Part shown: positions 1 through 64,000 of the stretch, in pieces
Layout of the letters: each line of letters opens with the position of its first letter
How positions within the stretch are numbered: position 1 is the stretch's first letter
Assembly: GCA_036172665.1 (NCBI GenBank)
Contig: CM069875.1
Location: forward strand, 23,157,806 to 23,221,805
Reading direction: 5' to 3'
DNA length: 64,000 nt
Source of the DNA: Prosopocoilus inquinatus
Lineage: Eukaryota; Arthropoda; Insecta; Coleoptera; Lucanidae
The notes under the pieces: generated by a model
The model's input: the letters and a program-made list of their open reading frames with translations, nothing else
Told to the model about the DNA's origin: nothing
The model's database searches: none
Position numbers and translations under genes: made by a program

Positions 1-754
1 TAAGTTTCATTTACTGTTTAATCTTGCACGTACTGTCGAATCAGCATCCTAGGCCCAGGTCTGAGAGCGTGGGAAGTTTAGAAAAAACAAGGCAAAATGG
101 CTTAGTTACACCATCTAGTTTCGAGAGCGTCTTGAATAGAAGCACGACCTAGGTACGCGGGGGGAAAGTCGCGAGATAATTCATAAAAAACGTTAACATT
201 TGACTTTGCAGTCATTAATTCGCGGACCTTCTTTCAGCTTCAGAAAAGCTCGTGTTTCTTCCTCGTACCAGGTGATTTTAATTTGGACTTCAATTTTAAC
301 TTAATTTTTATTTAAAATAAGAGTCAGTAAATGTTCCCCAAGTTTGAAATTCGCTTACGGAAGGCAAAAGCTTTCCCCGTGTAGTGAATTACTGTGTACT
401 TAAAACCGTCCGAACTGTGTATCATTATTTTTGCTTTATGTAAAATAATTGTATTTCCTTAAGTTTTGTTTTGGATTACGAGAAGACCTTTCGATTCAGT
501 TTGGTAAGCTAACAAACCGCTTGAAAACTAATCACTGCAATCGAAAGTTCAATCCTTGTCTCTCTTCCCCTTTTTTTTAGTTATTTTTTATGGATAAAGT
601 TTGTTTTTCCAGTCATTTTCTTTTCTTTTGTATTTTGTTTTTTTGTCATTTTAGTTTTGTTGTTTTATTTCTTGTTTTCGTTTTCTTATTTTTTTTAATA
701 GACTGGTTAAAATTTATCAGACTCTTTTATTTATTAATTTTTAGGGAGGAAGGA
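1..754. other. AT-rich intergenic DNA, nothing recognised
   Basis: I see no gene, RNA or repeat here that I can support. A T-rich block at about 570-750 gives a short ORF of mostly Phe/Leu codons, which is a composition artefact. The hammerhead element begins directly after it. Confidence 0.5.
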
Positions 755-1060
755 TTACATCGCAATTGCGAATAAATTGGACGAGTCGTTTTTGGTTTGC
801 AGTGGGAATGTCGAGCTATGTCTCTGCTGACGAAGCCCCAATCAGGGCTGAAGCAGCTGTACAGAGGCTGCTCGATGTTTTCATTGCAATCAAAAATGAT
901 TTGCAACAAAACTTTTAAAACTTTCATTATGCTTTGACAGCAAGCATGGCCGCCTTGCATGGTGGACTTATTAGATAACAAATCAGCTTCAATTTGTCTA
1001 CCCTATTGCAACGTCAGGTCAAAAAGCGATCGTAGGATGTCACTGTTTTATCTGTTCATC
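755..1060 (+). mobile_element. Hammerhead-ribozyme retroelement, copy A
   Basis: About 306 bp homologous to the elements at 35.9, 36.85, 43.7 and 50.6 kb. Order on the plus strand: unique left part (ACATCGCAATTGCG), ribozyme (811-875), conserved right flank ending GATTTGCAACAAAA, the linker TTTCATTATGCTTTGACAGC, then the X segment (from AAGCATGGCCGCC to TTTTATCTGTTCATC). In copies C and E the X segment precedes the ribozyme; here it follows, so this copy spans a head-to-tail monomer junction. It is the most diverged of the near-complete copies. No target-site duplication was recognised. It codes for no protein. Confidence 0.8.
811..875 (+). ncRNA. Type I hammerhead ribozyme (copy A)
   Basis: Outer stem I TCGAGC (811-816) pairs with GCTCGA (870-875); inner stem I CTCTG (822-826) pairs with CAGAG (862-866). 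The catalytic box CTGACGA is at 827-833, stem II is AGCCC/GGGCT, and G12-A13-A14 is at 850-852. Position 15.1 is G instead of A, giving a G-U wobble with U16.1. Stem III is the short CAG/CTG. Predicted cleavage follows GUA, between 861 and 862. All invariant core bases are present. The fold is read by eye; activity is inferred. Confidence 0.8.
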
Positions 1061-1431
1061 TAAATTTGAAATGTCTACGACAACCTGTATTCCAGTTTTA
1101 ATTAGTCAGCGATTCTAAATAAATTTCTAAATAAATTGCGGCGATGCCTTAATCTTTTTATCAGGTATCTTCTCAAAATATACATATTAAATTGTTGCGA
1201 ATGGTCAGGTATATATTTTAATCCTCTTGTAAATTTCGGCGATGGATATTTAATTATTGTACTCAGAAATTAAAAAAATTTAAATGAAAATAATTTAGAA
1301 ATAGGGGTGGTAAGCTTTATACATGATATTCCACTTACAGCAATTTCTTTCTTGTCCCTTTTGTAATTAATTTTTCAAAAAAAAGTTTCAAATGAAAGTA
1401 TGAAATATTACGAAATATTAAAAAAAAAGCT
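1061..1431. other. AT-rich intergenic DNA, nothing recognised
   Basis: A short stretch between the hammerhead element and the FLYWCH relic. No ORF, repeat or RNA was recognised. Confidence 0.4.
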
Positions 1432-1824
1432 TTGTTGTATAGAGAATATTCTGTTTGTTTCGGGCGTTATGTCGATGATTCTAAATTAACGGGTTTTTGC
1501 ATTTTGAGATTTCTCAGTGATGGAAAAATTGGACAATGCACTGCAAAACTATATACGATTGGAGAGAGTTCTGATCGAAGATTGTTAAGAAAGAATGTCG
1601 AGCATAGCCATCAGGTCGATGCCAGGAAAATTCAAAAACAAATTATCAGTATTTCTTGCAAACGTAAAGCTACGGAAGATCTTTCGATAAAACCTTTAAA
1701 AATATGTTACACTACTTTAAAAACAGTACCAGTGCTTGCCCTGAATGTTGCGGATATAAATGACATTAAAAGACTATTTACAGTGCTGGACGACGAGAAT
1801 TTCCACCATTACCAAAATCAATAA
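1432..1824 (+). pseudogene. Degenerate FLYWCH-like zinc-finger ORF, TE-derived
   Basis: The ORF opens at a non-ATG codon and runs 130 codons. Its middle matches the second half of the FLYWCH/MULE-associated zinc finger of insect transposon-derived proteins: a Gly-Gln-Cys-Thr-Ala-Lys-Leu-Tyr-Thr stretch followed by an E-H-S-H pair (the family's C...HxH ligands), then a basic segment with KRKATEDLS. The N-terminal first cysteine/Trp part is not clearly recognisable and no initiator Met is present. I read it as the remains of a FLYWCH-type gene or transposon accessory ORF; an exon of a larger gene is a less likely alternative. Confidence 0.45.
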
Positions 1825-2674
1825 TGGATATTCACGCTGCTTTGGACTCAACACAGTAGACAACAAATCTGGGTTAAAATTTCGTATAAAATAAATGTAA
1901 AATAATGAAGATAGTCTAATAATATTTTAATGTATAACAAGAAATTTAACATTATTTTGTAATTCCTGTGAAATTATTTATGTCGATGTTACATTTTCAT
2001 ATTGTACTCCTTATTTTACGCAATTATTTACCATATACGGTTAAATGTTTATATTTCGGAAGAGTCTTTGATTTTAACGAAAATTTGGGCATTGGCTTTA
2101 TCAAGTACTTATGTGTCGTATAACACGACGAATGCATGTGAATACTTTCATGCCAACTTCAATTTTTATAACCATCCTCTATCTCCATCCAAAGTGATTC
2201 ACACCCCTTAATTAAGTATCGGCCATTCAAAGCAAATATCTCCTCATTCTTTTCCTCTACCTTCTAAATTTCAGTTCTGTAAAGGTTTATGAAAAATTCA
2301 ACCTGAGGAGAATTCTGGATTTTTCAATTTTATGCGCTCAACTTCGTTTTAATTTATTCAATGAATTTAAATTAATTAAATTTTGTCGTCTTAAATAGCA
2401 AATAGAATTTTTATACCATAAAACAGTAGTAAAGTGGCAGTTATATAAAAAATAATGTGACAAATGGTATTGTTTAAAAAAATAAATAAATTTATTGTTT
2501 GATTCCCTTTCGGTTTTGATGCCATCATCACTAGTTTTCAATTCAAAACTTATGTTGAAAACCACTGATGGTGATTCCTGATGGTGATTCAGTTAAAAAC
2601 ATAACGGTAAAATGTAATATGAAATTCATTTGGTAATAAATTTCGTGTGGCTATAATGCACTCCAATGCACTTC
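1825..2674. other. Intergenic, no recognised feature
   Basis: AT-rich DNA. Around 2560-2590 a 13-14 bp unit (CTGATGGTGATTC) is repeated twice. Nothing else could be supported. Confidence 0.4.
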
Positions 2675-2830
2675 AGTATGAACAATAGGCCGGAACGGAA
2701 AACCATGATTGTAAAATTTGAAAACGCCTGTATCTGGAAAAGCGGTCTACCAGCATATTAATAAACCATACAAAAATTGAACTCGATCGGACTTCATTTA
2801 GCGGTGCCCCAACCATGTCTTAATAGACGG
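2675..2830 (+). repeat. Dispersed repeat, inverted relative to 5440-5570
   Basis: This segment (with GAAAACGCCTGTATCTGG and CTTCATTTAGCGGTGCCC) matches the reverse complement of 5440-5570 at roughly 80% over about 140 bp. The two copies bracket the TIR element at 3192-4995. The class is unknown. Confidence 0.6.
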
Positions 2831-3191
2831 GAAGTAGACGGGAATCTGTTTTATCCTACCATAACAACAATCAGCGTGGGTTCACATACAGTCTTAGGGT
2901 TCCTGGACGAACAGGATGGCCACCGCGTAGACATCTGTAATTTACTGCTGGAACGACCTTCAAATTTCACGAATACAGGTAAAATCATTTGAAAGGCCAC
3001 TGTGTGCAAAAGGCCGATTTTGCCATGATAGTTTTCAATCTCCAAAACAAAGGCCGGTACACAATTCAAAATTCTACGACACATACGTTGGTTCGAGAAA
3101 AATAGAAAAATACGTGAAATTCTTTTTTTCATCATAGACAGCTACGATTTGATATTTGAGATCTCATAATAATTATATAGATATAAGTATA

Positions 3192-4995
3192 CAGGCTGTC
3201 CATTTTTCGAGCCCAAGCATGGGGATCTCACTTATCTTAAGACATACGAGGTCGGTTAAATTAGGCCAAAGTTGCGTACTTTCATGCTAATTGATAATCT
3301 GAAAAGCAATTTAAATTGTTCCTTTTCTAAATACTAAAATTTTTCATTTTCGTTTCTATTTTTTAAATCGAAAACCGATAAAGCTAGACATATATAACTT
3401 ACACATTATTAAGGCACTTTTTTACGAAAAATCTAAATCTGTCATTACATTTACCCGAGCTGTCAAAACTGCAGAGGTATGACTGTCAACTGTCTTTTTC
3501 TTATGGGTGCCATATTGGATTTTCATATTTCTAAATAAAGATTTTTTTCTCCGATTCTAGCAATGTATCACACATTACGCTTGATTTGACTTTTTGACCA
3601 AAATTTCAATTTTTTTATTTTTACAAAGAGCGCTATGGAAACAAGATTTTGTCACTTATGAGGCGTTACCTTAATCAACGGAAAACGCGGAAGAAATTAA
3701 AAATCACTTTTTCATCACTCAATTTTTATAATATTCTTATTGCAAACAACCCCTTTAAGTACAAAACAATTCTTAGGGTTTAACCAGATAAACTACAGTC
3801 AATTTTACATACCACACCAGGTTGAGAATTCTGAAAAAAAAACATAAGAATAGTCATTGGAAAAACCATATCCATAACCCCACAAAAAGTATCTTAAACT
3901 TTGTAACTTTTTGTATTATAAATTTGTGTTTCATTGTACCTACCCATCAGAAAATAGTCAGTGGGAGATAAATCTAACCCTCTGTTGGCCAACCGATGTC
4001 TCAGTTATTTCTTTTTAGAAAACATTTTAGTTAAACAATCAGCAACTCAGGTGTCATGAGAGAGCAAGCCATCATGTTGAAATCAACTGTTTATTAATGT
4101 ATTTCATAAGAAACGTTTCTTTACGAAAATTTAGGTCTCCGTTTTCAGACAATGATGATTTTTATGTTCGCTGTGTTGCTTGAACAGCATCATTGGCGAC
4201 TTTGTATTTTGCTCGTCGGCAGCGGATCATATCACTATTTGAAGGAAAATTGTATTTCCTTCTAACTGGCTTCTTATAAATGCACAAAATTTTATTCGTC
4301 ATTCATTATCGCCGGGCGGAAGAAGTTCCATTTTTTTTTCTTCATTCTTCATACCACTTAATGTGGTAGCTTTGAAGCAATTTGGTTTGTTGAGCTAGAA
4401 GGATTATTTTGCACTGAAAGCATGAGTTGTTTACAATTAAAATATTATGACTTTCGAGCTTTTAGAATTTCTTTCGCGTTTTCAATTGATCTAGCAGCTA
4501 GCGCCATTTAACCGTCAACATCTTGATTGTTTCCATAGCGCCCTTTGTAGAAATTAAAAAATTGAAATTTCAGCCAATAAGGCGAATTAACCATAATGTG
4601 TGATACATTGTTAGAATCGTAGAAAAAATCTTTATTTAGAAATATGGAAATCCAATATGGCGCCCATAAGAAAAAAAAGTTGACAGTCGTATCTCTGTAA
4701 TTTTGACAACTCGGGTAAATGCAATGCCAGATTTAGATTCTACGTAAAAAAAGTGCCTTAATAATGTGTAAGTTATAAATGTCTAGCTTTATCGGTTTTC
4801 GAATTAAAAAATAAAAACGAAAATGAAAAATTTTAGTTTTTTCTCAATATCTTCAAAACGAAAAAGAATAATTTAAATTGCTTTTAAGATTATTAATTAG
4901 CATGAAAATACGCAACTTTGGCCTAATTTAAACGACCTCGTATCTCTTAAGATAAGTGAGATCCCCATGCTTGGGCTCGAAAAACGGACAGCCTG
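3192..4995. mobile_element. Non-autonomous DNA transposon with ~460-bp TIRs
   Basis: The left end reads CAGGCTGTCC and the right end GGACAGCCTG, each bordered by TA (3190-3191 and 4996-4997), the usual Tc1/mariner-type duplication. The arms run inward from 3192 to about 3650 and from about 4530 to 4995, and keep long matching stretches (for example GCCTAATTTA, TTAATAATGTGTAAGTTATA and ATGTGTGATACATTG on one arm with their complements on the other). The ~880-bp centre has no coding ORF. A mobilising transposase must come from elsewhere. Confidence 0.75.
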
Positions 4996-5439
4996 TATAA
5001 AAAGAAAACATTTTAATTTGAGCTGAATATATAATTTTATTTATTATTTCTCGACGTTTCGTAGAACTGTTTGTTCTTTTGATTAAACTGAAATGTTAAG
5101 GAAAGTAAATAAAAGCTATATTTTCAGTCGAATTAAAATGTTTTCTTTTTCATATTCTATGTTAAGTTTAAGAGTTAATTTAACTAATATTTTAATATCA
5201 AATAACGTTTCTTTTTGTGTGGATTCCTTGTTATCTTGATTAATATTTTTTTATTATTATTTTCAGGGGTTTTCCTATTTTTTGCCAGTTATAAGACACC
5301 ATATAAAAACTTTTGTAAAGAAGTTTGAGGTTTTGTTTATAACTATTATAAGACAGAACAAATTAACAAAAATATATAAATAAAACACAAATGAAACAAA
5401 AATTTCTAGCAGATCCCACACTTCGTGATGTTTGGAGGT

Positions 5440-5570
5440 CCGTGGGCGCCGCTAAATAAAGTCCAATCAATTTTTTTATGGTTTTTTAATAGTGTTGTAG
5501 ACCACTTTTCCATATACAGGCGTATTCAAAATTTTAAAATCATGTTTGTTCGCTTCGGCCTAATGAACAA
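5440..5570 (-). repeat. Second copy of the 2675-2830 dispersed repeat
   Basis: The reverse complement contains GAATACGCCTGTATATGG and TTTATTTAGCGGCGCCCA, matching the copy at 2.7 kb. Confidence 0.6.
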
Positions 5571-7168
5571 CCCTTTAATCAGCGATATTTAATTTTCCTT
5601 ATTACAGCTGTAAATAGGTCCGTCGCTAGATATCAATTAACGAATCAAACGATTCATGTGGCAAATTTCTAGGGGCGACAAAGCGAGATGAAATTTACTC
5701 CCTAAATTCTATAACTCCACGATATCTCGTTAAATAACGAAAATCGTTAAATTTGCCCAATCAGTGATTAAATACTACAGAATTATTGATTAATATATAT
5801 ATCCTAAAACGACATTTGCTACTGCAATCATAATTCAAATATAATATTTTAAAATAAGCAACTGCATGATGTAGTTTTCCATATTTCTGAAGCAAATACG
5901 TTTCAAAGGCAAATGCCTATTAGGCAGAACAAAAGATGGGTTTTTACGAACAGTCGAACTCTACCAAATATCAAATAAAACATAAATATCAAGTCGTTTG
6001 CATTAGGGTTATAGACTTGATTGGCATTATCTTACTTGATACGGTTTGGAAAGAGCTTGTCAGATTCGTCATTATTCCAACCTCGTGCATTTTTAAAATA
6101 ACAATACTATGTTTCATTCTTTCTAAGCTAGTAACTTACTCCGACAGTACAGTAATGGCGTTGTCTGATTTTGATTTTGCGCATAAAGAATTTCATTTTT
6201 CGTTTCTGAAATCTTGTGTGTTTTTCTTTAACTCTACATAAAATGTATGTTTCAAGGTACTTTAATCATATCAAATGCAGATTAATGTAACTAAAACTTA
6301 TAATTTACACGTAAATCAAACACATTGTCAAATACACATCGTCAAATTATCAGGCAACATAAAATCTGAAATTACCAACAAAAATAACAGATTATTTCGG
6401 AACCCTCCGAAACAAGTCAAACATCAATTACATCTAGGAACTCTAGTATCCATATCAATCCACTCGAAACAAAATTTTACGCACTAGTCACACATTTTAA
6501 AATTCATGTCAATCTACAGGATGAGTCAAAGGTCAATTAGTATGCATGTAAAATTAAATTTTATTATACGAACGAAAACTGGACGATACAAAAATATTAC
6601 ACCTAGCTTTTGTCATCCAGTTTCACTCACCCAATGTGAATCCAGAAATTTTAATTTTATGTTCGGCTACCATGTAGACAGGAGCGTCGGGCGACATCGC
6701 CGGACCCGAGGAAAAATTGGACCTGATTTTGTAGGAAGATGATGTACGGGCTCCAGTGAAGTGACGTTCTAGACCTGTAAACTTCGGGCTTTAGGAATTT
6801 CACCCCATCATCCCCCGCCCTCGACGCCAGTGCATGTAGAAGCAAGGTCTATACTGTGATGTTAAACATTCAGTTGATAAAAACAAAGATACAGGTTTTT
6901 TTTGGAATTAATTGGTTCTTGACACATTTTGTACATTATTTATACAATAATTTCTGCCGTCAAGACAAGCTTGTGACTATTTTAAATATTTTTAAGCAGC
7001 TAATTTTTTTTAGTTAATCTATATAAAAAAAAGTTATACAATATAGGTACGTTATTTTAAAGTGTAAAAGTTTCTTTCCGAAGTAATTTGTTGTACTGAT
7101 TCAATATCTTCGCCCCAATTCGCTTTAGTATCGGCTCTGGGACATGTATGTAATTGTAAATCGATGCA
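5571..7168. other. Intergenic downstream of the mu-crystallin gene
   Basis: No gene could be supported. A locally GC-rich patch at about 6660-6840 has a short minus-strand ORF without recognisable homology or flanking splice sites, so I leave it uncalled. The 3' UTR of the minus-strand gene should lie in about 6900-7168. Confidence 0.4.
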
Positions 7169-10100
7169 TTAAATCGTGGACTTAACTGAATTTGCCATAT
7201 GCTTGTTGTAAATCATTCGAGCCATGGCACAATCTTCGGCAGCCATACCTAAAAAAGAAATTTAGTGAAGGTCAATTCACAATAGTTTTTCCTACAAAGA
7301 ACAAAATAAAATAATAGTGCAGAATATTATCGCATGATTTTGTGTATTTATGAATTAGTTAAGTAATTTTACATAATCGTATAAGTAGTAACTATTAGCT
7401 TACCGAGACTTTGAAAAACCGTGATAGTATCTTTATCTGGTTTTGATGTAGCGTCATTGATTAAACTACCAATTTCTGCCTTAAATTGAACACCCGCGTC
7501 TATTAAATGCGAAAGCTCATCTCTAGCTCCAGGAAAGTTATCTACGTAGACATACGCATTTTTGTATATTGACTCTTCTAGTTCTAAGACGTTACTACCA
7601 GCACCAACAGCTACAATACACAGTCAAATTTTCTTTCACATCTATTGCAAATTACGTTTTGGAAATTTTCATACAGTCATGAAGTCGTTTCTCTTACCAT
7701 TAATGTGCACTCCTTTTTTCAAATAGGCCATTTTCAAAAAGGGGGCCGTTGCGTATGTAGCTGTCACAATAACATCAGCGTTTTTAACACATTCCTCCAC
7801 GTTATCAAAGTTGATATATTCACCAGGATAATTAGTATCAGAATTCAGTTTCTTGACCACCTCTGCCCCTTTTTCACTGTTGCGATTCCAAATGTGCACC
7901 TAAAACTTTTTTTCAAAAATGCAATATTTACAGCCTAAACAAAATTCGCACTTCTTCGAAATGAAAAATTTTCTGGAAAGCGATTGCGTGAGTCGTTCCT
8001 TGAGCTCCTGCACCGAGAATCGCTAAGGTATTGTTCTTTCGATCAGAATGACGCAAGTGGAGGTGTTTGGTGGCAACGGCGGAAGCTGCGGCCGTCCTCC
8101 AAGCTGTTATTTCCGTTCCAGCAATTATCTAAAATATTTTGAAAAAATATAAGAAAACATGTTATTTTTAATTATTGTTGACGTAAAGATACGCTCCTTG
8201 TCCCCATATAAAGTTCAAACCTGCAGTAAGATCATAAAAGGCAAAGTCTTGCTGATCACTCCATCTAGGCTCTTTTGAATTTCTTTTTCCTAAGACTACT
8301 GTAAATTTATATAGCGCATTTTTAAAATAAATGCAGAAATTTTAACACAAGAAGTTTTTCAAGATTACGAAATAAATTAGAATATACAGGGTAAGTCACT
8401 AAACGCAACTTTTTCATTAGTTCATTTACAGAATGAAATAGAATCTTTTTTATTTTGCAGAGAGTTTCTATCTATTGAGTAATACAACTATAACTTAAAT
8501 TAAACTTAAATTATTTTAACACATACAGGCTGTTTCGTTAAATAGTGACAGCACGTAGCAATTTTTTTTAATAGAACAAAACTTTATATTTTCTTATAGA
8601 AAGACGTGATGTTTGATCTTCTACACAGTGGTATGCGAAAGATTTATATTTATTCATTGAAATAAATTAATGTTTTGTTAAAAATGGTCTGATTTTCTAT
8701 TTCACTTTTAATATTTACTACAAATGTGTCTCTTATCGTCCAAAGATGGAAATCGGTAGTGTTATAGAATACGATGAATAACCTAGATATATGTTCTTTA
8801 AGTTTATTTGTTTACCAAACAATCAAACCTATGCAATTGTCAGATTTTTAAACTGTCGTTTTAATAGAACGTCCCCTATAATCTATAAAATTCAAAAGTG
8901 CTTGTAGGGGTAAGGAGGAACAATAAGTCTCAGACTTACCTCAAGTTGTTCTAATACCAACTATTTTTATAAAATTTCAACTGAAAGTATTGGAAAACGC
9001 CAAGGTAAACACACACAAATGTTAAGCGGGTGAGAAAACCATATAATATTTCAATACAACTGTCAAGTCAAATTATTAGCGCTTTTGATTGGGGTGCACT
9101 ACGTGCATTGAGTGTATCTTCAACTCGTTTTAACTTCATGAAATAAAACGAGATGAAGACACACTGAGTGCACATAGTACACCACAATCGAAAGTGCTGT
9201 AATTTTTCTGTCAGACGACACAATCAACACATACTTCAGACTTTTCATTTCTGTCAGTATCTGTCTAATAACTAAGAACGTTTTTCGTTGCCCCTAGGGG
9301 ACATAGAAAGACCGCGACACATACGTTTCTGATCATTTTCTTTCGTTGACCCAGTTGGACACATTGTTCGAGAGAAAAAAGCCCGTTTACTGATGTAGTT
9401 TATTAATTGATACACCAGCAATCTTAAATTTTATTGACTTTATTTCTTTTTAGAAATAGATACTGTGTATGTGTATTGTCACGTTTGAAAAAGATTATCA
9501 AAATTCGTTTTTTCTTATTTCTGGAATAACACAAAATTAAATGAATGTATTTTTAGGTTTAATTGACAAGTTTACGTAGTGAACATTTCGCAAGTATGAT
9601 CGTCGAAGCGACGTTTAATCTCCACGGAAATTGTCTAACATTAGTTACCGTCTTCTGCTTAGCTCCCTGATACGGGAGCGTTTAAGTATAGGGAATTCCA
9701 TGCTGACAACTGACACCAAGTCGATTGAACTTGCTTTAGGAATGCTATATAAGCAAATCATGTTTCATAAAGCAACTAACGCGCTCGCAGTCGATGAGAC
9801 GCTGACAATTTTGGTGCGTTGATCTTTGGACTCGGACTTTTAGAATAATATGGAAAAAGCACTTTGTCACATCCTAGTAGTATAAAAACGGAGACTTGTA
9901 AATCAGGTAGTTAGCGATCGATTAGTGAGTTAATCAGTTCAGTTCAGTACGTCGGACAATTAATTGGAGGCAGTCAGTGAGTCAATGAACTTATTTGTGA
10001 TTTGTCTGGCCTCGAGTATAGTGCGATTCTTTTGAGTTAAAAAGCGTTTATTTTTAACTCAAAAGAATCGGGCTTGCGTCAACCGTAACTTACCGCAATT

Positions 10101-13100
10101 CAGAAGCAGGGTTGGTTGTTCCCTTGGAGATTATGGTGTAAAGAAGAGATGCGTAACTGTGCCTACTCAGCGGAGACGGCGTGGGGGGAATTCAAAAGGT
10201 GTTACGATTAAGAGCGCCATCCAGCAAAGGTTACACAGCCCATAAATATTAGTGATACATTCCGTTGGTATACCCGAAAAGTAATTGAACGAGTAATACA
10301 AAAAAGAGAAAAACCCAGTGGTGTTTTTTGACTCCCTCCACAAAAGTATACGTACCAACAAAAAGAAAAACAGTAAATAAACTGTTTGCCCCAAAAATAG
10401 TACGTTTATTGACGCACACATGTGTATATTATGGGAAAGTGGACAACCCCGAACAGGCCGTAAAGCTGTCAATACTATTCACGGCCCAAACCAAAGAGCA
10501 ATGACGCATCGACGTGAATATTCTCGTGCTTGGTAAAATTTAAAACATGGAACGTACTGAGCGAAATGACTAAAATAAGCATCGCTAACAAAAGCAAAAC
10601 AGAGAAGCACTTCGAAAATTACATAAATAATAAATTTTCGTTCTCTGAGTGAGCCAAAACTATTAACAATAAATATGAAAAATGTGAAGATAAAATGTAA
10701 GGACTACGTTACGCAGCAAGCAAAGCGTCTCTTCCCGCTGAATTCGTCACTGAAAATTTCTGTACCGGACCCCACCACTGGCAAGATGCAAGCACGTGAG
10801 ATGGCGTCACGAACACGTTTCAGAAAGGCGGGGAGAAAAGCATAGTCTTATTCAAATTCCTCCGGGACGAGATGTCAATAGAATGGTCGCGACAGCCCAA
10901 AGACGGTAACGTCTTCCAACAAACGCAATTGGAGAATGCAACTGCTCTTAAAGTTCAAACGACGCTCACGAGGTTAAGTGGAGTGGCAATCACCCAACGC
11001 CGATTTGGCCGGTAAAAATGTGCCCCGGACTACTTTCTACAAAGAACATAAAATGCAGAATTAACGATCTCGAACAATAAACGCACGTGGAAAACAAACA
11101 AATAACAATATGGAGAAGGAAATGGCACTTACCTCGCCGTTGTTTCAGCAAACCGGGAAAGGGTTTTCACGACCATCACATCCGCAGAACACGGTCGCCA
11201 ACTTGTCGGGACAACAATTAGCCATGTGTGAGCATCCCTACGACACGATGGGGTTACTGCTCGTTTCAAAAACACTTTAGATTCACAACACTTCAAAGAT
11301 GTGAAATATACCTGAACTGTACCGTTGTTCGCCATCAAGAGAGAGAATCCTCCACTGCGGTCGAATTTCTGTCCATCAACTACCACCATGTCCTTTACAC
11401 GCATGCACAAAGGGAAGTCCACCTGAACGTAACGATTAAAGAGAAATACGAATGTAACAAAAAACCAAATTAAAAGAATTTGTATTTATACTCTATTTTT
11501 TTATTGATAGGCGGATTTATATAACGTATTACATAACTAACAGACGACAAAAAATTTCAAAGTTGACCACAATCGTTACTAACTAAAATAAAATAAAAGA
11601 ACACAAATAACTAACTAATAGGAAATATACTATAGGTTATTCCTTATAACCAATTTTGATCATTAGAGAATAAGGAATACTTTGATAGTGAATATTAGAA
11701 AATCAGCAAAATATTAATTTATTCTTAATTGGTTAAATAAATATGAATTTTATGCATCCCACCGTACAGACCCTCCTGCTCCATTTAAATAAACGATGCC
11801 AATATTTTACGGAACACTTTCAGAAACAAAAAATCTCATTCTATTCTGGAACCCTCGAAGAAAGCGAGCTTAGTAACACACCCTGTATTTTCGAATTGAT
11901 TCAGTTTTTAGTGAATCACATTAAGCTTTAGGAAACAGATTAAAACTCACTTTTTTTACTTCACTGTGACGGATAGAATTTCGTGTGACGTCACGAGTTA
12001 CTTTCGCGGGGAGGAAATTTCAAACTGCGTATAAAATGGGAACGAGGCAACCTGCTATAATTTGTTCACAAATTAAAAGTCCACTGGCGGTGTTGCCTTG
12101 TGAAAAATACAACCGACGACACTGTCCTGGAAAAAATTGGTAACAAAAAGGTATTTTTCCCGACTAACCGGTTACGAATAGCATGGTTAGCAGTAGTGAC
12201 GTTACGCTCACGAGAATACGTCACGGTTAGTAAGATTCGCCAAAACGAAACGGTTACGGTTACAGGTTTTCTGACGGTTGCATTTTAAAATTTGACAACA
12301 GTCCAACAATTAATTGTGTATTTAACTATTAGAAAAAAAGTTGTAATTGAATCAAATTGAGGTTAGCACGCGGAACGACGGTTCTGTGTGGAACTCACGG
12401 AATAAGAGAGAGACAGCAACGTTACATAACTCTCTGACCGGGTTAGGAAAAAAGTAACCGCAGTAACATATATGACGTCACATCAACAGTTACCGGTAAA
12501 TCACGAAAATGCAGTGGTCATTTATTTCGCCTAACCACTCGTAACCGGTTAATCGCGAAAAGTCACTTAATATTGGCAAGTGTTTGAAATAAACGATAAG
12601 GTTATACGATAAACTGACCAGCCATACTGACAAGTAGTGTTTGAAATAAATGACAAGGATATGTGTTCTGAACAGAACATAGATTCTAAATTTAATAATT
12701 ACGATAGATTCATGTTTTCTACCTTAACGTTCGTGATGAATTTTATAACAGACAAGCTGTAATTATCCATTGTGTCAGGTACGTACGAATTTTTTGTAAA
12801 AAATACGTAGGCAGATATGTAATTACATTTTTACATTTGCAGAGACAGAAAAGAACGAGAACATAAGTTTAAAATGTAACATTAAACTAATGAAATTATA
12901 TAAACAATCTCCAGAACCAGGAGGAAGTAGTTACGAACCATCAGACTCAAGTACTTGCCGGTTGCTTATCTGCCGCACAAGTTTTTTATTTCAACACAAA
13001 CGTTTATCGAGTGTTTCTTTTATTTTAACATTTAAAATATTTCTCTGCTTTCCAGGTATTGAAATGACTTGTTAAAATGAATATAAATGCTATAATACAG

Positions 13101-13952
13101 TAAAATTGAAACATATTACTTTGACATGAAACTTCAAATATCTTGCCAACTTAGTAATTTGATAATGTTCTATATGGGACTTGTACAACATAATGCAACA
13201 GGTGGTGATTTTTTTTTAATTTGTGAACAACATATAATTAGATGCAATATCCGTTTTACTAACCTTGCTATTTGTATCAAATAACGGGCTAATGAAGTAA
13301 GGTAACAATATTTACCTACAGACTTGCTTGAAGAGAAAATTTTTTATCGTTTAACTCTGATTAGTACTGTTACTAACACTCCTATTATGTATTACTGCTG
13401 CTTAAAATATTGTACATCTCTAGGTATCTGTAGTATTCATCTTTGGAAGAGGGTCATGGTATAATTAATTTAATAGAATTATAAAAATTGCCATACTTAT
13501 AGTATGTAACAGTACAATTCAAAAAGAGAAACAAATTTTGTACCTACTAGAACTCATTTGAATTTCCTAAGTTTTCTTTTAGAATGTATTCAAAAAGAAC
13601 GCCATCCCAGAAAACGATCTGATAGGACGAAACTTACAGCCTGTAATGCTCCTGTTTGTTCGTCGAATAACAAAATGTTGGCCATAACTGAAGGCAAATT
13701 GTATTTTTTATCGTTGTTGGGAAATGCCGTCACCAGTTTGCATCCTAATGCCTTCAGATCTCCGGCGTCCAAATAACCGGGCATCGAAAACAACGAATTG
13801 TTACTGTTGGGAATTTTCGTTATCGAACGAGGATTTTGAACGACGCGCGCTTCAGTTACGCTTTTGAGCGCTAGTTCTACGGTCTCAAAGGTCGATTCCC
13901 ACGTGAGCAGTTTTTTAACTCTGCTCTCTGGAATGTGCAGGATATTGGCCAT
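7169..13952 (-). CDS. CRYM: Ketimine reductase mu-crystallin (ornithine cyclodeaminase family)
   Basis: Five coding exons, all with GT-AG introns in frame: 13638-13952, 7952-8128, 7698-7899, 7404-7610 and 7169-7248 (stop 7169-7171), giving 326 residues; the vertebrate protein is about 314. The family reduces cyclic ketimines with NAD(P)H in the cytosol, and the vertebrate protein also binds thyroid hormone. Exon 2 holds the Arg-Thr-Ala-Ala motif (residues 116-119) and the Rossmann dinucleotide loop GAGAQ (144-148). Exon 3 carries VHIWNRN and exon 4 the INAVGAG strand end. The Met at 13952 fits the family's N-terminus. The reading frame stays open upstream to an acceptor-like TTTTTTTAG at about 14017-14025, so an upstream exon is possible. 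Introns are very unequal: 5.5 kb (8129-13637) against 52, 87 and 155 bp. No frame-breaking lesions were seen, so it looks functional. Confidence 0.93.
9078..9198. repeat. Foldback inverted repeat, ~54-bp arms
   Basis: Left arm 9078-9131 (AGCGCTTTTGATTGGGGTG...) and right arm about 9145-9198 (...CCACAATCGAAAGTGCT) are complementary with some mismatches around a ~13-nt loop. It lies in the first coding intron of the mu-crystallin gene and looks like a small MITE. Confidence 0.65.
10024..10070. repeat. Perfect 20-bp hairpin with 7-nt loop
   Basis: Bases 10024-10043 are exactly complementary to 10051-10070, with loop GCGTTTA. It sits at the left border of the dispersed repeat that starts at about 10075, so it may be part of that element's terminus. 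Confidence 0.85.
10075..11470. mobile_element. Dispersed ~1.4-kb repeat, copy 1, class unknown
   Basis: Homologous to 33945-35450 in the same orientation. Shared blocks in order: TGCGTAACTGTGCC, ACGGCGTGGGGG, ACAGCCCA.AAA.CAAAGAGC, GATGGCGTCACG/GACGTCACG.AACACGTTT, CAAATTCCTCCGGGACG/CAATCCCTCCGGGGCG, GAAGGAAATGGCACTTACCT/AATCAACATGGCGCTTACCT, and GGGAAGTCCACCTGAACG/GGGAAAGTCTACCCGACCG. The ORFs in it are short and not conserved between copies. It is less AT-rich than its surroundings. It could be a solo LTR or an untranslated region of a larger element. It lies in the mu-crystallin intron. Confidence 0.65.
12151..12566. mobile_element. Possible MITE with AACCGGTTACGA inverted ends
   Basis: The left segment at 12161-12190 (CTAACCGGTTACGA ... 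GGTTAG) recurs inverted at 12530-12566 (CTAACCACTCGTAACCGGTTAA). The interior is rich in GTTAC/GTAAC and ACGTCA motifs and has no gene. Boundaries are not fixed and no clean target duplication was seen. Confidence 0.4.
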
Positions 13953-14708
13953 CGGGATAAGCGAAACGATACTTTGGCTGAGAACTGCGGAAGGCCTTGT
14001 AAATCCTATCTTGGTCTAAAAAAATGCGGTGAAACTTATTCAATGAGAAGCCTTATCTAAGATTATGTGGTTTACAATCACAGTGCACATCCTGAAATTA
14101 GAAAACCGTATGTAATAAAGTCTGAGTTAAATTTTCTTTAACAGCTACACAAAATGAACATGCTAATTCTTAAAACGAAACATCACCAAAAAAAGAACTT
14201 TTTGATTTGACAGAAAGTTTATTTTTGTGACAAGTTCATTACACTTTACGATAAGCAATAAAGCCGCATTCACATCGGTGGTCACTAACAGACGCCGCAC
14301 AGTGGGTAAAAACGGCTAGTTTTCGGAAAAAAATCAATAACTTTGCAATTAGATGACACAAGTAAATGAAATTTTGAACAGTGATCAATTTTGTGATTAT
14401 GGTTTAGTATGAGTGGAAGTGTAAGTCAGGTGTCATAATTACCGAAATTAGCGATAAATAGAGCTCGGGCATTCCTAGGATATCTGGTAAAAACCAGTAT
14501 AAAGATAAATAAAGCAGCGACGTAGATTACAACGTCGCCGCTGAACGTTTTATATGCCAGAGGCACTCTCATCCTCGCGTTCGTTGCATCAGAAGCAACC
14601 GTTTGATGTACAGGATTTTTACTTATATTATGAATGGTACCTACACACTTTATTATCAAACATATCAAAAATGTTAAACATCAACATTTTAGGAATTTAT
14701 CTGAACCC
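13953..14708. other. 5' flank of the mu-crystallin gene
   Basis: The promoter or an upstream non-coding exon of the minus-strand gene should lie here. A polypyrimidine-AG acceptor-like site precedes the first coding exon at about 14017-14025. No core promoter could be identified with confidence. Confidence 0.4.
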
Positions 14709-15246
14709 CCAGAATTTTATAAAAACGAAAACAAATGACGATAGGAAATGTAGAAAATGAGTTCCGACTTTGTTATTTTTAATGAATAATAATAAAGTAT
14801 TATTTCTCGAATTAAAAAAGATATTTTTCTTCCAATTTCAAAAATATATAGTTTGCCTATATTTGGTTTCATATTTTTTTAATTTATTTTAGAGAGATAT
14901 GGTAGGCGTTGCAATTATAAGAATTTTATTTTATGTGACAAAAGTTAATTTTAATTAAAAAACTATTAGTCAGGGTCATTTCATAAAACAAAACGTTAAT
15001 AGCTAAGACAAATTACTGATGTAATTATGTAAATTAATAAAAATATACCAAAAATGATAATTTCAAACTTAATTATTGCAAAAAATTTGAAACCAAAAAT
15101 AGGCAAACTATATATTTTTGAAATTAGGAGAAACATATACTTTTTAATTCGAGAAAATATACTGGATGTTCCATTTAAAATGACAAAGTCGGCACTCATT
15201 TGTTACATTTCCGATCGTCATTTGTTTTTGTTTTTAGAAATTCTGG
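14709..15246. mobile_element. Foldback MITE with ~170-bp arms
   Basis: The left arm (14709-14878) and the right arm (15076-15246) are inverted copies. Shared segments include CAAATGACGAT.GGAAATGTA, TTTCTCGAATTAAAAA and TTTCAAAAATATATAGTTTGCCTAT. The ~200-bp centre is AT-rich and non-coding. Both arms give short ORFs, which are artefacts of the repeat. Confidence 0.75.
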
Positions 15247-16504
15247 CGGTTTAAGTAAATTACTAAAACGTTTGTATTTAACATTTTTTGATACGTCTGA
15301 AAATAAAGTGTTTAGGTACCGTTCAAAATATAACCAAAAATCAAAATAATAATTATGAAAATATTATAATTATTTAAAGTAACTTTTAAAAAGACTAGCC
15401 TAATAAATTTAATTCATATCAATTATAGCGCAAATATGAGCTAACAGTGAGGTACTAATATTAATTTGTGTGATTCACAGAAGCAAGTCAGTACTAGTAA
15501 GAAACTAATTTAGATTCAGAAAATAGTACAATAACAATACACTTCTGCTGACTTGTCTGTTGACAAAATTCCGGACACAATTGGCGCAGTGAAACAATGT
15601 CCAAGCTTACTTAGTATATGTATGTATACTGAACGCTAAGATACTGCGCGTCACCAAAACATTCCTTTGCTTTTTGCTTTATAAATTAGCAAGGGGCAGC
15701 TAGTGGCAGTTAAATTTTTATATACACGTTTTCATAAGATGTAGGGAATACACTGGAAGTAATCAGAAAGCGGAGGTAAGCGGAGCTGTTGATGAAAACT
15801 TTACACGAATATGCGCACTTCCGTAAAATGCAGTACTTTACGTAACAACTTATAATTTTAAATTGTATCCCTATATTTCAACGACTCTAACACAAATAAA
15901 TACGGAAAAGATACCTACTAATTATAAACATAAAGTGTTTTTGTAACTTTATTCTACTTGCGTATACATGCATATGAATTTTCTTAATACTCGAGTCTCA
16001 TTTTTGTCTCCTTGTATCACTGAACTTCCAAGTCTTCCTGATCTTCTGTTTCTAATATTAACCTGATTTTTTTGTTAAATGATAATCTTTTAGCTCTTAA
16101 ATATACTACTCATAAAATGTGCTACAAAGACTTCGAAAAATGACCTTTTTCCGCTCATTCCCACTGTGCGCCGGGTCAATTTTGTTCTAATTTCGCAGCA
16201 GGGAAGTATTGTTAGGTAAAAGGTGTACGAATTGATTGAATTCTTAGCTTCCGGTTGGAACCGCGTGTTTCATAATTCTTATACTGCCAAAAATTGCAAT
16301 ATTTTAATTGAAATTAACCTCCGCCCACAATAATTTTTATATCCGTAGATACGTATTTCGGCAGCTAAGCTGCCATCCTCAGTACGCTACCAACTTAATA
16401 GCACTAAAAAATGTCTAAAAACAACCTAATCACACTGACAAAATCATAAAAATGCTAAACCTAACAACAATCTAAGCATCCTAAAAGATTTATACCTAAT
16501 ATAT
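15247..16504. other. AT-rich intergenic DNA left of the Gypsy element
   Basis: No gene was recognised. At 16165 a CCCACTGTG and at 14296 a CACAGTGGG could be the ends of a larger element enclosing the foldback, but no matching target duplication was found. Confidence 0.4.
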
Positions 16505-16825
16505 TGTTACGTTTCTACGGTTTAAATTTATTTATTTAAACGAACAAAACACTCTGTAAAAACTTAACCGTAATTTATTAATGCTTACAATCTAATTTAT
16601 TTGTAACAATTTATTTGCACACTAAATCTAACTTCGACGATCGCTATTTCGAATTCGACTGACTCCTGAGTCCACCCCGGGCGATTTTATATCCTTGCCC
16701 TCTCGAATTTTCCAACGCTGGAAAATTCGAGTTTGTTCGATGGTGGCGTGACGGCCGATGACGCATAATAATGTACCGACTTCTTGACGCCTTCAGTGTG
16801 ACGTAGTGCTGAGTGGCTCGCCACA
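16505..16825 (-). repeat. 3' LTR of the Gypsy element
   Basis: 321 bp, TG...CA in plus-strand reading, homologous to 22749-23073. Conserved blocks include AACTTCGACGATCGCTA, TGACTCCTGAGTCCACCCCG and GGTGGCGTGACGGCCGATGA. Confidence 0.95.
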
Positions 16826-16837
16826 CTACCCCCTTCT
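16826..16837 (-). other. Polypurine tract (plus-strand primer)
   Basis: On the minus strand AGAAGGGGGTAG lies directly before the 3' LTR start TGTGGCGAG, the expected place for the plus-strand priming site. Confidence 0.8.
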
Positions 16838-16846
16838 TAAGAACGT

Positions 16847-17378
16847 TTAGTCTCGAAATGTTCCTGGTGATAGTCTTGAAGGAGGATGTCGGAATCTACA
16901 AGCTGGCCCATTCTTGCAACTTCCCCTCTGGAAGAAGTAGCAGTCTACGGTTTTGCTGTTGCTGACTGTTGTCTGTGAGTGGTGGCTACAGACTAGGACT
17001 TCAATTCCCGTTCTGTGGAAAATGACTTCCAGCAAGTTTCGATTTACTCTCCAGTCTAGTCCGTCCAATCCGCAGCCCAATGGGGATGGCTAACTTCATC
17101 TGGTGGTTCTCTATTAGCTTTCTCCTCAAGCTATATAGGGCTCTCCACATACTTTGATAGTCAGGTTTACCACTTGATCTCTTCTTAGTGACTAAATAAT
17201 GCACGTGGCGCCTCCGATCTGCCGTCGAATCGATGATCTGCAGACTCTTGCCTACCACGGGATGCTGTCTTCGGAGCTCCTCGATTTGGTCAAATTTCTT
17301 CCTAAACACCTGAGCGATTCCTTTGGACATTTTCAGGTCTTCTGCTACGCAGTGGGCCAGACTGTACTCCAGTGGCAC
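16847..17378 (-). pseudogene. Macro domain (TARG1/OARD1-like) plus CCCH finger, C-terminal pol module
   Basis: Two overlapping frames (17378-17001 and 17080-16847) together give one macro domain. The first has SLAHCVAEDLKMSKGIA, then VTKKRSS and KPDYQSMW. The second continues with GCGLDGLDW and ends at LEVIFHRTGIEVLVCS. This is the layout of the TARG1/OARD1-type ADP-ribose hydrolase fold, and the lysine of the T-K-K-R segment and the aspartate of G-C-G-L-D correspond to its catalytic pair. A C-x7-C-x5-C-x3-H zinc finger follows (C..RGSC..GPAC..RH). One base of frame is lost near 17080. A further frame break near 17385 separates this from the integrase tail, so the module was probably the C-terminus of Pol. 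Role unknown; ADP-ribose or nucleic acid binding is a guess. Confidence 0.85.
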
Positions 17379-17379
17379 T

Positions 17380-20300
17380 TTACGGCTTCTCCGTGGTCAC
17401 TCCAGACCGTTCCTTGCTTCCTTCGGCGTGATGAGACATGAAGGTTTCGAAGTTCACTTCGGAAACTTGCGCCCTTTGTACTGTCCCTTCATCTGTTTCT
17501 CCATGGTAAGGGGCTATCCGGTTGAAGTGGATTACTTTGGGTTTGCCATAGGGGACCTTCTTGATGCGGTAAACGACGTCGTTGATCCGTTTCATCACTT
17601 TGTAAGGGCCTTCCCAAGAGGTTTCTTGGGGGTTATAAAGCCAGTCCAGTGCTCCAGGTTGGTATCCCCGTGTTGAGCGTTGATGTCATAGTGCTCCTTC
17701 ATCCGATCGCTGGCCGTCTCTATATTGTGACGCACTTGGTTGTGGATGTCGTTCATTTTCCTGCGTAATTTGCTCACGTAATCTTCGTCGGCAGAGACTT
17801 CGCCAGGCTTCACACCAAACTTCAGGTCGCAGGGCAGTCTCGGCTCTCGCCCGAATACCACTTTCGCTGGAGTCTCCCCTGTTGTCTCATGAACTGACGA
17901 GCGGTATGCCATTAGAAACAGGGGAATGTATGTGTCCCAGTCCCTCTGATGATCGGAAACGACCTTGGACAAATGTCGGTTGATGGTTCTGTTGAACCTT
18001 TCCACCATTCCGTCCGACTGTGGGTGCAGTGCAATTGTTCTAGTTTTTCGCACACCGAGCAGAATACACACGTTCTTGAACAAGGTCGCTTCAAAGTTCC
18101 TTCCTTGGTCTGAATGCAGTTCCATAGGTGCACCATACCGACTGATCCATTCCCTGACAAGGACTTCCGCAATAGTGACTGCCTCTTGGTTAGGTAGGGC
18201 GAAAGCTTCAACCCACTTGCTAAAGTAGTCCATTACCACGACGAAGTACTTGTTTCCACCATTCGTTTCTGGGAGTGGGCCGGCTACATCGATGGCAACT
18301 CTCTCAAAAGGACTTCCAACGTTGTGCTGTCTCATGGGAGCCTTGCCTCGCCTGTGGGGACCGTTACTGGCTGCGCAGACTGCACATTTTCTGCACCAAT
18401 CCTTCACGTCTTCCTTGCAATTCACCCAATAAAATCTTTCGCGCACCTTCTCCATAGTCTTCTTAATTCCCAGATGTCCTCCCGAAGTTCCATCGTGAAG
18501 TTCCCTCAGAACTTCTGGCACCCTATTCTTAGGGATTAGTAACTGTGTCTTCTGTTCCGTGCCTTCCTGATTCTCTATGCTTCGTCTCAGAAGACCACGA
18601 TCCAACACTATGGAGTCCCACTGCGCCCAGTATGATTTTACGGACCTTGCACATGGTGCTACCTCTTCCCAGGCAGGCCGCGCGTCCCTGCTTTTCCACT
18701 CTAGCAGTAATTTCAAATCCGGGTCGTTCTCCTGGTCTCTTCGCAGTTCTTCGCCTTGCCATTTGTCGTCAACAATGGCTGTCCTCGCAGTCGTGGCTAC
18801 TTTCTCGTCCAAACGACTACAGTGCTTACAGTCTTCGGCACAGGGTCTTCTCGACAAAGCATCGGCGATGGCTAGTTCCTGTCCGCTTCTGAATTTCAAA
18901 ATAGTACTCCTGAAGTCGTTTGATCCAACGTGCAACTTGCCCTTCTGGGTTCTTGAAACGGAGAAGCCATTTTAAAGCGGCATGGTCGGTCCTCAGGAGG
19001 AAACGTCTACCATACAAGTACTTGTAGAAATGTTCTATCGTTTTTACGACGGCAAGCAATTCCCTTCTTGTGACGCAATAGTTTCGTTCCGGCTTTGATA
19101 GGACTTTACTGAAGTAGCCGATCACCTTTTCTTGCCCCTCTTGTATTTGGGAGAGTACGCCACCGATCCCAACGTTGCTAGCATCTGTGTCTACGACGAA
19201 CTTGCCTTCCGGGAGAGGATAACTCAGAATAGGAGCACTAATCAAGTACTGCTTTAGTTGTTCAAAACCAGTTTGACGCTGTTGGTCCCATTCAAATGGA
19301 CGACCTTCTTCAGTGAGTTTTGTCAACGGCTTAGCAATGTCTGCAAATTCAGGAACGTAGCGCCGATGGTAAGTGCACAGACCAAGGAAACTCCTTATTT
19401 GGTGTTTATTTCTGGGAGTTGGGCAGTCTTTCACCACCTGAATCTTCACAGGGTCCACGGCGATTCCATTTCCATTAACAATGTGCCCCATGTAATTCAC
19501 TTCCTTCTGGAACAGGTGGCACTTCTTGAGGCTAAGCTTTAGTCCAGCTCCGCGAAGCCGCTGGAACAATCCTTCCAGGTTCCTCAGGTGGTCGTCGAAC
19601 GTTTTTCCCACGACAATTATGTCGTCAAGGTACACCATGCACGTTGTCCAGGACAGACCTTTCAGAACCATCTCCGTTAACTTCTCGAATGTCGCTGGAG
19701 CATTACATAACACGAATGGCATCACTGTGAATTGCCACAGTCCCATACCAATGGAAAACGCCGTCTTTTCTCGATCTTCAGGCGCCAGCTCCACTTGCCA
19801 ATATCCACTTTTTAAGTCCAAAGTTGAGAAGATCTTTGAGCCGGCCAGGGTGTCTAGGGTATCATCAATCCGTGGCAGGGGATAGCTGTCCTTCTTGGTG
19901 ACATTGTTGAGTAACCGATAGTCTAAACAGAACCTGGTGGACCCATCCTTCTTTTTCACAAGCACTACTGGTGACGCCCACGGACTGCTTGATAGTTCTA
20001 TTACATTATCCTTTTCCATCTCGCGAATAATGCGTTCCGCTTCCTCACGCTTCGCCAACGGTAATCGCCTTGGAGCTTGACGGATAGGTCTTTCTTCTCC
20101 AGTCTCTATTTTGTGTTTCACGACATCAATTCTTCCCTTAAATCTATTTTCTACCTCGAATACATCTTGATGACGGCCGATCAGATTCTTTGGTTTTGTC
20201 TTCTGGTCTGGAGTCAATTTCTGGGCTGTTGACATAACCATTTCCCATAACTTCATTGGGACTTTCGCTTCTGGCACGTTTGTTTCAGGTTGGCGGGAGA

Positions 20301-20607
20301 TGGAGGACACCATGGTGCAGCTTCCCAAGATTGTTCCTTTCTTGATACTGACCGAGAAACAATTGACGTTCATCAGGCGGACAAGTACTTCCTTCTTCGC
20401 CGTCAACAACATTTTCCCAACGAGGACTCCTCTTCCATTCTTCTGATCATCATTATTAGGTTCGACCATAATGACTTGTCCATCTTGAAAAACACCGTTC
20501 AGTTTTGCGTCGACGATAACCTCAGTCCTGCTGGGTAATATAACGTCTTCAGCGAGGACTTCTACGAGCGGACACGTCTCCTCGTTGATGTAGAACCAAC
20601 TCCTCAT
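17380..20607 (-). pseudogene. Gypsy pol: reverse transcriptase, RNase H, integrase
   Basis: The RT-RNase H frame is 20607-18826: RT shows PWASPVVLVKKKDGS, the FSTLDLKSGYWQ strand with the first catalytic Asp, and the YLDDI active site; RNase H shows DTDASNVGIGG, RRELLAVV and LLRTDHAALKW. A frameshift near 18865 moves to the integrase frame (18935-17595). Integrase has the H-H-C-C zinc region (GGHLGIKKTM ... CRKCAVC) and the D,D,E core (IDVAGPLP, HSDQGRNFE, MVERFNR). A second frameshift near 17645 leads into the GPY/F-type tail (17598-17380, with YGKPKVIHFNR). The pol start overlaps gag-pro in another frame near 20570; whether this was programmed or is a mutation cannot be decided. Not translatable as it stands. 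Confidence 0.95.
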
Positions 20608-22651
20608 TATTGACCGCCATCACGCCACGCTTTAAGTCCAATTGGAACCCGTGGGGACACATGACGTCCATACCCAAAATTGCCTCGTCCTCTATGTCTG
20701 CCACCAGTGCATGGTGTTTTATTGGAGTTGAACCAATGGTGATGATAACCTCTACTTCACCGTGGACAGTTGCTGATGTTCCAGTTGCAGTTTTCAGTCT
20801 CCACTTGGTCGGCTCGGTGCGTCCAGATGACTTAATGATGTCGGGTCTTAGTATGGTCTTCGTCGCACCCGTATCCAATAATATGGTGTGAGGAATGTCA
20901 TCAATGGTAACATCCACGAAGACACTGCTGGTTAACTGCCGTAGGGATATTACTTGTTTGGATTTCGTCTTTGGGGGCCTTTGAATACGGGTCGGCGTCT
21001 GCCCCTCTGCACCGACCCGGCTTAGTTTAACTGTGGCTTCCTTGGATCCTGTCTGGGCTTTGAACATCGCCTGCGAACATGTCCTTCCTCCTGGCCACAC
21101 CAGCGGTTTCTTCTGCTTGAAGACCTGTTCCACAATGCGGCGAACATCCTCGGCGGTGGTATATTCCCTGGGTCGCTCCTTTATAACAGATCCCACCTTG
21201 GAATTAGCAGATTCTTCGTCTTCTTCCTCTTGGAAGTCCATAGCCGCTCGCACCTTGACATGCCCTCTTGAAACTCGTCTCGTCGCTTCAAATTCCAAGG
21301 CATAAGCCAATGCGTTCTTGGACGTCTTCGGATGGGTCATTCTCAATGCCTGCTGGTTGTCTGGGTCACAGATTCCATCTATGAAGGTCTGCACCGTCAA
21401 ACATTTGAGGAATTCAACAGGAGCTGTGGGTTATGCCAACTGGGCCAGACGCGCTACGTCCGCCTCGAATTCCTGAAGACTTTCTCCGGATTTCTGACAG
21501 CGATTCCTCAACTGCGCATGGTATACCTCGGTCAGATGGGCCTGTCCGTAACGCATTTCCACCCTATTCACCAGCTTGTCGAAGTCTTCTTGTTCCTCTG
21601 GCGGCATCGTCTGTAGCACATCGATAGCGTCCCCTCTCAAGGCCACAATTAACGAAGTGGCTTTTTCGCTGGCCGTCCATCTGTTCGCCTTTGCTGCTGC
21701 TTCGAACTGTTTGAAGTAGTTGGGCCAAGAAGACTTTCCATCGAAAGTTGGTGGTTTTATTTTCAATTTCGAATTTTCTGTTGGTCCTTCCACAATTCGG
21801 GTTTCATTATTTTCTAGTGTTTCTACTGGTGGCTGATCCCCGAACACTCGCAACCCCGCCATGATTTGTTCCAGATTTTTGATTTTATTATCCTGCTAGA
21901 ATATTATTTCTTCCACATTTTCTTGCAGGTTCCTTGTTTCTTCCGATATTTTTACCACTAGTTGATCTTCGAGTCCTTTTGTTTGTTCTAGAAATTTCTC
22001 GTCGAAATTTCTGGATTGCTCTCGAAATTTCTCGTCTAAGTCTATAGATTGTTCCAACAATTTATTCTGTAATTTGTCGAAATTTCCAGATTGTTCTAGA
22101 AGCTTCTCCTCTAAATTTCTGGATTGTTCCATCAATTTAGTTTGCAACTCGTCTTTGAAGTTTACAGATTCTCGAAGTTCGTCCTTGAAATTTCCAGATT
22201 GTTCTAGAAGCTTCTCCTCTAAATTTCTGGATTGTTCTCGAAGTTCGTCCTTGAAATTTCCAGATTGTTCTAGAAGCTTTTTCTCTAAATTTCCAGACTG
22301 TTCTTGAAACTTCTCGTCCAAATTTCTGGATTGTTATCGAAGTTCGTCCTTGAAATTTCCAGATTGTTCTAGAAGCTTTTTCTCTACATTTCCAGACTGT
22401 TCTTGAAACTTCTTGTCCATATTTCTGGATTGTTCTCGAAATTCATCCTTCAAGATTTTATTAAAATCGGCGGGACCACACGAAATTTCGAAAAGGAACG
22501 TCTCTGGATCTTCACCAGCTGTCAACAAATCGCATCGGAGACGCTGTTAAAGTGCGCCTTTCAAACCACAGGTTTCTAACAATCGTTCTTCCAATTCGGT
22601 TTTTAATTAGGCCACTTTTAAGTCTTTCAACAACACTTTTCTCGTAGCCAT
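20549..22651 (-). pseudogene. Gypsy gag-protease with SAP-like N-terminus and hendecad coiled coil
   Basis: One frame of 701 codons from an ATG at 22651-22649 to the stop at 20549-20551, interrupted by five in-frame stops at 22607-22609, 22547-22549, 22334-22336, 21896-21898 and 21431-21433. The N-terminus (MATRKVLLKDLKV...) resembles a SAP-like segment found in insect Gypsy Gags. Then comes a repeat of 11 residues (EQSGNFKDELR, EQSRNLEEKLL) of strongly coiled-coil character, followed by a Gag core (KPPTFDGKSSWPNYFKQFE, capsid-like) and an aspartic protease with LLDTGATKTIL. No CCHC zinc knuckle is visible between Gag and protease, which is odd for Gypsy; the CCCH finger at the Pol end may take that role (inference). 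Confidence 0.88.
22000..22450 (-). repeat. 33-bp minisatellite coding for 11-residue Gag repeats
   Basis: Imperfect tandem 33-bp units (variants of TTGAAATTTCCAGATTGTTC in plus-strand reading) encode EQS-x-N-hydrophobic-x-x-x-L/F-x repeats. Eleven-residue periodicity is a hendecad, compatible with a parallel coiled coil. Confidence 0.85.
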
Positions 22652-22730
22652 TGCTTTTCTCTGACACTCTACTTATTTAATAATCTGATTAAATTTAATT
22701 TACTTTAAATTGTTTATTTATTTGCACAAA

Positions 22731-22747
22731 TCCGCACACCGACACCA
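22731..22747 (-). other. tRNA primer-binding site of the Gypsy element
   Basis: Reading on the minus strand, one base after the 5' LTR, TGGTGTCGGTGTGCGGA begins with the TGG that complements a tRNA CCA end. Similarity to a leucine-type tRNA 3' end is from memory and unsure. Confidence 0.7.
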
Positions 22748-22748
22748 C

Positions 22749-23073
22749 TGTTACGTTTCTAGGGTTTAAATTAATTTATTTAATTGAATAAAACACTCGG
22801 TGAAAACTTAACCGTAATTTAATAATGCTTACAATCTAATTTATTTATAACAATTTATTTACATACTAAATCCAACTTCGACGATCGCTAATTAGGACTC
22901 GACTGACTCCTGAGTCCACCCCGGCCGATTTTATATTCTACGCTGCCTTCTCGTTTGTTCCAACTCTGGAAAAGTCGAGTTTGTTCGATGGTGGCGTGAC
23001 GGCCGATGACGCATAATAATGAACCGACTTCTTGACGCCTTCAGTGTGACGTAGTGCTAAGTGGCTCGCCACA
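22749..23073 (-). repeat. 5' LTR of the Gypsy element
   Basis: 325 bp, same ends and conserved blocks as 16505-16825. It should hold the element's promoter. Confidence 0.95.
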
Positions 23074-23690
23074 ATATATATTTTATTTTATTTTTCAGGT
23101 TTTTTAGGTCTTTAGGTATCAAATAATAGGGAATTATATTCTTATTTATTCATTAGAATAAGAAGTTTTTTCGGGGTCTTTGGACTATTTATTTTCGCAT
23201 TTCTGTGTTGTTTCGGTTAGCTCTTATTTGTAAGGTATCTGACAGTTAATTTTTGTCAGATACTTGTTGTCAGATATTTGTTATTGAAAAAATAAATGTT
23301 AAGGTATGTGTTAATTAAAAGCAGTAGATAAAGCAGCACTTTATCCGCAAGAGTAGATAAAGTAAACTTTAATAACAACAAGGATAAATACCCTTATCAC
23401 TTTATTTAAATACATTTAAATGAACACATAGTTATTATTAGTGATATTCGCCCTTTTCCATGCTTCAACGCATTTGTATTCTTTTTGACGTATTCGCAAT
23501 ATTTCAGGCAATAATTACTTATTGCCAGAAAAAGAAATTTCTTTATAAACAAACTGAACAATATAATTTGTCTTTCTTCGAAATCTGCTACAGAAAAAGA
23601 AATTATACTTGATGATAAAGTTTAATTGTCGGCTAGTGAAAAAAGAAACAGTTGCACTCATCGATAAATCAATTTATTTAATTTTAGTTT
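23074..23690. other. AT-rich upstream DNA, nothing recognised
   Basis: No ORF or repeat that I can support between the 5' LTR and the first heat-shock-type module. Confidence 0.4.
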
Positions 23691-23995
23691 AATTTCGGAT
23701 TCCAAAATGTAAATATTTCTTCAAATATTTGAGAAGGCTTTCTTATTAGAAGCTTTCTTCTTTTACTGAACTTCCTGCAGATTTTCTGTTTTATTTTTTA
23801 AGTATTCTAGAAATTTCTAGAAAATTCTGGGTATTTACCAGAAATATAAACTGTCGGTATAAAAGAGACGACAGGCGGAACATCTAAACAGTTACTCTTA
23901 TTACGTATATGAAATCACAGTTATGAGATTGTAATGTTACTAATAATTGCTGATGTGCGCCTGCTTATTGTTGCGTTGTTCTTGCTAAGGTTAGT
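23690..23995 (+). promoter_or_regulatory. Heat-shock-type promoter module 1 with non-coding first exon
   Basis: At 23805-23827 five alternating units TTC-nn-GAA-nn-TTC-nn-GAA-nn-TTC form a perfect heat-shock element. A TATA box TATAAAAG follows at 23858-23865. About 32 bp after it begins, AACAGTTAC is a plausible initiator (start about 23890). At 23989/23990 CTAAG|GTTAGT is a good splice donor. The module is duplicated at 24460-24800, where the initiator and donor are conserved while the TATA and HSE have drifted. Its natural acceptor would be TTTTTTGCAG at 26446-26455, just before the coding exon of the next gene. Transcription and heat induction are inferred from motifs only. Confidence 0.65.
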
Positions 23996-24019
23996 AATTA
24001 AATATAATTTTAACTTACT

Positions 24020-25730
24020 TGAAATTACTTACTTTTCTAAACGGTTTTTTTATATTAGATTTTTCTAGAAAGACTCTTTTTTATTTAAAAATCTCCACAT
24101 TTACTGAGCTGCCTGCATTTTTTTTTTTCTAATTTAATTTTTAATATAAACATGAGAGTAATTAAGGTTTCTTACAGTTCTTTGGAATTTTCTAGGGCGA
24201 TTTTTTTTTCATTTGAAAATCTCCGCTTTTACTGAACAAAACATAACAGTGTTTAAGTTGACTTGTCATTTTCTGGAATTTTCTATATACATTCTTTTTT
24301 TAATTCGGAACCTCCAATTTTACTGAACTTCCTGTAAGTGTTTTCTAATTTAATGTTTAATATAAACCCGAGAGTGTTTAAGGTGTCTTAGAATTTTCTG
24401 AAATTTTCTAAAAAGATTCTTTATTTCTCATTGATAAATTAATTATTAATTAATTTAATTTTGGAACCCAAAAATATGGATAAGTATTTCTTCAAATATT
24501 CGAGGAAGCTTTTTTATGTGAAAATTTCTACTACTGAACTCCCTACACATTTTCTATAATTTATTTTAAGTATTCCAGAAATGTCTGGAAAATGCTTGAT
24601 ATTTACCTGAAATATAAACTGTCGGTATATGATGAGATGATAGCCAGAACATCGAAACAGTTACTCTTGTTGCGTGTCATATATGAAATAACAGTTATGA
24701 GGTTATAATGTTATTCGCGTACTATAAAAAATAAATAAAATAAAATAATTATTGTGCGCTTGTTTACTGTTGTGTTATTCTTGCTAAGGTTAGTAATTGA
24801 AAATAATTTTTACTTATTTGATATTACTTACTTTTCTTTTCTTATTGTTTCGATTAATAAGAATTTCTTGAAATTCTCTAGAAAAATGCTTTAAAAATCT
24901 CCGCATTTACTAAGCTGCCTGCAATTTTTTTCTAATTTAATCTTTAATATAAATATGAGAATAATCGAGGTTTCTTAGAATTTTCTGGAATTTTCTAGAA
25001 ACATTTCTTTTTGTTTCAAAATCTCCGCTTTTATTGAGCTTCCTATAAAATTTCTCTAATTATTTTTTTTATACAAACAGAAGTGTTTCAAGTTTCCTCG
25101 AATTTTCTAGGAAATTTCTTTTTATGTCAAAATCTCCGCTTCCTGCAGAAGATTTTCTCCAGTTTATTTTACTAGTAACCGTAAAGGTGGCTAAGGTTTC
25201 TTCAAATTTGCTTGAATTTTCTAGAAAGATTCCTATTTGTTTTAAAATCTACGCGTTTACTGAGCTTCCTGTAGAATTATTATTTTTTTTTTAAATAAAA
25301 CACTAGACAATTTAAGGTTTATTCGAATTTTGTAGAACTTTCTAGAAAGATTCATTTGTGTTTCAAAACCTCTACTTTTATTGAGGTTGCTGCAAAATTT
25401 TTCTAATTAATTTTTGTAAAACAAAGTTTCTTTGAATTTTCTGGATTATTCTAGAGAAATTTCTTTTTTATTTCAAAACCTTCGCTTTCTGCAGATGATC
25501 TACGCTTTTAGTAAGCTTCCTGTAGAATTTCTCTAATTATTTTTTATTATTGTTTTAATACAAACAAGAGAATTTAAAGTTCCTTCGAACTTTCTGGAAT
25601 TTTCTAGAAAGATTTTTTTAATTTTCTATAGACGATGTGCGTTTAATTTTTTAATAACCGTAAAAATATTTATGGTGTCTTCGAATTTTCGAGAGTCTTC
25701 GAGAAAAATTATTTTTTGTTTTAAACTCTA
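24020..25730 (+). repeat. Degenerate ~115-bp tandem repeat array with HSE-like cores
   Basis: About ten diverged units share the order: AAAATCTCCGCTTTTACTGA, GCTTCCTGCAGAATTTT, TCTAATTTAATTTTTAAT, AAGGTTTCTTCGAATTTTCT, GGAATTTTCTAGAAAGATTC. The last block is an HSE-like run of GAA/TTC triplets at 5-bp spacing; it is five units long and perfect at 24978-25000 and 25587-25609 and shorter in others. Promoter module 2 is embedded in the array at 24460-24800. Confidence 0.7.
24460..24800 (+). promoter_or_regulatory. Heat-shock-type promoter module 2 (duplicate of module 1)
   Basis: Homologous to 23690-23995 over the whole module: ATTTCTTCAAATATTCGAGG, then an HSE with one broken unit (TTCcaGAAatGTCtgGAA, 24573-24590), AATATAAACTGTCGGTATAT in place of the TATA box, the start-site region GAAACAGTTACTCTTGTTGC (about 24659) and the donor TTGCTAAG|GTTAGT at 24788/24789. 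The TATA is weaker (TATATG), so this copy may be less active. A very diverged third copy may lie at 25740-25920. Confidence 0.6.
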
Positions 25731-26445
25731 AGATTGACCCAGATTGGGGGCATAATTTATTTTTATGTGTTCTGAATTTTTTTGAAAATTCTTAATGTTT
25801 TCCAGATATGTAAATTATGGTGAACAACCATTAAGTAACAATTGCAATAATGTAGTGTTATTGGTGGATTAATAATTATCGTTGCTCGTTTATTTATTTT
25901 TATGCTACATTTGTAAAGTTTTATTTTGTGCCCCAAAAATTTGAAGTTATTTGTCTCGAAAATTATTTTGTTATTTATTTGAAGTCGTTTAATTTGAAAC
26001 TTAAAAACCTACTACATTATAATTTTTTTTAATTTCCTGTAATTTTCTTGTTTGTGTAGAGAAAATAAGTTATTATATGATTAGTTTTTAGTTTCATTTT
26101 TTAAGTAAAATAAATAAGGGCGTATGATTATTAAAAAAAATCTATTTATTTTAAGTCCTTGCTTCTTCAAACAATTGAGACACAATCTACTACTAGTTTT
26201 TAACGTCAATGGTAAGAAACGTCACACGAGTGAAACGTCATAACCTCTTCGCGGAAGCGAAATAAAACTTTCTAGGCTCGTAACTCTGACTCACAGTATT
26301 TTTCTAACTCTCGACGAGTTTAGACGTGTTTGAAGCAGGGTATTTACAATTATTTGCTTTATAAAAAATTATTGCTGTGTGTGCACATAAAATTTTGCAA
26401 TTAAAACCTTGGCACGAAAACTTACTTAAGTATGCAATTTTTTTT

Positions 26446-26487
26446 ATTTTTTGCAGATTATTCCAGTTGTTGGAAACTTAAAGGAAA
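26446..26487 (+). other. Splice acceptor and 5' UTR of the 26488 gene
   Basis: TTTTTTGCAG ends at 26455, then 32 bp of leader precede the ATG. This acceptor implies at least one upstream non-coding exon, which is why the donors at 23989 and 24788 matter. Confidence 0.65.
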
Positions 26488-29400
26488 ATGGCCAATTCCA
26501 ACTGGACCAGTGAAGAAGACTTCGAGAACGACTTAGATTTACTTTCAGATGGCCATACATATTCGCATTTACCAAAACCAGCACCAGCTCCGAGCAAATA
26601 CATGATAAAATTAAGAGGTAAACCGAGCATATATGACGACATCGAGGACGACTTCAATGTAAAACCTGCAGAATGCATTCCGGTGCGAGGTTATCCAGTG
26701 AATAAAAATGAATTGAAAACTCCAGGCGGGATACCTTCATTCTTAAATGGAGAAACTACTTCTATGATAAGAGAGGTAAATTTTTACACTTTTAAGTTAA
26801 AGGTCAATAATTTTAAAAAATGTTGTTTGATAAGGAATGTTGAACACTAAACACATGAGTCAAATGTATTGCTCAGCACCATTTCTAAGTTATTTGTAAG
26901 ATTTAATTTAATAGAGTGTGCAATACTATTATTGCAAATTCTTAAATTACCCTGCATATCCAAATACAGTGAACTCTCTCATTATGGACGCCTCTGATAA
27001 ACGGATACCTCTCGTAGTTGGACAATTTTGTGGAACTTTTCAATAGAATCCTTTAATAAAATTCTCTCTAATAAGCAGACACCTCTTACAAGCGGACAGA
27101 TAATTGGTGACGGTTCGTGTCCACTTATCAGAGATTTCACAGTATTACTTTAAAAGATATTACTTTCAGATTAAAAATTGATGTGTCCGACAAAGTTGTA
27201 GATTCACACATAGGGGACAATAGTGGTACTTTCTGTTCGAGGGGAAAGGAATTGAATATTCCTAAATGACATCACAGTTTATTTGTCAACTTGCATTTGA
27301 GTTCATTCGTGTCCAGCTACTTTCTGTTTTAATGCCGGGATTAGTCACTTCTGCTATTGCTGTTGCGTTTTATGCTTCAGGCAAAATTTGATGATGAAAA
27401 AAGGGCCGATGTCAACATCATTATTCATGGACATTTGGATGCATTATGTGGCAATATATCAAATTTTCTGCAAGTTCGTTCAGGCTCACTATTGGCACAC
27501 ACACACAGTTAGAAGCAATAAAATATGAACTGCTTTTGTCTGCTAAACTAGATATATAAAATACACTCACAGACAAAAACATTGCATATTTTTATGTTGT
27601 TTATTTATTCTTCTGTTTGAGCAGTAATCTTTCATACCCTGTAACTCCAACGTGGGGCACAACATACTATTGTAAGATGTCTTTTCAGCCATCACCATGT
27701 TAACCTCCACAAGCTCTCTACGTGCCTCCCAACTTATACGACCCCAAATATTATTTCACCACCTCCAAACCTGACATTAACCAAATTGCAGTTGTAATAA
27801 CCTCTAACTTTTCTATACACCTTATTTCGTCCGTCCGGCTTCCAAAGTTGAATCCTTGCTTCGTCAGTAAAACAAATATACTTCCGTTCCTCCATGGTCG
27901 ACTTCTTTTAACCGCCTCTTAATGTATTAGATCTAACAGCAACCCTTCTTACGTTTTGAAACTCAATTCTTAATCGAGAGGTTGAAAATTAATGATTTCT
28001 TAAAGACTTTAGTTGTACAAAGCGAACGAGTTTGAATTAAATTCTTAAAGATTTTGAACAGTGGGTTAGCTGAAGATATGAGGCCCTGGTGCAAAATATT
28101 CATTGCGGGCCCTCACTCTTTCTCTAAAGCACAGAGATGAGGTCAATAATAAAAAATTATTTACTCTACTGCACAATATATCAGTAATATATTAATTAAT
28201 TAATACACTTAACATTAAAATATGTCCGCTATTGTATCATTAATAATAAAAATTTGAAAAAACCCTCGATGTCTTTCAAACTAAAATATTATGTTCAAGA
28301 AACTCCCGTCACATTTCTATTTTCAAAGTATCCATTTCTTTTAACTGATTATATTATATTTAGGCCAGGTCTTTTCATTTGTAAGTAATTTTAACTGTTG
28401 ATTAATTCCTATATAAACAATTGTCTCTACAATTGTAACTACGGGAATAAATCAACTATTAATGTTCCTCGGAGATGAAAAGACCGAGCCTTAATCGTCA
28501 ACAGCATTAACAAGTAAATTCTTGTTTAAAGCAGGCGATGATTTCAATGTTTTCCTCTAAAAATTTGTAGCACTGACAACAATTATTTAAGTTAAACAAA
28601 CGCTATTATTGAAAGTTGTTTTCGAACTAGTAAATTAGAAAATGGACACCACTCCTTATCTGTAACTGTCCTCTTGCTCTTCTATTATGCTTCGCCAATT
28701 TATAAAAAAATCAACCTAATTTAATTTGGAATTCATTTAAAGGCACAGTAAATTTAAGAAAGAGAAATTGACAGGAGAAATTAAAATCGTATTGACGCGT
28801 TTTGGTTGACTGCGCTTAATTAGGGGCTGTCAATTTTACTACTTGAAAGTGAAAATATTCTTCTAATTGAGAGTAAAGTAAAATTAAATCTTTTGTATCT
28901 ACGTATTATTTTAGAAAGTATTCATTTCATGGAAATACTGGATAACTCGCGGGCCCCCAAACACTTGGGGGCCCTGATGCATCTCACGCCACTGGTTTTG
29001 CAGATAGATTTAGTGTTCTGTTTAAGTGAATGTTAAGCATAAATTAAAGTGCAACTGTTGTGCTGCAATACTATTCCGCTGACACGAACATTTTTTCTAA
29101 ATTTGTCAATTCGTGAAAACATTAACCTGATTTATATCACAGAGTTTGGCAGAGGTCAAATGCATTTTATGAATAATCTGAAAAATAAATATTGCTGTCT
29201 GCAGTTACTTACACTTGCTGCAGTTTATTTACATTTTATTGATAATTAACTGAGTTATTTATAAGCCAATATTATAAGTAAAAAGAGAAAAGGGAAATAA
29301 ATTATTTGATTAATTAAAAAAATGTTGAATTATATCAGGAATCTTACAGGAAGGACCTATGTTTTTAGCTTTTTCTGACAGTTTTATTTTTAACAGATTA

Positions 29401-29952
29401 ATGAATTAAATAAGAAGTTCTTCAGACTGTAAATTTGCTGTAAGCAAACAAATGATATTATAGTCGAGTTGTTTCATGTAAAAAGTAATTATAGTTAGTA
29501 ACAGTTCTTTCTAACAGCTCAATTAATTTCGTTTTTAGCTTAGAACTAGGGGAATCCCTTTTAATAAAGGACTGATATGTTACAATTCAAAATTACTTTT
29601 AAAAACTAAATTTACAAATATTGTATTGTAGGTGTCTGGATTTGGTTACTCAAATGATCTAATTGAGCACATGATCAAAGGGAGCTCACCTTCGCCTTCG
29701 GAGACAGTTAACAAAACACCTAACCTTGCATTCCGTGCAACAAATTCTACCGTAAATCGGCATCTGTTCAAAGTAGAGAATTCTGAAAACGAAGTTAACT
29801 CCAGGGGTCCTTCGCCTTCTCTAAAACTTTCCACATATTCTCCGAAGAAGCAGAAGACTACACCGTCGCCACCGACGTGCAAGATGGAGAAAACTATGAA
29901 AGAAAACAGGTTCAATATTCGAAGTCGGCAAGAATTTCCGGACCTCAGATAA
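26488..29952 (+). CDS. Two-exon gene, acidic/Ser-Pro-rich protein of unknown function
   Basis: Coding exon 1 is 26488-26775 (donor GAG|GTAAAT) and coding exon 2 is 29632-29952 (acceptor TTGTATTGTAG, stop TAA), joined in phase 0 to give 202 residues. I do not recognise the family. The N-terminal third is acidic (EEDFENDLDLLSDG, IYDDIEDDF), the middle has PGGIPSFLNG followed by GFGYSNDLIEHMIKG, and the C-terminal part is Ser/Pro-rich and basic with repeated SPSPS, GPSPS, TPSPP motifs that look like proline-directed phosphosites. No signal peptide, membrane segment or folded-domain signature was seen, so it is probably a disordered regulatory or adaptor protein. The start context is AAAATGG. The 2.86-kb intron holds three TE relics. 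Upstream heat-shock-like modules suggest stress control (inference). Confidence 0.75.
26967..27142. mobile_element. Tc1/pogo-type MITE, 176 bp
   Basis: The left end CAGTGAACTCTCTCATTATG and the right end ending in CTCTGATAAGTGGAC-type sequence (reverse complement CTGTGAAATCTCTGATAAG) are inverted. TA lies on both sides (26965-26966 and 27143-27144). It is non-coding and sits in the intron of the 26488 gene. Confidence 0.75.
27700..27900 (-). pseudogene. Tc1-like transposase fragment
   Basis: The minus strand encodes FTDEARIQLWKPDGRN, then VYRKVRG, then VRFGGGEIIFG followed by a stop, the core of a Tc1 DDE transposase around its second catalytic Asp. It is broken by stops and truncated at both ends. 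It sits in the intron of the 26488 gene. Confidence 0.75.
28059..28995. mobile_element. hAT-type non-autonomous element
   Basis: Ends CAGTGGGTTAGCTGAAGATA and (inverted) CAGTGGCGTGAGATGCATCA share the CAGTGG terminus of hAT elements, then GAGGCCCTGGTGCA against CAGGGCCCCCAAGTG. Flanking octamers ATTTTGAA (28051-28058) and GTTTTGCA (28996-29003) match at 6 of 8 positions, as expected for a worn 8-bp duplication. No transposase ORF remains. Confidence 0.6.
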
Positions 29953-31673
29953 AATTTGTTTCTTAGTTCTTGCGAGGTGTTTTAAATGAATTTTAAATTA
30001 GTTAATTACGTTGCGTTCGATTAATGAAACTTTCTTTGATTTTTCTTTGACTCAGCATTTACTTATGTCTTTCAAAATATCTAGAATTGTAACATTTATT
30101 TTAAATAATACGATTTCAAGAATAAGAGCAATCTTTGTTAAGTGTTTGCCAATTATTGTTATACTTTAGACTGTGCGCGTTATTCAGTTAATGTTTAGAT
30201 ATCTTATGGTAACCCAATGAATTAACATAAGCTAGAAATCGTGTAGTTTACGGAAGGCCACATAATCTGTGGATTTGTTTTCATCGGACACAGCTTCTGA
30301 TTGTTCGAGAGGCATATCATGGGCGCGGTCGCAATGAGCTGAGATGACGAAGTAAAATATTTCTTTATTTTGGAATATTAATAAATAGTTGGATAATAAA
30401 TAGGTTGGAAATTAATATGATAACTTGTCTCTCGATTAATTCCTGTGTTATTTGTAGTATCATTTATTAGAGAAACTAATATGTTTCGTTACTCAAGTTA
30501 TTGTTTGTTAAAATGTAAACAAGACAGCGGCGTTACATATGTCTTACGCATTGAAATCAAATTTCAGTGGCGAAGTGCTTGCGAAAGATAAAATGCCTTT
30601 ACTCCGAATTATACAATTTGAACTTTGGCTTGGATATTTTCTACAGATTTTTTCATTAGATTATTGGAATCGCGACTCTTAGGTAAAGAAATGATGCTCT
30701 TTTGTATCGTGCTCTGTGATGGTACGCCGATGGTAATGTGGGAAATGTAAACAAATCTGCAAGTTATACTGACTTCTCCGCTTTAACATTGCATGTTACT
30801 TCTAGTCTTAGGAATTCGTTGCAGTAGCTATATTCGTTTTAGTTGACCAAAAATTTCTAAAACGAATAGTGCTAATATTAAACCAGTTATGATCAAATAC
30901 ATGAAGAAAATTATAAATGAATTACTTAGTCATTATAAATTTGTAAAGAAAAATTGCACTGTATACCTAACAAAATGACAAACATAATACCATACTTAAT
31001 AATAATAAAAATAATTATTTGAAAAATTTCTACAGTCTTACAGTTACAAAGCATAGGTAAATGCTGATTTTTTTCCTATTTGACACGTGACTTTAAATAA
31101 ATAGCAATAACAAATCTAACATTTGTTCTTGTTGTTTTGATAAGGTTTCTGTACTTTTAAATCTGTTTGAGTTAATAGAATGTGCTTAATTTTTTCATTT
31201 TGTATTCAGACTTCAGAAAATCGCACGAAATTGTGAAGAAACCTCGTTTCTTTCACATTGTATCTGGTATAAGTCTAGATTTCCCTATGAAAGTCTGATT
31301 TATGAAATGTTCACTTGAAGAGTTTCCACAAATAAAACACCTCATGAGAATTAAGATTTGGAGAAGATGCTGACAACTTATACAAATATTTTTCATAATA
31401 ATAGTAATAATAATAATAATAATAACTTGACATTAGTACTACGTAGAAACAAAAATGTATTTAAAAGCAATTTTTTTTTTCAAATGCTTTAAATATGTGC
31501 ATTATCAATTTATTTTTACGTATTAGGATTTATTATATTCTTTAGTTTAGTCTGTTTTCCTTTCAAATTCTTTAAATTTATACAAATGTTTATTAAACGT
31601 GTTTAATTTGTTTCAAGTGTTTAAACCATAGATTTTATTGTAAAATTTAATTGAAGTCGACTCTTGTCCGATG
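29953..31673. other. 3' flank of the 26488 gene, AT-rich
   Basis: A polyadenylation signal AATAAA is at 30380-30385, about 430 bp after the stop codon. An ATA/AAT microsatellite lies at about 31397-31426. No other gene was seen. Confidence 0.5.
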
Positions 31674-31849
31674 AAATTTGTAAGAAAATAGTTTTTAACC
31701 TTTAATCAGATAATATTAAAACTAGGAAAGAATACTCAATGTTTCACTATCGCTTGATAGCACTCCTGACGTTGAGTGACGTTAAGTTGAATGTTCTCAA
31801 CTTTAATAGTGTCCGATTAAAGGTTAAAAACTATTTCCCTGTAAAATTT
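31674..31849. mobile_element. MITE with ~38-bp inverted ends
   Basis: AAATTTGTAAGAAAATAG followed by TTTTTAACCTTTAATCAGA at the left is repeated inverted at 31811-31849 (TCCGATTAAAGGTTAAAAAC followed by TATTTCCCTGTAAAATTT). A diverged relative is at 46441-46554. Confidence 0.7.
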
Positions 31850-32626
31850 AATGTTTGACACTTGCTTTCTTTAACAGAATAAAAACTAACTAGCATGTTG
31901 TGTTTCAATTCAGAACATCCCTATTTAAAATTTTCAAAAAAAGCTTAAATAAAACTTGCATAAAGGAATAGCAACACTAAATGATGAATTCGTTTAGCGT
32001 ACATACCATGTCAAATAAATTGCTTTCTTCATACTATGTATTTGTATTCCTTAAAATATTTACAAATAGTTAAATGTAGTGGTATTTATTCTTTAATCTG
32101 ACATCAAATAAATTTGCTTTCTTTGAAAAACTTGTACTTAAAATATTTATTCGTGATCAAATTTTAACATTTCAAAGTGCTTAGAGCGAATACATAATAT
32201 TCCAAGTACTTTAAAATCTAAAGTCTAAATTTTAGACAGAGAAAAATGATAAATTTGCTAGAACTGTAAAGTTAGAAACTACTTTTTGTCAAACGTTTGT
32301 TTTACGTCACTTTTTGTTTAGATAAATTTTATATTTAGGTTATTTACTTGTGGAAATCAAATCTCATTTTGGTATTGTCATTAATTTTTAAATTAAAATA
32401 CGAACACAGCGACCATAGTCTGACCAATGCTGCTATCTCATTAGACATTAGACTTCGAATTCCCTTTCGGGGACTCAAGAAGTACCGTTTCCACTGAAAA
32501 ATCCCCTTAAAATTTTTAATGTAAAAAAAATTAACATATTTAAATAAAATCGACACACACGCAAATTTCCTTAAAATAAAAGAAAACGCGTACATCAAAC
32601 AACAAATGTGTAATACGGTAAATAAA
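31850..32626. other. AT-rich intergenic DNA, nothing recognised
   Basis: No ORF with family resemblance and no repeat structure seen. Confidence 0.4.
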
Positions 32627-33087
32627 ATAGAGTTTGCGCAAAGGCACCGTTATGTTATAAATGCAGCGTTATAAATTAGAAAAGGTAGTTAATATTTTAA
32701 GAGAGAAAGCAAAAGTACAAAATTTGAGAAATATACGCTTAAAAATAGATAATATTTGAACACAGTGCTTCTCCTGTTCGTTTTCAAGCAATAAATGCAT
32801 TTTACATTTTATTACGTTTGCATTTATAACGTAATGATGTGTTTGCGCAAACTCTATATTATAGAGTTAACGCAAAGGCACCGTTACGGTATATGCAGCG
32901 TTATAAATTAGAAAAGGTAGTTAATATTTTAAAAGAGAAAGCAAGAGCAAAAGATTTGAAAAATATACGCTTAAATTTTGTTAATATTTGGATACGGTGC
33001 TTCTCCTGTTCACATTTAAATAGTAACTGCATTTTAAATTTTATAACGTTTATAATTATAATGTAAGGAGGTGGTTGCACAAACTAT
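32627..33087. mobile_element. Two tandem copies of a ~228-bp MITE
   Basis: Copy 1 (32627-32857) has inverted ends ATAGAGTTTGCGCAAA / TTTGCGCAAACTCTAT. Copy 2 (32861-33087) follows after about 3 bp in the same orientation and is about 85% identical (shared TATGCAGCGTTATAAATTAG / AAATGCAGCGTTATAAATTA and GTGCTTCTCCTGTTC). Confidence 0.8.
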
Positions 33088-33944
33088 AACTAGTTGTTTT
33101 AAAATTTTAATAGTTTGATAGTTTCAAATGGGTCGGTCAGCGTGATGTCTTGTTGAAAAAATTACCAGGGAAAAATACTTGCATCTCGTAGCACTGGGTC
33201 TGACCAAGTCTCAATGAGTTGGTCAAATATGCATCAAGTTTTATTAGCATGAGCTAATTTACACAGCAATCCCTAAAAAGATGAAACAATGACCTTGAAT
33301 CTTTTTTTTACATATTTGCAAAGAGCGTTTTTAAAAAAACGGACCAAGATGACCATGGTGTTCTCATGAACATAGGGTCTGCCTTGTAAAATAGTTTATA
33401 AATTATAAAATTCCTTTCCATAAAACTTCTTCGCTGCACACATAACTCTAAAGACGCTGCTTAGATTTGTTCAGACATTTGCACACTACGGACTAGTGTT
33501 GTAGGCCGAAACATTTCAAGTGAAATATTTCCATAAATTTATTTCATTTCATTGAAATATTTCGAAGTATTCAAAAATTTCATGATACTGATTTTAAATT
33601 TGGATTTGGATGATCGTAAATAATGGTCACGATTTTTTCACAGGTGAATTTATAAATAAGTAGATGATAGGTCTTGTCGAATAAAGTCCAACATTACACC
33701 ATGATTACACCTGAAAAATTTCATTTCGATTTTTTTTGGATTCGCTCTCACTCAGATTTATGCTTTCGCCGCGCACGGAGCATGAAAGTTGACTTAAACC
33801 CACTGATAAAATTCAGAATATCAACTCTGATATTTTAAAAATTAACGACAATAAAATACACATATTTCATGGACAGCGAAACACTTAATGAAGTTATTAT
33901 GTGGTAACGAAAGGAACGCTGAGCGTTTGACCCAGTTTGTGGGG
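33088..33944. other. Intergenic DNA, nothing recognised
   Basis: No gene, RNA or repeat that I can support. Confidence 0.4.
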
Positions 33945-35450
33945 CTACGCCAACCGTAATTTACCATACTTACCTTTGAAAGCTAGGTCGGTCGTTCCCT
34001 CGGAGACTAAGGTATGAGAAGGAGATGCGTAACTGTGCCCACTCAATGGACACGGCGTGGGGGATTCAGAAGATGTTATGATTGAGGGTGTCGACCAGCA
34101 AATGTTACGCAACCCACAAGCAAAGCGCAATACATGGCCGGAAAAATGTATCCCTGTATGTCCTCTAAAGCTATAGCTCCCCAGGATCCGCCTTTCCAGT
34201 GGTATATTCCAAATGAAACAACAAACAAGGCCCAGGCCTTTGAGGTCCTTCCCGAAAGTATAAGTTTCGCAAAGTTATAAGTTTAGGTTCAGGCAGAAAC
34301 AATTTATTAAAGCATAGATAAAAAGAACGTGAATGTGCGCAATCCCGAAGAGGGTTAAAGGTCAAAAAAATACCAAAAATATTCAGATTTACACAGCCCA
34401 AAACAAAGAGCGTTGGCGCATCGGCGTGAGTACTCTCACGTTGCTTACATCAAAAGGAATATCCAAAAATTATGGTGCGAAGCGCACAAACCAGAATGGA
34501 AGTAAAAAACGATCAAAATAAATAAGGTTCAAAATTACGTAAATTCGCTCTCCTCTCTGTACAGAGCCAAGACAAAATTAACAGTTAACAAATACTAATA
34601 AAATTAGCAAAATTTGGGACATATAACAGTAGTGTCGGTAAATTCTACATGAATAAAGAAAAAACAATTTTATTTCTCACCGCCGAATTCGCTCGTAAAA
34701 AATACTGCAGGTCTACACTGGAGCCCGCTACTGGCTCGAAGCACGCCCGTGGTTTGACGTCACGTAACACGTTTCCGAGGACGAAAAGAAAAAGTAAAGA
34801 AAATTTCTTACTCAATCCCTCCGGGGCGGAACGTCGATGGGGCGGCCATTACAGCCCGAAAACGGGAACAGTTTACTTAACTTTCCTCACTAAAAAGCAC
34901 GAGAACGTGTCGTCTCTAGGAACAACGCTTATGTGAATAAACGAGGTCCTGCACAGAATCAGCGGTGAAAATCTGCCCGGGGCTACATGCTAGAAGAAAG
35001 AAAATGTGTGAAATTTACGACCATGACCGGTAAACACCCGTTGAAAACAACTAAGTAACAAAATGGAGAATCAACATGGCGCTTACCTTGCTGATTTACA
35101 GCAAGTCGGAAAAGATTCACACGTCCCTCAGAACCGAAAAAATGGTCCCAAAGTCTGATGGGACAGCAACCAACAATGTGGTTGTAAACCGTTCAACACG
35201 GTAGAGATTCATCAACAAAAGCGATTCAAATAACACCTAGCTCACAACGCTTCAGAGACGTGATCACTACTTCACAGCACGCTTGTTCATCGTCGAAAAA
35301 GGTACGAGCCGCTCCGCTGGAATACAACGTGACTTCGACCAAGCGCTACCAACCAAACAACCACAATGCCCTCAACACGCGAGTACAAGGGAAAGTCTAC
35401 CCGACCGGGACTGTCAGTGCGAAATTCGAATGTAACAAAATTTTTCATGA
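33945..35450. mobile_element. Dispersed ~1.5-kb repeat, copy 2, class unknown
   Basis: Same order of shared blocks as the copy at 10075-11470 and the same orientation. The two are diverged (roughly 65-70% in conserved blocks). No conserved ORF. Confidence 0.65.
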
Positions 35451-35658
35451 AATATTTCAAAAAAATACAGGGTGGGCCAATAGTGCGTATTCGGTAGATA
35501 GCGCCTATGTTTACCTTCACCTTCTTTGCCTTACAAACCAGGGAAATGCAAAAACACCAGTTCGAACAAATTCAACCGAAACAATAACCGACAGATGAAA
35601 ATTTCATCCCTCACATAGAATGCATTGACAGTAGGAATCGAATCCACACCTGAAGATG

Positions 35659-35673
35659 CCCCCCCCCCCCCCC
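35659..35673 (+). repeat. Poly-C run of 15
   Basis: Fifteen consecutive C in otherwise AT-rich DNA. It could be real or a length-uncertain sequencing run. Confidence 0.9.
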
Positions 35674-35934
35674 TTCCAAGTGTCAGTTCCGTTACATGCA
35701 AAACTAATGCTTAACTCCTAAAATTTTAGTTTTAATTTTATCGACGCTATCTGATTATTTTAAATAAAATAACACCCAACAATAACAATACCAATAAAGG
35801 TATCAATAAAGATACCAATAAAAATAACAGTAATAATATAAATAACTATAACAGTTGATTTAAATGTGAATCAATCTCCTTGTCGTAGAAAATGATGTGA
35901 GGAGCACCACGGTTATCATTTTCTGTTATTAATT

Positions 35935-36199
35935 TTTGCAAAATTTTGTTGCAAATCGTTTTTGATTGCAGTGAAAATCTCGAGCGGCCTCTGTACAGCT
36001 GTTTCAGCCCTGCTTGAGGCTTCATCAGCAGAGACGTAGCTCGACATTCCCACTACAGACCAAAAACGACTTGTCCAATTTATTCGCAATTGCGATGTAA
36101 TAGTGATGAACAGATAAAACAGCGACATCTTACTATCGCTTTTTGACCTGACATTGCAGTAGGATAGACAAATTGAAGCGGGATTTGCTCCTAATAAGT
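35935..36199 (-). mobile_element. Hammerhead-ribozyme retroelement, copy B
   Basis: On the minus strand: X segment truncated at its 5' side (starts near CTTATTAGG), then CATCGCAATTGCGAATAAAT, ribozyme, and the right flank CACTGCAATCAAAAACGATT. The 3' end differs after TTTGCAACAAAATTTTGC, so the border at about 35935 is approximate. No inverted X arm and no target duplication was found. Confidence 0.8.
35980..36044 (-). ncRNA. Type I hammerhead ribozyme (copy B)
   Basis: The core CTGATGA lies at 36028-36022 on the minus strand, the canonical box. Stem I: TCGAGC/GCTCGA outside and CTCTG/CAGAG inside. Stem II: AGCC/GGCT. GAAA then ACAG/CUGU for stem III, with cleavage after GUA between 35994 and 35993. 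Confidence 0.85.
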
Positions 36200-36846
36200 T
36201 CGAATTCGTCTCGTTTTTTCGTCAATATATCGCTTATACACTTTTGTGACATCTACAATAAGTATTTCTAAATGAAAAGGACGCTTATAAATTTGAAATA
36301 TTGTACTCACTGCAAAAATTTCCTATAATCTTTCAGTAATTTCCATTTTCGCCAAATCTGGCCTGTCCGTTTGGTACCTTACAAATGATTTTTGTGCAGC
36401 AACTTTCATTCTTTTACTTTAATTTCAGTTTTACTTGTAGACTTCTTAAAGTTGAGAGTTGACTACACCGGTTGATCTATCAGACTTGAAGTGTCACATT
36501 TTGGCATATGTTACAATGACATGAAATTAATTTGTCTAATTTAATTTTAATAGCCAACCTAATAAAATAAAATCATGACCTATTTGATGGTAAATAAATA
36601 AAAAACAGATATTATCTCTATTCGTTATCAAAACAGCAAATTGATGAAAGGTGTATTAATGTATTAAAACTACAACACGCCACAATTTTCAAAATTCACA
36701 CTTTATCAATCACCTAAACAGTGGCTGAAGGCCTTCAGCCTTCGCATCTGTCTGTTGTACAATCCAATCTACCAGTCTCGCTATAGACACAGTTTATTAG
36801 TTACGAGTATGCTTACGAGCAAGAGTACTTAAATGAAAAATTGTAT

Positions 36847-37279
36847 TTAGAAAAATTTTGTGCAAATCGTTTTTGATTGCAGTGAGAACCTCGAGCAGCC
36901 TCTGGACAGCTGTTTCAGCCCTGCTTGGGGCTTCTTCAGCAGAGACGTAGCTCGACATTCCCACTGCAGACCAAAAACGACTTGCACAATTTATTCGCAA
37001 TTGCGATGTAAGAATGATGAACAGATAAAACAGCGACATCTTACTATCGCTTTTTGACCTGACATTGCAGTAGGATAGACAAATTGAAGCGGGATTTGCT
37101 CCTAATAAGTCCCCCATGCAAGGCGGCCATGCTTTTCTAAAACTTTCATTATGCTTTGACAGCAAGCATGGCCGCCTTGCATGGGGGACTTATTAGGAGC
37201 AAATCCCGCTTCAATTTGTCTATCCTACTGCAATGTCAGGTCAAAAAGCGATAGTAAGATGTCGCTGTTTTATCTGTTC
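36847..37279 (-). mobile_element. Hammerhead-ribozyme retroelement, copy C, with 12-bp TSD
   Basis: 433 bp flanked by exact direct repeats GAAAAATTGTAT at 36835-36846 and 37280-37291. On the minus strand it starts with an inverted X segment, a 29-nt loop, then X in normal orientation, the ribozyme, and the 3' end CAAAATTTTTCTAA. The two X arms (37019-37134 and 37164-37279) are perfect 116-bp complements. The 3' end is the same as in copy E, while the 5' ends differ, as expected of target-primed reverse transcription. It lies about 350 bp upstream of the ANKMY1-like start codon. Confidence 0.9.
36891..36955 (-). ncRNA. Type I hammerhead ribozyme (copy C)
   Basis: Minus strand: TCGAGC-TACGT-CTCTG, box CTGAAGA (36939-36933), stem II AGCCC/GGGCT with loop CAAGCA, GAAA, then ACAGCUGU, cleavage after GUC (36905/36904), CAGAG-GCT-GCTCGA. 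All core positions are intact. The self-complementary ACAGCUGU leaves no loop for stem III, so activity probably needs a dimer, as in other short-stem-III hammerheads. Confidence 0.88.
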
Positions 37280-37636
37280 GAAAAATTGTATATTCAACAC
37301 TTTTTATATTTAAATTTAAAACTAATATTTCTTTTCTTTGCATACTTAAATAAAGATTTTTTTTTTACTGAAATGAAGAAAGCTTAGTTTAAATCCTTTT
37401 TTGATTATGACAAAAATATGACAGCATATTTGCTTCTCAACGCAGCATAGTCAAACTTTTCTTCACGTTTCGGGCTTTATAAAATTCAAGTTATATAAAA
37501 ATTGCACCACCTTTAATAACTACACGTGAACGAAATGGAATTATCATTTCATGTTGGTCCACAAATAAATGTATGAATCCAAATTTATTACGTTCAAGTG
37601 TCAGTTAAAAACACAAAACGTCATTACAAAGTCATC

Positions 37637-40600
37637 ATGTTTGAAAATAACTTGCACGAAGTCATCTCCGCATATGTTCCTCATTTTTGCGAGAAGTACG
37701 ACGGTAATTCCAATTTCGAAAACCAAAGAAACGGGTGTGGGTATCAAGAATGGAAAAATGGTGACTTTCAAAAGTACTCCGGCGACTTTCATGAAGATAG
37801 TCTTCATGGAAAAGGGAAATACACATGGTTGCGCCCTTCTCAAAGTTACTTGTATGAAGGTGATTTGTACGCTAATAATTTTGAAGGATATGCCAATTTG
37901 ATACGCACAGACGGCCAATATTTTGAAGGTTTATTGAAGAATAACCGCAGATTCGGGCCGGGTGTTGTGACGTACCCTGATGGAAAACAGGATATTGGAT
38001 TGTGGGATGGTCCGAAATTAAGGAGATTGAGCTGTGTTGTTATGCCAGAATGGGCACCAAAGTTAGCGAGAACTTCCAGCGGTAAAGTCAAACTGTTGAA
38101 ATTTCGGAAGCTCGTACCAATTTGTCCAATCGAGATAGACAATGCTAAGGAAGTATTGAGGGAGTTGGGCGCCAATTCAGAAATGTTAGAAAAATCTGAT
38201 GAATTATACAATAAGTGTATTAGGCACCCAAAAAGTAAATTATTTAATAAGAAACTACACGATCAAAAGTTTTTTGGGCAAATCGATTGCACCATTGAAG
38301 TTGCAGACCCAGAAGCATTGCAGTCTATTTCTCTTCTCTCTGTTGAGAATAAGTCAGTCGATGAAATACTTGAAAATTTATTAGAAAATGTTGATATTTT
38401 AAAGGATGTTCCAAATGAACAAAGAGAAGAAATACTAGCTGAAAAAATGGAAGAATTGAGACAGGAATACTATATGCATTCAAGCGAGAATTTTGTCAAG
38501 TCTTTGTTGGAAACTCTGTTAGAAAATACTGAAGATATGCTGAAATATCCAAAAGAAGAAAGGGTTTTGATTTTTAATAAACTTTTGATACAACATTGTT
38601 TTCAATCGCCGAAAATTAAAAACGATTTCCCTGTAAAGAAAATAGAAGTTACTGATTTATTGGCTTGGAATAACGAAAATATATCCATAGAGATGATGAA
38701 GCATATATTCTTGTATAGAAATATGGAAAACACGGTATCTTTTAGTGTTACTAAACTATTAGCAGGAGATAGGACCTCATTTAATGCATGTGGTGATCAT
38801 GAAAAGATTTGCGTTTTATTTTTAGTTAACTGCAGCGTTGGGAATGAAGAAATTGTTGAAAATATTTTCCTGAATTATGATTTTAATCAAGACTTATGCG
38901 ACGCCAGGGGTAATGCAGGCATAACTTTTGCTGCAGCTAGAGATCGCTGGTCGATTATCAGGAAACTAACCAACGTAGGAGTGAATTTGGACGTTTTAAA
39001 TGATGAAGGCCTTACGCCTTTAATGTTATGCCTACTACGATATTTAGCAGTAAAGAAATCGGTTGGTAACTGGGAGAGTGCCTTTTTAATTAATACCATC
39101 GTTAAACCGGAAGAGGAAGTGGAAGTTACAACAGAATGGCGGCCGCATGTTTCTTGGAGTGACTTGAATCAGGTTTCTGTCACAACTGTATATGAGACAT
39201 ACGCAGATTTGAAAGATGGCTTGGAAAAATTGAACATCCTCAACAAGCCAAATCCATTCACTATTTCAGAATGCAATGACCTACCTATTGATTCGCTTAA
39301 GGATGTTTTCGACGAGATAAAATCCATAGAAATTGACATGGCTTTCAGGAACTTCCAAGAACCTTATATAGATATAAACGGACCAGTTACTCAAGCATAT
39401 ATTTTCGCAACGAGTTGTAAGGTGCCTTCCAAAAAAACAAAAAAAGGAAAAAAGAAAATAAAAGGTAAAGTTAAAGCAAGAGGAAAAGCCAAATCAAAAA
39501 CAAAATCAAGTACAAAATCAAGTACAAAATCAAGAGCAAAATCAAAAGCAAAAAGAAAAAAAGAAAAGTCACCCAAGCCGGATAAATCAAAATCCACCAC
39601 TGAGGAATTTATAATGACAAATAAATTGAAAATTATTTTCACAACAATAAAAATTTTGTTATCTTGTGGGGCAGATCCGAATATTGAACAAGCTCCAATG
39701 CCTCCCTTGATCGTATCCTTATTCTGTGGAAACGAAGAGCTACTGAATTTATTGTTAGCTTCATCGGCCGACCCCAACATTGTCACCATGGACGAAAACT
39801 TGGCACCGCTACATATTTTAGCAATGCTTCCGTTTAACAAAGAAAACGCAGACATGTTAAGGACATTATTGGAGCATAAAGCAAATCCAAATTGCAAAGC
39901 AAACACTTGCCATTGGATGGAGGAGAAAACCAAAATAATTGGTAAGCATGTACCTGAGGGAGAAGATATGGGAAAAACACCTCTACATATATTGTGCATG
40001 CGGTACGATTTTAATGATGACACGGAGGACTATTTACCTCAGATGATCAAGGATCTTATTGATTTCAAAGTAAACGTACGTGAATATTATTTAGGGCACA
40101 CTCCATTTTCCTTGGCTGTTCTGAGGGGAAACTTAAAACTAATAAAATTCTTTTTAGATACGTCCACTGCTAACCCAAATGCAAAATTAGGAGAAGGTAT
40201 GGGGATCGCCTTGATAGTGCCTATTTTAAAAAGATACACTAATGTGTTACCTTTACAAACAGCAATCGACGTATACGATTTATTAATGGAATATTATGTA
40301 AACCCTCTAAAAGATGTAAATGAAATAGGAAACGCGATTGAATTTATGTATAAAGAACACCAAGTGGAAGAAAAACAAAAGAAGAAGAAGAAGAAGAAGA
40401 AAGGAGGAAAGAAAGGCAGCAAAACTTCATCGAAAAGTTCCAAAAAGAAAAAGAGCAAAACTTCATCCAAAAGCTCTAAAAAGAAAAGTAGCAGAAGTTC
40501 ATCGAAAAGGTCTAAAAAGAAAGGGTCGTCCACAGAGGAAATTAAAAACTATTTGCTGGAGTGCGCGAGAAAAATGTTACAGCGCCATCTCCAGTTCAAT

Positions 40601-43087
40601 GCTTTTAAACATTTAGCGTATTTCGTTTTGGAAGATCCAGATTTAGAGGATGAAGTCAGTAATATTTTGATTAAGCTCCTCACTTTATCAGATGCTGAAA
40701 GGATAATTCAAATTTTGCTGCGTAAACGCATATTTTATCCGAACGACATGACCTATTACATTAGCTTACAAATATTGCAACGTATTAAAGACAGCCAAAT
40801 TCAATCAAAAAAAGGCAAACGTAAAAAGTCTAAAGGAGACCGCAGAACCCCTGAAGACATATTAGATAACTTAGATTTTGATACAATCGATCCTGTAAAT
40901 AGGTTCTGCTTAATCGAACCAGAAGTCGATCCAAATAAAGGCAGGTACAAAGTTTGTTTTTACTGCGGTGCAAAAGTCGGCAAAATACTGATAGCGTGTC
41001 CAAAATGCGGCCTAGTCTACTTTTGTTCAGAGGAATGCAACAAATTGAGTATTAAGAAACAAGCAAAAGTACATAAGTGCCGGGTTTTGTTTTACAAGCG
41101 GGAAAAGAAAAAACAAGAAGAATTTTCAGCTTTAGGCCTTAAGTATGAATTTCGTTCCAAATTAGACGAAAAACTGGAAGAACTAAAACGTGATGGCCTG
41201 CTAAGCTATTTGCGACAAGAAGGACGAGGTGATGGTTTAGATATCGATTTTGAACGAGATATCGACTTAACTGACATTGGGAAAGGGAAAATTACTTTTA
41301 GTGTTCGGCAAGGCGTTAAAACACAAAGTATTCCCCTATCGGCTTGGTCTTCACGTGAAACTTCTTTGCAGGAGGAAAGTAGAAAGAAAATCGCAGGCGA
41401 AAAATTCTCGAAATGGGAGGAGAAAACAGGAAAAAGTAAACCGGGAAGTAGAGCAGCTTCATCAGAGAAAAGTGCAGAGCGAAAATACGATGAGACTTGG
41501 TCTGATGTAGAAGAACGTAAACAAAGAGGTAGAAAAGATCGAACAAAGGAGGATGCAAAGTTTAAACGCACGGATAAAGAATCACGGATTGGAGAAGACG
41601 CAAAAGAGAAAAGAAAAGGTAAATATGGGGCAAAAATGAAAGACAGAGGATCCTGGAGCGAAGAACGTTTATTGGGTAAAGATAAAGAGAGCAAGAAAGG
41701 TAAGTCTGATGGAAAAATAAAAGATAGTGGAACTTGGAGCGAGAAAGGTGAAACGGGGAGATACAAAGATAAAAAGGGCAAATCTGAAAGAAAAATGACA
41801 GAGAGGGAAACACCAAGCGTAGAAAGTGTATCGGGAAAACTTAAAAAGAGCAACAAAAGAAAAGCGGATGGAAGAAGAAAAGACAGTGGAACTTGGAGCG
41901 ATAAAAGTGAAACGGGACGATACAAAGATGGAAAAAGTAAATTTGAAAGAAAAATGACAGACAGAGAAACACCAAGCGAAGAAACTGTATCGGGTAAACT
42001 TAAAAAGAGCAAGAAAGGAAAATCGGATGGAAAAAGAAAAGACAGTGAAACTTGGAGCGAGAAAAGTGAAATGAGTAAATACAAAGACAGAAAAGGTAAA
42101 CCTGAAAGAAAAATGATAGACAGAGAAACATCAAGTGAAGAAAGTATAGCAGGTAAACTTATAAAGAGTAAGAAAGGAAAATCTGATGAAAGAAGAAAGG
42201 ATAGTGGAACCTGGAGCGAGAAAAGTGGATCGGGTAAATACAAAGATTACAAAAAAAGCAAACCGGAAAGAAACATGAAAGACAGGGAACCATCAAGTGA
42301 AGACAGTATTGTGGGTAAACATAAAAAGAGCAAGAAAGATAAATTTGGAAATAAAAAGAAAGACAGAGAAACTTCGAGTGACGAGTGTGTTACAGACAAA
42401 CTTAAAGTGAGTAAGAAAGGTAAATCTGAAGAAAAATTTAAAGGTAGACAAGCCTTAAATGGATTAGGCACACGTAAAGGAGGTACAAAAGGCGAATCAG
42501 AAGGAAAAAAGAAGGACATGGGAGATAAAGCTAAAACAAATATGTCTAGTAAAGGTAAAAAGGGCAGATATGGTATATCTGAACAAAAATTGAAAAAAGA
42601 TGTATTTGGTAAAGATAAAGTAGGCCCAAAAAGTAAATTTGAAGGAAAAATGCCAGAAAAAGGAATTGCGACGAAGGCAAAAACTATTGGAGATAGGGAG
42701 AAAGGTTTAGCTGGTGCAGGACGTAGTCTAGTGAGATATGGAAGTAAGAATTTCGGACCAGAGACGGCAGTTAAATGGGAGAGTAAATTTGGCACAGGAC
42801 GGAAATCGGAAAATGCAAAAGACACAGAATTCGAAAAGGACAAATCAAAGATTTCTTTGATCAAATTCCCGTACAAAAGGGGGCAGGAATATGACGACAA
42901 TGTAACATATGCTTATTCAAAGTTATCAAAAAAATATCAGCGTTTCTTGGAAATACTCAGCGAATTTTTTCCGGATTTTGACCTTTGTATGTTGCTTTTG
43001 CCGTACGCTTGCTTCGTCGATGGTCAATTGTATTACAGGTTTCTGGATGAGAGACCTTCCTGTTGTCTATCTTTCAGTACCGTTTAA
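37637..43087 (+). CDS. ANKMY1: MORN, ankyrin and MYND domain protein (ANKMY1-like)
   Basis: An uninterrupted 1816-residue ORF from the first in-frame ATG (37637); the frame is open back to 37577 without another ATG. MORN-type repeats are at about 46-130 (YSGDF, YEGDL, YFEGLL, PDG). Ankyrin-like repeats lie at about 385-468 and 662-852 (SCGADPNIE, APLHILAM, TPLHILC, HTPFSLAV), separated by Lys-rich low-complexity linkers at about 595-655 and 913-970. The MYND zinc finger starts at residue 1107 (CFYCG, CPKCG, YFCSEEC, HKC). The order MORN-ANK-MYND is that of ANKMY1, a poorly studied protein often linked to cilia. The vertebrate protein is about 940 residues; here a lysine/serine-rich tail (about 1150-1740) with 53-residue repeats nearly doubles it. 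The lack of introns over 5.4 kb is odd for this family and may mean a retrocopy or intron loss. Confidence 0.9.
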   Translation: MFENNLHEVISAYVPHFCEKYDGNSNFENQRNGCGYQEWKNGDFQKYSGDFHEDSLHGKGKYTWLRPSQSYLYEGDLYANNFEGYANLIRTDGQYFEGLLKNNRRFGPGVVTYPDGKQDIGLWDGPKLRRLSCVVMPEWAPKLARTSSGKVKLLKFRKLVPICPIEIDNAKEVLRELGANSEMLEKSDELYNKCIRHPKSKLFNKKLHDQKFFGQIDCTIEVADPEALQSISLLSVENKSVDEILENLLENVDILKDVPNEQREEILAEKMEELRQEYYMHSSENFVKSLLETLLENTEDMLKYPKEERVLIFNKLLIQHCFQSPKIKNDFPVKKIEVTDLLAWNNENISIEMMKHIFLYRNMENTVSFSVTKLLAGDRTSFNACGDHEKICVLFLVNCSVGNEEIVENIFLNYDFNQDLCDARGNAGITFAAARDRWSIIRKLTNVGVNLDVLNDEGLTPLMLCLLRYLAVKKSVGNWESAFLINTIVKPEEEVEVTTEWRPHVSWSDLNQVSVTTVYETYADLKDGLEKLNILNKPNPFTISECNDLPIDSLKDVFDEIKSIEIDMAFRNFQEPYIDINGPVTQAYIFATSCKVPSKKTKKGKKKIKGKVKARGKAKSKTKSSTKSSTKSRAKSKAKRKKEKSPKPDKSKSTTEEFIMTNKLKIIFTTIKILLSCGADPNIEQAPMPPLIVSLFCGNEELLNLLLASSADPNIVTMDENLAPLHILAMLPFNKENADMLRTLLEHKANPNCKANTCHWMEEKTKIIGKHVPEGEDMGKTPLHILCMRYDFNDDTEDYLPQMIKDLIDFKVNVREYYLGHTPFSLAVLRGNLKLIKFFLDTSTANPNAKLGEGMGIALIVPILKRYTNVLPLQTAIDVYDLLMEYYVNPLKDVNEIGNAIEFMYKEHQVEEKQKKKKKKKKGGKKGSKTSSKSSKKKKSKTSSKSSKKKSSRSSSKRSKKKGSSTEEIKNYLLECARKMLQRHLQFNAFKHLAYFVLEDPDLEDEVSNILIKLLTLSDAERIIQILLRKRIFYPNDMTYYISLQILQRIKDSQIQSKKGKRKKSKGDRRTPEDILDNLDFDTIDPVNRFCLIEPEVDPNKGRYKVCFYCGAKVGKILIACPKCGLVYFCSEECNKLSIKKQAKVHKCRVLFYKREKKKQEEFSALGLKYEFRSKLDEKLEELKRDGLLSYLRQEGRGDGLDIDFERDIDLTDIGKGKITFSVRQGVKTQSIPLSAWSSRETSLQEESRKKIAGEKFSKWEEKTGKSKPGSRAASSEKSAERKYDETWSDVEERKQRGRKDRTKEDAKFKRTDKESRIGEDAKEKRKGKYGAKMKDRGSWSEERLLGKDKESKKGKSDGKIKDSGTWSEKGETGRYKDKKGKSERKMTERETPSVESVSGKLKKSNKRKADGRRKDSGTWSDKSETGRYKDGKSKFERKMTDRETPSEETVSGKLKKSKKGKSDGKRKDSETWSEKSEMSKYKDRKGKPERKMIDRETSSEESIAGKLIKSKKGKSDERRKDSGTWSEKSGSGKYKDYKKSKPERNMKDREPSSEDSIVGKHKKSKKDKFGNKKKDRETSSDECVTDKLKVSKKGKSEEKFKGRQALNGLGTRKGGTKGESEGKKKDMGDKAKTNMSSKGKKGRYGISEQKLKKDVFGKDKVGPKSKFEGKMPEKGIATKAKTIGDREKGLAGAGRSLVRYGSKNFGPETAVKWESKFGTGRKSENAKDTEFEKDKSKISLIKFPYKRGQEYDDNVTYAYSKLSKKYQRFLEILSEFFPDFDLCMLLLPYACFVDGQLYYRFLDERPSCCLSFSTV
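41590..42440 (+). repeat. 159-bp tandem repeat within the ANKMY1-like tail
   Basis: About five imperfect units encode a 53-residue repeat with the order KDSGTWSEKSETGRYKD, then KPERKMTDRETPSEE, then GKLKKSKKGKS. The units are diverged in sequence yet free of frame-shifting indels, so the reading frame seems to be kept. The product is strongly basic. Confidence 0.85.
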
Positions 43088-43443
43088 CAAAAGAAGGCTC
43101 CTGCTTAATTATTATAAATTTCTACATAATTTTTTATTTATTAGTTTTTACGTTTTTGTATAAATACTTGTATTTTTTAAATGTTTTACTTTTTACTTTA
43201 TGTATTTAAACTGGTATATAAAGAAATATTTTTGCTTAGAAGTTCATTTCGGTATACGAAAGTATTTAAACTAAATTTATAGAACTCATGCTTTTTTATG
43301 TTCAGGTGTAAAACGTTTTAGAAATCGCAGAAGTTTCTTAAACAGTTCAAGATATGGTATTGTCCATTAATATTATATTAAAAATAGAGCTCTAGACCAT
43401 CAGGTGTTTTTTTTTGTCTAATTACCCAACCCAACTGTGAATA

Positions 43444-43551
43444 AGTTATTCAAAGATTAAATTCATTTGTTAATTGTAATGTGTCACAGAAAAAATGCTG
43501 TTCATAGAGAACACATTATAAACGACAAATAAATTTAATCTTTGAATAACT
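43444..43551. repeat. Palindromic MITE, ~50-bp arms
   Basis: AGTTATTCAAAGATTAAATT at the left is inverted at the right (AATTTAATCTTTGAATAACT), and complementarity continues inward past AATGTGT/ACACATT. Confidence 0.75.
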
Positions 43552-43675
43552 GTAGGTTATTTTTTAACTAGTAGGAGTAATTCATATTTGTCCACTAAAA
43601 ACTCTCAAATGTTGTTGACCTCTTGACAGCCAGTTCAGACAATCCTACAATTTAAACATAAGAATTAAAGTTTTT

Positions 43676-43771
43676 TAAAATGTTGTTACAAATCGTTTTT
43701 GATTGCAGTGAATCCCTCGAGTAGTTTCTGTATAGCTGTTTCAGCCCCGTTTGGGACTTCATCAGCAGAAG
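43676..43771 (-). mobile_element. Hammerhead-ribozyme retroelement, copy D (5'-truncated)
   Basis: The minus strand retains only the inner part of the ribozyme and its right flank (TTCACTGCAATCAAAAACGA). Homology stops just 5' of the inner stem I strand, so the X segment and the outer stem I 5' strand are missing. Confidence 0.75.
43717..43771 (-). ncRNA. Hammerhead ribozyme (copy D), partial
   Basis: The box CTGATGA (43765-43759) and GAAA are intact. The inner stem I is TTCTG/CAGAA where other copies have CTCTG/CAGAG: a compensatory pair change. Stem II is AGTCCC/GGGGCT with a G-U pair. Stem III is ACAG/CUAU with one mismatch. The outer stem I has lost its partner, so this copy may be inactive. 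Confidence 0.75.
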
Positions 43772-45056
43772 CGGAAATAATTTCTGAATTAGTTTCATTC
43801 TACCTACAGCAGGGTGACAACTGTCACTCCTTGTTTAAAAGCAAATTATAGTTATTCACTATTGGTAAAACAGAGCATTAATTATCTAAAAATAGCCGTT
43901 TTCTAACAAAAGTGTTAAATTTGGACCATCTTGTAGCTTGTTTCCGCATTCTAAATAGTAGTAGCAATAGTCTGTTTTTACAGTGTGTTACTTTAAAAAA
44001 AGTAATCTGTTAGAATCGCTTTAAATACATTCTTTACGAGTAAGTTTCTATTTTAAATGGATCACCCTGTATAATAATGCGTTCATTTATTTCGAGAAAG
44101 CGAAGTTCAAACATTTAAAACTCTCTCAAACGATAATCATCTCATTAAATTTCTTGAAACCATTCTAATTAATAGCTTTTAATTTCTCCTCGCGATATAA
44201 TGTCTTACAATTTTAAATTTCAATAATTTCTGTTCCTTATTCAACTTAATCAACTTAAAAATGTTGACGGTGAGTGTACTGCCATTTTTCGGCAACCTCG
44301 TTACAAATTTGACGTCATCTTGATTATCTGTTCGTCCTTTGGGGTCAACGTACCGCTAGAAAAGAAACTCGTCCTTCGCTTCTCTCTCTAACCACTTGCA
44401 GTAATGCAGTATTTATCTGTCTCACTCAGAGCATGCGCGTTGTAACAAAAGGCGTACGGGACTTAAGGTCGGTCGTTCGATCTTTTCCAATCTTCTCTGC
44501 CAACGAATAGGACGCGTCTTCTTTGAAGTGTAAAGTATTTGCTAAATTTAGTTTATCAGCAAGGTATACAGCTTCGATCGTAATGCAAAAGTATTTGGTA
44601 TCTGCTTCGTGTTAATTTGAAGTATTTAAAAGTAAAGAAAGTCTGGTAATACGCAGTTCCCAACCTAAAAATTGATTTTTTTTGTTAGGCAGACATTCTG
44701 CAAGCGTCCTCGCCTCTAAGTGCTCTACGTCATATCCGTTGGGGGCGGAATTTTTCCTCTTGGAGCCTGCCAGGTAATGGCCAAAGAGCTCCGATTGTTG
44801 CCTCGGAAATATCTCAGGTAATTAGAAAAAGTGATTCTGTTTTCTTTTTTAATGGAACGTTCTTTTTTACAGATCTGTTGCCGAATGACTCCACAACAAG
44901 ATTTGTGTTTCTCTCTTCTTAACTTCTCTGGATGGCTCCTTCTATTCAACAAACAGGTTCCTCTCTTAGCGATAAGTCATTACGGCTTTTAATAATTACG
45001 GTAATAATTACAAAGAAATATGATTTGATCATTAATAGTAAGCACATCATACTGGT
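43772..45056. other. Intergenic DNA without a recognised gene
   Basis: Contains a GATCACCCTGTATA motif (44060s) typical of insect MITE ends and a less AT-rich stretch at 44270-44480. No ORF resembles a known protein. Confidence 0.4.
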
Positions 45057-45230
45057 TTTTCTTGCCCCACATTGGGCGCCAAATTTATGTACTGGTTTTT
45101 CTTGTCTGACGTTGGGAAACAAATTTTTGTGATGATGTTTCCGTTCCACATTGGAGCGTCAAATTTTGTACTGACTTTCGTCTTTGTGGCTGGCGTTCGG
45201 TGGCTGGCGTTGGTAATGTTAAATATTTAT
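45057..45230 (-). repeat. LTR-element relic with repeated PBS-like motif
   Basis: On the minus strand TGGCGCCCAATGTGGGGCAA (about 45082-45063) is the classic retroviral/Gypsy primer-binding site. Degenerate versions of the same block recur about 50 and 100 bp away (plus strand: GACGTTGGGAAACAAATTT, CACATTGGAGCGTCAAATTT). No LTR pair or pol gene was found nearby. Confidence 0.5.
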
Positions 45231-45992
45231 GTTTTTCAGCCATACGTTATGACGTCAAATATATGTGGTGTTGTCTTCTGTCCTAACATTTTATGCAAAC
45301 AATCGACAGCGAATGATGTTGCAGACAACGAATGATGGTGTAACCGCGCAAAATAAATAATGTAAAACAGAAATATATGGACTCGGCTTTTCTTGAAAAA
45401 ACACGAATAAAAGACTTACTTTACAGCTGAAACTCTCGATTAATTAGATGATCATGATCATTAGATAATTCGGTAATTTGAAAATACCCAGGTCCGGTTT
45501 TATCTCTAATACAATTGAATCGATAGTCCTGTTCAGTTTAAATTTACTATTTGGAAAAACATTCTGGATTTTTATGTTAAGTGAATTATTGGGTTAAAGT
45601 TCTTTCAGCTAATGATATCTGAAGGCCTGAAGCTTCCTGAAGCCAATAAATACTTCAAAACAAAATCTAGAGAAAGTTATTTGTTGTTTTCTCAAAATAG
45701 TAAATTTGGACTGAACAAGATTATGCACTCATCGATTCAGTTGCAATAGTTATCGAAAGTTTAAATCTCGCTCCCTAGTTTTCATGTTCACAACCATTGA
45801 TATTTCCAAAACATTCCTAATTTTTACGATTCTAAACAAATTTTGATACTACTTATTCTAAAATATTCAATTTAATTTATTTACAATGCCAAATCAAATT
45901 CCAAAACGCTAACAAATTAATAATTTCTTAAATTTATTTTATTACTACCACTTTGATATATTTCAATTTGTCAGTCTTAAAAGTTTTTCAAC

Positions 45993-46170
45993 GCCTGAAC
46001 TGTCTAGTGGTAAGGGACAGGCCTTGCAATCGTAAGGTCGTGGGTTCGCACCCGCTCGAGATATTTCTCGGAGATGGTTACTCACTTCAGGTACCCTTCA
46101 GTGTTGGAGAGAAAATTCAACAATGTTTCCCCTTCAACGGGGAGGAGGTTCGGAAGTAACAAAGCCATGG
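45993..46170 (+). mobile_element. tRNA-derived SINE
   Basis: CTGTCTAGTGGTAAGG (A-box like) and GGTCGTGGGTTCGCACCC (B-box like) sit about 35 bp apart in a degenerate tRNA cloverleaf (anticodon stem CCTT/AAGG). A tRNA-unrelated body follows, so it is a Pol III retroposon and not a functional tRNA gene. The 3' border is approximate. Confidence 0.65.
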
Positions 46171-46440
46171 AACACTTTACACACTCAAAAATACACTCCC
46201 GCTCCTGAGGTCCTGATAAGTCTGTAACTTAGGACCCCTTTGGGCAAAAATACCACAAATAAAAAAAAGTATATTTTAAGTACGGCTTTTACTCTTACTC
46301 TTCTCCCATCCTCTAAATAAACTAACCTCCTCTTCTGCTTATTCTTTAGATTTCCCACAGGCCAAAGACGAGCTGTAGTAGAATATGAATGTTTTCCAAA
46401 CTTTTTTTCTAAATAAATTAAGTTGATTCTTGTCCGATGA

Positions 46441-46554
46441 AAATTGTAAGTAAAAAGTTTAAAAAGATTAATAGCTTCGATAGCCAAACGTTGAGTGTTT
46501 TTCCAATCACATTTCTGTCCGGTTTAAGATTAAAAAGCTTTTTACTTACAATTT
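46441..46554. mobile_element. Small foldback MITE
   Basis: AAATTGTAAGTAAAAAG at the left is inverted at the right as CTTTTTACTTACAATTT. Related to the element at 31674-31849; both adjoin TTGTCCGATGAAA. Confidence 0.65.
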
Positions 46555-46769
46555 CTAAATAAATTATAACTTCTTTCATGCTTTCTTTTATCTCTTTGCT
46601 TGATACTAGGGTCACGGTATATTTTGAGATGCCAGTAAAATATAACAGTTAGAACTGATAACACCATATTTCTAAAAACTACCATATTCAGTTAGTAGGT
46701 TATGACTATGACTATCGTGTGCTGTGTTACTGTCACATAGTAAACGTGGCACATACTACTGTGAGTCGA

Positions 46770-47345
46770 AACATGGATTTACCACAAGAAAATTTTCACG
46801 CTATGATTTATTACGATTTCAAAGTCGATTTAAATGAACAAAAATACATTGAACGGCTGCAACTCACGTTTTTGATGAAAGTCCATCCCGAACAAAACTG
46901 TGTTTTACTGATATAGGGGCCTATTCGGTATCAAAAACGTTAAATTTAAAGGGCTGTTATATTTTGTTGCTACGGTAACAACCAATCATAGAACTGTATT
47001 TTAAATTTTAAAGGACCTCTAAATTTTAACGGCCCGTTAATAAGTTACAGAATACGCCTCATAGTGAATTTAAAAGCGATCGGATTACGCTTGATAATGA
47101 AAATCGGAGAAGCCATGTTCTTCAGTCACTACTGAAAACATGGAGAGACTGACACGTTTAATCGAAGAAAATTCGCGGGGCACGTATCAAACCATTAAGA
47201 CAATCCTTAGTGTTGGATCCGCAACGGTAAATACAATTTTACACGAGCATCTTCGTTGGGTGTCACATAAGCTCAATGACTTCCAAAAAGCAGAGCGCGT
47301 AAGGATCGCTGGGGAAACACCAGAAATGTTAAATAAGGGTTGATA
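46770..47345 (+). pseudogene. Mariner transposase relic interrupted by a MITE
   Basis: 46770-46915 encodes MDLPQENFHAMIYYDFK..., the mariner N-terminal HTH start. After the insertion at 46916-47060 the homology resumes with stops, and 47140-47343 encodes a second HTH segment ending RWVSHKLNDFQKAERVRI, typical of the mariner linker. Many stops and frameshifts; the catalytic part is lost. Confidence 0.65.
46916..47060. mobile_element. MITE inserted in the mariner relic
   Basis: Left end GGGGCCTATTCGGTA and right end (inverted) GAGGCGTATTCTGTAA are diverged inverted repeats, bordered by ATA on both sides (46913-46915 and 47061-47063), followed inside by GTTAAATTTAAAGGG / CCTCTAAATTTTAACGG. Confidence 0.6.
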
Positions 47346-48036
47346 CCGTATTGTTTCTAAAAGAAGTAATAGGTGATGATACATACATATCATACCATTT
47401 TATGACCTTCCCATTCGCCAGGACAGCCGTGTGTGGATTAATGAAGATTGGTAGTAATGTCGTTGTAGAAGTGTTGTGGATGGTGCGTTGTTGCATCCTT
47501 ACAGAAACGTAGTAACGTCTCTGGTTGTAGAGGTATTAAATACAGCGTTGAATACAGGATACGCAGAATACGTGAAAACGTCCCTCGTTGTGGTGATGTA
47601 CGCAATTCGTAGTGGCAAGGTTGAAAACACATGGTGACGTTAAGGATACCATATATAGGTAATAACTTTGTTCGTTGTGGAGTTGCTGAAGACAAATTCG
47701 TTATGGTGCTGTAAAGTTTTTTCTTCAGCCTCCCTCAAGATATGATGATTCTTCTTCAGATAAGTTCTTTATTTTTTATGTGTTATAATGTAGTGTTAAT
47801 TTTGATATAGGTTGGTGAAATTAATGATGATTTGATTGTAAACATAACATGCAAAACAGCCAAACTTGATGTTGGCTCTTCTTCATAATTCTCAAAGATA
47901 AGTATTTTATTAAATTTTCTTCTTTTCTCAGCATTTTCTGTTTTAGGGGTAGACAGTTATTACCGCAATATGTTGACAACAGCAATTTAAATTGTTTATC
48001 TCGTTATTAAAGTGAATTGTCTACATCAGTAGATAT
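47346..48036. other. Intergenic DNA, no recognised gene
   Basis: 47440-47700 is rich in GTTGTAG/GTTGTGG words, weakly repetitive. Nothing codable. Confidence 0.35.
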
Positions 48037-48325
48037 TAGGTGTGTTCGTTTTACTTTCGACTCAGATCAGTAAATATCAGAAGTGAGAAGATGATCGTAA
48101 GTTAAAACGTTCTAAAAAAAAGTTAATTCCACTGACATTCCGCAAATGTCAAACGAGACATTCGGCCATTACTTACTCACGCATTCTAACCTAAATCCCT
48201 ATTTGATTGATTCGGAGGTAGCTCACATAATCTCACCAACGAGCGTGTAAAAAAATATACAAATTTCCAAGGTTACTGAGTGCCGCTGGGTTACTCTGAG
48301 TTTTGCGGTAAAAAGAACACACCTA
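48037..48325. mobile_element. MITE, ~289 bp
   Basis: TAGGTGTGTTCGTTTTAC at the left and (inverted) TAGGTGTGTTCTTTTTACC at the right; beyond that CTCAGA is shared. Non-coding. Confidence 0.7.
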
Positions 48326-49819
48326 TTGTAATCACATTGCTTGTGATAGACATCTGCGACCTAGACTGAAAATGCATTACGCGATTAGCCTGATTCTTGT
48401 ATGCCTACTTACAGTGGCGGATTCTGGAAAATTCAAAAATTAGTTGCAAGTCGATTCAGGACACTTTTTTCAAGCAAACAAACTATGAAGTCTTCAAAAT
48501 TTTTTTCTCATATTACATACATTTATATAAGTAATAATGGAAACATGTCGGCTCATTTTTTATTTTCAGTAAATATTTTAGTCGTGTCAGACATTGTGGT
48601 AAGTACTGCTGAAAATCTCTGGAAATAATAATGCTTGCGAGGCAATAGTCGTAAGATAAATGGATTGTTCAATTTGCCTGAGGCTGAATTTATTCACGTA
48701 GTCTCGTTCCAAAGATGAATTGCGTTTTCTAGCAAAGCTTCCCTCACGCTGCATCAATTCACGTTTAGAGATTACATTATTTATGTTACGCTTTCATTTA
48801 TTATCTCACAACAATATAGTGTATAAGGCGTAAAACGCAGAGCTTTTTATTCAACCCCGTCGCAAATTGAGCGAAGCACAGAAAGGCGTTCTGCTTGAAT
48901 GACGCACGCAATTATTTTTTTTTCAAGCAATATGAAGCAAATTTTAACAATTCAGGCGGTTATTATATTTCTTTTGCAACATACAGAGTGTTGCAGAATT
49001 TTGTAGAGATGGCTGAACCACAAATTCCTTGACTCGGAATAAGACGATTTAGCCAAACTCATTATACCGTGATGCAATTATTTAAAATGCAACGTTGGGA
49101 TACATTGTTACGCCTACAATTTTATAAGTAAATAATGTTTGGCATTTTTTTATTGCGTATTACATTTTAAAATGCTTGTTTATTCAAAATAAGTTGCTCC
49201 AGGTGCAACCAGAATGTATTCTACCTGTACTAGACAAGTGGAGCCATTTGTAAAATAAATTATTTATGAAATATTTTAGTCTTTGTTGAACTCAACAATT
49301 ACGAGTTTTTCCTGAAAGCGATGTAAAGAACGCAGCTGTAATAAAGCGCAGGAACTGCGACTTATTTGAAAATAGGAATGAAATGATTTTATTCTGCTCG
49401 TAAATCCTGAGATTGAAATTATGAGCAGGACGTCTAGAAATTTCCCTTGCAGATTGCTTTTCTGCTCTCATATCTCAAATGTAAATACGTGCAACAATAA
49501 CAGCGTAATAATTTTAGCAACCTTGTAGTGAAGAATAAAAATTTAAATTCAAGTTTTACACTGCCCTACTTCTTTGATTTGGTTCAATTTCTTGAATAGT
49601 CTAAATTTTATAGTAAATTATACTCTTGTAAAAAATTTAATTGAATCAAAAACTGTCTAAAAAAATGAACTCGTTCTATGTCCAAACCATATCTGCAGAA
49701 TTTTTTTTATTCCAAAGATTTGTTATAGAAACCGACCCTAATCTTGTATAGGAAACAGAGTGGTCTACAGTATAGTGGCCTTTAGATTATCGTGTGTATT
49801 GGAGTTGCGATATAAACTG
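48326..49819. other. Intergenic DNA, no recognised gene
   Basis: AT-rich; ACAGAGTGTTGCAGAATTTT at 48985 resembles a MITE end but no partner was found. Confidence 0.35.
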
Positions 49820-50569
49820 ATAGTATGAGATCCCACTGCAACTTTTCTACGTTCATCTGTTATTTTAACAAAACACGATTTTAATGAAAGATTACTTATA
49901 GAGAAACACAACGCGACCGGGTTGCTTTGCAAAATCTTGCCGCAAGTACCTTTAATTGGCGAAGTTTCAACAGATCTTTTTCCAATAATTTCGTTCATTT
50001 GTTAGGGCAGTAAGTGAGGTGCCATTAAGTGAAGATCGATCTGACGAATTCGAAAAAACTTGGTTGCCGCCTCTCAGCCTGCCGCAAGTCACTTGCAGCC
50101 AGATGTAAAAGGGACCTCTTTCGTCAATCATCTACGTTCATCGCGTATGGAAACAAATTTGATACCAAATTCGAGCTAAATTTGTCCTCTGCATGATAAA
50201 GTTTGGTTGCCTGCACAAAAGCTGCCGCAATTGAAGGTTGCCAGCATTTATGGTCTTGCTGCAACTTAACATTTCTCTGAGTCTTTGTAGCAAAAGTGTG
50301 ATGTTTGCCCGCAAGAAGTGCATTTTAGATGCGGACGACTGTAGGTACACGATGTTAGTAATGTATGTAAATGAAGACTTTTAGAGAAATCACTGTAATT
50401 ATTCAATTCTATCAGTCTGAAATTTGAAATTATACATATTTAGTGGCCTATGGCTTGTATAAAAATTATTGCACAGACCACTAAATATAATTTGAAATTT
50501 CAAACTGATAGAACTGAATAATTATAGTAATTTCTCTAAAAGTCTTTATTTACATAGATTATTAACATC

Positions 50570-50951
50570 TAAAATAGCGACATCTTACTATCGCTTTTTG
50601 ACCTGACATTGCAGTAAGATAGACAAATTGAAGCGGGATTTGGTCCTAATAAGTCCCCCATGCAAGGCGGCCATGCTTGCTGTCAAAGCATAATGAAAAT
50701 TTTTAGAAAAATTCAATTTGTCTATCCTACTGCAATGTCAGGTCAAAAAGCGATAGTAAGATGTCGCTATTTTATCTGTTTATCAGTTTTACATCGCAAT
50801 TGCGAATAAATTGGACAAGTCGTTTTTGTTTGCAGTGGAAATGTCGAGCTACGTCTCTGCTGAAGAAGCCCCAAGCAGGGCTGAAACAGCTGTCCAGAGG
50901 CTGCTCGAGGTTTTCACTGCAATCAAAAACGATTTGCACAAAATTTTTCTA
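50570..50951 (+). mobile_element. Hammerhead-ribozyme retroelement, copy E, with 12-bp TSD
   Basis: 382 bp flanked by exact direct repeats ATTATTAACATC (50558-50569 and 50952-50963). It starts with an inverted X segment (50570-50710) and continues in normal orientation with a shortened X (from TTCAATTTGTC at about 50712), the CATCGCAATTGCG part, the ribozyme and the 3' end ACAAAATTTTTCTAA. The first ~63 bp and the normal X copy are inverted repeats. 5' inversion plus a fixed 3' end is also seen in copy C. Confidence 0.9.
50844..50908 (+). ncRNA. Type I hammerhead ribozyme (copy E)
   Basis: Outer stem I 50844-50849/50903-50908 (TCGAGC/GCTCGA), inner stem I CTCTG/CAGAG, box CTGAAGA at 50860-50866, stem II AGCCC/GGGCT, GAAA at 50883-50886, cleavage after GUC between 50894 and 50895. 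A further imperfect stem (TCGTTTTTG...TGCAGTG at 50820 with CACTGCA...CAAAAACGA ending at 50932) extends stem I, making a long rod. Confidence 0.88.
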
Positions 50952-51692
50952 ATTATTAACATCATTTACCTACAGTCCTTAAAATGTACTTCTTGTGCGC
51001 AAACCTCGTACTTTTGCTACAAAGACTCAGAGAAATGTCAAGTTGCAGCGAGACCGTAAATGCTGGAAACCTTCAGTTGCGGCAGCTTTTGCGCAGGCAA
51101 TCAAACTCTATCGTGCAGAGGGCAAATTTAGCTCAAATTTGGTATCAAATTTGTTTCCATATGCGATGAACATAGATGATCGACGAAAGAGGTCCCTTTT
51201 ACATCTGGCTGCAATTGACTTGCGGCAGGCTAAGAGGCGGCAACCAAGGTTTTTCGAGTTCTTCAGATCGATCTTCACTTAATGGCACCTCACTTACTGC
51301 CCTAACAAATGAACGAAATGATTGGAAGAAAATCTGTTGAAACTTCGCCAATTCAAGGTACTTGCGGCAAGATTTTGCAAGGCAACCCGGTCGCGTTGTG
51401 TTCCTCTATATGTAATCTTTCATTAAAATCGTGTTTTGTTAAAATAATAGATAAACGCAGAAAAGTTGCAGTGGGATCTCAGACTATGACCTTCATGACA
51501 TTTCCTTTTAATTTGGCGTGTTGTGATGCTTTTCTTTGTATGCATTTTAAATTGACCGCGCACTGGTAACAGCCCACTGGATGCCAGATTAAAAAAACAC
51601 TCCTAACATTTCTAATTTCTGTCGGAATAGAGATATGTCAAATTTTGACACTTAAGCTCGCCAAAAATTTTCGAAAACTCCGTTTCGATATT

Positions 51693-52460
51693 ATGACTAC
51701 GTACTTTGGATTATTTCGCTCCAAAATTCTAAAAAATATCAAGATTTCCATTCCCCGAACAATCAGGAGTATTAGTTCCGAGAAAGACGGCGCGAAGGAT
51801 GCGGGAACATCGTTTGAAGTTGTTCGGCCCGAACCGAAAAATTTCGCAGATTGCCTCGATTTGATGTGGAATATTTACTTTACAGAAGAACCAATATCGA
51901 AAACTCTCTGTATTTCAAGAAACAAGATCTTGGAAAATTATTTGTGTAAGGTACTCTGCGATGGCCACAGCTTCATTGTCAAAACGTTAGACCACGGTTG
52001 TGTCGTTGGTGGTTGTCTGAATACTGTTACATCGCCTGAAGACGCCGAGGATCTCCAAGACCTGGCTTGTTCAGTGACAGATAAGAAACTTAGGACACTC
52101 CTGAAAATTTGGAGCTTTACCAGAAAAAATCCGGATTTGTGGACTGAGCATGGTGTGTCTAACGTATTCGACGTTGGGCAACCTTTTGTTCATGAGTTGG
52201 AGAGGTGCAAGGGGCTCGGCCGCGACCTTTTGTGTAAATCCATTAAATATGCAGCTGAGTGTGGATATCCCTTGGCACGCTTTACCGCAACCGGTAATGT
52301 GAGTGAATGTTTCGCTGAAAAACTGAAACTAACTCTGATACAAGAAATTCCTTATCAGAATTACGTCGACCAAGATTGTAAGCCACTTGTTCAACCACCA
52401 CCTCCAAATTATTGCATGAAAATATACATATCTAAATCAGCTGAAAAAAAGCGTGATTAA
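51693..52460 (+). CDS. Arylalkylamine N-acetyltransferase-like GNAT protein 1
   Basis: A single-exon ORF of 255 residues; I chose the ATG at 51693 (the frame extends upstream only through non-ATG codons). Insect aaNAT-like proteins transfer acetyl from acetyl-CoA to amines such as dopamine, serotonin or tryptamine, in cuticle tanning and amine inactivation. The family's N-terminal motif appears as LMWNIYFTEEPISKTL (about residues 60-75), and the acetyl-CoA loop as RCKGLGRDLL at about 171-180 (R-x-x-G-x-G). The C-terminal strand has ARFTATG and IPYQNYVD. The N-terminal 30 residues are basic with few acids, which could be a mitochondrial presequence (unsure). It is paralogous to the gene at 55396. 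The substrate cannot be told from sequence alone. Confidence 0.85.
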   Translation: MTTYFGLFRSKILKNIKISIPRTIRSISSEKDGAKDAGTSFEVVRPEPKNFADCLDLMWNIYFTEEPISKTLCISRNKILENYLCKVLCDGHSFIVKTLDHGCVVGGCLNTVTSPEDAEDLQDLACSVTDKKLRTLLKIWSFTRKNPDLWTEHGVSNVFDVGQPFVHELERCKGLGRDLLCKSIKYAAECGYPLARFTATGNVSECFAEKLKLTLIQEIPYQNYVDQDCKPLVQPPPPNYCMKIYISKSAEKKRD

Positions 52461-52828
52461 AAACAAAGTATAATTTACTTCTAATTTGTTTTGTTGCAAG
52501 TTTTAATTAAACCGTCGAATAATTTTTTAACCCTGGATTTGAAAAATGTAAATTTAAGAAAATGAACTTTTCTTCAGTACCCATTTTTTCAACAAGACAA
52601 CTTGTCCTCGTGTAACAAGAGTAACGTTAAATGACTAGCAAGGAATTCTAGCAATCTGTTAACATAGTTTGGACCAAATAAGGTTGGGTTTACTCATTGC
52701 ACTTTTACGTACGAATCAATCCTTGGAAACTGTACATCTTTAATAACATCATGCAGGTTATTACAGATTTCTTTTTTTTAGTACACAACAAAATTAGTGC
52801 GCATGTATGAAATAGAATAGTCAGTAGT

Positions 52829-53669
52829 CAGTGTTGTTAAAGATACATTTCTAATAGTATCTAGATACAGATAGAGATACGTTCAGGAAAATGTATCTAG
52901 ATGCAGATACAGATACTTTTTCCGGAAAATATCTAGATACAGATACAGATACAAAAAAAAGTATCTGCTCTTTTTCAAGATACCTGCAAGTGTAAAATTC
53001 AATAACCCATGCCGTAGTAGATACACGGTATTATTTGAGATCCAAATCCAGTTTATGTTTTGTGAAAATTCACAATTCATGAGTTTAAATATGTGAGTAA
53101 GGGGCCGCAAATAACACAGATTTTGGCAGCAGTGTATACCTAGCACCTTTTAAATAAGAATTTCAAGTAAATCAAGCAAGTAAATGTTAAATATAAAATT
53201 ATATTATCAACAGAAATGACTCAACTTCCCTATCAGACAAGTTAAATGTCAAATGAATCTTGGATACTTAGTTGTAGCCTTGTTGTAGCTAGGAGAGCGT
53301 TCTCCTATTCAAATCATCAATACAGTCTTTTTCTTTTGATTTTCTCTTTTTGTCAATTATGTTTCCCAATTTGTCAAATCATTTTCAAGTTTCTGAATTA
53401 TCAAGTCGTATTTGATTAACTGGAAGACACAATTGACAAAATGGGAAAAAAAAGGATGTAAAATCGAAAGTTGCGTTTCCACCAAGGGTTGGTGTTTTTA
53501 TGGCTGTTTAAAATGTATCTAAAAAGTATCTTAGTATCTCAAATGAATAGATACTTTCGTAAATGTATTTAGATGCAGATATAGATATATTTTTTCAGCA
53601 GTATCTGAGATACGTATCTAGTTACTCAAAAAGTATTTAGATAATGTATCCAGATACTTAACGACACTG
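52829..53669. mobile_element. hAT-type non-autonomous element, 841 bp, with 8-bp TSD
   Basis: Exact 8-bp direct repeats TCAGTAGT flank it (52821-52828 and 53670-53677). It begins CAGTGTTGTTAAAGATAC and ends (inverted) CAGTGTCGTTAAGTATC. Subterminal regions are packed with GATACAGATAC / GTATCTAGATAC repeats (52860-52970 and 53510-53660), typical hAT transposase-binding clusters. No transposase ORF. Confidence 0.88.
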
Positions 53670-53677
53670 TCAGTAGT

Positions 53678-55395
53678 CAAAACTTGTACTGAATAGTTAT
53701 GAGCAAAGGGAGGATCTAAGAAAGTGAACTGCTTGAAACCAGTTTGAGACAGCGGCAGTCCGACTCGACGCGGAGGTCTAAATCGAAGTGTTAAATGTTC
53801 CGCCCGCTTATACGTGATTTTTAATCAATCAGTCTAATATCGCCACGGTAACAACGCGAATATAATTCCAGAAGCTAATAACAGCTCTTTCTTGAATTTA
53901 GAAACAACAATTTAGTTGATTTGAATTAAATAGAAACAGGACACGTCTCTGCAGCACACTCTGTCGTGCGCATCGTGTCCGAGCATCGCAGTCAACCGCG
54001 ACATTATTGTGATTCATGCCGTCCTAACGAATGCAGTATTACTTTGGCTTACCGATTGTTCACTATTAGCTAGACGCGCTGCGCTGGCAAATATGTTGAG
54101 GCATGTACACAATCTATTTATAACATCGCACCGCTTCGTTGCAATAGTAAAGTTTTACACTTTTCTCTATCCGCCATGTGGTTATGAGGTATTTACAATG
54201 TAATTTTGTTAGTAATGTCAGATTTTATAATTGGCTGACTTAACTTGATATGATTTTCCCGTTGGTTAGAAAGAATAAAATATAGTATTGCCTTCTCGTA
54301 AACAATACGGAGCTTAGCAAAATAGTGGATCTGACGTTGTACTTCCGAACCCTCTCCGTACATATAACTCCTGATATGTTAAATGTCAGTTTTGGTTAAA
54401 ATATTATTAGGTGGAATGTAAATATTTCATATCAATTACTGAAAATACCATCAACTTAGAAATTAAGCAGCAGTTAAAAAATCGGTAAATTTAGACTGGT
54501 TTTCGCAATTCTTACAAAAAATATTGAAATAAAACTTAGATAAGTTTGAACAATTTATCTTCTGAGAATGACAGATAAATACAGACAGCTCTGCAAACCA
54601 TTTATTAAGAAATAAGGTATTTGATAAATATAGTACATCATTTGTAAAATGTCGTTTAATCACAGATTTAATAACTAACAGATATAAGGTGCTTTCTTTC
54701 GCTTAAAAGTTTGAATCGTGTTTCGAATAGTATGGACCTGAATTTCTTAGTTGTTGCTGACTTGAATTTTTGATTGACAGCTCATTGGTAAATAACGTTT
54801 GGATCGCGATTTTGTGAGTGAAAAAAAGCATCTATAACATTGTTAAAGCTTAGAATACAATGCTTAAGTAAAAGTCGTAAGGATATTGTCATTCATGTTT
54901 GAGACAGGTTGCATTTAATAATTTGTGGGTTTATCTTTGTTAGCTACATATCATCGATTCAGTTTGATTAGTCAGTTTTAAATTTACTAAAACCTTACCT
55001 TTAAAAGTTAAGTCTTATTATAAGTAAAATATATTAGATCTGTATCTTATTCCGTTTCCTTAGCACTTTTACTTAAGCATTGTGTTCCAGGCTTAAGTGT
55101 AAATTCACGTTATTAGTAATTTCAGATTTTACGGTTGGCTGACCTAATTTAATATTATTTTTCACGTAATTTTCCGAAGAATGAAATATATCTTTTTTGT
55201 TTCATAAAATCGGTCGTGGTCGTAAAAACGACGAATCTGACGGAATGTATCCGAACCACTTCCGAACCCCATCAAGTAAGATAAACGTCAATCAAATCTA
55301 GGGACCCTAAGATTAACCGATAATTTTTGAAGTTGACTGTTCATCGTTCACTCATCGTTCATTCCGCCTTGACGTTGTCATCAAAATTCTAAGTG
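53678..55395. other. Spacer between the two aaNAT-like genes
   Basis: Holds two diverged copies of a ~190-bp block (54209-54395 and 55112-55295; shared TTAGTAATGTCAGATTTTA / TTAGTAATTTCAGATTTTA, TTGGCTGAC and TCCGAACC). The second copy sits just before the downstream gene, so it may be its promoter region; the first may mark a lost or unseen gene copy. A small inverted repeat (CAATGCTTAAGTAAAAGT, 54858-54876, inverted at about 55065-55083) frames 54848-55093. Confidence 0.5.
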
Positions 55396-56169
55396 ATGGT
55401 TACATTTTCCAAATCCACCTTCCAAAAAATCGTCAAAAACTCATCAAAACTCGTCAAACCGAACACAAAAAATGTAAACAAGCTAGTATGTAACGCACCA
55501 AAAGAAGATGAGAAATCGGCTCATGTGATTACCCGATTGGACAAAGATGACCACGATCTGTGTCTAAATCTGATGTGGAAGACGTACCTTAAAGACGAGC
55601 CAATATGTAAAGGCTTAGGTGTAACCAAGAATGCAATGCTTGAAGAGTATTTTCGCAGATCACTTTCCCTAGGACATAGCTTCGTAGCTAAACATAGCGA
55701 AACCGGTGAAATTATAGGCGCTTGCATCAATGAAATCGCCTGTTCTTGGTCAGCTGAAGAACTGGATCATCTGGCATGTTTATCCAGGAGGAAACCAGTG
55801 AGGGATTTGTTTAAGTTTTGGGCTTTCATACAAAGAGGTCCAAAACTAGTTTACACCCCACATATTTTCGAAATCGCTCACATATTTGTCTCACGCAAAG
55901 AACGGAAAAAGGGAATCGGCTTAGATTTGGCAAGACGGTCGATGGAGAGCGGTGCTGATTGTCGTTTTTCTTTAATACGCTTGGATGCTACACACGTCAG
56001 TTCAAGTCTGATCGCTGAAAAACTTGGCATGAATTTGGTTTACGAAATTCCTTATCGTCATTATTTGAATCACAATGGGATGCCAGTGGTAAAACCAAAG
56101 CGCAGGAGTAAGTCGATTAAGGTTTATGTAATACGGCCATGGGAGATAAAAAGTAATAAAAAATTGTAA
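55396..56169 (+). CDS. Arylalkylamine N-acetyltransferase-like GNAT protein 2
   Basis: A single-exon ORF of 257 residues from the ATG at 55396, paralogous and in tandem with 51693-52460. The same landmarks are at nearly the same residues: LMWKTYLKDEPICKGLG near 57-73, the GHSFVAK strand, and the acetyl-CoA loop RKKGIGLDLA at about 170-179. The C-terminus ends in a basic stretch (PKRRSKS). The N-terminal 40 residues are rich in Lys/Ser/Asn with one acid, again compatible with organelle targeting. No lesions; likely functional. Sequence identity to gene 1 is low (roughly 35%), so the duplication is old or diverged fast. The amine substrate is unknown. Confidence 0.87.
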   Translation: MVTFSKSTFQKIVKNSSKLVKPNTKNVNKLVCNAPKEDEKSAHVITRLDKDDHDLCLNLMWKTYLKDEPICKGLGVTKNAMLEEYFRRSLSLGHSFVAKHSETGEIIGACINEIACSWSAEELDHLACLSRRKPVRDLFKFWAFIQRGPKLVYTPHIFEIAHIFVSRKERKKGIGLDLARRSMESGADCRFSLIRLDATHVSSSLIAEKLGMNLVYEIPYRHYLNHNGMPVVKPKRRSKSIKVYVIRPWEIKSNKKL

Positions 56170-56934
56170 AATTATTACGTAAGATGTCCTACGTCTGTAC
56201 AATTAAACAATTTTATTTTCACTGTAACCTGTTTTTCTTGTGCAAAAAAGGTAAGAGGCAGGGGCTAAGTGTTAAAAGAAAATTATAACTTTGCAGTTAA
56301 ATTTTTACTGTCCAAAACACTGGCTGTAGATATTTTGAAGATTTACAAAAAATAAACAATTATTTCTACTCTTTTACCCTCGACTATCAAAGACAGCAAA
56401 AGCAGCATCTTTTTTTGTTTTAGAGTTTCATAATTAGCCAGGAATCACTCTCAACCTGTTTTATTGGAATTTCATTTTGGTCCCTCATACAGCGCTTTTT
56501 TTAACTATGGTCATAGAAATTAACATGCTGAAAATTTTACCTCATATTAACTTATGTGTGTAATTAACAGAATAAGAACAGTGTCATTAAATTATTTCTT
56601 CTACGGCCCTTTACGAAAAGACATTTTATTGTCACCGAATACTTCCAGCCAAAAAACTCATAACGTTAACTTTCGTCTCTAGAGACGAAAATTAATTATT
56701 AAATTGTTATTATTAAACTATTGCGCCATTATTAAATGTCAGTGTGTGTTGTTCGTCGGACCGTAATCATGATTTCTAACTCAGAAAGTGATTTAGATCT
56801 TCCTAATACTCCACCAGAAATAGTATGTCGGGTCGTAGAAAAAGTAGTGTTTAACTCGTCCAAATGATTTTTTTAAGCTCGCGAACATTACCACATTACT
56901 GTTCTCTCGCTACTTTCGTGACTTGTTCAACAAT

Positions 56935-57060
56935 ACACTATTATCCAACACCTGTTTATTCTGAAGTCATAATAATGCCGATTTTGAATATATTATGAGT
57001 AAAACTGGGATTATATGCAAGCCGAAATGAAGAAAATATGCGCATATACCGGGTAGAAAG
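56935..57060 (+). repeat. Dispersed repeat, inverted relative to 63250-63375
   Basis: GAAGTCATAATAATGCCGAT and CTGGGATTATATGCAA match the reverse complement of the segment at 63.3 kb (TTGCATATAATCCCAG, ATCGGTATTATTATGACTTC), where an extra ~50 bp lies between the two blocks. Confidence 0.6.
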
Positions 57061-57249
57061 TTTCAAACCCGAACATAGCTAACTTCCATAGAAAACTACG
57101 TTTTTGTGTATTACTGCTCATCATTCAAAGATACAAAAAGGAAAGAAAAAATTACGGGCAATATTATCCTATTAAAATTATTCGTAAATAATAGTAATTT
57201 CGGAATATAAATAAATTTTCAATTTTCGAACTAAAAATTTAGTCGCCTA

Positions 57250-57327
57250 AGGCCATTTTTATAATCAGACTTTAAGGAACTAATGGCCGTTCTCATAATC
57301 AGACTTTAAGGAAGCTTTAATTTAAAG
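57250..57327. mobile_element. Left end of the inverted-repeat element that hosts the LINE
   Basis: GGCCGTTCTCATAATCAGAC and the following TTTAAGGAAGCTTTAATTTA are the inverted copy of 60945-60990. The outermost ~40 bp are present twice in tandem (57250 and 57283). Confidence 0.7.
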
Positions 57328-57433
57328 TGAGTGAGTGAGTGAGTGATGCTTTATTATCCATATTATACAGTACAAAAACACAAATATAATATAATCGGAC
57401 TCGTCAGTGTATATATGCATATATAAATGTAAA

Positions 57434-60228
57434 TTAACTATTAATTTTTAAGTCGTAAAATTCATTTACAGAGTAAATGCAATTTTTTAACAGCAAGGTC
57501 TTAAGCTTTGTTTTGAAAGTGTTTATACTACATTTATGAAATTCGCCATCCAACGTCACCAGTTTGTTGTAGAGTTTTGGTCCGATGTAATTGGGGTTCT
57601 GTTGGCCTGCCGTAAGTCTTGAAAATGGAACTTGTATTTCGTTGTTTGTTCTTGTATTGTACTGATGTAAATCTGACCTTTTTGGTTGTCTGGATTTTTT
57701 TCTCGTGAATATAATCAGAGAATACACATACAAAGCAGGAAAAGGTAATATTTCTAAAGCTTTGAACAATTCCCTACACGATGTTTGTAGTGGTACTCCC
57801 ATCATTAGTCTTATGACTTTCTTTTGCATTGCGAACACTTTGTGTCTTCCACTTGCCGCACCCCAGAATATCAGTCCATAACTCATTACTGACTGTACTA
57901 GTCCAAAGTACATAAGTTTTAGGACATGTGTCGATACTGTGGGTTGGATATTGTGAATCATATAGCACGCGGTGCTAATTCTTGGTAGAATGTGCTCGAT
58001 GTGAGAATTCCATGTCAGTTTTTGGTCCAAATATACACCGAGAAATTTTGTCGTTTCTACGCACTCTATCGATTTATTTTCGATTTTCAGTAGTACCGAT
58101 GAGTCAACTGTTTTGTTTTTTATGCAGAAATCTACCACCGTTGATTTTTCGGCGTTGAGCACAATTCCGTTTCGCTTACACCATTGTATCACTCCATAAA
58201 TACAACTTCTTGCTTCGGCGATTCGATTTTGTAAATTTCCGTCGATTATCACGTTAAAGTCGTCCGCGTACAGTACTGCTTTTCCGTTTTCGGTGATTGT
58301 TTGCGGAAGATCGTTAATGAAGCAGTTGAATAATGTGGGGGATATGCACGAACCTTGTGGCACTCCTTTTCTAATAATTTGGTCTGACGATCTATTGCCA
58401 TTGATTTCAACTATTTGTACACGATCTGCGAGGTACGTCTTGATCCAGCTTCCGGCGGTTCCTCTTACACCCATTTGTTCTAACTTCTCGGTAAGTAGAT
58501 GGTGGTCTATGGTGTCAAAGGCGCGGCTCATGTCAAAGAATAAACCGAGGGGTTGTTTTTTGTCGTTGAGGTTTTCGTGTATGAAGTCAATGGCATCCTC
58601 CAAGGCTGTTTGTGTTGATCGATTTTGTCTGAATCCGTTTTGTGTGTGAGTTAACAGATCGTTTTTTTCCAGGAAGGAATTTAATCGAGAGTTAAAACAG
58701 CTATCAAATATTTTTGCTATTTGACTTTGCAAGGCTACGGGTCTGTAGTTTTTTACTTCTGTTATTTTTCCTTTTTTTAACACTGGTGTTGATTTTTGAC
58801 GTTTTCAGCTGGTCTGGATATGTTCCTTCTACGAAGCTCTTATTAATGATGGTTACCAGGGGTTTTGCGAGGTCTTTATGCACGCGTAGTAGCACTGTTC
58901 CCGGTAGTTCGTCTATTCCTGACGATCTTTTTTTCCAGGTTTTTTTCATAGTTTTAATAATTTCTGTGGTGTCCGTTGGATTTAAATAGAGGGATGTTGG
59001 ATTCCTTTCAATATTTGGTTCTTTTGATAATGGTGTTGGGCTGTTGTTTGCAACGTCGGCAAAGTATTCGTTAAATGTATTACAGACATCTAGCATGATG
59101 CTTTTCTCACTGCCACTCGTATCATTTATTTCATTAATTTTAAATCTGATTTTTTGAGGTTGGTTTTCTTTAATGATGTTCTAACATTCTTTATTTTTGT
59201 TAGTTGCCATCATAATACGGTTGTCGTGATATCTTGTCTTAGTGAGCTGGATAATTGTTTCATAGTAAGCTTTAAACTCGATATATCTTGCATTATAATA
59301 ATCACTTTTTAATCTTTTGTTGAGTACATGCATTTCTTTTAACAAATGCGATGCTTCAATAATTTCTTTCGTTATTCACATATCTCTTGTTTTTTTAACT
59401 GGTTTATGACGTATTAGTGGAAATTTTTTTTCGAATACTTCTTTTAATTTCTTATAGAATGCATTAAATAGTTCATTGGTGGAGGAGACGTCTGTAAGTA
59501 TCTCATTCCAATTTGTACCTGATATGTCTTGTTGGAACCTTTGAATATTAAGTTCGCTATATATTCTTCGCATCGTGTCTTCCATTACAAGGGGTTGATA
59601 TTCTATTTCGGCGATTTGGAAGGTGTGATCGGAAAAATATGAGTCGTGAACAGAAGGCTCTCTAAATGGTCTATCTGTAAATATGTTGTCGATACACGTC
59701 CCACCCCTGCTTGTGATTCTTGTAAGTTCGTATATTTTTATGTTATATTCGAGTAACAAATTTAGTAGTGAGTTGGAGCTTTTGCTGCTTACGAGTAGAT
59801 CGACATTAACATCCCCGCATATAATATGTACGTTACCCGGTTTGTATATTTTCTCCAATGTCATGTTTCAATTTTTCCAGAAACAAATCAAGGTCCGATC
59901 CTGGAGATCTATACACTGCGCAAATCGTTATTTTCCCGACTAAGGTTAGTTGGCATTCGACCGCGCACATTTCGAAAGTTTTTTCTTCGCAAATTATACA
60001 GTTCACGGCTTCAAATTTAATATTGTTCTTACCTATAATGCAAACCCCGCCACCTTTACTGCGAGTTCGGCAGTAGGCACTAATTACACGATAGTTATTA
60101 AAACTTAAAGTGTTAATGTCATCACTTTGAAAATGTTCGTTCAAACAAAGCACATCTATATTATATTTTTGTAATATCACCTTAAGTTTGTCAACTTTTT
60201 TTGTTAAACTTTGTATGTTAAAGTTCAT
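57434..60228 (-). pseudogene. LINE ORF2: AP endonuclease and reverse transcriptase
   Basis: Starts at the ATG 60228-60226, sharing one base with the ORF1 stop (TAATG). Endonuclease: MNFNIQSL, the NEHF Glu, YRSPGSD, the GDVNVD motif after a frameshift near 59870, IDNIFTD and SDHTFQ. Then a linker with two stops (about 59376 and 59180). RT: NYRPVALQSQIAKIFD, GFRQNRSTQTAL, FFDMSRAFDTIDH, GVPQGSCISPTLF, YADD at about 58259-58270, and KFLGVYLD. A single-base shift in an A run near 58800 separates the linker from RT. The RT frame itself (57434-58783) is still fully open, 449 codons. Confidence 0.92.
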
Positions 60229-60740
60229 TATGCGGAAATAGTGGGTTGAGTTTTCTTTTTCCCTAAAAAAGAGGTGCTTGTTTTCTTGAAGTAATACCTT
60301 GTTAATAACGTGCCCCGTGGCCACAGGTCCGGATTCATTATTTTGTCCTTCGCGTCAAATGGTGCACGAATTTTAAACGAACTCATGCTTTCACTGTTTT
60401 TGAGTTTCAGTTTTTCACTGTCAATTTCACAAATGTTTCGTAGATGTGTTTTAATGTCATCTTCGGTTGTATTTTTATGCAATTTTGTAACGAAGATCCA
60501 CGCACTTTTTTCTGTTGCTTTCAGAGCGTTTAATTTACCGTCGTATCTGCCTTCGATAAAATCGTTTTGTTTACGTTTTTTGTTACTTACCCGTACGTGT
60601 GTACGTTCGTTGCTTTTGTTTACTTCGGCTGGCGATTCTAATGTATCTATTCTCCGTGGCGGCGTTGTTGTCTTCTCTATTGGGCTGTTGTCATTTTCTT
60701 TGTTTTGATTGTCGTTAATTAGTATTTCCTCAAATGATCA
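60228..60740 (-). pseudogene. LINE ORF1, C-terminal part
   Basis: An open frame of about 170 codons ending at the TAA 60230-60228. Contains SAWIFVTKLHKNTTEDDIKT and SFKIRAPF followed by DLWPRGT, the conserved C-terminal region of insect LINE ORF1 proteins (nucleic-acid-binding). The N-terminal half is missing through 5' truncation. Confidence 0.8.
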
Positions 60741-60745
60741 CTTCA

Positions 60746-60990
60746 AGTCACTTCAAGAATAGGAAAACAAATGTATTTTTTTAAATTTAACGTTACTTTA
60801 ACCTAAAAAAATAACTTTAAAATGTAACTTTAAATTTAAAGTTACTTTAACCTACAAAAATACATTTTCATAATGGGACTTCTTTAAATTTAAAGTTACT
60901 TTACCTTAAAAAAAATATATTTGTTTCCCTGTTCTTAAAGTGACTTTAAATTAAAGCTTCCTTAAAGTCTGATTATGAAAACGGCCATCA
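60746..60990. mobile_element. Right part of the inverted-repeat element hosting the LINE
   Basis: Internal repeats of TTAAATTTAAAGTTACTTTA and the terminus CTTCCTTAAAGTCTGATTAT then GAAAACGGCC match the left end at 57283-57327 in inverted orientation. Together the two pieces make a ~290-bp foldback element split by the LINE. Confidence 0.7.
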
Positions 60991-63249
60991 ATATATTTTT
61001 CAGATTAAAGTAACTTTAAATTTAAAGTCCTATTATGAAATCAGCCCTCAGTTTGTCAGATTTGAAACATCTAATCATACTTCCACTTAACAATAGCTTT
61101 AATTTTCTCTTCCAATTAGTACCATTACCACTTTTGTATCTTTAAATGGCAAGCAGTATATGCATGCTTTTGGGCTAAAATATGCCCTAAGATATGCACG
61201 AATATGCACAAATATACTTTGACACCAGCAAAAAGAAAAAACATAAACTTTACAAATTTATTTATTGAGAATAAAAACAGAGATACTAGTTTTTTTTTGT
61301 TTTACATTATTTGGATGGATCTGAATCGATTCAAAAGAATTTACGGGATCGTTTCGTTCAAGATCAGTTAACCCCACCAATAATTAGACTGTTATTGCAA
61401 AAAATTCAAAACGATTCAAATTGATATTGTGTATCAATTTGAAAAAAAAATGCAAAGCGAATGCAGCAGCAACTAAAAGGAAATCTGTTTGCTCAGCCTG
61501 TATATCGAAGAGACTACTACTAAGCATGAATAAAATCTACACAGAATACTATCTAATGCCATATATTTAATTTCTTGTATTAATTCTGCAATTAAAATAA
61601 TAACTTATTAATAAAAGTAATCCTGTACATACAGTAATGTTGTCACGAAAAAAAGTAAAAGGGGTTATTTTAAAGTCTCTGGTTAGTTTAATTCGGTCAT
61701 GACTGACAAGTCAAGTTAAATAGTCTGTTAACTTAAGTTTTACATTTACGTCTCCAACATATCACGGTCAAAAGAGAGTTTAAATGTCTGTCACGGATAA
61801 GAGAGAAAGGTTTACGTTTTACAAAAATTATAACTAAGTTCGCTAAGTTACTATTTAATGATTCGATTAAATTAAAATTAAGATTAAGATTAAATTAGAT
61901 CTAAATTATAATATTAAAATTAATTGTCTTTACACTAATCAACTCAAACACATTAATGTTAAACTAAACTATTGGTTCTCCCTTGACATAACATTACCGC
62001 CATAAAATAATCAAAGCTTCTTACGTTACCATGAATGTGCTTTTGACGCTTCATCCAAAATCACGAATTCACTAATTCACCGACTAACTGCGGCGTACTG
62101 AATTCATTACTAATCGCTGATAGAGTACTTACAAACTGACTGTTACTGACTTAACTGCCTCCATTGATTTTACAAATTTCCCTTTTTATACTATCTGTGC
62201 AGGATGTAACAAAGTGCATTTCTAAAGGCTTGGATTCAAAGATCGATGTAAAAAAATGGTCAACATCTCGTCTAACACATTTAATGAGTGATCACGTTAA
62301 TTGTTTTGAAAATGTAATACGATCTGATATGTAGCATTCTTAAGTAAGTTCAAACAACTTGGTTTTCATTTCTCAGCATGGAATACCCTCTATTAAAACG
62401 TTAATTTTGCATAAGTTCCATCGACCGAAAAAAACATTGATCTGCGAACTAAGCAGACGTCAGGAATTCATGATTTCCAATGATAGGCGATTAAGCGTGT
62501 GTCGATGACCGCACTTGTAAAATGCTAACTAAATAAATTTGTCAATTAAACCTAAACATACGCGCGTTAAATTTTGTTTAACTCCTAATGTAAAGAGCGA
62601 AATTAGATAATAATATTCCAAACATGACAATATACACTACAGGTAACAAACACACCTATAGATTCAAGTAGAGAGACGAAGTGAGAACCGTCTGTCGAAG
62701 AAGCAATAGCTTTTGTATTGCAACATATTTTTGCAGAGATATGCACTAATATGCATTTTTTCACTAAATATTCTCAGAAAAAGTAACATTTTTTCCATAT
62801 ACACTGTGTTCACATTTCGATCCTCACCATTGGCATCTCGGTTATTAGAAGACATAAATAATAAAAATAAAAATTTTTCGGGTATGTCATACATCGTTGA
62901 AAAGCTCTTTTTAAAGAGTATCTCATCAAAAATCTAATATGGGTGTCGTATGAAAAACAAAAGTTAGCCCTAATAACTTGAAAACAAGTGACAATCGGAG
63001 GTTTGTTTCTGTTTGCATCAAACACTTTGTCTTAAAAAAGTGTCTGAACAATGTAAACGTTTAGAAGGTGTTATCGAGTTATTGAGGAATATTGAAATCA
63101 TCAAATTTTAGTTTTCTTAAATTATCTTAAAATTTTAAAAAGTTATGGTGAATTTGAAATGAGATTTGTTGCAAGCATTGAATTCTGCAAAACATTCCCC
63201 ATTTAACCGTTGCTCGTGAGCATCAAAATGTGGACACAGTGTATGTCAT
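60991..63249. other. AT-rich intergenic DNA, no recognised gene
   Basis: Short ORFs only, without family resemblance. TATGCACNAATATGCA words occur at 61190-61215 and 62740-62756. Confidence 0.4.
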
Positions 63250-63375
63250 AGAAACAAATATGCAATTTGCATATAATCCCAGTTCTAATTATGAGGTCTA
63301 TAAAACACTAGTGGAATTATGAAGTCATAATTAAACTGTTATTCAAAATCGGTATTATTATGACTTCATGCTGGA
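63250..63375 (-). repeat. Dispersed repeat, second copy of 56935-57060
   Basis: Matches in inverted orientation as described for the first copy. Confidence 0.6.
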
Positions 63376-63386
63376 TAAAACTATGT

Positions 63387-63510
63387 ATTACACTCGTGTC
63401 TTAACAGCTAATAAGTCACTCAAGAAAAATTAGCCCACTCGAGCGAGCTCTGCTGGGTAAATTTTCCTTTTGTGACTTATTTGCCTTATAAGACACTTGT
63501 ATAATAAATA
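63387..63510. mobile_element. Small foldback MITE
   Basis: ACTCGTGTCTTAACAGCTAA then TAAGTCACTCAAGAAAAATT at the left is inverted at the right (AATTTTCCTTTTGTGACTTA then TTTGCCTTATAAGACACTTG). A ~25-nt centre separates the arms. Confidence 0.7.
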
Positions 63511-64000
63511 ATATTAAAGAGCTATTAATATTACAAGTTGAAATTATTAACGGGCAAAGAAGAATCGAGTAGGTCAAAGTTAATAATTAATTCCTCAACA
63601 TTTTAGATGACAGTGAATAATTTCTTTCTGACGTTAACCTGCTCGATCAATATTTATTCATTAAAAATTTCAACTTTTCATCTTAAAATAATTAAACTAA
63701 TAATGCACCTGTTATTCTGGGAGTGTGTAATTCGTAATAAATTGTGTAATCGATTATTAGAAACTAAAATTTCCTTAAAATTTTAGTCAGAACATAAGCT
63801 AACATGAGATAAAATCTTTACCACATAAAACCCTATAGCCATATTTAAAAAAAAGCACTATATTTTGCGAGATGAATCAAATAACTCAAAATTATGCGCT
63901 CCGAATGAGTAAGTTTGGAAATAAAAATTTAAGAAAGAAAAAGACATAATTCAGAACAATTTCTAATAAAATAAAATATTTTAGAGAAATATATTACATA

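Follow-up and report, generated by a model that had tools for sequence, protein, structure and literature searches.

The 64,000-nucleotide stretch of the Prosopocoilus inquinatus genome (Coleoptera, Lucanidae; genome size about 650 Mb) that was analysed here, referred to as the window, contains five copies of a type I hammerhead motif, and this raises the question of what kind of element carries them and by which route that element was inserted. An earlier note on this DNA had described a dispersed ribozyme family and had connected it with retrozymes and Penelope-like elements; the positions and strands that it gave are correct for all five copies, and both the type I assignment and the association are supported by the results below. 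The copies are nevertheless more than dispersed ribozymes, as they belong to a non-coding retrozyme of 310-312 nt, partly very young, and two of them, D and E, are complete insertions with target duplications. Inverted arms, target duplications and fixed ends are features that the earlier description did not include.

Hammerhead copies of the window and their retrozyme unit

Positions within the unit are given on a ring, which is one real unit numbered from the first base after the cleavage site. Two places on this ring recur as outer ends of insertions, namely alpha, before the ribozyme hairpin (ring 185-212), and omega, some 50 nt downstream of the cleavage site (ring 40-75); the two arcs, which were defined once the data had been inspected, together make up 64 of the 310 ring positions. 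The features of the five copies are as follows.

50559-50569, plus strand: copy E, 5' target-site duplication, TTATTAACATC
50570-50708, minus strand: copy E, antisense arm, starting at alpha (ring position about 190-198)
50712-50952, plus strand: copy E, sense arm with ribozyme, ending at omega, TTTTTCTAA
50844-50908, plus strand: copy E, type I hammerhead, predicted cleavage 50894/50895, 25.8 bits
50953-50963, plus strand: copy E, 3' target-site duplication
37280-37291, minus strand: copy D, 5' target-site duplication, ATACAATTTTTC
37135-37279, plus strand: copy D, antisense arm
36847-37134, minus strand: copy D, sense arm with ribozyme, ending at omega
36891-36955, minus strand: copy D, type I hammerhead, predicted cleavage 36905/36904
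36835-36846, minus strand: copy D, 3' target-site duplication
35944-36199, minus strand: copy C, sense arm only, 5'-truncated, with an omega end
35980-36044, minus strand: copy C, hammerhead
754-1060, plus strand: copy A, a single complete lap with alpha on one side
811-875, plus strand: copy A, hammerhead with a changed base at 15.1
43663-43769, minus strand: copy B, old truncated sense fragment
43717-43771, minus strand: copy B, hammerhead remnant

Copy D occupies 36847-37279 (433 nt) and is flanked on both sides by the 12-bp target duplication ATACAATTTTTC, while copy E occupies 50570-50952 (383 nt) between two copies of the 11-bp duplication TTATTAACATC; in both, an antisense arm is followed by a ribozyme-bearing sense arm that ends in TTTTTCTAA. 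Scoring of the flanks found no clear target duplication for copies A, B and C. Copy E lies within an inverted-repeat element at 49820-51487, whose 508-nt arms are 93% complementary and separated by 652 nt, and that element is therefore the older of the two.

The catalytic core, taken as CUGANGA, GAA, an A-U pair at 15.1-16.1 and H at position 17, is intact in copies C, D and E, as had been noted before, and the predicted cleavage sites of D and E are also those proposed earlier; copy A has a G at 15.1, and copy B has lost one stem III pair together with the outer part of stem I. The view that translated frames over the ribozyme are read-through only agrees with the finding that no frame of at least 140 codons overlaps any of the five copies. 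Covariance-model support, which the earlier note had proposed to seek, was obtained in part: on short stretches the window copies stay below the gathering thresholds of Rfam, with Hammerhead_1 (RF00163, gathering 34) giving 25.8, 17.3 and 13.5 bits for E, A and B and Hammerhead_HH9 (gathering 52) giving 16.3 and 15.2 bits for D and C, whereas seven relatives in the same genome exceed the Hammerhead_1 gathering score. Two of these seven share one duplicated segment and they thus represent six distinct places. A scan of the whole 64-kb window with Rfam lists no hammerhead at E<=1, so that Rfam alone would miss this retrozyme family.

An alignment of 20 genomic copies (15 distinct) places 84.4% of cells in pairs under the named hammerhead structure, compared with 25.9-45.2% under slid versions of it; in the same set 9 of the 18 pairs carry changes on both sides, and the covariation score is 0.272, compared with 0.198 for shuffled sets (0 of 500). 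Covariation is found across the three-stem hammerhead, although stem III is uninformative in this respect because it is nearly invariant, and the outer part of stem I is just 66.7% paired. Taken together, the relatives above gathering, the pairing and the covariation show that the hammerhead copies have more than a chance resemblance to this ribozyme.

The repeating unit, previously put at about 315 nt, is well approximated by that figure, as direct laps lie 312 nt apart at locus L011 and 305-314 nt apart, mostly 312, in 13 of the 38 clusters of a second genome search. Its GC content is 40.6%. Compared with 30 mononucleotide shuffles per unit, the predicted ring folds gain in stability for six sense units (z -4.9 to -9.0) and, by a smaller margin, for five antisense units (z -2.6 to -3.7); two chimeric units of L011 were left out of this fold set. 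The predicted sense folds contain a long extension of stem I, and their minima mispair the ribozyme core (GCUG with CAGC), which would imply that the activity of a single-copy ribozyme may be weak. Stem III consists of two pairs closed by a palindromic AGCU loop, and from this model dimeric activity seems possible, as has been reported for salamander ribozymes (PMC7229834). The ribozyme region of copy E recurs at 99-100% identity in the best 40 of 507 candidates, copy E included, and these relatives indicate that the retrozyme family has been recently active. The query used for that search extends just 3 nt beyond omega into host DNA, where any match would stop; since the query end forces this stop, the search was dropped as independent proof of omega.

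Several other elements occupy the window. A Gypsy-like LTR retrotransposon at 16505-23076 is bounded by direct repeats (16505-16828 and 22749-23076, 91-93%), has RT/RNase H and integrase-like frames on the minus strand and includes a 33-nt repeat array at 21953-22473. An open frame of 1836 codons at 37577-43087 (plus strand) encodes MORN and ankyrin repeats and contains a lysine-rich 159-nt tandem array at 41632-42378. Two similar frames at 51570-52460 and 55393-56169 (plus strand) have no Pfam match and, judged by eye, presumably resemble insect arylalkylamine N-acetyltransferases. A LINE at 57434-60737 (minus strand) has an RT and a weak endonuclease match, and five of its eight genome matches, the window's own included, reach 99-100% over the full query. 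Elsewhere in the assembly, the small contigs C19, C26, C52, C94 and others hold LINE arrays with long open frames on both strands and two recurring score classes, which we take to resemble telomeric LINEs.

Anatomy of the insertions across the genome

The layout of copies D and E was compared with that of further copies in 37 mapped stretches, comprising 30 search loci, the loci L011, L013 and L016 and four stretches of the window. Copy A was the query of the first DNA search, in which the best 40 of 4305 candidates were scored; as this query ends at alpha, alpha ends may be over-represented. For the second search the query was taken from the interior of copy D, and the best 40 of 187 candidates were scored. 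All copy numbers are accordingly lower bounds. Two loci were left out as repeats of others, L014 being a 99.8% duplicate of L013 and L017 being the copy A locus, and four (L009, L010, L012 and L015) as divergent families that were left unmapped; L022 and L026 have one common flank and are not independent. L013 and L014 belong to a 9.86-kb stretch present at two places of contig C5 at 99.8% identity, with retrozymes inside. At L010, positions 2025-2762 are made up of three tandem units of 246 nt that are 99.6-99.8% identical, and a divergent hammerhead lies in the same 10-kb stretch.

At least 49 distinct insertions were mapped, of which 25 have one alpha and one omega end, 4 combine an alpha end with a short tail at omega, 10 have alpha only, 8 omega only and 2 neither. 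All 32 two-strand insertions among them are arranged head to head, antisense then sense, and the reverse order occurs in none of the 32; one of them, at locus L032, is compound. The second search gave the same antisense-then-sense order in 19 of 19 two-strand clusters. The 64 outer ends of the 32 insertions fall at alpha in 33 cases, at omega in 27 and elsewhere in 4, and they combine as 25 alpha/omega, 2 alpha/alpha and 1 omega/omega pairs, the remaining 4 insertions having another end. The inner junctions of the 25 alpha/omega insertions are no more clustered than random ones, the best 20-nt arcs holding 5 and 6 of 25 compared with a random mean of 4.9 of 25.

The ends of the alpha/omega insertions are also marked in the flanking DNA. 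A duplication score of at least 9 was reached by 17 of these 25 insertions, compared with 3.8% of 600 swapped pairs, and by 4 of the 22 remaining scored insertions; a clear duplication is missing in 8 of the 25. Where a clear duplication is present, which is the case in 21 insertions, its length is 11-14 bp as a rule, with one case scored as 16 that includes a mismatch. The reconstructed pre-insertion sites are 78% AT, compared with 65% in the window. In addition, the end of the duplication that adjoins alpha matches the unit just beyond its start, and this microhomology amounts to 40 nt over 20 insertions where 10.9 would be expected (0 of 20,000 permutations), which is the trace expected if the 3' end of a DNA strand had primed on RNA.

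The length of the arms provides information on the template. One antisense arm at L023 measures 713 nt, or 2.3 laps, an arm of 775 nt at L035 is likewise longer than one unit, and the longest of the 38 clusters of the second search extends over 1,477 nt; arms of more than one unit imply a circular or multimeric template. Laps differ by 6.2% within one insertion and by 8.6% between insertions, and rare variants recur in laps of the same insertion in 16 of 303 cases, compared with 1.0% between insertions, data which favour one template per insertion. The lap of the same insertion is the nearest relative in just 23 of 88 comparisons, most copies being too old for lap identity. This template could in principle have been a linear multimer transcribed from tandem copies, with no ring involved, since read-through of the tandem laps present in the genome could yield one, and since hammerhead cleavage was reported to be dispensable for Penelope-like insertion in vitro (PMC11167929). 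We regard such a transcript as a real but rather doubtful candidate, because multimers should be cut by an active ribozyme, because the arms of the 38 clusters contain three direct laps at most, and because the two arms of copy D show 0 differences over 115 common positions, against a difference of 1.7% from the nearest other copy.

A probably Penelope-like element with the same layout

A search of the genome for the GIY-YIG domain provided a comparison with an autonomous element: the best 150 of 2232 candidates form 102 clusters, and all 47 two-strand clusters among them are head to head. RT and GIY-YIG domains were read in one frame of this element. This pair of domains is the mark of Penelope-like elements, and by the presence of both the young autonomous element is probably Penelope-like. 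Among the best 120 of 693 database matches the relatives of this frame have both domains as well; of those with a name, the first come from the beetles Tribolium, Aromia and Molorchus, followed by a springtail and mosquitoes, and the name Penelope is absent from these 120. Thirty loci were compared for their outer ends, here called alpha' and omega' by analogy; L074 and L076 were dropped as the same insertions as L073 and L075, and L058 because its arms read beyond omega'. The insertions that show both outer ends (9 of 9) have one alpha' and one omega', and in these nine distinct insertions the alpha' end is without, and the omega' end with, a 40-nt tail.

Upstream of alpha' and omega' there is a hammerhead-like motif that was called by eye, and alpha' and omega' lie at +45 and +85 from its presumed cut; Rfam did not recognise the motif in the 12 of 30 loci submitted to it. 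For a purified Penelope-like protein, cleavage and extension of both DNA strands have been reported, with synthesis beginning inside its own RNA at 111-118 nt of the frame and the hammerhead cut placed at 26 (PMC11167929); by subtraction these starts lie 85-92 nt after the cut, next to the +85 of omega' here. According to the same source, the tail is the stretch between two start sites. Penelope elements have furthermore been described with inverted pseudo-LTRs and 8-10-bp duplications (PMC3846280). Another hammerhead-like motif, of the Penelope pseudo-LTR type and likewise called by eye only, is found at 16382 on the minus strand of the window (CTGAGGA ... GAAATACGTATC), immediately beyond the boundary of the Gypsy-like element.

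The retrozyme and the Penelope-like element have no detected sequence in common. The best common word at alpha is 8 nt long and is equalled in 7.5% of shuffles, and the retrozyme unit matches none of the 30 GIY-YIG loci save L048, which holds an inserted retrozyme. Their geometry also differs: the retrozyme has its ribozyme between the two end sites alpha and omega, and in the Penelope-like element both end sites lie downstream of the ribozyme.

Proposed route of insertion and its alternatives

The simplest account of these observations is that the retrozyme shares the two-ended priming of Penelope for its insertion, and it is probably a non-autonomous animal retrozyme that uses Penelope-type priming on circular or multimeric RNA. 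Motif, unit length, duplications, fixed ends, order, alpha microhomology and multi-lap arms can all be read from the DNA, and so can the presence of the same layout in the autonomous GIY-YIG/RT element of this genome. For the remaining steps we infer hammerhead cleavage, ring closure and a Penelope-type enzyme as the mover of the retrozyme. The retrozyme RNA would be cut at its hammerhead and then closed into a ring, while AT-rich DNA would be cut in a staggered manner by a Penelope-type endonuclease/reverse transcriptase. From the two 3' ends of the target, cDNA synthesis would start on the RNA, in most cases from one of them at alpha and from the other at omega. As both cDNAs would be antisense, the arms would meet head to head, and a circular or multimeric template would allow an arm of two or three laps. 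On this account the retrozyme works like a Penelope element and yet is none, since its inserts have no frame and no detected sequence in common with the element.

A different mover may be considered. LINE machinery could have inserted the retrozyme, with the inversions resulting from ordinary twin priming, as L1 twin priming is known to give inverted and truncated inserts with target duplications and a LINE is present in the window itself (57434-60737). This seems unlikely, given that inversion is the rule among the two-strand inserts, that the starts are fixed and that the arms overlap over whole laps. Among the best 150 of 1262 LINE endonuclease matches, 27 neighbour pairs lie within 10 kb and 7 of them are on opposite strands, a weak control because this domain is at the 5' end and is lost by truncated LINE copies; all 7 are on small contigs, 6 of them between copies of different score, and on contigs C1-C12 none of 14 pairs is on opposite strands. 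With a query from the 3' side of the window LINE, 8 matches were obtained, no two of which lie within 10 kb. The unit might also be the pseudo-LTR of a Penelope-like element, solo or inverted, and no independent retrozyme at all. Penelope elements are known to have short duplications and a direct and an inverted pseudo-LTR side by side (PMC3846280), and a hammerhead is known from a Penelope-like element (PMC11167929), but the mapped inserts, taken without flanks, consist of unit sequence only, the unit is unmatched among the 30 GIY-YIG loci compared (the insert in L048 aside), and its ribozyme has a canonical two-segment stem I, all of which makes this origin quite improbable. That DNA-level processes such as foldback or rolling-circle transposons or inverted duplication made the arms, with the hammerhead as a passenger, is hardly credible: copy E does lie within an older inverted-repeat element, but the arms are offset and unequal, the junctions are scattered, the duplications flank the whole insert and the ends are fixed around the ribozyme.

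In comparison with known systems, the retrozyme with Penelope-type priming that we favour agrees in its sequence with the description of metazoan non-LTR retrozymes (PMC7229834) with respect to unit, hammerhead, laps, GC and duplications. These elements have a canonical type I hammerhead, direct laps and no coding frame, as observed here; their units are 170-400 nt long (here 310-312), their GC content is under 45-50% (here 40.6%), their duplications exceed 4 bp (here 11-14 bp) and their predicted ring is strongly self-paired, as is the one described above. In contrast to the direct tandem repeats of that description, the two-strand inserts here are head to head and have two fixed ends, and in most of them each DNA end has its own priming site. 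This head-to-head layout with two fixed sites is a variant feature among retrozymes, and no description of head-to-head retrozyme inserts was found in the literature searched, which was limited to open-licence papers. Plant LTR retrozymes (PMC7761336) are likewise non-autonomous, hammerhead-bearing and explained by a ring-RNA model; they differ in having a type III hammerhead, 4-bp duplications, LTRs and a primer-binding site, whereas type I, duplications of 11-14 bp and no LTR pair were seen here.

Poseidon of Anolis (PMC11167929) and Penelope of Adineta vaga (PMC3846280) resemble the retrozyme in having an inverted beside a direct copy, short duplications, AT-rich targets and two nearby starts that give a tail, and the former source also places a hammerhead before the start site. 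The inverted copy at one end that characterises Penelope is present in 32 of 32 two-strand retrozyme insertions, and a short duplication in 17 of 25 alpha/omega insertions; the frame with RT and GIY-YIG is lacking, as mapped inserts hold unit sequence only. Unlike Penelope-like elements, the retrozyme is non-coding, and its hammerhead is canonical and located between the two start sites.

In metazoan retrozymes, Penelope-like elements have been proposed only as likely helpers (Cervera and de la Pena 2020, PMC7229834). The insertion record described here adds sequence-level predictions on the moving enzyme and the ring template of animal retrozymes, and the many recent copies would constitute a genomic read-out of a Penelope-type mechanism that has been shown with one purified protein (PMC11167929). 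As a tentative proposal, about which we are rather less than confident, the ring RNA may act as a two-part insertion signal in which priming sites flank the ribozyme hairpin and a dimeric Penelope-type RT gives each of them one DNA end, and the same rule would explain the inverted pseudo-LTR and the tail of Penelope. If this two-part signal is true, retrozymes would be minimal parasites of the two-ended insertion pathway of Penelope.
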